A stretch of DNA of 34,315 bases from a bacterium (GTDB lineage Bacteria > Vulcanimicrobiota > Vulcanimicrobiia > Vulcanimicrobiales > Vulcanimicrobiaceae). Below are positions 1 to 34,315 of the stretch, one piece after another. The DNA lies in the NCBI GenBank assembly GCA_021805775.1, contig JAJZED010000020.1, positions 1-34,315 of the forward strand. Direction: 5' to 3'. The notes below the pieces were generated by a model, which saw nothing but the letters and a program-made list of their open reading frames with translations, made no database searches and was not told the origin of the DNA. The translations under genes were made by a program, and so were the position numbers. Numbering within the stretch: the first letter of the stretch is position 1; the number at the start of each line of letters is the position of its first letter.

Positions 1-62
1 TCTACGCGGCGAACCGCGTCTTTCTTGAATTCTTCGCTATAGGTCCGATTCTGCGTTTCCAT
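1..62 (-). CDS. IS3-family transposase OrfA, N-terminal fragment (runs off window)
   Basis: An ATG at 60-62 on the minus strand opens a frame of 20 codons that runs off the window. It reads METQNRTYSEEFKKDAV and continues. The pattern of a short polar start, then Y-S-E-E-F-K-x-x-A-V, is the signature start of the helix-turn-helix DNA-binding OrfA of IS3/IS911-type transposases. OrfA normally binds the element's terminal repeats and is fused to the DDE-catalytic OrfB by programmed frameshifting. The frame differs from that of the drmB read-through. Only the first fifth of the usual length of about 90-100 residues is visible, so the subgroup cannot be assigned. Confidence 0.72.
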   Translation of the reverse strand, partial: METQNRTYSEEFKKDAVRRV

Positions 63-126
63 GACACCTCATTGGCCGGATATTCGCCGGCTCTATCCAA
101 GTGTCCGGGAAACCGGGACAGCCTCA
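1..126 (-). mobile_element. Left end of an IS3-family insertion sequence (truncated by window edge)
   Basis: On the minus strand the sequence changes from drmB to an element beginning about position 126 with TGAGGCTGTCCCGG. This is followed by TTTCCCGGACA, so the end itself is nearly palindromic (TGTCC...GGACA). A transposase OrfA start follows about 64 bp further in. Ends that begin with TG and an OrfA start within about 100 bp are typical of the IS3 family. The other end, the target duplication and orfB lie outside the window. The exact junction could be anywhere in about 120-126. Its insertion replaces the natural 3' end of drmB. Confidence 0.75.
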
Positions 127-1891
127 GAATGCGGTTGTTGCATTCGCAGCTTGTCTCGGGGACAAAGAGGCAACTGTGGCAAGCAGCCCCGTGTTGCGTG
201 CCGTCATCATCGCTTGGTTCGTGCTCGGCGCAGAGTGGGTCCGAGCTGCAGAACATCGCGCGGCGCAGTGCTTCAGTGAGGACACGTTCGAACGTTGCGG
301 TCTCAGCCATCGCCACTAGTCCGCCGAGCGTTCCCTCTGAATCGGGTGCCGCAGTATAGATGAGAATACCCGCCATGGGATCTCCGCCGTTTTCATCGGC
401 GGCATAGATTCGCTCGCGCAACGATGCTGCGTTATAACCGCACTCCAACGCTACTTCGTTCATCAACGCGTGCGAGAGCGAATGGAGCAACACGTAGCGC
501 GTCGCTGGCCAGGCGCGCGGGCCGAACCGATGCAGCACGGCATCGCGGAGCCGTGCGATTCGCGGTTTCGTTTGCGCCGAAGCCTCCCACGCGCGCACAC
601 GCTCCTCGGGCAGTCGAAAAAAGAGGCCTTCGCCGCGAGATTCCACCGCCGGCACCCAATAGGTTGGGCCAACCGTTAGCGGCACGCGATGAACGGCTCC
701 GGGTTCATCGACGGCGGATGGATCGGGTGCGTCGATGCGAGCGAACGCAATCGAAGCGGTCGTCTCGCGCAGTCGCGTCGCTGCAACGACTTGCGCGATT
801 GACGTACTGTGGCGCGCCGGTATCGCGCGTTCGGCGATGGTGAAATCGGCGCCCTCCGTCGAAGCGGAGGGGTTGATAAATTGCAGCCACTCGGGGCGTC
901 TTAAGTCGGCGGCTTCGGCTTGTGAGCGCTCCCCGTTGCGTCGGCGTTCGATCGCCTGCCACAAGTCCGCGATCGAATGAGCGCGCAGCATTTCAAGCGT
1001 GGGATTGAACGTGAGGGCTTGTTCGAGCGTCGCTTCGTCGCGAATCGGAGGGATGTCGAGGTGAACCCAGAGCGTGTCGACATCGTCGTCAATCGCGCCG
1101 CCGGCACCGACGGGGATGAAGAGCGCGCTCAACGTGATACCAAACCAGGTATTCGAGGCGCCAAGTAAAAGCGGTTGTGCCGCTTCGCTACAGCGCTCGA
1201 AAGTTCGCAAATGGGGGTGCCGCCCGCGGCAGGCTGGCCGCTCTTTCGCCGTGCGATCGAAGGCTGCCGCAACGAACGCCGACGCCCCGCAGCCGTGACA
1301 CTTCACGAGTACTTCCGTGGAGCGCGTGCCGCTGCCGGGCTCGGTGAGCTCCAGCGTTCCGCCGCCCGCCGCGCATGGCTTATAGCCGTGCGCAAACTCT
1401 TGCCAGGGAAACTCATCGAGGTGGCCGTTGACGCAGGCCATCACAAAACGCGCGGGGACCGCCGAGGGCGCTTTCCCTTTTCCGCAACCGCGATGTTCGT
1501 AGCGCGCACGCTCGGGATGATATGCGTTCCCTTCGAAGGTGAAGAGCCCACCGTCGATCGTGGAGAGTATGTTGCAACGCATGCAGCGCATCCAGCGCGG
1601 GAACGGGATGACCGGAATCCCAACTTTCGCCCAGTCGTCGAGTGCGTTCCGCGTCTCTTCCTTCCAGGGCATCGCTACCAGCCGCACCACCTGCGGCCCC
1701 AGCGCCGCCTGGACGGCGGCGAGCAGGCGAGGCTCACTCGCCGTTTCCTCCGGGCGATCCCACGCCTGGAGCCCCGCAACCACGACGGCGAAGTTCGGGA
1801 GATCGACGAGCGCGCCGACACCGTATGCGTAGAGCATTTGGCTCGGGCGAATCGCGCCGACGCGCGGATGTAATGAGCTGTTAGCGCTCAT
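2..1891 (-). CDS. drmB: DrmB, DISARM DUF1998 protein, 3' end disrupted by an IS element
   Basis: DrmB works with the DrmA helicase in DISARM anti-phage defence; in studied systems DrmA and DrmB form the core complex. The start chosen is the ATG at 1891 (MSANSSLHPRVGAIRPSQ), which overlaps the drmA stop by 11 bp; an upstream in-frame ATG at 1993 would lie inside drmA. N-terminal Cys pairs (RCMRC, HRGCGKG, CHGCG) suggest a zinc site. The C-terminal DUF1998 region shows LHSLSHALMNE, ILIYTAAPDSEGTLGGL and CHSCLFVPETSCECNN. Just after this last motif, at about 126, the frame enters an IS3-family end and carries on without a stop for about 40 foreign codons to the window edge. About 588 residues are native. 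The family usually continues a short way past this motif, so probably only a short native tail is lost. Whether the product still functions is unknown. Confidence 0.88.
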   Translation of the reverse strand: MSANSSLHPRVGAIRPSQMLYAYGVGALVDLPNFAVVVAGLQAWDRPEETASEPRLLAAVQAALGPQVVRLVAMPWKEETRNALDDWAKVGIPVIPFPRWMRCMRCNILSTIDGGLFTFEGNAYHPERARYEHRGCGKGKAPSAVPARFVMACVNGHLDEFPWQEFAHGYKPCAAGGGTLELTEPGSGTRSTEVLVKCHGCGASAFVAAAFDRTAKERPACRGRHPHLRTFERCSEAAQPLLLGASNTWFGITLSALFIPVGAGGAIDDDVDTLWVHLDIPPIRDEATLEQALTFNPTLEMLRAHSIADLWQAIERRRNGERSQAEAADLRRPEWLQFINPSASTEGADFTIAERAIPARHSTSIAQVVAATRLRETTASIAFARIDAPDPSAVDEPGAVHRVPLTVGPTYWVPAVESRGEGLFFRLPEERVRAWEASAQTKPRIARLRDAVLHRFGPRAWPATRYVLLHSLSHALMNEVALECGYNAASLRERIYAADENGGDPMAGILIYTAAPDSEGTLGGLVAMAETATFERVLTEALRRAMFCSSDPLCAEHEPSDDDGTQHGAACHSCLFVPETSCECNNRILRLSRFPGHLDRAGEYPANEVSWKRRIGPIAKNSRKTRFAA

Positions 1892-4800
1892 CGTCGCCTT
1901 CGTCAAAATCTTCATCCTCGGCGTTGGGCGCAATGGTGGGGGCGCCGACACCCGTCGTGAGCCGATAGGGTTGTGCGTCGTCGATACTCGCATCGTCGAC
2001 GGCGAGCAAGAGGTTCACGTTGTGCTCGGTTTCGCGCAGAGAATTCGGCGCCGACCAACGGCCCCAGCGGCGTCGCCCCGGGCGTTCGAGCAGCGCTTTT
2101 CTTTTCGCCCCGCCGCCGTACGAGAGCGGTGCCTGATGGCGCAGCGCGCTACGTTGCCGGTCGAGCCAGATATCGAGCAACTCGTCGGCGCGGCGACGGA
2201 CCTCTGCTGCGACGCGCGGATCGGGATGTACGTGCGCGGCACGGCGTTCGATAACATCGACGACCGCGCGAACGCTGCGTTCGACGAGCGGTGCCATTTG
2301 CGCGGCTTCGTCGGGATTGAGCGACATTCCGAGCGGTAGGTGTGCGTTTTCGTGGCGGACGATTCCCACGATAATCGCGGTCAACGCGCGGTCGAGGGAG
2401 CGGCTCGAAAACGGCGTCAGCGAGAGCGGTTCGACTTGCCGATAAAATGTTGCGTGATCGAATTCGAAGCGCTCGTAGTGCGAAAGATCGCGTGGCCGCG
2501 CCCAGTTGTAGAGCGTAAAGACGATACCGGGTTTATTTCCCTCGCGCCCGATACGGCTGGTCGCTTGAATGTATTCCGCCGTGGATTTCGGCTGTCCGAC
2601 AACCATCATGAGTCCCAGGCGTGGTACGTCGACGCCGACGGAGACCATATTCGTTGCGAGGACGACATCGAAGGGGCCGTTAAAGCTGCTGCGCGCGCCG
2701 GGTGTAAAGCCGACGGTGAGCCCGTCAAGCGTTTTCGGAATCTCGCTCGAACTCATGCGGCTCGTCAGTTCTTTTACGGTCAACGATGTGGAGCGCTTCC
2801 CCAAACCGCGCGTTGCCGCCATCGAAAGGCGCTGTCGCACGTCGTCGTCGACGAGCCGGCGCATGCCGGCGAGTTCGCGAAGGGAGCTGAAATAATCGAG
2901 CATCGTCATATAGGGATCGGCTGCCTCGCCGTAAAGGTCGAAAACCTTCTGCGCGGCGGCAAGGATTGAAACCGACATGCGTGCCTCGGCAGCCTTCAGG
3001 CGCTGCCCGCGCGCACAAACACCGACATAGAGCCGGCCGGGCGCCGCTTGCGACGGTGGCGTCTCGTGCGCAAAAAACGTTTCGCCTGCGTCGAGCACCG
3101 GCGGTGGGAAGAGACTTAAGCGGCGAGCGAAAAGCGCGTTGGCCTGTGTCGCTGCGCGGCGAATGGTTGCCGTAGAGGCGACGACCTTCGGGCGGACGGT
3201 GATGCCGCCGATGCGCACCGACGCGAGATGGTCGATGGCGGTTTCGTAGAGGCCGGCGAGCGTTCCGAGCGGGCCGGAGATCAGGTGTAATTCGTCCTGA
3301 ATGATGAGATCCGGCGGGCGCAATCGATTGCATGCAACCGTTTTGTGAGGCGGCAAGGAGCCCGCCGCATTATGCCGGTCGTTCTCTTCGCATCCGGAGG
3401 AGCGGTCGAGATCGAGCGAGCGAAAGCCGTGCCGCTCGCAGCGCTGGTAGGTGCGCCCGAAGAGTAGATGCATCGGCCCGAGCCACGGCAGGCGCGCAAA
3501 CTTATCGATCGTCGCGATGAGGAACGCCGGTAAGAGCCGGTACACTTCTTCATCGGTTGTGACGACCGGAATTCCCTCACCGGGCGAGCGCTTCTGCGTG
3601 AAGGCACACGCGCCGAAGGGATCGGAGCAGTAGAGCAGCGAGCGCCAGCGCTGCTTATCGGGTTTTACATCGCGCCCAATTTGTAGCGTCGCGCCGCACC
3701 ATGGACAGGCGGCGAGTTGGAGCGGGTTGGCGTAGCCGCCGGTGTATCCGCCGCGCTGACGTGCGGCCTCGACCGCATCGAGCGAGCCCTTAAAATAATT
3801 CGGCGTCGTGTTCTGCCCGATCCAGAGGCCGAGGCGAAACGGCGTCGTTCCCCAACGCGTGTCGGCGACAGCCTTATCGCGGCGCAGTACCTCGCAAGCA
3901 CAGATGAGCGCCGAGGCACGGGCGAATTGCTGCGAAGTGAGGAGGCGCAACGTGTAGCGCATGAACACCGCGACGCCCTCGGAGCCGTCGAGCGGGCCAT
4001 CCTCGCTTTCGATCGTGCCTTGCAAGCGCCGGATCGCCAGCGTGAACGCAACGAGGCCGAGATAGGCCTCCGTTTTTCCGCCGCCCGTAGGGAAGAAGAG
4101 CAGATCGACGACGGCGTCGTCGCCGGATCGTTCGCGGTGGCGTGGATCGACGAGCGAAGGCAGATTGAGGCAGATGAATGCGAGCTGAAAGAGCCGCCAC
4201 GAGCGATTCGTCGGCTCGTCGGCGTTGCGAATGAACTCTTCGAGCGGCGGAACCGCGTCTCTCTCTTCGTCGGAAGTTGCCGCATCCGCGATGCTGCGAC
4301 GCTGCGCGATTGCAAGTTGCCGGATGCGCTGCTGCCACATGGCCTCGTTGGCAAAGCGAAACGCCTCGGCGGCGTCGGCATCGTTTGCCAGGATGGCGAT
4401 GCCTGCTTCAATGCGCGTTGCAATGGTTCGTGCTTGGGCGATTGCGTTGCGCGCGGCCTCTTCGTGCCCGGCGAGCCGATGCGCGGGATCGGCGATGCGT
4501 CGCTCCTGTGCGTCGATCCAGTCTCGGTAGGCGGTAACGATCGGTTGAAGCCGTTCGCGAAATCGTGCATCGGGCGTTGCGGCGAGCACGGCCATGTCGC
4601 GTTCGAGCGGCGCGAGCAATGGGTTCTCCGCGACATTCGGCTGGTCGGTACGCGCGAGTTCGTAGGTCGGAACGTTGCAGGTGGCGATCGACACGGCGCG
4701 GCGCTCCTCGCCGAGCGCGCGCTCGGCGCGAACCGCGACGCCGTGGCCGACTGCGAACTCGGGCGCGTCGCGATAGAGCATGGCGAGTTGCGCGCGCTCC

Positions 4801-5471
4801 CCATCGGTTTCGTTCTGCATCTGCTCGGAATGACTGCGCTCGAGAAAAATGGGGCGCCCACCGGGATCGCGGACAGTGAGTTTGGCTTGGAATAACCAGC
4901 GCTCGTCGGCATTTTTTTTCGTGGAAGTTTGCTCGTTGACGAGAAAGAGTGTTACCAGCCAACTGCCGTCGTCTCGCTGCCGAGCGCGTCCGCGAACGAC
5001 CACGGCAGATTGCTCGTCTACGGGCGCGGCCGCTTCGATGTCGCCTGCAACGAGCGGTAGGAGCGCGACGCCTTCGCGGGGATAGCGTTGCCACACCGAA
5101 AGCGTTTCCTTATCGGCATCGCTTCGTTCCTTGCGGTAATGCCCCCAGCTCGCGCGGACTTCGATCTCGGTTGCGCTCGCATCGACGACGAAACTCAAAC
5201 CAAGCGATGACGGGAAGAAGCCTACCGCAGCGCTGCGGTCGCTCTCCGCTCCTTCCTCGTCCTCGCCGTCAACGTTGCTTGCTTCGTCGAAGCGCGCCGG
5301 GTCGGTGCGAACATCGCGTGGCGCGAGCATGCCGACAAGGTAGCGATCTCGAATGTATGGTCTCGCGGGCAACGTCTCGCGCGGCCCAAATGCCGGCCCG
5401 TGGAGATCGCCGATTACGAGCCGCTCGAACTCATCACGGATTTGCCAGGGCGATGCAGCGGCAACAGCCAC
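1881..5471 (-). CDS. drmA: DrmA, DISARM superfamily 2 helicase
   Basis: The 1196-residue protein is the DISARM helicase, which in studied systems binds DNA together with DrmB. Visible motifs are Walker A PTGGGKT ending at K466-T467, a DELH Walker B box (D726-H729) within IIQDELHLISG, the coupling motif ASTATIRRA, and a helicase C domain with NMVSVGVDVPRLG and QATSRIGR near residue 970. A CPWCG/C zinc-like cluster lies between the two helicase halves. Length and motif order fit DrmA. The gene starts 2 nt after the stop of an XRE regulator gene and overlaps drmB by 11 bp, so the three are probably co-transcribed. No inactivating change was seen. Confidence 0.93.
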   Translation of the reverse strand: MAVAAASPWQIRDEFERLVIGDLHGPAFGPRETLPARPYIRDRYLVGMLAPRDVRTDPARFDEASNVDGEDEEGAESDRSAAVGFFPSSLGLSFVVDASATEIEVRASWGHYRKERSDADKETLSVWQRYPREGVALLPLVAGDIEAAAPVDEQSAVVVRGRARQRDDGSWLVTLFLVNEQTSTKKNADERWLFQAKLTVRDPGGRPIFLERSHSEQMQNETDGERAQLAMLYRDAPEFAVGHGVAVRAERALGEERRAVSIATCNVPTYELARTDQPNVAENPLLAPLERDMAVLAATPDARFRERLQPIVTAYRDWIDAQERRIADPAHRLAGHEEAARNAIAQARTIATRIEAGIAILANDADAAEAFRFANEAMWQQRIRQLAIAQRRSIADAATSDEERDAVPPLEEFIRNADEPTNRSWRLFQLAFICLNLPSLVDPRHRERSGDDAVVDLLFFPTGGGKTEAYLGLVAFTLAIRRLQGTIESEDGPLDGSEGVAVFMRYTLRLLTSQQFARASALICACEVLRRDKAVADTRWGTTPFRLGLWIGQNTTPNYFKGSLDAVEAARQRGGYTGGYANPLQLAACPWCGATLQIGRDVKPDKQRWRSLLYCSDPFGACAFTQKRSPGEGIPVVTTDEEVYRLLPAFLIATIDKFARLPWLGPMHLLFGRTYQRCERHGFRSLDLDRSSGCEENDRHNAAGSLPPHKTVACNRLRPPDLIIQDELHLISGPLGTLAGLYETAIDHLASVRIGGITVRPKVVASTATIRRAATQANALFARRLSLFPPPVLDAGETFFAHETPPSQAAPGRLYVGVCARGQRLKAAEARMSVSILAAAQKVFDLYGEAADPYMTMLDYFSSLRELAGMRRLVDDDVRQRLSMAATRGLGKRSTSLTVKELTSRMSSSEIPKTLDGLTVGFTPGARSSFNGPFDVVLATNMVSVGVDVPRLGLMMVVGQPKSTAEYIQATSRIGREGNKPGIVFTLYNWARPRDLSHYERFEFDHATFYRQVEPLSLTPFSSRSLDRALTAIIVGIVRHENAHLPLGMSLNPDEAAQMAPLVERSVRAVVDVIERRAAHVHPDPRVAAEVRRRADELLDIWLDRQRSALRHQAPLSYGGGAKRKALLERPGRRRWGRWSAPNSLRETEHNVNLLLAVDDASIDDAQPYRLTTGVGAPTIAPNAEDEDFDEGDDER

Positions 5472-5473
5472 GG

Positions 5474-5884
5474 TTAGGGCAGCCGCTTTGAGGTGCGCCC
5501 GGTTTTGGGCGGCTGTGCGCCGCCTAATTCCGCGAAGACCTTCACGAGGTGCTGCTTTCTCCTGCGCGTTTCGCGTGGCAACATGAGTGGAACGACGTCG
5601 CAGTCAAGTGCATCGGCGACGCGGACGATACGTTGAAATTTTGCACGACTCAGCCCCCCGCTTAAATCGCGGGACACGAGTGCTTTATCGGCGCCCAAAC
5701 GCGCAGCAAGTTCGCTCGAGGAGACGTGCGCTTCTTCCATCGCTCGGTGGATTTGATGTTCGAGTGAGAATACCGCCGCCATCTCCGTAATGCGCGCCGC
5801 TCGTTTAGTGGAGCTCGCTCGTACGCGCTCCATCAGGGTGGTCCCGCCACGGCGTCGATGTGTCGGTTTATTTGTCTCGGTCAT
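5474..5884 (-). CDS. XRE-type helix-turn-helix protein, likely antitoxin, in operon with drmA
   Basis: This is a 136-residue basic protein. A helix-turn-helix spans about residues 45-90: EEAHVSSSELAARLGADKALVSRDL, then a recognition-helix-like stretch, then VADALDCDVVPLML. This layout matches the small XRE/HigA-like antitoxins paired with RelE-fold toxins. It begins inside the end of the RelE-like gene (17 bp overlap) and ends 2 nt before drmA. The inferred role is to neutralise the toxin and repress the shared promoter at 6301-6330, which would also set drmA-drmB levels. It could instead be a dedicated DISARM regulator. Its long Arg/Lys-rich tail (residues about 105-136) is unusual for a plain antitoxin. 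Confidence 0.78.
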   Translation of the reverse strand: MTETNKPTHRRRGGTTLMERVRASSTKRAARITEMAAVFSLEHQIHRAMEEAHVSSSELAARLGADKALVSRDLSGGLSRAKFQRIVRVADALDCDVVPLMLPRETRRRKQHLVKVFAELGGAQPPKTGRTSKRLP

Positions 5885-6302
5885 AGTAGTGCAGGCCTTT
5901 CACCGCTCTATGGTAATCCTGATGCTGTCGCAGTGCGCGCTCGATCGCTCTGTCGCCACGCTTGTCGCGTCTTTGGCTCTGCTTTGCGTATGGTGGCCCG
6001 CAGACGATCCACGCGTTCGATCCGTCGGCGTGAAAGACTGGGTAACGCAATTTGCCGACCTTGATTGCGAGGATCAGCGGATCCCCCAACTCGACGTTGA
6101 GTTGGCTTGGCGACAAACGATCACCGAGTCGCAAGTTGCCCCACGCTTCGAGGCGAGCGAGAAACTCGATTTGGTTCGCTGCCGTCATGCGTTCGAATGC
6201 GTCGAGCCCAGGCATCTCTCCGTTGTCGTTCCAATACCACTCGAAGACGCGCTCCGCTCCTTCGTGGATCACGAGGTTCTCGATTGTTCGTCTCAGAGGC
6301 AT
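5868..6302 (-). CDS. RelE/HigB-like toxin (Gp49-like family)
   Basis: The 144-residue protein carries the late signature of HigB/Gp49-like RelE-fold toxins, which are ribosome-dependent mRNA endonucleases. It shows a helical stretch with FERMTAANQIEFLARLEAWG, then strands ILAIKVGKLRYPVF and NAWIVCGPPYAKQSQ, then a C-terminal helix RAIERALRQHQDYHR. The order toxin then XRE antitoxin with overlap supports a toxin-antitoxin pair. The ATG at 6302 has no Shine-Dalgarno sequence and overlaps the -10 box of the best promoter, so translation may really start at the GTG at 6272 (codon 11). Catalytic residues vary in this family and were not pinned down. Confidence 0.7.
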   Translation of the reverse strand: MPLRRTIENLVIHEGAERVFEWYWNDNGEMPGLDAFERMTAANQIEFLARLEAWGNLRLGDRLSPSQLNVELGDPLILAIKVGKLRYPVFHADGSNAWIVCGPPYAKQSQRRDKRGDRAIERALRQHQDYHRAVKGLHYYDRDK

Positions 6303-6330
6303 GATAGCACGCAGTTGATTCTAGTGTCAA
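6301..6330 (-). promoter_or_regulatory. Promoter of the RelE/XRE-drmA-drmB unit with overlapping palindromic operator
   Basis: Minus-strand TTGACA (6325-6330), an 18-nt spacer and TATCAT (6301-6306) make a near-consensus sigma-70 promoter. A palindrome GTTGATTCTAGTGTCAAC (6314-6331; arms GTTGA/TCAAC around CTAG) covers the -35 box and half the spacer, where an autorepressing antitoxin would bind. Transcription would begin near 6294, inside the annotated ATG of the toxin gene, favouring a downstream start. Confidence 0.6.
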
Positions 6331-6452
6331 CTTGCTCGTAGATCGATTGGCGCGATATGGTTCCGTCGACTCGTCGTCCATTCATGAATCGAGCCTATCC
6401 GAGCAGACTGCCAACTGGCTGGCACTATGCGGAGGTAATGGAAACTCTCATT

Positions 6453-6911
6453 TTAAGAGAATCCGGCGCCGACCAACTCGCGGCCCTCCGTCGGCGGACG
6501 CAGAACTATCTCGATGCTCCCACTGAGCGCTTCAATGATCTCCTGGGCACGCTGAAGCGTGATTCCATAGTACTCATGCCGCTCGTCGCGCGAGACGAGG
6601 CTTTCGTCTACGCCCAGCATGGAAGCTAGGTTGCGTTGAGAGACGCCGCTCGCGATGCGCAGGGCGATGAGAAGCCGGCCGACTTCCTGTAAATTCGAAA
6701 CTGCCTGAAAATCTCCGCGTCGCACGCTCTCGTACCATTCAACTTCTTCACGAAGCTGTAAATGGAACGAAACTTCTGCTTCGAGGACACGGCCGATTTG
6801 CTCGGCGCTGAGTCCCTCGCGTACCAACGCCTCCCGTTTTTCCTTAAGGTGGGCGTCGTCATCTTTGAGGCGGCGTACTGCCGTGTTGTAGGCTTTATCG
6901 GTTTTAATCAT
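6453..6911 (-). CDS. XRE-family helix-turn-helix protein with N-terminal coiled coil
   Basis: This is a 152-residue protein. Residues 1-60 are charged and helical (MIKTDKAYNTAVRRLK, then EKREALVREGLSAEQI), probably a coiled-coil dimer or partner-binding arm. Residues about 75-140 are an XRE HTH: VGRLLIALRIASGVSQRNLASMLG, then VDESLVSRDERHEYYGITLQRA. It overlaps the upstream nucleotidyltransferase-like gene by 8 bp, so the two form a coupled pair. The small size and two-gene layout with a strong private promoter suggest the regulator or antitoxin half of a toxin-antitoxin-like module. A free-standing transcription factor is the alternative. Confidence 0.75.
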   Translation of the reverse strand: MIKTDKAYNTAVRRLKDDDAHLKEKREALVREGLSAEQIGRVLEAEVSFHLQLREEVEWYESVRRGDFQAVSNLQEVGRLLIALRIASGVSQRNLASMLGVDESLVSRDERHEYYGITLQRAQEIIEALSGSIEIVLRPPTEGRELVGAGFS

Positions 6912-7473
6912 GGCGTTGGTGCTCCCGAATAATTTTCACGATGCCTTTTTGTCGGCCTGTATCCCGCTCGCGACGAAAGGCAGCCGGGAACTGCAACTCG
7001 TTCCCGTGTTCGTCGCGGATTCCGGAACTCGTCGTGCGAGCGTTTGCGTGCGGATAGAGCTCCACGCGGTATATGTGCCACATCGGTAACTGGAGTTTGG
7101 TGGAAGAATGGTCTGGGCGTCGCGCGGATGACGCCCACGTCCAACAGCGATGCGGATCGAGTTCATTGAGTGCCTGCTGAAGATCGCCCGTTGCAAGCTC
7201 CATGAGTTTGCACTCGAAATAACCGTCGATATCGTTTGGTTTCGGCTTATTTTCGACGAACGAGCCGTCGATGAAAATGTTCGTGACGCCCACTTGCCAC
7301 AACTGGTCGACAAGAATACGAAGGTTTTGTGCGAGTTGCTTCCGGGTCTTCGTCGCCCAGGACTCGCCGGGAACGCCCACGACAAGGTGAGAGTTTTCTA
7401 GCTCATCGAGCGTCAGTTCGTAGTCTCCGGGCGGCAGTAGCCCGTCCGAATTAAACGGCGGTATTTCCGGCAC
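6904..7473 (-). CDS. Nucleotidyltransferase-like protein (resembles DUF6932), partner of XRE protein
   Basis: A GTG start at 7473 is chosen because AGGAGG ends 4 nt upstream (7478-7483) and the promoter at 7493-7521 makes the more upstream ATG at 7512 untranscribed. The 189-residue product begins VPEIPPFNSDGLLPPG, a start I associate with DUF6932 proteins. It contains IFIDGSFVENKPKPNDIDGY, which fits the nucleotidyltransferase pattern G-S-x(n)-D-x-D of MNT-type enzymes. The C-terminal stretch FRRERDTGRQKGIVKI is the other recognisable conserved piece. Such proteins occur as halves of toxin-antitoxin or abortive-infection pairs, where they may nucleotidylate a partner or tRNA. The activity here is inferred. 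The XRE gene follows with 8 bp overlap. Confidence 0.7.
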   Translation of the reverse strand: MPEIPPFNSDGLLPPGDYELTLDELENSHLVVGVPGESWATKTRKQLAQNLRILVDQLWQVGVTNIFIDGSFVENKPKPNDIDGYFECKLMELATGDLQQALNELDPHRCWTWASSARRPDHSSTKLQLPMWHIYRVELYPHANARTTSSGIRDEHGNELQFPAAFRRERDTGRQKGIVKIIREHQRHD

Positions 7474-7492
7474 AGCCCCTCCTGGTAAGGCT

Positions 7493-7521
7493 AGAATAGG
7501 CGCGTATGACATATAAGTCAA
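7493..7521 (-). promoter_or_regulatory. Promoter for the nucleotidyltransferase-like/XRE pair
   Basis: Minus-strand TTGACT (7516-7521), a 17-nt spacer and TATTCT (7493-7498), placing the start about 14 nt before the GTG with a strong AGGAGG between. The -35 box sits inside an AT-rich imperfect inverted repeat (ATATA...TATAT, about 7511-7527), a plausible site for the XRE partner. Confidence 0.6.
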
Positions 7522-7659
7522 GTATATTGGCTCGCTCGTACAACCCGCGGGCGGCGAAAAGCACTGTGCCAGGCATATGGCATAGTGCCGCTCTTCCATA
7601 TCGGTGCGACGCCATATTTGTTAGGCGTTGGCGCAGTCTAGCAATCGAAGGAGAACAAT

Positions 7660-8808
7660 ATGCTTTCACGTCTCACCGGAATCACGGTCGCTGTCATCGG
7701 ATTCCTCGGCGTCGCGGGGTATACCGCGTTATCAATCTACCTTTCAGTTTTCGGCCTTGATTCTTCCATAGCGACGTTCGGTCAATATGGCTTCGTCCAC
7801 TTCGGCATCCTCGTGCTCGCTGCGCATGAGCCGTCGGTCGTCGCGATCATTTCCATTTTCATTCTCCTCGCGTATCTGAGTTTTCGACAACGCGCTGCCG
7901 ACGCGCCGTACGACACCGTTATCGTGAATCGTGGCAAGCGGCGAATTTCTTTTGGATCATACATGCAGAATGTCTTTTCCGATGAATGGTGGCGACGAAA
8001 GGTGCTGACCTTCCTTGACGTTATGCAGCTGGTGATGTTAGTTGTCCTATTAGTTTTTGGCGCAGTCGCTGGCGAGCAATACGGGGAAAACATGGCAAAC
8101 AGCACGATTCATGGTGTGGCGTTGGTTGAGAACCCGAATGTTAGCATTCCAGAACGTGTCCACTTAAGGTTTAACAAGGCTGCGAATCCGTCTCCGATGC
8201 TGAAAAACGCGAATCGCCTGGGCAGGCTAAGCGTGGTGTGGACAAGCCGCGACGTTATTTCGGTCACGGCAATAAGCAATAAGCCCATGGGGAAGAAGTT
8301 CGTTGTCAGGACGTGGAGCATCCCGCTCGCCACTGTTGCGCAGGTCGATCGCGTTCGCACCTATAGCCGCGGATCGGCTAAGACGGCATCGAAGGCCAGC
8401 GTTGATTGGTTCTGGGTGGCTTTCACCCTCGCAATGTCGCTCGTAATCGTCTTTGCTCTGCTAGGAGATTACCTTCGGCGACGCGACGCGTGGGATCGCA
8501 TTGAGCCCTTAGACAAGGGCTGCCCGCTTGACGTCGAATTTCCTGACGTTATCGCCGATCGTGCAAGCTGCGCCTTAGCGCTAGGAAAGGACCTACGAGT
8601 CGTTTCCTATGATGGCGACGAACGTTCTCTCTCCGTGGTACGAAACAGCGCCTTCCCGGTTGGGCATCGAATTAGGGTGACGCACGCATACAAGAATCCG
8701 CTTAAGGAACTTGTTGGCGAATTTCGGAAACTTGCGCGACGCTTCGGGCTAGATGTCGCGAGTTCGAAGGACGACAGGGAAATAAAGGCGTCATCAGCCG
8801 CTCGTTAA
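7660..8808 (+). CDS. Predicted multi-pass membrane protein of unknown function inside the DISARM island
   Basis: I do not recognise this 382-residue protein. The ATG is preceded by AAGGAG at ideal spacing. Hydrophobic segments at about 8-31, 55-73, 118-141 and 262-284 predict four membrane spans. A polar domain between spans 3 and 4 (residues about 142-260) and a C-terminal soluble domain (about 285-382) follow. It is the only plus-strand gene inside the island, ends convergently with the HEPN-like gene, and lies in the AT-richer patch. Membrane proteins embedded in defence islands are often effectors that damage the membrane, but nothing in this sequence proves that. A passenger gene is equally possible. 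Confidence 0.72.
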   Translation: MLSRLTGITVAVIGFLGVAGYTALSIYLSVFGLDSSIATFGQYGFVHFGILVLAAHEPSVVAIISIFILLAYLSFRQRAADAPYDTVIVNRGKRRISFGSYMQNVFSDEWWRRKVLTFLDVMQLVMLVVLLVFGAVAGEQYGENMANSTIHGVALVENPNVSIPERVHLRFNKAANPSPMLKNANRLGRLSVVWTSRDVISVTAISNKPMGKKFVVRTWSIPLATVAQVDRVRTYSRGSAKTASKASVDWFWVAFTLAMSLVIVFALLGDYLRRRDAWDRIEPLDKGCPLDVEFPDVIADRASCALALGKDLRVVSYDGDERSLSVVRNSAFPVGHRIRVTHAYKNPLKELVGEFRKLARRFGLDVASSKDDREIKASSAAR

Positions 8809-8847
8809 GGGGTGCGTTCCCGTTCGTCCTAAAATAAGTCTCGCGTG

Positions 8848-9402
8848 TTATTCCAAATCGCGCTCAAGATTGATGTGCGCATCTTGGATAATTCGCGCTC
8901 GTTCTGCTTCAAGCGTCCCCTCAGAGATTCCGTGACGCTCGACGTAGGGTCGGATGTAGTCCATGATGCTCTGGTCCGCGCGCTCAAAGAGGCTGCAAAA
9001 GTCGTCGCATTCGTTAATCATCTTGCGTTGTCCGGCGTCAAGAGCAAACTCTCCGGCGCGGCTCCAAAAATAATGATGCACTAATACGTTCCGCGCCGAA
9101 TTGCACTCATCCAATGCGGCCCGAAGATCCGCTTGAAGGTCACGTTGCGCTTTCAGACGACCGATGAGCCTTCCCATCGGCATCGATTCAACTGTCGCGA
9201 AAAACGCAGCGCCGCTTTCTTGAAATGACCGCCGCGTCATTGGCGCCTTGAGGTTCGCACGCCACTCGACGTGTAGCAGCGCCCCGGCGATGGAGCGTTC
9301 GAGGCAATTTGCCATGTAGATTGCGCGGCCAAAGTGGGCAAAAACTTCACGCACGATGGTATCGCCGAGTCCAAGGGATAATTCATCGTCACTCTTTTCC
9401 AT
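8848..9402 (-). CDS. HEPN-like protein, candidate RNase effector
   Basis: The start chosen is the ATG at 9402 (MEKSDDELSLGLGDTIV); an ATG at 9429 is in frame but gives a poorly placed extension. The 184-residue, all-helical protein has an N-terminal helix (VREVFAHFGRAIYMANCLERSIAGALL) and a later RNVLVHHYFW, which fits the R-x4-H catalytic motif of HEPN ribonucleases followed by an aromatic strip. HEPN proteins are common effectors in toxin-antitoxin, abortive infection and CRISPR-associated systems. The gene follows the 329-residue nuclease-like gene on the same strand but about 320 bp away, so it may have its own promoter. The assignment rests on the motif and fold pattern only. Confidence 0.6.
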   Translation of the reverse strand: MEKSDDELSLGLGDTIVREVFAHFGRAIYMANCLERSIAGALLHVEWRANLKAPMTRRSFQESGAAFFATVESMPMGRLIGRLKAQRDLQADLRAALDECNSARNVLVHHYFWSRAGEFALDAGQRKMINECDDFCSLFERADQSIMDYIRPYVERHGISEGTLEAERARIIQDAHINLERDLE

Positions 9403-9724
9403 TTTAGTTACCCGTTGCGTTCGCAGCACGTGCGCTTATGAAAATCGGACCGCACGTTCCGATAAGTAATCTGTTGTCGCGAGTTTTCAAAATGGCTACC
9501 GGCGATTTCAGCTGCATGGCAAGGTTCGAGTGTATTGCACCACACGGCGTCAGAATCGGATAATTCCGGTTAAGCCTGTCGTCATATTATCAGACATCGC
9601 CATTATAGAGACCTCACGAAGGTTCAAAATTATTGATCTGAATTGCTTCACTTCGTAAGCTTGCAAAGGCAGTGCAACCCCGTCAAACGGGAATGCTCTT
9701 ATTCGTTTCGGCCCTCGATACGGG
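9403..9724 (-). other. Intergenic stretch upstream of the HEPN-like gene
   Basis: There is no convincing gene in these 322 bp; the longest frame has no supporting ribosome site or codon pattern. A TATAAT box on the minus strand (9602-9607) is a candidate -10, with a poor TTTTGA 16 nt upstream. A 6-bp inverted repeat ATCGGA/TCCGAT (9444-9449/9458-9463) lies about 40 bp before the HEPN-like start and could be an operator. Composition is AT-rich relative to flanking chromosome. Confidence 0.4.
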
Positions 9725-10714
9725 CTAATCATGAGAGGCCTCGTCATTCACGTCGATAAAAACATGCGACGATCTCGAAAAGTCAAGGTATGCGGGATTC
9801 TGTTTCGAAAACGGCATGTTGTTCGTAAGGATTGCTTCTTGCAGTTCTTTCCAGGCTAATTTCATATCAATTTTGCTAATCTTGCGGTCGAAATATTCCT
9901 CGTGTTCCTTCCTCTGCTTTTGCGTTATTATAAATCGCAAGCGGTCGCTACCCAGATCACTGTACCCGATCTCGCACTCAACTGCCTTGGCGATCCATTC
10001 TTCGATTAAAGAAGTGTCGCCAAGGAACTCATTGCTTAAGCTTGAGCACAACCCGGTGCCCTTGATCTCGCTCTGCGAAAGTACCCGGAAACGAAGCTCC
10101 CCGAAGTGCCCAGGTTTTTGTAACGAACACGCCGGCCACTCTGCGGGATTCTGAAACTCGTAGTAAATTAAGTCCAAGTTCGAGTGTTCTCTCGCAGCAA
10201 AATTGATGGCCTCGATCGCCTTCCACTGTTCCGATTTGGTACTGAGGGCCTGGTATTTATTCTTACATGCGAACGTGCTGCGGCCCGTAGCGAGCTCAGA
10301 TGCAATGAAATTTCTAACTTCTTCGAAAATGCCTGGATTAGCGTGTGGCGGCGTAAATCCCGATGGCGGTCTTCCACGCGTCTGGAATAGGCGTTTTGAC
10401 TGAAGCATTAGGACTTTCGGGGTTGTCACCGCCTTGTGAGTAACTCGCAAGAAAATTATGACATCTGCCACCTCCCTGCGGAGCCCTTTCCAGTGTACCA
10501 TCGCTCTTCGGCCTGTATAACGAGCCGAGCACGACAGTGTTGACCCATCAGGGAAATTAGTTCTCCTTTGTCGCCGAATAGCTCGACTAAGGTGATGAAT
10601 AAGAAGTTGATCCAAGGTCTCCTCGTATGCGTCCGGATTGTCGCTGAAAAACTTACTGGTGATGTAATTGGCCTGCCGGAACGCTTTAACGAGCGCGGTA
10701 GCTGCGTTACTCAT
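9725..10714 (-). CDS. Uncharacterised protein with possible PD-(D/E)xK nuclease core
   Basis: The start chosen is the ATG at 10714, which overlaps the stop of the preceding 57-residue ORF (ATGA) and follows GGAGAG at 10 nt. The 329-residue protein is not a member of any family I can name. Residues 25-110 read as helix with E31, a beta hairpin, EVADVIIFL (D84), then VLMLQSKRLF (Q105-x-K107). The series E...D...QxK is the active-site layout of the Mrr-like branch of PD-(D/E)xK nucleases. The rest is mixed and polar, with EWIAKAVECEIGYSDLG and a Lys-rich stretch near the end. It follows drmMI by coupled overlaps, so it is probably made with DrmD and DrmMI. It lies where an accessory DISARM gene could sit but is not the phospholipase-like DrmC. 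Confidence 0.62.
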   Translation of the reverse strand: MSNAATALVKAFRQANYITSKFFSDNPDAYEETLDQLLIHHLSRAIRRQRRTNFPDGSTLSCSARYTGRRAMVHWKGLRREVADVIIFLRVTHKAVTTPKVLMLQSKRLFQTRGRPPSGFTPPHANPGIFEEVRNFIASELATGRSTFACKNKYQALSTKSEQWKAIEAINFAAREHSNLDLIYYEFQNPAEWPACSLQKPGHFGELRFRVLSQSEIKGTGLCSSLSNEFLGDTSLIEEWIAKAVECEIGYSDLGSDRLRFIITQKQRKEHEEYFDRKISKIDMKLAWKELQEAILTNNMPFSKQNPAYLDFSRSSHVFIDVNDEASHD

Positions 10715-10884
10715 GCGAATTGCTCTCCTCGAATCGAGTTGTGGCATCGTTTGTCGAATTGCTGAAGTTCAAATGCGTGGTCCGCCTTTTGCGCCGAACG
10801 AACGAGAACGGATTGTAGGGTGGTGTCGCTTAGGAATTCGCGAAAATCGTTAAGGGTTTTCCTGCCGATTAGCGCTCTTGGCAT
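10711..10884 (-). CDS. Small coupled ORF (57 aa) between drmMI and the nuclease-like gene
   Basis: The ATG at 10884 shares its A with the TAA stop of drmMI (TAATG), and the ORF's own TGA overlaps the next gene's ATG (ATGA). Such double coupling is unlikely by chance. The product is 57 residues (MPRALIGRKTLNDFREFL, then SVLVRSAQKADHAFELQQF), basic at the start, probably helical, without membrane segment or Cys pair motif. No family is recognised. It may be a small accessory subunit or only a translational bridge. An ORF frame from 10923 that includes it is longer but would lie inside drmMI. Confidence 0.55.
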   Translation of the reverse strand: MPRALIGRKTLNDFREFLSDTTLQSVLVRSAQKADHAFELQQFDKRCHNSIRGEQFA

Positions 10885-13800
10885 TACATCGAGTCTGTCA
10901 GGGATAATTGCTTCGGGGGGCAACTCTCGGGCTTGGCCTTCCGTGGCTTCTTTCCGTTTCGCGTGGTCGGCTCAATGCGGTCGCTTGCAACTTCTTCGGC
11001 GTGGCGTGCTTGGTTAAGTTCGAGCAGGCGGTCGAGAATTTCGACAAGGACCGGTGGCGAGATAGTCCAGCGCTTTCCTTCGTCGGTCTCATGGAAGCCA
11101 TACGCGAGGTCTAGATCGGTCCAGCCATACGCATCGCAGACTGCTCGATCGAGTTCTGCGTGCGCGTCACGCAATGTCCCGATATCGGTGTCGCGATCCG
11201 CCGGGGCGTGAATGCGATTGTAGAGTTTGGTTAGACCAAGATTGCGCGATGCCATCATGTCTCGGCGGAACGAATCGAGCCGCGTCATGATTTCGGCGAC
11301 GCGGGCTTCCTCGGCGTTTGGGAACGGGAATGTCTCAAAGCAATCGCTGGGCGTATATCGTGTTCTCGTCTCAAGAGAGCTGCCTCGGCGTCGCGCCCAC
11401 GCGCGGTGGAGGTTTGAGGTTAGGAAACCGAACGTTGCCGGTCTTTCCGTCGCGATGACCGCAACTGCGTGAGAAAAAACTATCCTGGTGGGATACATGA
11501 GGGGAAGCACGACCTTGCTCACAAGCGGCATGACGATGGCATGCCCTTCTTCAGCGATCGCTGTGTATAGCTCAGAGGCTGGGCGCGTAAAACGCCACCA
11601 CATTTCGCGTCGGCTCCTATCACGGTTTTTTTCACGTTCCGGTTTGACGCGTTGGCGAACAATGCTCATTGCATCGGTGTATCCCTCCGCGCGTTCGAGT
11701 GGCCAGTCGAAGAAGCTAATCACCCAACGACTGGGGCTCGCGTCCGGGCGCGAACAGAGATCTTCTGCATTCAGATACGGGAAGAGCACGTCGCGGTTGC
11801 GAGGGTCCCGTGCGATGAGCGCGGCGGCGTCCTCCGGCGTCATCGTGAACCCCATGCCGAGGACGTACGAGCCAATAAAGGCCTTTCTCGCATTTGCGCG
11901 CAGCCGAAATGGATTCCGCTGCACTCGCGTTCCGGGGAGTAGGAGCGGTGAGATCGTGCTGACCTCGACGCCGTCGAGAACAGCCGGCGTGACCGTTGCC
12001 ACGCCCGAGGCCCTCTGTTTGGACTGGTGTACAGCGCCAACGCCGATAATAGGCGGCGGCGCCTCGAGCCACACCTGTGCGATGTGAACGCCGGCGGCAC
12101 CGGGCCAGGGGCGGCTCGGAACCGCGCGCGCGATGCGCCAACCGCGCCCCACGAGCGCATCGAGCCCCACCTCGCGCGTATCGCCCTGCGCGATCGTATT
12201 GACTGCGAGGAACGCGAAGCGTTTGCTCAGCTCAGCGGCTCGCAGAAAGAAGTAGGCGACGAGATCGGCGCTTCCGCGGCGCCCCGCCGCAAGCTCTCGT
12301 ACCAAATACTGCCGGAAATCCGTACCGAGATTCCCAGTGATCAGTTGCCCACCCATAAAGGGCGGGTTGCCGATCATCAGGTCGAAGCCGCCGCGGCGAA
12401 AAATTTCAGCAAACGCGAGCGGCCAGTGAAACATGACTCTGCCCTGACGCTCCGAGCGCAATCGTTCGATCGCCGCGCGGCGATCGAGTTCGGTCGCATG
12501 CGGATCGAGCGCGGCGCGAATCCGCGCGCCCAGTTCGAGAAACGCCGCGTTCCGTTTTTTCTCCGCTTGCCCGGCGGTTGCAAGCGCGGTCAGTGCGATC
12601 GCATCGGCAACGACATTGACGCGGTCGAGGACGCCGTCGGCCTCTTCGTTGAGTCGGCGCTTCGCCTCGGCATCGCGCACCGTGCGGGAGGGCAGCGCTT
12701 CGAGCCGTTCGCGCAGTTGAACGGCCTCGTCGACAAGTTTCGTAACCACCTCGGTCGCATCGAAGAGCGCTCCGTCGTAGAGCGCACGCCCCGCCTCCGG
12801 GTTCGTATGCACGTAGCGAACTTGATCGAGCGAGGAAAGGCCGAGTAGCGAGTCGCCGTGGCGGATGGCGTGGTCGAGGAAACTAAATGGCCGTTCGCGG
12901 CCGAGTGTGACGAGCCAGAGTGAGAGCTTCGCCATCTCGACCGCCATCGCGTCGCGGTCGACGCCATAGAGGCAGCGGTCGACCACCGCGCGCCGAGCGT
13001 CGAGGGTGAGCTCGTCGCGATCGACGCGCGCGCGTTCGGGCTCCTCTTCGATCCACGCTTCAACGACGCGGTCGGCAAGATAGCGACAGGCTGCGACGAG
13101 GAAAGCGCCCGAGCCGACGGCGGGATCGCAGATGCGCAGATTCAGGAGCTCGGCCGATGAGCGCAATCCCGGTGTATAAACCAATGGCTCGAGCGCATAG
13201 CGCACCATCTCTTCTGCGAGCTCGCTGGGAGTGTATTCCGTCCCCGAATCGCGGCGCGCTCGCGTTTTTTTCACCACCAGGCTCCCGGCGGCAAAGATGG
13301 CCGGAAGATCGTGCAAGTCGGTGTCGAGGCAGTAGACGATCGGCGCGACGCGGTCGGCTAGCCGGGCATCGTTTCCACACGCGGTCTTCAGGCGGCGGCG
13401 CATCTGCGGATCGTCGGTGACCTTGCGCCCGCGTTCGATCCGCTTTCTCACGCTGCCCGCGCTTTTTTTCGTCGTGTCGACGAGAAACGAAACGAGCTTC
13501 TCTTCGCCCTCGCCCGCGGCGCGTTCGAGATCGTGCAGCGGAATCTCGGCCTCATCGCCGGAGCGCCCGACGAGGCGCACGTATACGTCGTCAACGCGCT
13601 CCGCGCCATGGTCGAGCAGGCCTTCATAGACGCGGCCGATCTGTTCGACATCGAGCGTGCGATACGAGAGGCGGCGGCGCGCATTTGCACCGGGCTCGGC
13701 GATCGTTTGGATCGCTTCGAGAATCGCGCGAACGGTGAGATCGTCGACCGAAAACGTATCGAGAAAAGCAAACCGCTGCGGGTCGAAGAGGCGTCCGCCA

Positions 13801-14855
13801 TAGGCAGGCAGCCGCAGGCGATCGTGTGCGATGCCGAAGTAAATTGCGCGGAAAAGTGCGAGCAAGCGTTGCCACGCCGCACTACGCCGCTCGAGCGGTG
13901 CGTCGCCCTCGATACTCGCCTGCTCCTCGAGTTGTTCGCGCAACCTCGATGCGGCATAGTGCTCGGCGTAGAGCGGTTCATCGAGCGGGAGCAGATGTCG
14001 CTCCTCGGCGTAGAGCAAAAAGACGAGGCGCATCAGAACAGTGACCGCAGCTTCGTAGACCTCCTGCGGAGAGGTGTCGTGCAAAAGCGCTCCTTGGCGA
14101 TCGAGATTCGCGCTCGAGATCGCACCGACGAGCAACTCAACCGCTTGGCGCACCTGATACCCCAGCCGGTCGGTGACCTCACTCTGTTTTCTCGCCGACT
14201 CCTCGAAGAGCGCCTCGATCTGCTCCTTCTCGGCGACGGCGAAGAAACGCGCCGCGCCAAAGAGGCTCAAGAATGCGCGCAGCACCTCGCGTTCGGCGCC
14301 TTCGAGAAAGAGCGCGGTCTCCCAGGTGGCGTGGCCGCCCGGGCCATTGGCCGGAACCCAGAGCGTGGCGATGCGTTCGCCATCGGTGACGATGCCGATG
14401 CGGATATCGTGCGCGCGACAGAGCTGCGCGGCGCGGTCGAGCGGTGAGGCGTTCCAACGCTCCCCCGCGATTCGTTTCTCCAACGGCGTACCGTGCGGAA
14501 AGCGGAGCACGAGAACGCGCGCCTTTCCGCACTCCGGATCGTCGAGAATCGCGTCGGCGCAGAACTCTATTGCGTGCTCGGGTATCGCGAGGCTGTAGCG
14601 TGCGGCTGCCTCACCGGTGCGAAAACGCTCGCCCCATCCTAATGCACCGCGCATCAGCCAATGCAGCCATGCGTCCCACGCAGCTTCGTCGTCCGTCGCG
14701 GGATAGCGCGCGTGGAGAGCGTCTCGGATCGCGTTCGGCAGCGTCTCGAAACCGTGCGGAAAGGCTTGGCGCAAAACCGGCGTGGTGAGGAATTGTCCCT
14801 CCGGATCGATGAGCCGCAGCCACGCGGAATCTTCGGCACGTCCTCGCGCCCTCAC
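10884..14855 (-). CDS. drmMI: DrmMI, DISARM class 1 N6-adenine DNA methyltransferase
   Basis: The 1323-residue protein is an Eco57I/type IIG-like adenine methylase. It has SAM-binding motif I DPAVGSGAF (D577-F585), a following YGVDRDAMAVEMAKLSLWL, and the catalytic NPPF tetrad (N830-F833) of N6-adenine methylases. A C-terminal recognition-like part contains RYTPSDCFETFPFPN, and a large helical N-terminal region precedes the methylase. In DISARM, modification marks host DNA as self. The start is a GTG at 14855 overlapping the drmD stop (GTGA). The protein ends in KQLSLTDSM, a weak resemblance to a sliding-clamp-binding peptide. Methylation target cannot be read from sequence. Confidence 0.92.
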   Translation of the reverse strand: MRARGRAEDSAWLRLIDPEGQFLTTPVLRQAFPHGFETLPNAIRDALHARYPATDDEAAWDAWLHWLMRGALGWGERFRTGEAAARYSLAIPEHAIEFCADAILDDPECGKARVLVLRFPHGTPLEKRIAGERWNASPLDRAAQLCRAHDIRIGIVTDGERIATLWVPANGPGGHATWETALFLEGAEREVLRAFLSLFGAARFFAVAEKEQIEALFEESARKQSEVTDRLGYQVRQAVELLVGAISSANLDRQGALLHDTSPQEVYEAAVTVLMRLVFLLYAEERHLLPLDEPLYAEHYAASRLREQLEEQASIEGDAPLERRSAAWQRLLALFRAIYFGIAHDRLRLPAYGGRLFDPQRFAFLDTFSVDDLTVRAILEAIQTIAEPGANARRRLSYRTLDVEQIGRVYEGLLDHGAERVDDVYVRLVGRSGDEAEIPLHDLERAAGEGEEKLVSFLVDTTKKSAGSVRKRIERGRKVTDDPQMRRRLKTACGNDARLADRVAPIVYCLDTDLHDLPAIFAAGSLVVKKTRARRDSGTEYTPSELAEEMVRYALEPLVYTPGLRSSAELLNLRICDPAVGSGAFLVAACRYLADRVVEAWIEEEPERARVDRDELTLDARRAVVDRCLYGVDRDAMAVEMAKLSLWLVTLGRERPFSFLDHAIRHGDSLLGLSSLDQVRYVHTNPEAGRALYDGALFDATEVVTKLVDEAVQLRERLEALPSRTVRDAEAKRRLNEEADGVLDRVNVVADAIALTALATAGQAEKKRNAAFLELGARIRAALDPHATELDRRAAIERLRSERQGRVMFHWPLAFAEIFRRGGFDLMIGNPPFMGGQLITGNLGTDFRQYLVRELAAGRRGSADLVAYFFLRAAELSKRFAFLAVNTIAQGDTREVGLDALVGRGWRIARAVPSRPWPGAAGVHIAQVWLEAPPPIIGVGAVHQSKQRASGVATVTPAVLDGVEVSTISPLLLPGTRVQRNPFRLRANARKAFIGSYVLGMGFTMTPEDAAALIARDPRNRDVLFPYLNAEDLCSRPDASPSRWVISFFDWPLERAEGYTDAMSIVRQRVKPEREKNRDRSRREMWWRFTRPASELYTAIAEEGHAIVMPLVSKVVLPLMYPTRIVFSHAVAVIATERPATFGFLTSNLHRAWARRRGSSLETRTRYTPSDCFETFPFPNAEEARVAEIMTRLDSFRRDMMASRNLGLTKLYNRIHAPADRDTDIGTLRDAHAELDRAVCDAYGWTDLDLAYGFHETDEGKRWTISPPVLVEILDRLLELNQARHAEEVASDRIEPTTRNGKKPRKAKPESCPPKQLSLTDSM

Positions 14856-17800
14856 GCCCGTCGCGCTCCAAAGATGTCAAGGTTGACGCCGGCTAGATGC
14901 CGAGGAACGAGAAACGTGACCGCGGCCGGGAATGCGATGTCGCGCGGGTCTCTATAGCGGCGCCGGAGACGCTCGGTCTCGCGGTCGATTTCCTCGGGAA
15001 TCTCTTCGAGTCGGCGTCGGAGCGCGGCAAGATCGCTGTTGACCTGCCCGCGCTCGCTGCTGTTATTGGCATCGAATAGGCTGAGTTGCTCGGAGCGTCC
15101 ATGCTCGGCCGCCTCTAATTCACGCGAAATCGCGGCGTGGAGTTGCATCATCACCGTGCGAAGCGAGGTTTCCTCGCTTGTGGCGCGCTCGGTCAGCATG
15201 CGCATCATGCGGTCGTGCAGTTCGGCTGCGCGTGCATTCATGGCGGCGAAGAGCGGATCGCGAAGCCGATCCCACGCCTCGGCAATCTCCTCTTGGTGGT
15301 GAAGGGGGAGTTGTTCGTCGCCGTGCGCCGCGAGTGCCGCTCGCGTCTCGCCGACGTTTAACCTCGCAAAACCGCCGCGGCCGCCGAGGCGCCCACCTGC
15401 GGCGAACAGTTGCTCGTGGAGGCGGTAGCCATCACTGCCCATGATGACCAGCCGCGCATCGAGAATTACCGTTGGCTCGGCGAGGTCCGCGTCGTCGACG
15501 AGACGCCCGGTGACGCGCGCTAACTTCGCATCGCGGGTGCGCGCCCATATTTCGGCGCGCAATAAGCGCATTGCTTGCATTACCAACGGATGGCCGAGGT
15601 GCGCGAGCACGACATCTTCGCGGTCGCTTGAGCCGGGGTTATCGAAGGTGATCGGCAGCCGCTTCTCGGTGAGCGGATGGTAGAGATTCTCACACGCCGA
15701 CGCCCAGGATCGCGTCAGATCGGGCACCGTGTAGGCCGCGAGCGGCGGGCCCGCAGAATGCGACGGCGGAAGCACGATCGGTTCGAGCGGAGACTGTCGG
15801 CCGAGTTCGAGCCCTACCTGCACGACGCGTTCGATCGCATCGGGCGTAATGCCGAGCTCGTCGATCGAGGTGAGGACGCGCTGATGCATCTCGTCGACCC
15901 GCTCGCGTAATTCGCGCTCTGCTTTTAGTACGGTGACGGAATCTCGCGGCTTTACTTTAATCGTATTAAGGTCGCTCGGGCGCCCGAGCATAGCATTCTC
16001 GACCTCGGCCGCGAGAACTGCGCCTGCCGAACCGAGATCTTGGCGGATCGTCTCCAACTTCGTTGCGGCACGGAAGAGGAAATCGAGATCACCCTCGAGC
16101 GTGCCCGCATTTTCTCCGTAGCCCGATCCGACGAAGTGATAGACAAATACCTTCGGTTGCGGTTGGCCATGCCGGTCGATGCGGCCGTTGCGCTGTTCGA
16201 GCCGATTGGGATTGAAGGGAATCTCGACGTGAATCATGCGAGCGCAATGACGCTGCAGATCGATCCCCTCGCTTGCGGTATCGGTTGCCAAGAGGATACG
16301 CACCGGGTCGTTGGCCGGGTCGCTCTGGAATGCCGCTTTAATGCGCTCGCGTTCTTCGGTATCCATGCCGCCATAGAGTAAGCGCACGCGATTGCCGCCG
16401 AGCCCTTCGGTGACGAGTAACCGATGCAGCCATGCCTGCGTGTCTCGATATTCGGTGAAGATGATGACACGCTCGTCTCCGAACGTACGCAATTGGGCGA
16501 TTAAGGCCCGAGCTTTTTCATCGGCTCGCTGCGCGTTGCTCTGTGCCCATGCGTGCATGCGCTCGAGTAGCGCACGTTGCTCGGTGTCGAGGGGGTCGGA
16601 GGCACGTGCAGCCCGACCGAGGAGATCGCGCTCGGCTTCTTCACGGTCTTCATCGGTGTCGTAATCGTCGGCGAGGCGATCGAAAGCGTCGCGGAGGCGC
16701 TCGAGGTCGTCTTCGTTTCGTTGCGTCGAGAGCGTGCTCATGTGTGCGGCGAGCGTACCTGCGAATGCAGCGGGCGACGAAAAGAGGCGTTTTTTCAAAA
16801 GCAACGTGATGAGATCCGTGGCGTTAGCGCCCTTCTTCGACGAGGCTCGCGCGCGCCGCAAACGTGCGTATTCCTCGAGCATCGCATGAATATCGCGTTC
16901 GCTCTGCGGATACGACACTTCGATTTTTCCCAGAATGCGCTCGGGGAAGCGCGGCGTGCCGTCGGGGGCCGGCCCAAGCGCACGAATATCAGCCTTCATC
17001 CGCCGAATTTGCGCGTTCTGCAACGCGAGTGGGTCGGGCTTGACGCCGCGCGCAAAGCGCTGCGGGTCAAGCAGCTCGAGTAACGAGGTGAAGGAGATCG
17101 CATATCCGTTATGCGGCGTCGCCGAGAGAAAGAGCCGATGCTCGGAGTGGGGAGCGATGTATCGGAGCAGTGCCGTCCTATCCGACGGCCGAGCGTACGT
17201 GCCTTTGCCCGCCGGAGCGCACTGGTGCGCCTCGTCGACGACGAGCATATCGATCTTACGGGGGTATGCGTTGCGGTCAGGCGGAAGAAATTCGTGCAGC
17301 AACCGCATGGGGCGTTCCATTTTCAGCCAATCGAAGCTGACGATGAGGCGGGGAAAATGCCCGAAAATGTTGGCGTGGAGTCCGCGCTCGCGGCGAAGCA
17401 GGCGGACGGCTTCGGCGTCGACGATCCGAAATTCCAAGCCGAAACGGTTCTCCATCTCGGCCTTCCACTTCAGGCAGAGCGATGGTGGGCAAAGTACCCA
17501 CGCAGTTCGCACGCGGTGGCGCAGGGTCAGTTCTTGGATGATGAGACCGGCTTCGATGGTTTTGCCCAGCCCAACGTCGTCGGCGATGAGGAGATTGACG
17601 CGGGCCATTTCCAACGCGCGTACGACTGGGTCGAGTTGATAATCCTCGATGGTGATTCCCGAGCGAAACGGCGCCTGCAGCGTGCGGAGATCGGCCGAGG
17701 CGATCGCGCCCCAGCGGACGGCGTCGAGGAACGTGCGCAAGCGTTCGGGGGAGTCGAACTCGCCGGCGCGCGGAGTGGGAAGGCTTCCCGTTTCGCGGAT

Positions 17801-18013
17801 GTTGGTGCCCGGCTCGATCTCCCAAACGACGGTCAGTTCGTCCCCGAGACCGTCGTCTTCGACCGAGGAGAGCTCGACGAGGTGTTGCCGCTGCTCGCTT
17901 GCTGCGATATCGAGCGGCAGTGCGCTCGGGACGACCGTTTTAACGACCCAAAAACGATCCCGGACCGAGACAAGTTGCCCCTCTTCGGGGGCCGGCGGCG
18001 CCGCGAGCAGCAT
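14852..18013 (-). CDS. drmD: DrmD, DISARM class 1 SNF2-family helicase
   Basis: The 1053-residue SNF2/RapA-like ATPase is the marker of class 1 DISARM. It has Walker A DDVGLGKT (D145-T152), DEAH (D260-H263), motif III LFLSATPHNG, and a helicase C domain with TDTASEGIDLQRHC and EQRNGRIDRHGQ. The C-terminal 250 residues are largely helical and coiled-coil-like. They include QLSLF (Q976-F980), identical to the canonical bacterial beta-clamp-binding pentapeptide and to the one at the end of DinB in this window. It is the first gene of the minus-strand DISARM unit and overlaps drmMI by 4 bp. No good promoter was found in the 115 bp before it. Confidence 0.93.
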   Translation of the reverse strand: MLLAAPPAPEEGQLVSVRDRFWVVKTVVPSALPLDIAASEQRQHLVELSSVEDDGLGDELTVVWEIEPGTNIRETGSLPTPRAGEFDSPERLRTFLDAVRWGAIASADLRTLQAPFRSGITIEDYQLDPVVRALEMARVNLLIADDVGLGKTIEAGLIIQELTLRHRVRTAWVLCPPSLCLKWKAEMENRFGLEFRIVDAEAVRLLRRERGLHANIFGHFPRLIVSFDWLKMERPMRLLHEFLPPDRNAYPRKIDMLVVDEAHQCAPAGKGTYARPSDRTALLRYIAPHSEHRLFLSATPHNGYAISFTSLLELLDPQRFARGVKPDPLALQNAQIRRMKADIRALGPAPDGTPRFPERILGKIEVSYPQSERDIHAMLEEYARLRRARASSKKGANATDLITLLLKKRLFSSPAAFAGTLAAHMSTLSTQRNEDDLERLRDAFDRLADDYDTDEDREEAERDLLGRAARASDPLDTEQRALLERMHAWAQSNAQRADEKARALIAQLRTFGDERVIIFTEYRDTQAWLHRLLVTEGLGGNRVRLLYGGMDTEERERIKAAFQSDPANDPVRILLATDTASEGIDLQRHCARMIHVEIPFNPNRLEQRNGRIDRHGQPQPKVFVYHFVGSGYGENAGTLEGDLDFLFRAATKLETIRQDLGSAGAVLAAEVENAMLGRPSDLNTIKVKPRDSVTVLKAERELRERVDEMHQRVLTSIDELGITPDAIERVVQVGLELGRQSPLEPIVLPPSHSAGPPLAAYTVPDLTRSWASACENLYHPLTEKRLPITFDNPGSSDREDVVLAHLGHPLVMQAMRLLRAEIWARTRDAKLARVTGRLVDDADLAEPTVILDARLVIMGSDGYRLHEQLFAAGGRLGGRGGFARLNVGETRAALAAHGDEQLPLHHQEEIAEAWDRLRDPLFAAMNARAAELHDRMMRMLTERATSEETSLRTVMMQLHAAISRELEAAEHGRSEQLSLFDANNSSERGQVNSDLAALRRRLEEIPEEIDRETERLRRRYRDPRDIAFPAAVTFLVPRHLAGVNLDIFGARRA

Positions 18014-18128
18014 ATCGGCCTAGATATGGTGTGCGATAAGGCGAGGCCTGCCGATAGTATTGCGGTTCTCGCAGCGAGGCTCCGGCGCACGATTGACGCC
18101 TGTCGCGCAACGTGCAACAGTAGCCATT

Positions 18129-18425
18129 ATGGGTTTGCAGACTCGTCGGCCGATTACGCCGGGAGAGGTTCTACGCGAAGACTTCATCGAGCCGCTGGGC
18201 ATGACGCAAGGGGCCTTTGCCGATGCGCTCGCTGTCGATCGAAGCACGATCAACGAGATCGTGAATGGGCGGCGCTCGGTGACTCCCGAGATGGCGTTAC
18301 GACTCGCCCATGCATTGCGTACGACGCCGCAGTATTGGATCAACCTGCAGAGCGCCGTCGATCTCTACGACGCGGAACATTCGCCTCTCGCCAGGGAAGT
18401 TTCGTTCCTGAAAGTCTTGTTCTAA
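18129..18425 (+). CDS. higA: HigA-family antitoxin/XRE regulator without a HigB partner
   Basis: The ATG at 18129 gives 98 residues, the usual HigA length; an upstream ATG at 18060 adds an unrelated basic tail. The protein follows the HigA plan: RPITPGEVLREDFIEPLGMTQ, HTH ADALAVDRSTINEIVNGRRSV, then MALRLAHALRTTPQYWINLQ. HigA normally neutralises and represses with HigB, whose gene precedes it. Here only 115 bp separate it from the divergent drmD, too short for higB, and downstream is a convergent Rieske gene. It is thus a solitary copy. It may regulate the divergent drmD promoter or be a relic. Confidence 0.85.
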   Translation: MGLQTRRPITPGEVLREDFIEPLGMTQGAFADALAVDRSTINEIVNGRRSVTPEMALRLAHALRTTPQYWINLQSAVDLYDAEHSPLAREVSFLKVLF

Positions 18426-18427
18426 AT

Positions 18428-18733
18428 CTAGAGCTCGACGATGAGTTCGTCGCCCTCGCGGCGGACCGGGAAACTCGGCACCGGCATCACCGCCGGGAGC
18501 GTGAGTGCCTCGCCGGTGGTAACGTCGAAGGTCGCGCCGTGGCGCGGGCAGACGATGCAGCGCCCTTCGAGCGTTCCGGCATCGAGCGGCGCGCCGTCAT
18601 GGGTGCAGTAATCCTCGATTGCGTAGAACTCGCCGCCGACATTACAGAGCAAGATGTCGACGCCGTCGAGCCGATAGGGGCGCGTGGTGCCGGGGGTGAC
18701 CGATGCGAAATCCGCGATGCGTCGGCCGGCCAT
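18428..18733 (-). CDS. Rieske-type [2Fe-2S] ferredoxin associated with SUF
   Basis: This 101-residue soluble protein has the full Rieske ligand set: CTHDGAPL (C43, H45) and CPRHGATFD (C62, H65). It lacks a signal peptide or membrane anchor, as in the small ferredoxins of dioxygenases and SUF operons. Its ATG shares a base with the sufB stop (TAATG), so the two are translated together. In many suf operons such a ferredoxin sits among sufB, sufD and sufC and is thought to carry electrons or clusters. Its 3' end meets higA tail to tail with 2 bp between. Confidence 0.92.
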   Translation of the reverse strand: MAGRRIADFASVTPGTTRPYRLDGVDILLCNVGGEFYAIEDYCTHDGAPLDAGTLEGRCIVCPRHGATFDVTTGEALTLPAVMPVPSFPVRREGDELIVEL

Positions 18734-20160
18734 TACCCGACCGCGCCCTCCATCTCCATTTTCACCAGGCGGTTGAGTTCGACGGCGTACTCCATCGGCA
18801 GTTCTTTGATAAAGAAATCGAAGAAGCCGTTGACGATCATCGCGGTCGCATCGGCTTCGGCGAGCCCGCGGCTCATCGCGTAGAAGAGTTGGTCTTCGCC
18901 GATCTTGCTGACGCTGGCTTCATGTTCGACCGTTGCGAACTGCTCGTCGATCTTCATCGTCGGTTTCGTATCGCTGCTCGAGATATCGTCCATCAACAAC
19001 GCATCGCACTTGACGCGCGTTTTCGAGTGGTGGGCGTTCGGCAGCACTTCGACGAGCCCGCGATAGGTCGTTTTGCCGCCGTGCGCGGTCACCGATTTAT
19101 TGGTGACCACCGAGGTGGTGTTCGGGGCGCCGTGAATGATTTTCGAACCCGCGTCTTGGTGCTGCCCTTCGCCGGCGAACGCCATCGAAAGAATCTCGCC
19201 GCGCGCGCCCTCGCCCATGAGATAGATCGCCGGGTACTTCATCGTCAGGCGAGAACCGATGTTGCCGTCCACCCATTCGATCGTCGCGTTCTTGCGCGCG
19301 ATCGCGCGTTTGGTTACGAGATTGAAGATATTGCGATACCAGTTCTGAATCGTCGTGTAGCGAATGGAGGCGCCGTCGAGCGCGATCAATTCGACGACCG
19401 CGGAGTGCAGCGAACTCGTCGAGAATTTCGGCGCGGTGCAGCCCTCGATGTAATGCACCTTCGCGCCTTCGTCGGCGATGATGAGCGTGCGCTCGAACTG
19501 CCCCATGTTCTCGGTATTGATCCGGAAGTAGGCTTGCAACGGCATCGCCACGGTGACGCCCTTCGGCACGTAGACGAACGAACCGCCCGACCAGACTGCG
19601 GAGTTGAGCGCGGCGAATTTATTATCGTTGACCGGAATGACCGTCGAGAGATATTTCTGCACGACCTCGGGGTAGAGCTTGACCGCCGTGTCCATATCGC
19701 AGAAGAGCACGCCATCGCGCTCGAGCTCGGCCTTGACCGAGTGATAGACGACCTCGGATTCATACTGCGCGCTGACGCCGGAGAGAAACTTGCGCTCGGC
19801 CTCGGGGATGCCGAGGCGGTCGAAGGTGCGCTTGATATCGTCGGGGACATCCTCCCACGATTGCTCGGCGCGATCGGTGGAGCGGACAAAATAGTGGATG
19901 TTGGCGAAATCGATCTCCGAGAGCAGCGCGGTGTCGCCCCACGTCGGCATCGGCTTGCTTTCGAAGACCTCGAAGGCGCGCAGACGGAACTCGCGCATCC
20001 ACGCCGGTTCGTCTTTCATCGCGCTAATGCGCTCGACCATCTCGTTCGTCAGCCCCTTGCCGGACTTAAAGACGTAGTTTTCTTCGGAGTCGTGAAAGCC
20101 GTGCCGGTACTCCTCCAGGAGCCCCTGGGGGGAGTTCTCGGGCTTCAGTTCGGTCGCCAT
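18733..20160 (-). CDS. sufB: SufB, Fe-S cluster assembly scaffold protein
   Basis: The start chosen is the ATG at 20160 (MATELKPENSPQGLLEEY), giving 475 residues, the normal SufB length; an upstream ATG at 20223 would fall before the promoter. SufB is the scaffold of the SufBCD complex that builds Fe-S clusters in the cytoplasm. The sequence shows the right-handed beta-helix core and the conserved end: C385 in VKCDALLM, then FATVEHEASVSKIGEDQLFY with the conserved Glu, matching the cysteine and glutamate needed for cluster assembly in E. coli SufB. sufC, sufD and sufS are absent from the window. Downstream is the Rieske gene and then the DISARM island. Confidence 0.95.
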   Translation of the reverse strand: MATELKPENSPQGLLEEYRHGFHDSEENYVFKSGKGLTNEMVERISAMKDEPAWMREFRLRAFEVFESKPMPTWGDTALLSEIDFANIHYFVRSTDRAEQSWEDVPDDIKRTFDRLGIPEAERKFLSGVSAQYESEVVYHSVKAELERDGVLFCDMDTAVKLYPEVVQKYLSTVIPVNDNKFAALNSAVWSGGSFVYVPKGVTVAMPLQAYFRINTENMGQFERTLIIADEGAKVHYIEGCTAPKFSTSSLHSAVVELIALDGASIRYTTIQNWYRNIFNLVTKRAIARKNATIEWVDGNIGSRLTMKYPAIYLMGEGARGEILSMAFAGEGQHQDAGSKIIHGAPNTTSVVTNKSVTAHGGKTTYRGLVEVLPNAHHSKTRVKCDALLMDDISSSDTKPTMKIDEQFATVEHEASVSKIGEDQLFYAMSRGLAEADATAMIVNGFFDFFIKELPMEYAVELNRLVKMEMEGAVG

Positions 20161-20166
20161 AGGACC

Positions 20167-20195
20167 ACGATAGGGTCGCGCCCCCGGTAAGTCAA
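20167..20195 (-). promoter_or_regulatory. sufB promoter, predicted to give a leaderless mRNA
   Basis: Minus-strand TTGACT (20190-20195), a 17-nt spacer and TATCGT (20167-20172) place the start at about 20160, the A of the sufB ATG. No Shine-Dalgarno lies before that ATG, which agrees with leaderless translation. Confidence 0.55.
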
Positions 20196-20201
20196 GATAG
20201 T

Positions 20202-20215
20202 GAAGTCGGAACTTC
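20202..20215. promoter_or_regulatory. Palindrome upstream of sufB, candidate regulator site
   Basis: GAAGT-CGGA-ACTTC is a perfect 5-bp-arm inverted repeat just upstream of the sufB -35 box. SUF operons are commonly controlled by Rrf2-family regulators (SufR/IscR) binding short palindromes. The match to a specific regulator is not established, and the site could also serve the divergent speD promoter. Confidence 0.4.
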
Positions 20216-20242
20216 ATAATCATCGCTGAGCCCTACGCCCTC

Positions 20243-20271
20243 TTTACAGGGGGTGCTGCAGGGGGTATCAT
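20243..20271 (+). promoter_or_regulatory. speD promoter
   Basis: TTTACA (20243-20248), a 17-nt spacer and TATCAT (20266-20271) form a good sigma-70-like promoter. Transcription would start near 20278-20279, exactly at the base of a strong hairpin and about 198 nt before the speD start. Confidence 0.55.
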
Positions 20272-20278
20272 GCTGGCC

Positions 20279-20476
20279 GACCCTTCGCAGCCGAAGGGTC
20301 ACGGTTGAGGGTGGGCGCGCCCTAACGCGCCATCGCGACGAGACGCCCGTGCACCGCATAACAGCGCCGGCAAGAGCTCGTCGAAAGGTCGGGGACGTGA
20401 CTGCATTCTACAGACGCCAGCCGACGAAGTCCGGAGGTGGGATTCCCCCAGAGAAATCGTAGGAGACGCGTAGAAA
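20279..20476 (+). ncRNA. Structured 5' leader of speD, candidate cis-regulatory RNA
   Basis: About 198 nt lie between the predicted start and the speD TTG with no credible coding frame. The leader opens with a perfect 9-bp hairpin, GACCCTTCG-CAGC-CGAAGGGTC (20279-20300). A second 7-bp pairing CGACGAG/CTCGTCG (20336-20342/20377-20383) encloses an internal domain, and GTCGG/CCGAC (20388-20392/20421-20425) forms a third. GGTGGG and CCCCC near 20436-20449 could pair just before AGGAG (20461-20465), the speD ribosome site. It matches no riboswitch class I can recognise. The pairing was judged by eye only. Confidence 0.4.
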
Positions 20477-20890
20477 TTGAAGGCACTTGGGACGCACATC
20501 GTGTGCGAACTGTCTGGGTGTGATTTCGGTATATTAACCGACGTCGACGCCGTCCGCGAGATGATGATCGGTGCGGCGAACGCTTCACGAGCGACCGTCA
20601 TGGAGGTCGCCTTTCATAGATTTCAGCCTCAGGGCGTCTCGGGGGTCGTCGTACTCGCCGAGTCTCACATCTCGATTCACACGTGGCCCGAACTCGGTTA
20701 CGCCGCGATGGATTTTTACACGTGCGGCGACCACACCGATCCGTGGCTCGCCTGCGAACATGCCGCCCGGGTTCTCGGTGCCGGCTCCATGTTGACGACC
20801 GAGGTAAAGCGGGGCATCCTGCAATCCGGCGACGCGCAGTTCACGCACGTCGTCACCCGCGACCACGAAGCCGTCTCGCTCTCGGCATAG
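20477..20890 (+). CDS. speD: S-adenosylmethionine decarboxylase proenzyme (SpeH type)
   Basis: The enzyme decarboxylates AdoMet to supply aminopropyl groups for polyamines. The start is TTG at 20477, 11 nt after GGAG. The 137-residue proenzyme keeps the self-cleavage site E62-S63 within LAESHISIHTWPE, where Ser63 becomes the pyruvoyl cofactor, together with His68 and Cys83 (DFYTCGDH), the residues and numbering of the Thermotoga-type enzyme. Cleavage gives a small beta and a larger alpha chain. speE follows 114 bp downstream. A long structured leader precedes it. Confidence 0.95.
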   Translation: MKALGTHIVCELSGCDFGILTDVDAVREMMIGAANASRATVMEVAFHRFQPQGVSGVVVLAESHISIHTWPELGYAAMDFYTCGDHTDPWLACEHAARVLGAGSMLTTEVKRGILQSGDAQFTHVVTRDHEAVSLSA

Positions 20891-21004
20891 GCCCAAGCGC
20901 GAGCCGAGCTCGCCGACGATTCCGCGCATCCGGCCCTCGCCTCACGGCGGGGGTCTTCATTTTCCTCCGAGGGGTGGGGGCGCGCGAAGCGAACCCGCGC
21001 CGCT

Positions 21005-21895
21005 ATGCCCAAGACCGATCGTTGGAACTGGTACGTCGAGGAATTTGCACCGACCGAACAACACCAGCATGCCGTTTCAAAGCTGTTCTTTTCCGGAGAA
21101 TCGGCGTTTCAGCAGATAGCCGTGCTCGAGACCCCGGTCTTCGGCAAAATGTTGGTGCTCGACGGCGACACGCAGAGTTCGCAGGGCGATGAGAAAATCT
21201 ATCACGAGGCGTTGGTTCACCCGGCGCTCGCCGCCGCGAGCGATCGCCGCGAGGTCCTCATCCTCGGGGGTGGTGAAGGCGCGACGCTGCGCGAGGTGTT
21301 GCGATGTCCCGATGTCGAGCGCGTTACGATGGTCGATATCGACGGCCTCGTCGTCGAACTCTCGAAAAAATATCTGCCGGAATGGGCGGATGGGGCCTTC
21401 GAAAATCCGCGCTCGCGCGTCATCGTCGGCGATGCGCTCGCATTCATGCGCGAGAGCGGCGAGCGTTTCGGCGTCATCATCTCCGATCTCACCGAACCGC
21501 TCGAAGATAGCCCGAGCAATATCCTCTTCAACGAAGAGGTCTTCGCGCTGATCAAGGCGCGGCTGCTCGAAGGCGGCGTCTACGTGCTGCAGGCGAGCAC
21601 GAGTGCATTTCACAACGCATCGTTGCACGCGAAGATGGCGCGAACGCTACGCCGCCACTATCGGCACGTGACGAGTTTTTCACACCACGTGCCGGCGTTC
21701 GATACCGAATGGGCGTTCTTGGCCTGCAGCGATCGCATAGATCTCGCCGCCCTCGACGCGGCGAGCATCGCCGCCTACTGCGCGCAGCTACGCGGTGAGA
21801 GTTTCTTCTACGACGAAGAGACGCATCGTCGCTTGTTCTCGCTTCCACTCTATCTGCGGCGCATGCTTGCCGCGCAAGGAGATACGTTTTCATGA
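21005..21895 (+). CDS. speE: Polyamine aminopropyltransferase (spermidine/thermospermine synthase)
   Basis: The 296-residue enzyme moves the aminopropyl group from decarboxylated AdoMet to a diamine or triamine. It has the N-terminal beta domain with VLDGDTQSSQGDEKIYHE, the nucleotide site LGGGEGATLREVLR (residues 87-100), acidic VDIDG (110-114) and GDA (142-144), and the gate/catalytic Asp161 in SDLTEP. The DG-x-x-QSS...YHEALVHPAL version and the DLTEPLEDSP loop look closer to thermospermine-synthase (ACL5-like) or agmatine/triamine aminopropyltransferases than to classical SpeE, which has QTTERDE. Product is therefore uncertain. The stop overlaps the next gene by 4 bp. Confidence 0.92.
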   Translation: MPKTDRWNWYVEEFAPTEQHQHAVSKLFFSGESAFQQIAVLETPVFGKMLVLDGDTQSSQGDEKIYHEALVHPALAAASDRREVLILGGGEGATLREVLRCPDVERVTMVDIDGLVVELSKKYLPEWADGAFENPRSRVIVGDALAFMRESGERFGVIISDLTEPLEDSPSNILFNEEVFALIKARLLEGGVYVLQASTSAFHNASLHAKMARTLRRHYRHVTSFSHHVPAFDTEWAFLACSDRIDLAALDAASIAAYCAQLRGESFFYDEETHRRLFSLPLYLRRMLAAQGDTFS

Positions 21896-22719
21896 GTCGG
21901 CTTCGTTATGAGGGCAAGGTAGCGGTCGTCACCGGAGGCGGCAGCGGCCTCGGGCGCGATATGGCCGAATCGTTTGCGCGCGAGGGCGCGCACGTCTGCA
22001 TCATCGGCCGCCGTCAAGAAAAACTCGATGAGGTCGTGCGGGCGATCGAAGCGGCCGGAGGACGCGCGTTCGGGCTCGCCGCCGACGTGCGCGATGTCGC
22101 GCGTATCGAGGCGGTGATGAAGGAGATCGGCGAACGCGCGGGGCGGATCGACGTGCTGGTCAATAATGCGGCCGGAAATTTTATCGCTCCCGCCGAGCAA
22201 CTCTCGCCGAACGGCTTCAAATCGGTCGTCGATATCGTTTTGCTCGGGACGTTCAATTGCACGCGCCTGGCCTTCGATATGCTCAAAGAGTCGAAGGGTG
22301 CGATTCTCAACATCATCGCCGCATACGCCTGGAGCGGCGAACCCGGCGCGATTCATTCCGCGAGCGCGAAGGCCGGCGTTTTGGCGATGACGAGGACGTT
22401 GGCTTCGGAGTGGGGGCGCTACGGCATCCGTGCCAACTGCATCGCGCCGGGACCGATTCATACCGAGGGAACCGATAAGAATCTGTGGAGCGTCGCCGAC
22501 ATCGAAGAGCGCGCCCGGAAGGCGGTGCCGCTCGGGCGCCTCGGAGAACCCGCCGATATCTCGCGCGCCGCGCTCTGGCTCTGCGGCGATGAAGCGCAGT
22601 GGATCAGCGGTGCGACGCTCGCCGTCGACGGCGCGCAATGGCTGCACGGAGGCGCGTTCAACTTCCGCGGTGCCTATGAAGAGGCGATGGCGGCGTTGGG
22701 CGGGGCACAAAAGCCGTAG
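21892..22719 (+). CDS. SDR-family oxidoreductase resembling 2,4-dienoyl-CoA reductase
   Basis: This 275-residue Rossmann oxidoreductase has TGGGSGLG (14-21) for NADP(H) and NNAAGNF (91-97), the hallmark of mammalian-type 2,4-dienoyl-CoA reductases. It lacks the usual Tyr of the SDR YxxxK motif; the segment is HSASAKAGV with Lys160 and Ser at the Tyr position. Human DECR1 has the same SASAKAGV, so the change defines the subfamily rather than a defect. The expected role is reduction of unsaturated fatty acyl-CoA during beta-oxidation. It overlaps speE (ATGA) and precedes a thioesterase. Confidence 0.88.
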   Translation: MSRLRYEGKVAVVTGGGSGLGRDMAESFAREGAHVCIIGRRQEKLDEVVRAIEAAGGRAFGLAADVRDVARIEAVMKEIGERAGRIDVLVNNAAGNFIAPAEQLSPNGFKSVVDIVLLGTFNCTRLAFDMLKESKGAILNIIAAYAWSGEPGAIHSASAKAGVLAMTRTLASEWGRYGIRANCIAPGPIHTEGTDKNLWSVADIEERARKAVPLGRLGEPADISRAALWLCGDEAQWISGATLAVDGAQWLHGGAFNFRGAYEEAMAALGGAQKP

Positions 22720-22751
22720 CGGAGGAGCCGCGCTGGGAGTACACTGCGCCC

Positions 22752-23186
22752 GTGTCTAGCGAGTCGTCGCGCTACCACTCCCATACCTGGGAGAAGGAAA
22801 AGTCGCGCTTCGTGGCCGTCCTCGATCTCAAGCTCGACTCCGTCGAACGTGGGCGCGCGGTCTTGCGCATGCCGTTTCGCGAAGAGGTGACCAACGGCAC
22901 GGGTGCGGTGCACGGCGGTGCGATCGTCTCGCTCTGCGACACCGCATTTTACGTAGCGCTCGCATCGATTTACGGGCGCGAACAGAATACGACGACCGTC
23001 TCGTTGCAATGCAACTTTCTCGCGCCGGCGCTCGCCCCGCACGACCTTATCGCTGAGGCAAGCGTCATTCGCGCCGGCCGACGGATCTGTTACGGCGAGG
23101 TCTTCGTCCGAAGCGGCGAGTCGGTCGTGGCCCATGCGACGCTAAATTTCCTCAACACCGATCCCAAGGAGAAACAAAAGGCATGA
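22752..23186 (+). CDS. PaaI-like hotdog-fold acyl-CoA thioesterase
   Basis: The 144-residue product has a single hotdog domain with TGAVHGGAIVSLCDTAFYVA, the conserved H-G-G and Asp of the PaaI/YbdB thioesterase branch, followed by TTVSLQCNFLAPA and a final strand AHATLNFL. It should hydrolyse acyl- or aryl-CoA esters; the substrate is not evident. The start is GTG at 22752, 32 bp after the SDR gene. Its stop overlaps gcvT by 4 bp, tying it to the glycine cleavage genes. Confidence 0.88.
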   Translation: MSSESSRYHSHTWEKEKSRFVAVLDLKLDSVERGRAVLRMPFREEVTNGTGAVHGGAIVSLCDTAFYVALASIYGREQNTTTVSLQCNFLAPALAPHDLIAEASVIRAGRRICYGEVFVRSGESVVAHATLNFLNTDPKEKQKA

Positions 23187-24298
23187 CCTCGGAACGGCGG
23201 ACCGCGCTCCATGAAGAGCACCTGGCTCTGCACGCACGCATGGTTCCCTTCGGCGGTTTCAGCATGCCGGTGCAATATGAGGGCATTCTTAAAGAGCACG
23301 ATGCCGTGCGGCACCGCGCCGGCCTGTTCGATCTCTCGCACATGGGGCAGTTCATCCTCGAAGGAAGCGACGTCGCGACGTGGGCCGACGGGTTGACCAT
23401 AAACGAAGTCGCGACGATGAAGCCGTTCCAAGCGCGATACAATATCTTCTGCAACGCAAACGGCGGCGCGCATGACGATGTGATTTTTTATCGGCTTCCC
23501 GACCGTTGGTTGCTCGTTGTCAATGCAAGTAACGCCGATAAAATGTGGGCGCACCTCAACGCGCACCGAAGCGGCGACGTTCGCCTGCGCAGCCTCCACG
23601 GCGATGCCGCGTTAATCGCCATTCAAGGCCCGCTGGCGCTCGAGATGCTGCAGAAGCACGTCGATATCGATCTCGCGACGATCAAATATTATTTCTGTGC
23701 CGAGGCGAAAGTCGACGGCGTACCGGTAACGCTCGCGCGGACGGGCTACACCGGCGAGGACGGCTTCGAGCTCTTCCTCCCCGGGGATCGCGCCCCGGCG
23801 ATTTGGCGCGCGCTGCTTGCCGCACACGAAGGCGAGGGCCTGGCGCCGTGCGGGCTCGGCGCGCGCGACGTGCTGCGACTCGAGGCCGGCATGCCGCTCT
23901 ACGGGCACGAGATGACCGAAGAGATCACGCCGGTTCAAGCCGGCCTTACCTGGGCGCTGAAACTTGCGAAGCCGGAATTTATCGGCAAGGCGGCACTCGC
24001 AAAACAACTCGAAGAAGATTCCTATTCGCGGATCGTCGGCCTCAAGATGGCGGGCCGGGTCGGAGCGCGCGAAGGTTATCCGGTCTTTTCCGGAGATGTT
24101 CGCGTCGGGGAGATTCGCAGCGGGTCGATCGCTCCCGCGGTCGGGAATGCCAATATCGCGACCGCGCTGGTAGCAAAAAATGCTGCCACCATCGGCACGA
24201 ATCTCCAGGTCGAAGTGCGCGGCGAGCGACACGACGCGACGGTGGTGACGATGCCGTTTTATAAACGCCAAAAAACCGAACGAAAGGGAGACCGGTGA
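23183..24298 (+). CDS. gcvT: Aminomethyltransferase, glycine cleavage T protein
   Basis: The T protein moves the aminomethyl carbon from lipoyl-H protein to tetrahydrofolate and releases ammonia. The 371-residue sequence has the expected start (LHARMVPFGGFSMPVQY), the DLSHMGQF motif, the folate-site Asp in GLGARDVLRLEAGMPLYGHE, and the C-terminal beta-barrel (VRVGEIRSGSIAP). Length is normal. It is the first of four consecutive glycine cleavage genes and overlaps its neighbours on both sides (ATGA and GTGA), so one transcript is likely. No glycine riboswitch was seen just upstream, where the thioesterase gene lies. Confidence 0.97.
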   Translation: MTSERRTALHEEHLALHARMVPFGGFSMPVQYEGILKEHDAVRHRAGLFDLSHMGQFILEGSDVATWADGLTINEVATMKPFQARYNIFCNANGGAHDDVIFYRLPDRWLLVVNASNADKMWAHLNAHRSGDVRLRSLHGDAALIAIQGPLALEMLQKHVDIDLATIKYYFCAEAKVDGVPVTLARTGYTGEDGFELFLPGDRAPAIWRALLAAHEGEGLAPCGLGARDVLRLEAGMPLYGHEMTEEITPVQAGLTWALKLAKPEFIGKAALAKQLEEDSYSRIVGLKMAGRVGAREGYPVFSGDVRVGEIRSGSIAPAVGNANIATALVAKNAATIGTNLQVEVRGERHDATVVTMPFYKRQKTERKGDR

Positions 24299-24675
24299 AT
24301 ATTCCAAGCGACCTGCTCTATAGCAAAGAGCACGAATGGGCAAAAGTAGATGGCGAGATCGCGACGATCGGCATAACGGACTTCGCGCAGGGTTCGCTCG
24401 GCGATATCACCTTCGTCGAACTTCCGAAAGTCGGAGCGAAGGTCGAACAGTTTTCGAACGTCGGCGTCATCGAATCGGTGAAAACGGTCTCCGATCTTTA
24501 TACGCCGCTCGGGGGAGAGATCGTGGAAGTAAATACGGCGATCGATGCCGACCCCGCCGCGCTGAACACCGACCCCTACGGCTCCGGATGGCTCATAAAA
24601 ATCAAACTGAGCGACACGGCACAGACACAGCAGCTACTGAACGCCGCCGCCTATACCGATATCGCGCACGACTGA
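24295..24675 (+). CDS. gcvH: Glycine cleavage H protein
   Basis: The 126-residue lipoyl carrier shuttles the aminomethyl intermediate between the P, T and L proteins. Lys63 in VIESVKTVSDLYTPLGGE is the lipoylation site. Start is GTG at 24295 overlapping the gcvT stop. The TGA shares a base with the gcvPA ATG (TGATG). Length and domain are typical. No lipoate-attachment genes are in the window. Confidence 0.97.
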   Translation: MNIPSDLLYSKEHEWAKVDGEIATIGITDFAQGSLGDITFVELPKVGAKVEQFSNVGVIESVKTVSDLYTPLGGEIVEVNTAIDADPAALNTDPYGSGWLIKIKLSDTAQTQQLLNAAAYTDIAHD

Positions 24676-26039
24676 TGGGCGCCTATACCCCTCACACGCC
24701 GCACGAGATCTCGCAGATGCTCGAACGCATCGGCGTCGGATCGCTTGAAGAATTGCTCGCGGTCTCACCGGAGATCGCGCCGAAGGCTCCGCTCGACGTC
24801 GTTCCCGCGTTGCCCGAATACCAGATCGAGCGGCGCATGAGAGCACTCGCCGCGCGCAACCATGCCGACGAATATACGTCGTTTCTCGGCGCGGGTGCTT
24901 ACCGGCACTATGCGCCGCCGGCTATTGCGGCGTTAGCGATGCGCGGAGAGTTCCTTACGGCGTACACGCCGTATCAGGCGGAGGTCTCGCAGGGGTATTT
25001 ACAGGCGATCTACGAGTGGCAGAGTTATATCTGTCTGCTTACCGGCATGGAGATCGCGAACGCCTCGGTGTACGACGGCGCGACCGCGCTTGCCGAGGGC
25101 TCGATCATGGCGATCAATGCGACGGGCCGGAAACGGTTGCTGCTCTCTCGCGCCGTCGATCCGCGATACCGAGCGGTCCTGCACACCTACTGCGGCGGTC
25201 TCGACATCGAGATCGATGAAATCGCGGTCGGTGCCGACGGACGTACCGATAGCGCCTCGGTGCTCGCGGCGATCGAGGCCAAAACCTACGCGGCGGTCGT
25301 GCTGCAAAGCCCGAATTTCTTCGGCGTCGTCGACGAACTGCATCCGCAGATGCGCCACGCAATCGAATCGAGTGGGACGGTGCCGATCGCGGTCGTCTCC
25401 GAGGCGATCTCGCTTGGAGCCTTACGCGCGCCCGCGCAGTGGGGCGCGCAGATCGTGGTCGGCGAGGCGCAGTCGTTCGGCGTCGCACTTGCGTACGGCG
25501 GGCCGTACGTCGGCTTTATCGCCGCGACCGCCGAGCACATGCGCCGGATTCCGGGCCGCTTGGTCGGCCGTAGCCTCGATAATCGCGGGCAAGAAGCGTT
25601 TACGTTGACCCTTCAGGCACGCGAACAGCATATTCGGCGCGAAAAAGCGACGTCGAATATTTGTACGAATCAGGCGCACTGCGCGTTGATCGCAACGATC
25701 TATCTCGCGCTCATGGGTGCGAGCGGTCTGCGCGACGTCGCGGGGCTGAACCTCGAACGCTCGCGCGAATTGGCAACCGCCGTCAGCGGCGTGCCGGGTG
25801 TGAGCCTGCGCTTCGACGCTCCGTTCTTTAACGAGATCGTCGTACGAGTTGGAAATGGCGCCGAAGTTCTCGCCGCGTTGCAAAAACGCGGAGTCCTCGG
25901 CGGCGTCGACCTCGGGCGCTTCTATCCCGAATACGCCGATTCGATTCTTATGACCGCCACCGAACTCACCTCTACCGGCGATATCGCCAAACTCACCGCC
26001 GCCCTTCGCGAGGTCGTACATGTCGCAGCCCTCCGCTAA
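24675..26039 (+). CDS. gcvPA: Glycine dehydrogenase (decarboxylating) subunit 1
   Basis: The ATG at 24675 is the real start (MGAYTPHTPHEISQML), sharing a base with the gcvH stop. The frame extends further upstream only as a shadow of gcvH. The 454-residue product is the N-terminal half of a split PLP-dependent P protein, with FLGAGAYRHYAPPAI, FLTAYTPYQAEVSQG, the VYDGATALAE core and REQHIRREKATSNICTNQ. The PLP-binding lysine is on subunit 2. Split P proteins are usual in Firmicutes, Thermotoga, archaea and many deep lineages. It overlaps gcvPB by 20 bp. Confidence 0.96.
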   Translation: MGAYTPHTPHEISQMLERIGVGSLEELLAVSPEIAPKAPLDVVPALPEYQIERRMRALAARNHADEYTSFLGAGAYRHYAPPAIAALAMRGEFLTAYTPYQAEVSQGYLQAIYEWQSYICLLTGMEIANASVYDGATALAEGSIMAINATGRKRLLLSRAVDPRYRAVLHTYCGGLDIEIDEIAVGADGRTDSASVLAAIEAKTYAAVVLQSPNFFGVVDELHPQMRHAIESSGTVPIAVVSEAISLGALRAPAQWGAQIVVGEAQSFGVALAYGGPYVGFIAATAEHMRRIPGRLVGRSLDNRGQEAFTLTLQAREQHIRREKATSNICTNQAHCALIATIYLALMGASGLRDVAGLNLERSRELATAVSGVPGVSLRFDAPFFNEIVVRVGNGAEVLAALQKRGVLGGVDLGRFYPEYADSILMTATELTSTGDIAKLTAALREVVHVAALR

Positions 26040-27525
26040 TCGCCCAGCGCCCGCCCTCATCTTTGAGACCGGCGCGCCCGGCCGCGCGACCGAGTACGTC
26101 GAGCGCTCGCGCCCGCATACCGAGTTTTTACCGCAGGAGATGCTGCGAGAGAGTCTTCCGCTTCCCGATAACAGCGAACTCGATGTGGTTCGGCACTTCA
26201 CGCAGCTCTCGCAGCGTACGTTCGGCATCGACTTAGGCTTCTATCCGTTGGGGAGTTGTACGATGAAGTACAACCCGCGCATCAACGATGCGATGGCGAA
26301 TCTTCCCGGATTTTGCGATCTCCATCCCTACGCTCCCGACGATCTCGCACAGGGCTCGCTTGCCGTGATGTACGAACTCGAACGGAGTTTGAGCTCGATT
26401 TTCGGGATGGCGGCGTTTAGCCTCAATCCGTCGGCGGGCGCCCACGCCGAACTCGCCGCGCTTTTAGTTGCGAAAAAATACTTCAAAGACCGCGGCGAGA
26501 GCAAACGCACGAAAGTGATCGTTCCCGACACGGCGCACGGCACCAATCCGGCCTCGGCCGCGATGTGCGGCTTCAAGGTTATCTCGCTTCCATCCGACGC
26601 GCGCGGTCGGGTTAGCCTCGAAGAGATCGAAAAAGTTCTCGGCGACGACACCGCGGTCTGCATGATGACCAACCCGAATACGCTGGGTTTATTCGAAGAT
26701 CATATCGCCGAGATCGCGGCGGCGGTGCATCGCGTCGGCGGCCTCATGTATTACGACGGTGCGAACGCAAACGCAATCATGGGGAACGTTCGTCCCGGCG
26801 ACATGGGCTTCGACCTCATGCATCTCAACACGCATAAGACCTTCACGATTCCGCACGGGGGCGGCGGTGCCGGCCACGGCCCGCTCGGCGTTGCCGCGCA
26901 TTTAGTCGAATATCTCCCGACCCCCGTCGTGCGCGCGATTCCCGATGGGAAGAGCGAACTGCGTCGTGCCCCCTCCGACGGCATGCGCTTCGAACTCGAT
27001 TTCGACCGCCCGAAATCGATCGGGCCGATGCGCTCGTTCTGGTCGAATTTCGCACACGCGGTGCGTGCGTTGAGCTATCTCTATGCCAATGGCGCCGAAG
27101 GCCTAAAATCGGTCTCGCAACTCGCGGTGCTCAATGCAAACTATCTGCGCGTCGGCGTATCGGAGTTTCTCGCTACTCCGTACCCGGAGATCTGCCGACA
27201 CGAATTCGTTGCATCGGCGCAAGAGCTCAAAAAAGAGACCGGCGTTCGTGCGCTCGATATCGCGAAGGCTTTACTCGACCGAGGCTTCATGGCCCCGACG
27301 GTCTATTTCCCGCTCATCGTTCCCGAGTGTCTGATGATGGAACCGACGGAGACGGAATCGAAGGAGACGCTCGATCTCTTCATCGAGGCCTTGCGCGAAA
27401 TCGTCGAAACCGCCAAGCGCGATCCGCAGAGCGTGATGGCCGCCCCCGTCAACACGGTGGTAGGTCGGATTGACGAGACGCGCGCGGCCCGTCAACCCGA
27501 TCTGCGGTGGCGTCAGTCCGGCTGA
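26020..27525 (+). CDS. gcvPB: Glycine dehydrogenase (decarboxylating) subunit 2
   Basis: The 501-residue subunit carries the PLP lysine, K273 in HLNTHKTFTIPHGGGG, and the glycine-rich GAGHGPLGV loop. SCTMKYNPRIND near residue 87 and ANPIMG-like YYDGANANAIMG are also conserved. With GcvPA it decarboxylates glycine and transfers the aminomethyl group to GcvH. The start overlaps gcvPA by 20 bp. It is the last gene of the run; its final 13 bp overlap the opposite-strand 32-residue ORF. Confidence 0.97.
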   Translation: MSQPSANRPAPALIFETGAPGRATEYVERSRPHTEFLPQEMLRESLPLPDNSELDVVRHFTQLSQRTFGIDLGFYPLGSCTMKYNPRINDAMANLPGFCDLHPYAPDDLAQGSLAVMYELERSLSSIFGMAAFSLNPSAGAHAELAALLVAKKYFKDRGESKRTKVIVPDTAHGTNPASAAMCGFKVISLPSDARGRVSLEEIEKVLGDDTAVCMMTNPNTLGLFEDHIAEIAAAVHRVGGLMYYDGANANAIMGNVRPGDMGFDLMHLNTHKTFTIPHGGGGAGHGPLGVAAHLVEYLPTPVVRAIPDGKSELRRAPSDGMRFELDFDRPKSIGPMRSFWSNFAHAVRALSYLYANGAEGLKSVSQLAVLNANYLRVGVSEFLATPYPEICRHEFVASAQELKKETGVRALDIAKALLDRGFMAPTVYFPLIVPECLMMEPTETESKETLDLFIEALREIVETAKRDPQSVMAAPVNTVVGRIDETRAARQPDLRWRQSG

Positions 27526-27611
27526 TGCTTGGCGATGGCGTACATCTTCGCATTCATGCGAATGAAGCGCCAAATTTGGTAGGGCCAAAAGTTCCGTAAA
27601 AAGCGGTTCAT
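27513..27611 (-). CDS. Small ORF (32 aa) coupled to the sulfide:quinone oxidoreductase gene
   Basis: The ATG at 27611 lies 4 nt after the SQR stop, with GGAG in the last SQR codons as ribosome site. The product begins MNRFLRNFWPYQIWRFIRMN, then KMYAIAKHQPD and a TGA. It is basic and aromatic, with an amphipathic or membrane-surface helix pattern (F, W, Y, W, F on one side). Compact coupling and a good ribosome site argue for a real gene. It overlaps the end of gcvPB by 13 bp, tail to tail. Its function is unknown; a role next to a membrane-bound quinone reductase is a guess. Confidence 0.6.
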   Translation of the reverse strand: MNRFLRNFWPYQIWRFIRMNAKMYAIAKHQPD

Positions 27612-27615
27612 CGTA

Positions 27616-29070
27616 TCACTCCGGTATCATCGCCCAACCGGGCTTTGCTTGTAGTTTCCACATGAAGGCTTCGTGGAGCATCCGTTTCGTCCACGCGCCT
27701 GAAAGGCCCACATCGAGCTCGCAGAGATCGAGATCGCGCCCGTACTCGGGGTAGCGCTCGTAATCGCGAGCGACCGGCATCATCACGATCGATGCGGCCG
27801 ACCCGTTCCAGATCGAATGCCCCATCGATGCGATGCAGGCCGCCGGCATCTCGCTCATGCTCTCGTGATGGGTCGCCGGGTGCCCGGCGACCTGCTCGGC
27901 GATGTTGAATGCGACCGTGCGCCCCATGATGCCTGAAGCCATGCCCGTGCGCGGTGGTGTGGCGACGATCGTCGTTCCCGAGGCGGTTTTGAGCGTCTTC
28001 GAGAGCGGATGCGGCGGAGCAAATGCGATCCCCGCGGCATAGAAATTGTCGTAGAACGGCGAGCGATAGATCGAGGGCCAGTCGGCGGCGCGATAGGCAT
28101 CGTAGCTCTTGGCCGTATAATCGGCATCGACGCGCATGAAGCCGCTGGGGACGGTCATCTTTTCAGTGATATCGCTGCCGTCGGCGGCGATATATTTCAT
28201 CGGGATGCCGCGAAACTGCGGAATAAGCATCGCAAAATCATATTCCAACGTCGCGGGATCGTACCCGACGCGATCGTAGGCGATCCCGTCTTTCCCGACG
28301 CCGGTTACCCCGGCGGCAAGAATCGGTTTAATCTCGCGCTCTTGAAAGAGTTCGTCGATAACGGTCGATCCGGTGACGACTTTCCCGCCGATCTTCGCCT
28401 CGACGCCGTCAACGCCGAAATCTCCCGCGGCCGGCTCGTTCGAGAGCCAAATAAGTTCGGCACGATCGCGAACGCCGCGTCGTCGCAGATCGGCGTCGAC
28501 GTTCATGATGTATTCGAATGCGGCACCTTGGCAGGTCGCTCCGGGATGGCCGACACCGATGACAAATCGCCGACGGCTCCCTTTTTTCAGTTGGGCGACA
28601 TTTTCGAGGTATGCATCGCGCGCGCCGAGCGCGTGCTCGACCGAGCAGACGCTCTGCGTGCTGCCTTCCTTGGGCCCGAGGCCGGGCGTGCCCTCAAAAT
28701 TGAGATAGGGGCCGGTGGCGTTGACGAGATATTCGTAGGCGATATTTTCAACGCTTCCGTCTGCGTGGCGCACCTCGACGAAACGATCGTCGGGATGAAT
28801 GCTCTCCGCTCGACCGTCGATATATTCGAAGCCGAGTTTTTCATAGACCGGCGCGAGTGGGAACCAAACTTTTTCCGGCGACATCGTCCCCGTTCCGACC
28901 CAGATGAGGCTGGGAAACCACGTGAAGCGATTGCGCGGAGCGACGACGGTCACGCGAGCGTGAGAGCGAACCAGTTTCGAAAGATGGAGCGCGGCGGTGT
29001 GGCCGGCGAAGCCGGCACCGAGGATGACGATGCGCGGCTGCCCCGTACGGGGGGCGCTCGTTTCGTTCAT
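27616..29070 (-). CDS. sqr: Sulfide:quinone oxidoreductase-like FAD protein
   Basis: The 484-residue flavoprotein has an N-terminal FAD-binding site VILGAGFAGHTAALHL, a second dinucleotide region, and the sulfide-site cysteines C142 (SVCSVEH), C180 (GATCQGAAFEY) and C412 (AACIASMGHS), in the order of SQR redox cysteines. SQR sits on the cytoplasmic membrane face and passes electrons from sulfide to quinone. The C-terminal amphipathic stretch KRMLHEAFMWKLQAKPGW fits membrane docking. AGGGAGGT precedes the ATG at 29070. A palindrome-containing promoter lies upstream. Other NDH2-like oxidoreductases are the alternative; the three cysteines favour SQR. Confidence 0.85.
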   Translation of the reverse strand: MNETSAPRTGQPRIVILGAGFAGHTAALHLSKLVRSHARVTVVAPRNRFTWFPSLIWVGTGTMSPEKVWFPLAPVYEKLGFEYIDGRAESIHPDDRFVEVRHADGSVENIAYEYLVNATGPYLNFEGTPGLGPKEGSTQSVCSVEHALGARDAYLENVAQLKKGSRRRFVIGVGHPGATCQGAAFEYIMNVDADLRRRGVRDRAELIWLSNEPAAGDFGVDGVEAKIGGKVVTGSTVIDELFQEREIKPILAAGVTGVGKDGIAYDRVGYDPATLEYDFAMLIPQFRGIPMKYIAADGSDITEKMTVPSGFMRVDADYTAKSYDAYRAADWPSIYRSPFYDNFYAAGIAFAPPHPLSKTLKTASGTTIVATPPRTGMASGIMGRTVAFNIAEQVAGHPATHHESMSEMPAACIASMGHSIWNGSAASIVMMPVARDYERYPEYGRDLDLCELDVGLSGAWTKRMLHEAFMWKLQAKPGWAMIPE

Positions 29071-29102
29071 GGGGATACCTCCCTGCCTAACGGCATGGCG
29101 AC

Positions 29103-29132
29103 ATTATACTCCTACCCCTATGGGTATATCAA
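29103..29132 (-). promoter_or_regulatory. sqr promoter with CsoR/CstR-like operator in the spacer
   Basis: Minus-strand TTGATA (29127-29132), an 18-nt spacer and a perfect TATAAT (29103-29108). The spacer holds TACCCCTATGGGTA (29113-29126, plus strand), with TACCC/GGGTA arms around CTAT, the form of CsoR-family sites. CstR, the persulfide-sensing CsoR relative, controls sulfide oxidation genes elsewhere. The regulator gene is not in the window. Confidence 0.6.
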
Positions 29133-29310
29133 TACAAGCGAGCTTTCCTTCCTCCGGCGGAGGTACCCCCTCGAAAGGCGAGATTTTTCCCAAAAGAGGG
29201 CGCGCCTTTCGGCAGGCTCTTCTTGGAGCCGGGGGCTATACTGAGAGGTGAAAGGGGCCGTTCCGCGGCTCCTCATGAGTCTCCCGAGTCGTCAAAAAAT
29301 GAGGGCAGCG

Positions 29311-29790
29311 ATGCGCATCAAGTACGAGGTCTCCGCAGGTGGGGTTCTCCTTCGTCGTCGCGACGCGGGCTTCGATGCGATGCTTATCGGTCGCGGGTCG
29401 CCGCGTGTCTGGACGCTGCCGAAGGGACACGTCGAGCACCGCGAATCGAACGAGCAGGCGGCGATTCGCGAAGTGCGCGAAGAGACGGGTTGTTGGGGCG
29501 AGATCCTCGGAAGGCTCAACGAGATTTCGTATTGGTTTTACGTCGGTAAAGCCAAGCACAAGAAGAGCGTGACGTTCTTTTCCATGCGCTACCTTTCCGG
29601 GGATCCGCAGAACCACGACCACGAGGTCGATGAAGCGCGTTGGTTCGATGCTGCGACCGCGCGAAAAATGCTTAAATACGTCAACGAAAAGCGCTTGATC
29701 GACCTGGCGCTGGAATCGGCGCAGCAACATATCGGCAGTTTCGAACTCGAACCCGCGCTCGCTCCGGCGATGGAGCAGCGTAGCTCTTGA
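29311..29790 (+). CDS. Nudix hydrolase
   Basis: The ATG at 29311 is chosen for GAGGG 8 nt upstream and because the Nudix fold begins at once (MRIKYEVSAGGVLLRR); GTG or ATG codons at 29248, 29275 and 29299 would add a non-conserved tail. The 159-residue protein has the complete Nudix box GHVEHRESNEQAAIREVREETG, with the metal-binding REVREE. Family members hydrolyse nucleoside diphosphate-X compounds such as Ap4A or oxidised dNTPs; the YxxEVDE-like HEVDEARWFD and early GRGSPRVWTLPKGH resemble Ap4A hydrolases. The stop overlaps scpA (TTGA). Confidence 0.9.
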   Translation: MRIKYEVSAGGVLLRRRDAGFDAMLIGRGSPRVWTLPKGHVEHRESNEQAAIREVREETGCWGEILGRLNEISYWFYVGKAKHKKSVTFFSMRYLSGDPQNHDHEVDEARWFDAATARKMLKYVNEKRLIDLALESAQQHIGSFELEPALAPAMEQRSS

Positions 29791-30548
29791 ATCAGAGCGG
29801 GCTCGCGGAGCGATCCGACCCATGCCTCGTGCGGCTCGACGTCTTCGACGGGCCGCTTGATTTGTTGCTCGGCCTCATCAAAGAGCAGCAGCTCGATATC
29901 GCCACCGTTTCGCTCTCCAGTGTCGCCGAACAGTATCTCGCTTACGTCCGCGTGATGGAATCGCTCGACGTCGAGGTCGCCGCGGAGTACCTCGTTATCG
30001 CAGCGACGCTCGTTTTCTTGAAGTCGCGTTCCTTGCTGCCGGCAATTCCGGCCGAACTCGCCGAGGTCGGCGAAGAGTCGCCCGAGGAAGTGGAAGAGCG
30101 GCTCCGCCGCCGTCTAATCGCTTATTCGAAGTATCGCGAGCTCGGCGATGCTCTGCGTCAGCGCCAGGGCGAAGCGAGCTCGATCTACTATCGCGAAGGC
30201 GGCGATGCGACCGGCAACTTCGAACAGCGATATCGCATCGATGCCGAACGCCTCGCGCGCGCCTTTTTAGCGATGCTGCAGAATGCGCGGCCGGAAAAAC
30301 GAACGATCGCGCGCGAACGAATATCGCTTTTGGCGCAGATGGATTACATCGTTCGGAGCTTACGCGAGCACGGCGAAACAACGTTTTCCGCCCTCTGTAA
30401 CGAACTCGGCATGACGCGCGAAATCATCATCGCTACTTTCCTTGCCGTGCTCGAACTGATGCGCCGCAATCGAATTCGAATCGAGCAACCCGCCGCATTC
30501 GAAGATATCACCATCGCACTCCACCACGGACAAACGACACCTGTATGA
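29787..30548 (+). CDS. scpA: Segregation and condensation protein A
   Basis: The kleisin subunit of the SMC-ScpAB condensin. Start is TTG at 29787, overlapping the Nudix stop. The 253-residue protein has the N-terminal SMC-binding kleisin motif VRLDVFDGPLDLLLGLI, then AAEYLVIAATLVFLKSRSLLP, and a C-terminal winged helix (FSALCNELGMTREIIIATFLAVLELMRRNRI). scpB follows with 4 bp overlap. The smc gene is not in the window. Confidence 0.96.
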   Translation: MNQSGLAERSDPCLVRLDVFDGPLDLLLGLIKEQQLDIATVSLSSVAEQYLAYVRVMESLDVEVAAEYLVIAATLVFLKSRSLLPAIPAELAEVGEESPEEVEERLRRRLIAYSKYRELGDALRQRQGEASSIYYREGGDATGNFEQRYRIDAERLARAFLAMLQNARPEKRTIARERISLLAQMDYIVRSLREHGETTFSALCNELGMTREIIIATFLAVLELMRRNRIRIEQPAAFEDITIALHHGQTTPV

Positions 30549-31219
30549 GCACCGACACCGTTATTGCCGAAGCGCTTGCCGAAGCCGCGAGCGAACGCGA
30601 AGAACTCAGCGCCGTTGCCGAACGGATCGAACCGTTAGTGGAAGCGCTGCTTTTCATCGCTGGCGAAGCGCTCGATCAGCGCCGCATTGCTAAACTCGTC
30701 GATGCCGACGAAAAGGCTGTCGATATCGCTCTCGTGAAGCTTGCCGAGCGCTACGACGGGCGCGGCATCGTGTTGCGCAATATTGCCGGCGGCTTCCGCT
30801 TGGGAACGGCGCCGTTTGCTAGGGACGTCGTTGAGAAATATTTGCTTCCTCCGAAAACGACGCTCTCATCGCCGGCGCTTGAAACCTTGGCGATCGTCGC
30901 GCAGATGCAACCGGTGACGAAGGGCGAAATAGAATCGATTCGCGGCGTTAATTCCGATAGCGTCGTCAATACGCTGTTGGATCGCTCGCTTATTTGTGAA
31001 GCCGGCCGCAAAGAAGTCGTCGGTCGACCGATGCAATATAAGACGACTCCACTCTTCCTTGAGTCTTTTGGGCTGAACTCGCTCGAAGATATGCCGGACT
31101 TGGAGGTAGAGATCGAACGCCCGCGCGAACTTGCGCTTCCGCTCATCGCGGGGGATGCAGAGCCGACGATGGAACCGATTGTCGTCGAATCCGGTGAGGA
31201 GAGCGAAACGGAGCGATGA
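30545..31219 (+). CDS. scpB: Segregation and condensation protein B
   Basis: The 224-residue partner of ScpA in the condensin complex. It has two winged-helix domains: PLVEALLFIAGEALDQRRIAKLV and ALETLAIVAQMQPVTKGEIESIRGV, followed by VGRPMQYKTTPLFLESFGL, a signature of ScpB. The acidic tail (residues about 195-224) is typical. It overlaps scpA and the next methyltransferase gene by 4 bp each. Confidence 0.96.
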   Translation: MSTDTVIAEALAEAASEREELSAVAERIEPLVEALLFIAGEALDQRRIAKLVDADEKAVDIALVKLAERYDGRGIVLRNIAGGFRLGTAPFARDVVEKYLLPPKTTLSSPALETLAIVAQMQPVTKGEIESIRGVNSDSVVNTLLDRSLICEAGRKEVVGRPMQYKTTPLFLESFGLNSLEDMPDLEVEIERPRELALPLIAGDAEPTMEPIVVESGEESETER

Positions 31220-31941
31220 CGGTCGAGAACGACGCACCGGCGAGGCCATTAGCGTACTCGACCTCGCTCTACGACGCTTTACTGGAGTTCGGCCTCCCGC
31301 TACGCGGAAAAATTCTCGATGCGGCGTGCGGTGAGGGTGACGCGAGTGCTCCGCTGATCGATAACGGTGCCGTCGTCACGGGCATCGACCTTCATGCCGA
31401 GGCACTCGACCGCGCTCGCCGCTTGCATCCATCGGCTACCTGGCGCCTCGGGGACGTCACGGCGTTGCCGTTTGAAGCTGCGAGTTTCGATGTCTATCTC
31501 TGCGCGCAAGGCTTCCATCTTTTCGATCGTACCAAGGCGCTCGCCGAAGCATACCGCGTTCTCAAGCCGGGTGGGAAGATTGCACTCTGGTGGAAACACG
31601 CGTTATCGGGCTCGCCGGTGCGGCCGCTCTGCGATGAAGCGGCACGCGAGATCGACATTCATCCACTCGCCGGGACGCTCGTCGGTGGGTTTCGTGAATT
31701 TTATGCCGCCCCATTCGTCGGTCAGTCGTTGCGCGTGATCCAGTGGCGTCTCGTAACGACGCGAACCGCTTTTTTTGCCGAAGAGCGCGTTCGCTTGGAA
31801 CATGCCGATATCGCCGAGGAGCAGATCCGTCGTTATATCGCGACGTTAGAGCGCTTGTTTAAAGAGCAACTCGGCCCCGATATCGGAAGTTTTCAGCACG
31901 CGTACATGCAGTATCTGTACCTCGCGCGCAAGGAGGGATAG
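31216..31941 (+). CDS. Class I SAM-dependent methyltransferase
   Basis: The 241-residue protein has motif I ILDAACGEGDASAPL, the acidic motif II GIDLHAEALDRA, DVTALPFEAASFDVYLCAQGFH, and the later VLKPGGKIALWW, all of the Methyltransf_11/UbiE-type fold. Substrate is not evident; small molecules are usual for this group. It starts on ATGA of scpB and ends 1 nt before the nfo GTG, so it belongs to the same run. Confidence 0.88.
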   Translation: MTVENDAPARPLAYSTSLYDALLEFGLPLRGKILDAACGEGDASAPLIDNGAVVTGIDLHAEALDRARRLHPSATWRLGDVTALPFEAASFDVYLCAQGFHLFDRTKALAEAYRVLKPGGKIALWWKHALSGSPVRPLCDEAAREIDIHPLAGTLVGGFREFYAAPFVGQSLRVIQWRLVTTRTAFFAEERVRLEHADIAEEQIRRYIATLERLFKEQLGPDIGSFQHAYMQYLYLARKEG

Positions 31942-31942
31942 C

Positions 31943-32785
31943 GTGCGATTCGGCCTTCACATGCGGCTTGCCGACGGCTATGAGGCTGCGGTGAATCGCT
32001 CCGCCGCGTTTGGCTGCACGACGATGCAGGTGTTCACCAGCAATCCACGAGCGTATCGGCAAGCGACTCCCAAAGTCGAAGCGCTGGCGACCTTTGCGGC
32101 ATTGCGCTCTCGCAATAACCTCGACCCCGCCGTCACGCATACGCCGTACCTCATCAATCTCGCAAGCGAAGATCCCAAGATCTTTAGCGGGTCGTTAAAT
32201 CTCCTCAAGCACGATTTGCACGTCGCCGCGCTTGCGGGCATCGCCTTGGTCAATACCCATCTCGGCTCGTACGGGAAGCGCGATCGCGATGCCGGATTCT
32301 CCGCAATCGCCGCGGCGTTGCAGGAAGCGCTTTCGGAGATTCCACCGGCGGTAACCTTGGTGCTTGAAAATTCGGCGGGTGCCGGCGCGTTGGCCGGCGG
32401 CACGCTCGACGAACTCGGCGCCTTCATGCGCGCGGTCGATCACCCACAGTTGGGCGTCTGCATCGATACGGCGCATGCGTGGGCTGCAGGGTATAAGATC
32501 GATACGAAGGAGGACGTGGAACGGTTCGTCGATGCGATCGACAAAACGATCGGTTTCGAACGTCTGCGCATGTTTCATCTCAACGACACGCAGATTCCGC
32601 TGGGGGGGAATCGCGACCGGCATTGGCACATCGGCGAAGGACTGATCGGCGAGAACGGCTTTCGAGCTTTGCTCGGCGTCGCGGAGTTGCGCGAAAAGAT
32701 TGCCATTCTCGAGACGCCGGGTGAGGATGACGACGACGCGCGCAATATGGCAACCATTCTGCGTTTGTACAGTGAGGCTGCCTAA
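31943..32785 (+). CDS. nfo: Endonuclease IV (AP endonuclease)
   Basis: The enzyme cuts DNA 5' to abasic sites in base excision repair. The 280-residue TIM-barrel protein keeps the metal ligands in order: THTPYL (His), NTHLGS (His), LENSAG (Glu), CIDTAHAW (Asp, His), FHLND (His), DRHWHIGEG (Asp, His) and ILETPG (Glu), that is, all nine three-zinc ligands. Start is GTG at 31943 with GGAGG upstream. It is followed by dinB after 8 bp, pairing two DNA-damage functions. Confidence 0.95.
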   Translation: MRFGLHMRLADGYEAAVNRSAAFGCTTMQVFTSNPRAYRQATPKVEALATFAALRSRNNLDPAVTHTPYLINLASEDPKIFSGSLNLLKHDLHVAALAGIALVNTHLGSYGKRDRDAGFSAIAAALQEALSEIPPAVTLVLENSAGAGALAGGTLDELGAFMRAVDHPQLGVCIDTAHAWAAGYKIDTKEDVERFVDAIDKTIGFERLRMFHLNDTQIPLGGNRDRHWHIGEGLIGENGFRALLGVAELREKIAILETPGEDDDDARNMATILRLYSEAA

Positions 32786-32793
32786 GGGCTCGT

Positions 32794-33849
32794 GTGCCGA
32801 TCGCGCATCTCGACGTCGACGCGTTCTATGCAAGCGTAGCCGTCCGCGATAACCCCGAATTACGCGGGCGCCCGTTGGTCGTCGCCGGCTCGCATCGTCG
32901 CTCGGTGGTCTTGACGGCCTCGTACGAAGCCCGTCCGTTCGGTATCCGCTCGGCGATGCCGCTCCACCAAGCGTTGGAGCGTTGCCCCGATCTCGTCGTC
33001 GTTCCTCCGACGATGGAGCTCTACCGGACCGAATCGAAGGAAATTTTCGCGCTTCTCCGTTCGCGCAGCCACGTACTCGAGCCACTCTCGCACGATGAGG
33101 CCTTTCTCGATCTCGGTGAGATCGCGTTCGACGAAGCGAAGGCGCTCGTCGCTCGATTTCGTGCCGAGGTTTTTCGCGAGCGCGGGCTGAGTATGAGTGC
33201 CGGCCTTGCGTGCGGGAAAATGATTGCGAAGATTGCCTCGGATCTTGCAAAACCCGACGGCCTGCTCGCAGTTGAGCCCGGTGAAGAACGCTCGTTCCTG
33301 GCGCCGCTTTCGGTGGGTCGGCTCTGGGGCGTCGGCCCGAAAACGCAGGCGCGCTTAAACGAGCGCGGCATCGTGGCGATTGCCGATATCCTCGCGCTCG
33401 ACGAGCCGACGCTGATCGACCTTTTCGGCTCCTCCTGGGAGCGGATGCGCGACTTTGCGATGGGCATCGATCGTCGGGTCGTCAGCGCTGCAAGCGAGAC
33501 GAAATCGATCTCCACCGAAGAGACCTTCGAGTACGATGTAACCGACGAGCATCGATTGCTCGACCTGCTTTTCGTTCAGGCGCGCGAACTCGCCGAGGAT
33601 CTCCGTCGAGAGAATATTTGGGCGCGCAGCGTCGGAATCAAGGTGAAATTCGCGGATTTTTCGCTGCGCGTACGGCAAACGAGTCTTCGCGAGCCGACGC
33701 AATCGGTGAAAGCCATCTATCACGCCGCGCGTAGTTGTCTGCAGCGCGTTCGGATCGATGGTGCGCCGGTGCGCCTGTTGGGAACGCGCGTCGCGGCGCT
33801 CGAAGCGAGCCCGTCAACGCAGCTATCGCTCTTCGCTCCACGTTCGTAG
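32794..33849 (+). CDS. dinB: DNA polymerase IV
   Basis: This Y-family polymerase makes error-prone bypass across damaged DNA. Start is GTG at 32794. The 351-residue protein has the catalytic HLDVDAFYASV, SHDEAFLDL (Asp-Glu), SAGLACGKMIAKIAS, and the GVGPKTQARL helix-hairpin-helix. It ends in QLSLFAPRS, the beta-clamp-binding motif QLSLF needed for access to replication forks. No LexA-type box was identified in front of the nfo-dinB pair. Confidence 0.96.
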   Translation: MPIAHLDVDAFYASVAVRDNPELRGRPLVVAGSHRRSVVLTASYEARPFGIRSAMPLHQALERCPDLVVVPPTMELYRTESKEIFALLRSRSHVLEPLSHDEAFLDLGEIAFDEAKALVARFRAEVFRERGLSMSAGLACGKMIAKIASDLAKPDGLLAVEPGEERSFLAPLSVGRLWGVGPKTQARLNERGIVAIADILALDEPTLIDLFGSSWERMRDFAMGIDRRVVSAASETKSISTEETFEYDVTDEHRLLDLLFVQARELAEDLRRENIWARSVGIKVKFADFSLRVRQTSLREPTQSVKAIYHAARSCLQRVRIDGAPVRLLGTRVAALEASPSTQLSLFAPRS

Positions 33850-34315
33850 GCGAATGCTGTTGCGCCGCGCTGCTGCTGTCACGCCGCGCTGCTGTCACGC
33901 CGAGTAGGGCGCAACGCGCCCGTATCGAGGCGGCGCCCGGCGCTGTTATTGTCACGCCGAGTAGGGCGCAACGCGCCCGTATCGAGGCGGCCCCCGCGCT
34001 GTTATTGTCACGCCGAGTAGGGCGCAACGCGCCCGTGTCGAGGCGGCGCCCCGCGCTGTTATTGTCACGCCGAGTAGGGCGCAACGCGCCCGTGTCGAGG
34101 CGGGTGCGAGCCCTCGATACGCCGCCCTGCGGGCGGCTACTCGGGGTGACAACCGCGGCGGGTGCGAGCCCTCGATACGCCGCTTGCAGCGGCTTCCATG
34201 AGAAGGCCGGTGTTGTCAAGAGTTTTCTACGTCGTGCTCCCTACATATTTCGTTCTGAGTCTCCATTCGTGAACATCCGTTCTAACGTCGTCGAAAATTC
34301 GGTCCGCCCCGCTTC
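33850..34315. other. Intergenic stretch after dinB
   Basis: No gene is supported here. The left two thirds hold the palindromic repeat cluster and a short degenerate GTCACGCCG lead-in at about 33879. The last 120 bp (34196-34315) are unique, less GC-rich, and show no clear promoter, ribosome site or reading frame before the window ends. Confidence 0.6.
33894..34195. repeat. Cluster of REP-like palindromic repeats, four direct and two inverted
   Basis: Four near-identical 40-bp units start at 33894, 33951, 34007 and 34064, a period of 56-57 bp. Each begins GTCACGCCGAGTAG, contains the hairpin GGGCGC-AAC-GCGCCC, and ends GTATCGAGGCGG or GTGTCGAGGCGG, with a CGCTGTTATT linker between. Two inverted relatives follow (34113-34150 complete; 34171-34195 truncated), starting CTCGATACGCCG. 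This head-to-tail plus inverted layout is that of REP/BIME-like dispersed intergenic repeats. It may act as a transcription stop or mRNA stabiliser for dinB. Confidence 0.85.

Follow-up and report, generated by a model that had tools for sequence, protein, structure and literature searches.

The window analysed here, a stretch of 34,315 nucleotides from a member of the phylum Eremiobacterota, carries a toxin–antitoxin (TA)-like gene pair directly before the drmA and drmB genes of a class 1 DISARM system, and its sequence is best read as an XRE-autorepressed operon running into drmAB, a reading that we regard as reasonably probable. According to this reading, an Eremiobacterota-specific HigBA-type operon would have been captured once into class 1 DISARM, directly before drmA, and the toxin, XRE, drmA and drmB genes would be transcribed together as one unit. 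Bound to the palindrome before the toxin gene, probably together with the toxin, the XRE protein would repress its own transcription, while drmA, which follows the XRE stop codon after 2–3 nt without an evident Shine-Dalgarno sequence, would be made by coupled translation. The supply of DrmAB would thus be low and self-adjusting, rising when the labile antitoxin falls, and the antitoxin may set how much DISARM defence is made. The switching-on of DISARM and the control of its safe level have hardly been studied, and if the antitoxin is the operon repressor, a helicase with broad anti-phage action would be made at a level tied to the state of the cell. The genes concerned are the following:

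5868..6302, minus strand: toxin gene, HigB fold, 144 aa
5474..5884, minus strand: putative XRE-family antitoxin/autorepressor gene, 136 aa, Cro/C1 HTH (PF13443, 27.1 bits against a cut-off of 22)
1881..5471, minus strand: drmA, DISARM helicase (PADLOC DrmA, E 3.6e-279), GTG start
2..1891, minus strand: drmB (PADLOC DrmB, E 3.3e-64; Pfam MZB, 2.8e-12), ATG at 1891, open frame to 1993
10884..14855, minus strand: drmMI methyltransferase of the same class 1 DISARM (PADLOC DrmMI, E 0, 1522 bits)
14852..18013, minus strand: drmD, SNF2-like helicase of the same DISARM

The coordinates confirm what an earlier note on this DNA had claimed of the order, strand and spacing of four contiguous ORFs: the toxin and XRE genes share 17 bp, the GTG of drmA comes after a gap of 2 nt from the XRE stop, and drmA (to 1881) overlaps the drmB ATG (1891) by 11 bp. 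The identities of drmA and drmB are certain. The drmD call is based on the ORF, its position and size, and homology to the gene before drmMI in genomes G110 and G091. The four genes that define class 1 DISARM (drmD, drmMI, drmA and drmB, drmC being optional) are thus all found in the window, and contig G000:C11, where the island's other end lies, has a drmC-type PLD gene, so that all five genes of the drmD-drmMI-drmA-drmB-drmC series are represented. The locus differs from that series in that drmMI and drmA are separated by 4 kb of accessory genes together with two HTH-linked pairs.

The AF2 model of the toxin (pLDDT 88, pTM 0.85) has its best Foldseek match to HigB of Streptococcus pneumoniae (6af4; E 1.5e-4), followed by HigB1, with VIA Z scores of 14.4 to 6af4 and 12.8 to Mycobacterium tuberculosis HigB1 (7awk), at an amino acid identity to these structures of only 12–17%. 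The window toxin matched none of the Pfam, NCBIfam, PHROG and PADLOC models, neither it nor its 13 relatives matched the curated HigB/RelE/Gp49 profiles beyond chance, and a sequence search of solved structures returned nothing significant. The earlier description of the toxin as RelE/HigB-like therefore holds for the fold, which is of the BECR type, and finds no support in sequence profiles. Residues K81, R86, Y105 and K107 are invariant in 14 sequences, and their spacing matches the active site of S. pneumoniae HigB (R68/R73/F90/K92; PMC7984235), with two substitutions (R to K and F to Y); the correspondence is taken from spacing and not from residue-level superposition. Hence, the toxin appears to be a fold-level relative of HigB that would work like HigB, placed outside the existing Pfam families because no curated profile matches it, and the family is undescribed at the profile level. 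Both genes are under purifying selection, with dN/dS values of 0.19–0.23 (NG86) and 0.25–0.35 (YN00) for the toxin and 0.10–0.18 (NG86) for XRE. An adjacent HTH antitoxin gene follows the toxin in all copies except one, a weak match in G044.

The anatomy of the pair (HigB fold, HTH partner, overlapping genes and conserved candidate operator) supports its assignment as a putative type II TA system, toxicity of the HigB-fold protein and DNA binding by the XRE protein being predicted. The toxin-before-antitoxin order, HigB fold, HTH antitoxin and candidate palindromic operator are shared with the HigBA systems of S. pneumoniae (6af3/6af4) and M. tuberculosis (7awk), from which the present pair differs in that the operon continues into drmA-drmB and in its lack of a Pfam or NCBIfam match. 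The putative control elements of the pair are:

6314..6331, no strand assigned: candidate operator palindrome GTTGACACTAGAATCAAC before the toxin gene, conserved in the family
6301..6330, minus strand: promoter-like TTGACA-18-TATCAT, score 11/12, the -35 being the left operator arm and the -10 overlapping the toxin start codon
6318..6323, minus strand: TAGAAT within the palindrome, an alternative -10 that scores 8/12 together with its weak -35

An 18-bp palindrome is indeed present before the toxin gene, as had been noted, but it is imperfect, with seven of the nine pairs symmetrical. It occurs once in the window, a search of the genome tolerating up to 2 mismatches found no further copies, and taken by itself it is mildly unusual (p 0.04 against shuffles). 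What places it above chance is conservation and not palindromy alone: in G059, 16 of the 18 positions are identical, while the preceding 91 bp are 24% identical and the toxin 54%. Across the family, the palindrome precedes the toxin in 16 loci, 26 to 36 nt from the start codon. The operator half-site and the XRE recognition helix vary together, a TTGAC half-site being paired with a (D/G)KAxxSRDL helix and a TTAAC-type half-site with a KPxxxSRDL-type helix.

The toxin–XRE family was found only in Eremiobacterota among the searched genomes, usually as a standalone unit, and no copy of the toxin was found in plasmids and phages. A genome contig search returned 11 toxin loci, seven in Candidatus Eremiobacterota MAGs and four in MAGs labelled 'bacterium'; those that could be matched were loci already found within the phylum. 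The DISARM-linked pairs, seen in four genomes from two genera, lie 2–3 nt ahead of drmA and form one clade (support 100/99), read from these sequences as a single capture. The toxin-XRE-drmA order with this gap is seen in G000 (the genome of the window), G110 and G062, and in G067, whose contig breaks off within the toxin gene, XRE is followed by drmA. Elsewhere in the phylum the pair forms a unit of two genes, and no gene in the same orientation lies in the 200 nt or so that follow XRE; the exception is G031, where such a gene follows at 98 nt and the toxin is broken.

The promoter drawn before the toxin in the earlier note did not withstand closer inspection, since its TATCAT (6306–6301) covers the conserved toxin start codon (6302–6300) and its -35 is merely the left operator arm. 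Transcription from it would begin about 7 nt inside the toxin gene, so that it cannot yield the full-length toxin. The same site scores 9/12 in G110 and 10/12 in G062, and toxin M1 is invariant in A2, the start codon being ATG, GTG and GTG in G000, G110 and G062, respectively. That the best promoter match starts inside the toxin gene counts against the preferred reading. A shorter toxin starting from the GTG of codon 11 would save the drawn promoter; it was rejected as a general answer, since in G110 this codon is GTC and the family conserves the first ten residues. The alternative TAGAAT would give a leader of 8–10 nt, start codon included.

A separate strong promoter immediately before drmA was also looked for: no sigma70-like site scoring at least 8/12 was found inside the toxin and XRE genes or just before drmA in the three genomes scanned, with a sigma70 consensus that may miss the promoters of Eremiobacterota. 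On this account, drmAB is most likely transcribed from upstream; the real transcription start, co-transcription of toxin, XRE and drmAB, and any benefit to defence are inferred. For another DISARM, a structure paper proposed constitutive expression of autoinhibited DrmAB (PMC9142583), which argues against a need for induction.

It is also conceivable, though unlikely, that the TA pair is a passenger at a drmMI-drmA hot spot for accessory genes, with drmAB expressed through an internal promoter or read-through. Of 20 plasmid class 1 loci in which drmMI is visible, roughly half have an insert at this junction, mostly not TA (ATPases, GIY-YIG, XisH/I); the cargo between drmMI and DUF6932 differs, being HerA-like in G110 and consisting of other genes in the window; and the TA family elsewhere mostly stands alone. 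Nevertheless, the pair has stayed fixed next to drmA in the four genomes while nearby cargo turned over, and the lack of promoter-like sites after the toxin start in three genomes offers an internal promoter no support.

Upstream of the toxin, a second co-directional unit qualifies the earlier statement that the promoter before the toxin was the only clear one:

6453..6911, minus strand: XRE2, a second HTH gene (HTH profile matches), 87–89% identical in G110 and G062
6904..7599, minus strand: DUF6932 gene (DUF6932, E 3.3e-32), PADLOC candidate PDC-M63A (1.8e-11), paired with XRE2
7493..7521, minus strand: palindromic promoter-like element TTGACTTATATGTCA... before DUF6932-XRE2 (TTGACATTTATGTCAA in G062)
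6408..6425, no strand assigned: second palindrome, GTGCCA(A/G)CCAGTTGGCA(C/G), between XRE2 and the toxin gene

A distance of 150 nt separates this unit, which has a palindrome of its own and the same orientation, from the toxin gene, and that drmAB may be driven from there also counts against the preferred reading. Its promoter could drive drmAB, with XRE2 as the main regulator and the toxin–XRE promoter secondary, an arrangement that we consider rather improbable. The palindrome TTGAC...GTCA has promoter-like spacing and is conserved before DUF6932 in G000, G110 and G062, the pair itself is kept in these three genomes, and no terminator-like site was found in the short XRE2–toxin interval. 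On the other hand, its -10, too, lies within the frame presumed for DUF6932, which makes the start site uncertain (the true start of DUF6932 is probably at about 7512), and the conserved 18-nt palindrome between the units could mark their separation. The outer pair of that palindrome is G-C in G110 and C-G in G062.

TA pairs commonly stabilise mobile DNA. The island looks mobile, its far side being bordered by a second copy of the Rieske gene's 3' end and G063, G064 and G065 having no island at this site, but a guard against loss, which the earlier note had entertained and which would kill cells losing the island, is very improbable. In G062 the toxin and XRE genes are intact although the locus lacks drmD, drmMI and drmB, and drmA, which carries a frameshift, has been joined by a deletion to the end of drmC. 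The loss of DISARM alone would be tolerated because the antitoxin is independent of the drm genes. In this respect the pair differs from the CreTA guards of CRISPR-Cas (PMC9458426, PMC10097628), which it resembles in the linkage of a TA to a defence operon: CreTA is an RNA-based system whose toxin is repressed only with the help of Cascade, whereas here no such dependence on a defence protein is visible and the TA survives the decay of DISARM. The RptR-controlled defence island of Escherichia coli (PMC12255303) is similar in having a small DNA-binding repressor and a TA (DarTG2); there, however, the promoter is under a dedicated repressor instead of the antitoxin, and the TA is embedded in a Type I RM system.

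A literature search, which did not take in the original 2018 DISARM paper, returned no description of a TA before drmA, and none was seen before drmA, where the upstream region was readable, in 17 DrmA loci from IMG/VR (mostly other DrmA classes). Among plasmid loci, TA or HTH/PIN-looking pairs stand directly before drmA in five out of 24. Three Alphaproteobacteria have an XRE/M78 protein with a PIN-looking protein, overlapping drmA by 1–4 nt; the latter label is a sequence reading only, and the protein has no Pfam or NCBIfam match. Planktothrix has a VapBC-like pair and Thiodictyon an MqsA-family antitoxin with a SecB chaperone. It may tentatively be proposed, as a possibility short of a probable one, that unrelated TA families have repeatedly been recruited to the promoter-proximal position of the DISARM core, where they would serve as a general means of setting or switching DrmAB expression, and that a shift of the promoter into the toxin start, in the clade from Eremiobacterota, favours the antitoxin-drmAB message over the toxin. 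Unrelated TA pairs recurring at one junction provide a comparative series on TA systems as regulators of larger defence systems.

The window, contig C25 (34,315 bp) within a 2.59 Mb genome (G000), carries most of a class 1 DISARM locus, and a drmC-type PLD gene of the same genome lies at the start of contig C11. The features of the locus are as follows:

2–1891 (−), drmB
1881–5471 (−), drmA
5474–5884 (−), XRE, a Cro/C1-type HTH protein
5868–6302 (−), toxin
6453–6911 (−), XRE2, a second HTH gene
6904–7599 (−), DUF6932 gene
7660–8808 (+), ORF breaking the minus-strand gene series
10884–14855 (−), drmMI, followed by accessory genes on the minus strand
14852–18013 (−), drmD

The gene order and spacings reported in the earlier note (toxin, XRE, drmA and drmB contiguous, with a 17-bp overlap, a 2-nt gap and an 11-bp overlap) match the window. 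Three unrelated accessory ORFs lie between drmMI and DUF6932 in the window; at that place genome G110 of the same phylum carries an anti-phage HerA-like ATPase (NF042944; E-value, 4e-69, a hit that falls short of the model's cut-off; L053:6169–8037). A second, divergent drmA–drmB (34% and 31% identical) was found at G000:C15:7900–13000 (locus L058).

The toxin has no profile match. Its predicted model (pLDDT 88) matches HigB of S. pneumoniae over 112 residues (1.7 Å; Z, 14.4) and HigB1 of M. tuberculosis (Z, 12.8), while other RelE-type toxins score far lower (Z, 8.5 and less). The HigB residues important by mutation, R68, R73, F90 and K92 (PMC7984235), correspond by spacing to K81, R86, Y105 and K107, which are invariant in 14 toxin sequences. 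Both toxin and XRE are under purifying selection, and their identification as a toxin–antitoxin (TA) pair holds at the level of the predicted fold.

Relatives of the toxin occur in 17 of the 149 genomes of the phylum; those in the public collection are MAGs, 7 of 11 named Candidatus Eremiobacterota. Nearly all are accompanied by an XRE partner, and most pairs do not adjoin drmA; a second copy in the window's genome (C12, 44% identity) is not near DISARM. The DISARM-linked pairs form one clade (support 100/99), the closest relative of which is that of genome G059, which indicates one capture. The XRE stop codon and the drmA start are 2–3 nt apart in G000, G110 and G062, and likewise in what the G067 contig covers. 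A further nine drmA loci of the phylum, some starting near contig ends, were inspected and lack the pair; one of them is the second drmA of the window's genome on C15.

The palindrome that the earlier note placed before the toxin is real, at 6314–6331, but imperfect. Between G000 and G059 it is identical at 16 of 18 positions, compared with 24% identity, the chance level, over the preceding 91 bp. Of the evidence for XRE binding at 6314–6331, the predicted operator, this conservation is the strongest. The half-site of the operator varies within the family together with the XRE recognition helix: the helix (D/G)KAxxSRDL goes with the GTTGAC...TCAAC site, and KP-type helices with TTAAC-type sites. 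A near-perfect palindrome, GTGCCAACCAGTTGGCAC, also lies between XRE2 and the toxin (6408–6425); it is kept in three genomes (outer pair G–C in G110 and C–G in G062) and is not followed by a T tract.

The proposed toxin promoter, TTGACA-18-TATCAT, is present as a string, but its −10 (6306–6301) overlaps the toxin start codon (6302–6300), so that a transcript initiated some 7 nt past the −10 would begin inside the gene. The position of this codon is kept (ATG in G000, GTG in G110 and G062), and the toxin N-terminus is conserved across the family. Since the left palindrome arm itself serves as the −35 hexamer, promoter and palindrome are not independent features. In G059, where drmA does not adjoin the pair, the same arm is followed after 17 bp by TAGACT, 6 nt before a GTG, a placement that fits a leaderless message; the distance from palindrome to start codon is 7 bp shorter in the DISARM clade. 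An alternative −10, TAGAAT, within the palindrome would keep the start codon in the message but has a weak −35. In the other clades, as read by eye, the palindrome is immediately preceded by a TTGNNN box, and its right arm is overlapped by the −10.

The stretch from the toxin start to drmA has no sigma70-like site scoring at least 8/12 in G000, G110 or G062, and drmA lacks an evident Shine-Dalgarno sequence. Because the plus-strand ORF at 7660–8808 interrupts the minus-strand series, transcription of drmAB probably begins past it, at either the DUF6932–XRE2 or the toxin–XRE unit. Control of drmAB by XRE, as the earlier note proposed, is the simplest reading and a likely one. The DUF6932–XRE2 unit carries a conserved palindrome as well, and between it and the toxin–XRE unit there is no terminator-like site. 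Control by XRE2 is possible, and both regulators may act. DUF6932 is the PADLOC candidate PDC-M63A, forming with XRE2 a second HTH-linked pair (6453–7599, −), the presumed start codon of which sits within that pair's own palindrome.

It is unlikely that the TA pair is a simple guard against loss of the defence genes, the other role suggested for it. In G062, the Rieske/sufB side is directly followed by DUF6932 remnants, XRE2, toxin, XRE and drmA. There, drmD and drmMI are missing from the locus, drmB is gone, and drmA has several frameshifts and is fused by a deletion to the drmC end, with toxin, XRE and XRE2 intact. DISARM has thus decayed beside an intact TA pair, which therefore does not enforce retention of the drm genes.

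Judging by its edges, the DISARM island is an inserted element, since the Rieske ferredoxin gene, which adjoins sufB, has its 3′ end duplicated (152 bp, 90%) and the island is missing from this site in three congeneric genomes (G063, G064, G065). The duplicated end (window 18428–18579; Rieske flank also noted as 18428–18733) recurs beyond drmC at G000:C11:1700–1851, as well as in G067 and G062. At the island edge lies a HigA-family antitoxin gene (18060–18425, +; TIGR02607; E-value, 9e-32), apparently without a HigB partner; the empty-site relative G064 seems to retain HigB.

Among 24 plasmid DISARM or DrmA loci, a small sample made up of the first entries in a single BLAST list and judged by eye, five place a co-directional TA or HTH/PIN-looking pair immediately ahead of drmA. 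These are VapB-like plus PIN in Planktothrix (9 nt); in Thiodictyon, an MqsA-family antitoxin with a SecB chaperone, both following a 106-aa protein; and, as one conserved unit overlapping drmA by 1–4 nt, XRE/M78 with a PIN-looking protein that has no Pfam match, on three Alphaproteobacterial plasmids of Methylocystis, Sinorhizobium and Acidibrevibacterium (L118:2849–4477, L124:2957–4579, L127:3031–4666). No TA pair was seen at the drmD–drmMI or drmA–drmB junctions, where visible among the viewed plasmid loci. Part of the pattern may reflect a plain hot spot, because the junction before drmA receives other inserts too. At one further plasmid locus, BrnT–BrnA lies between drmB and drmC.
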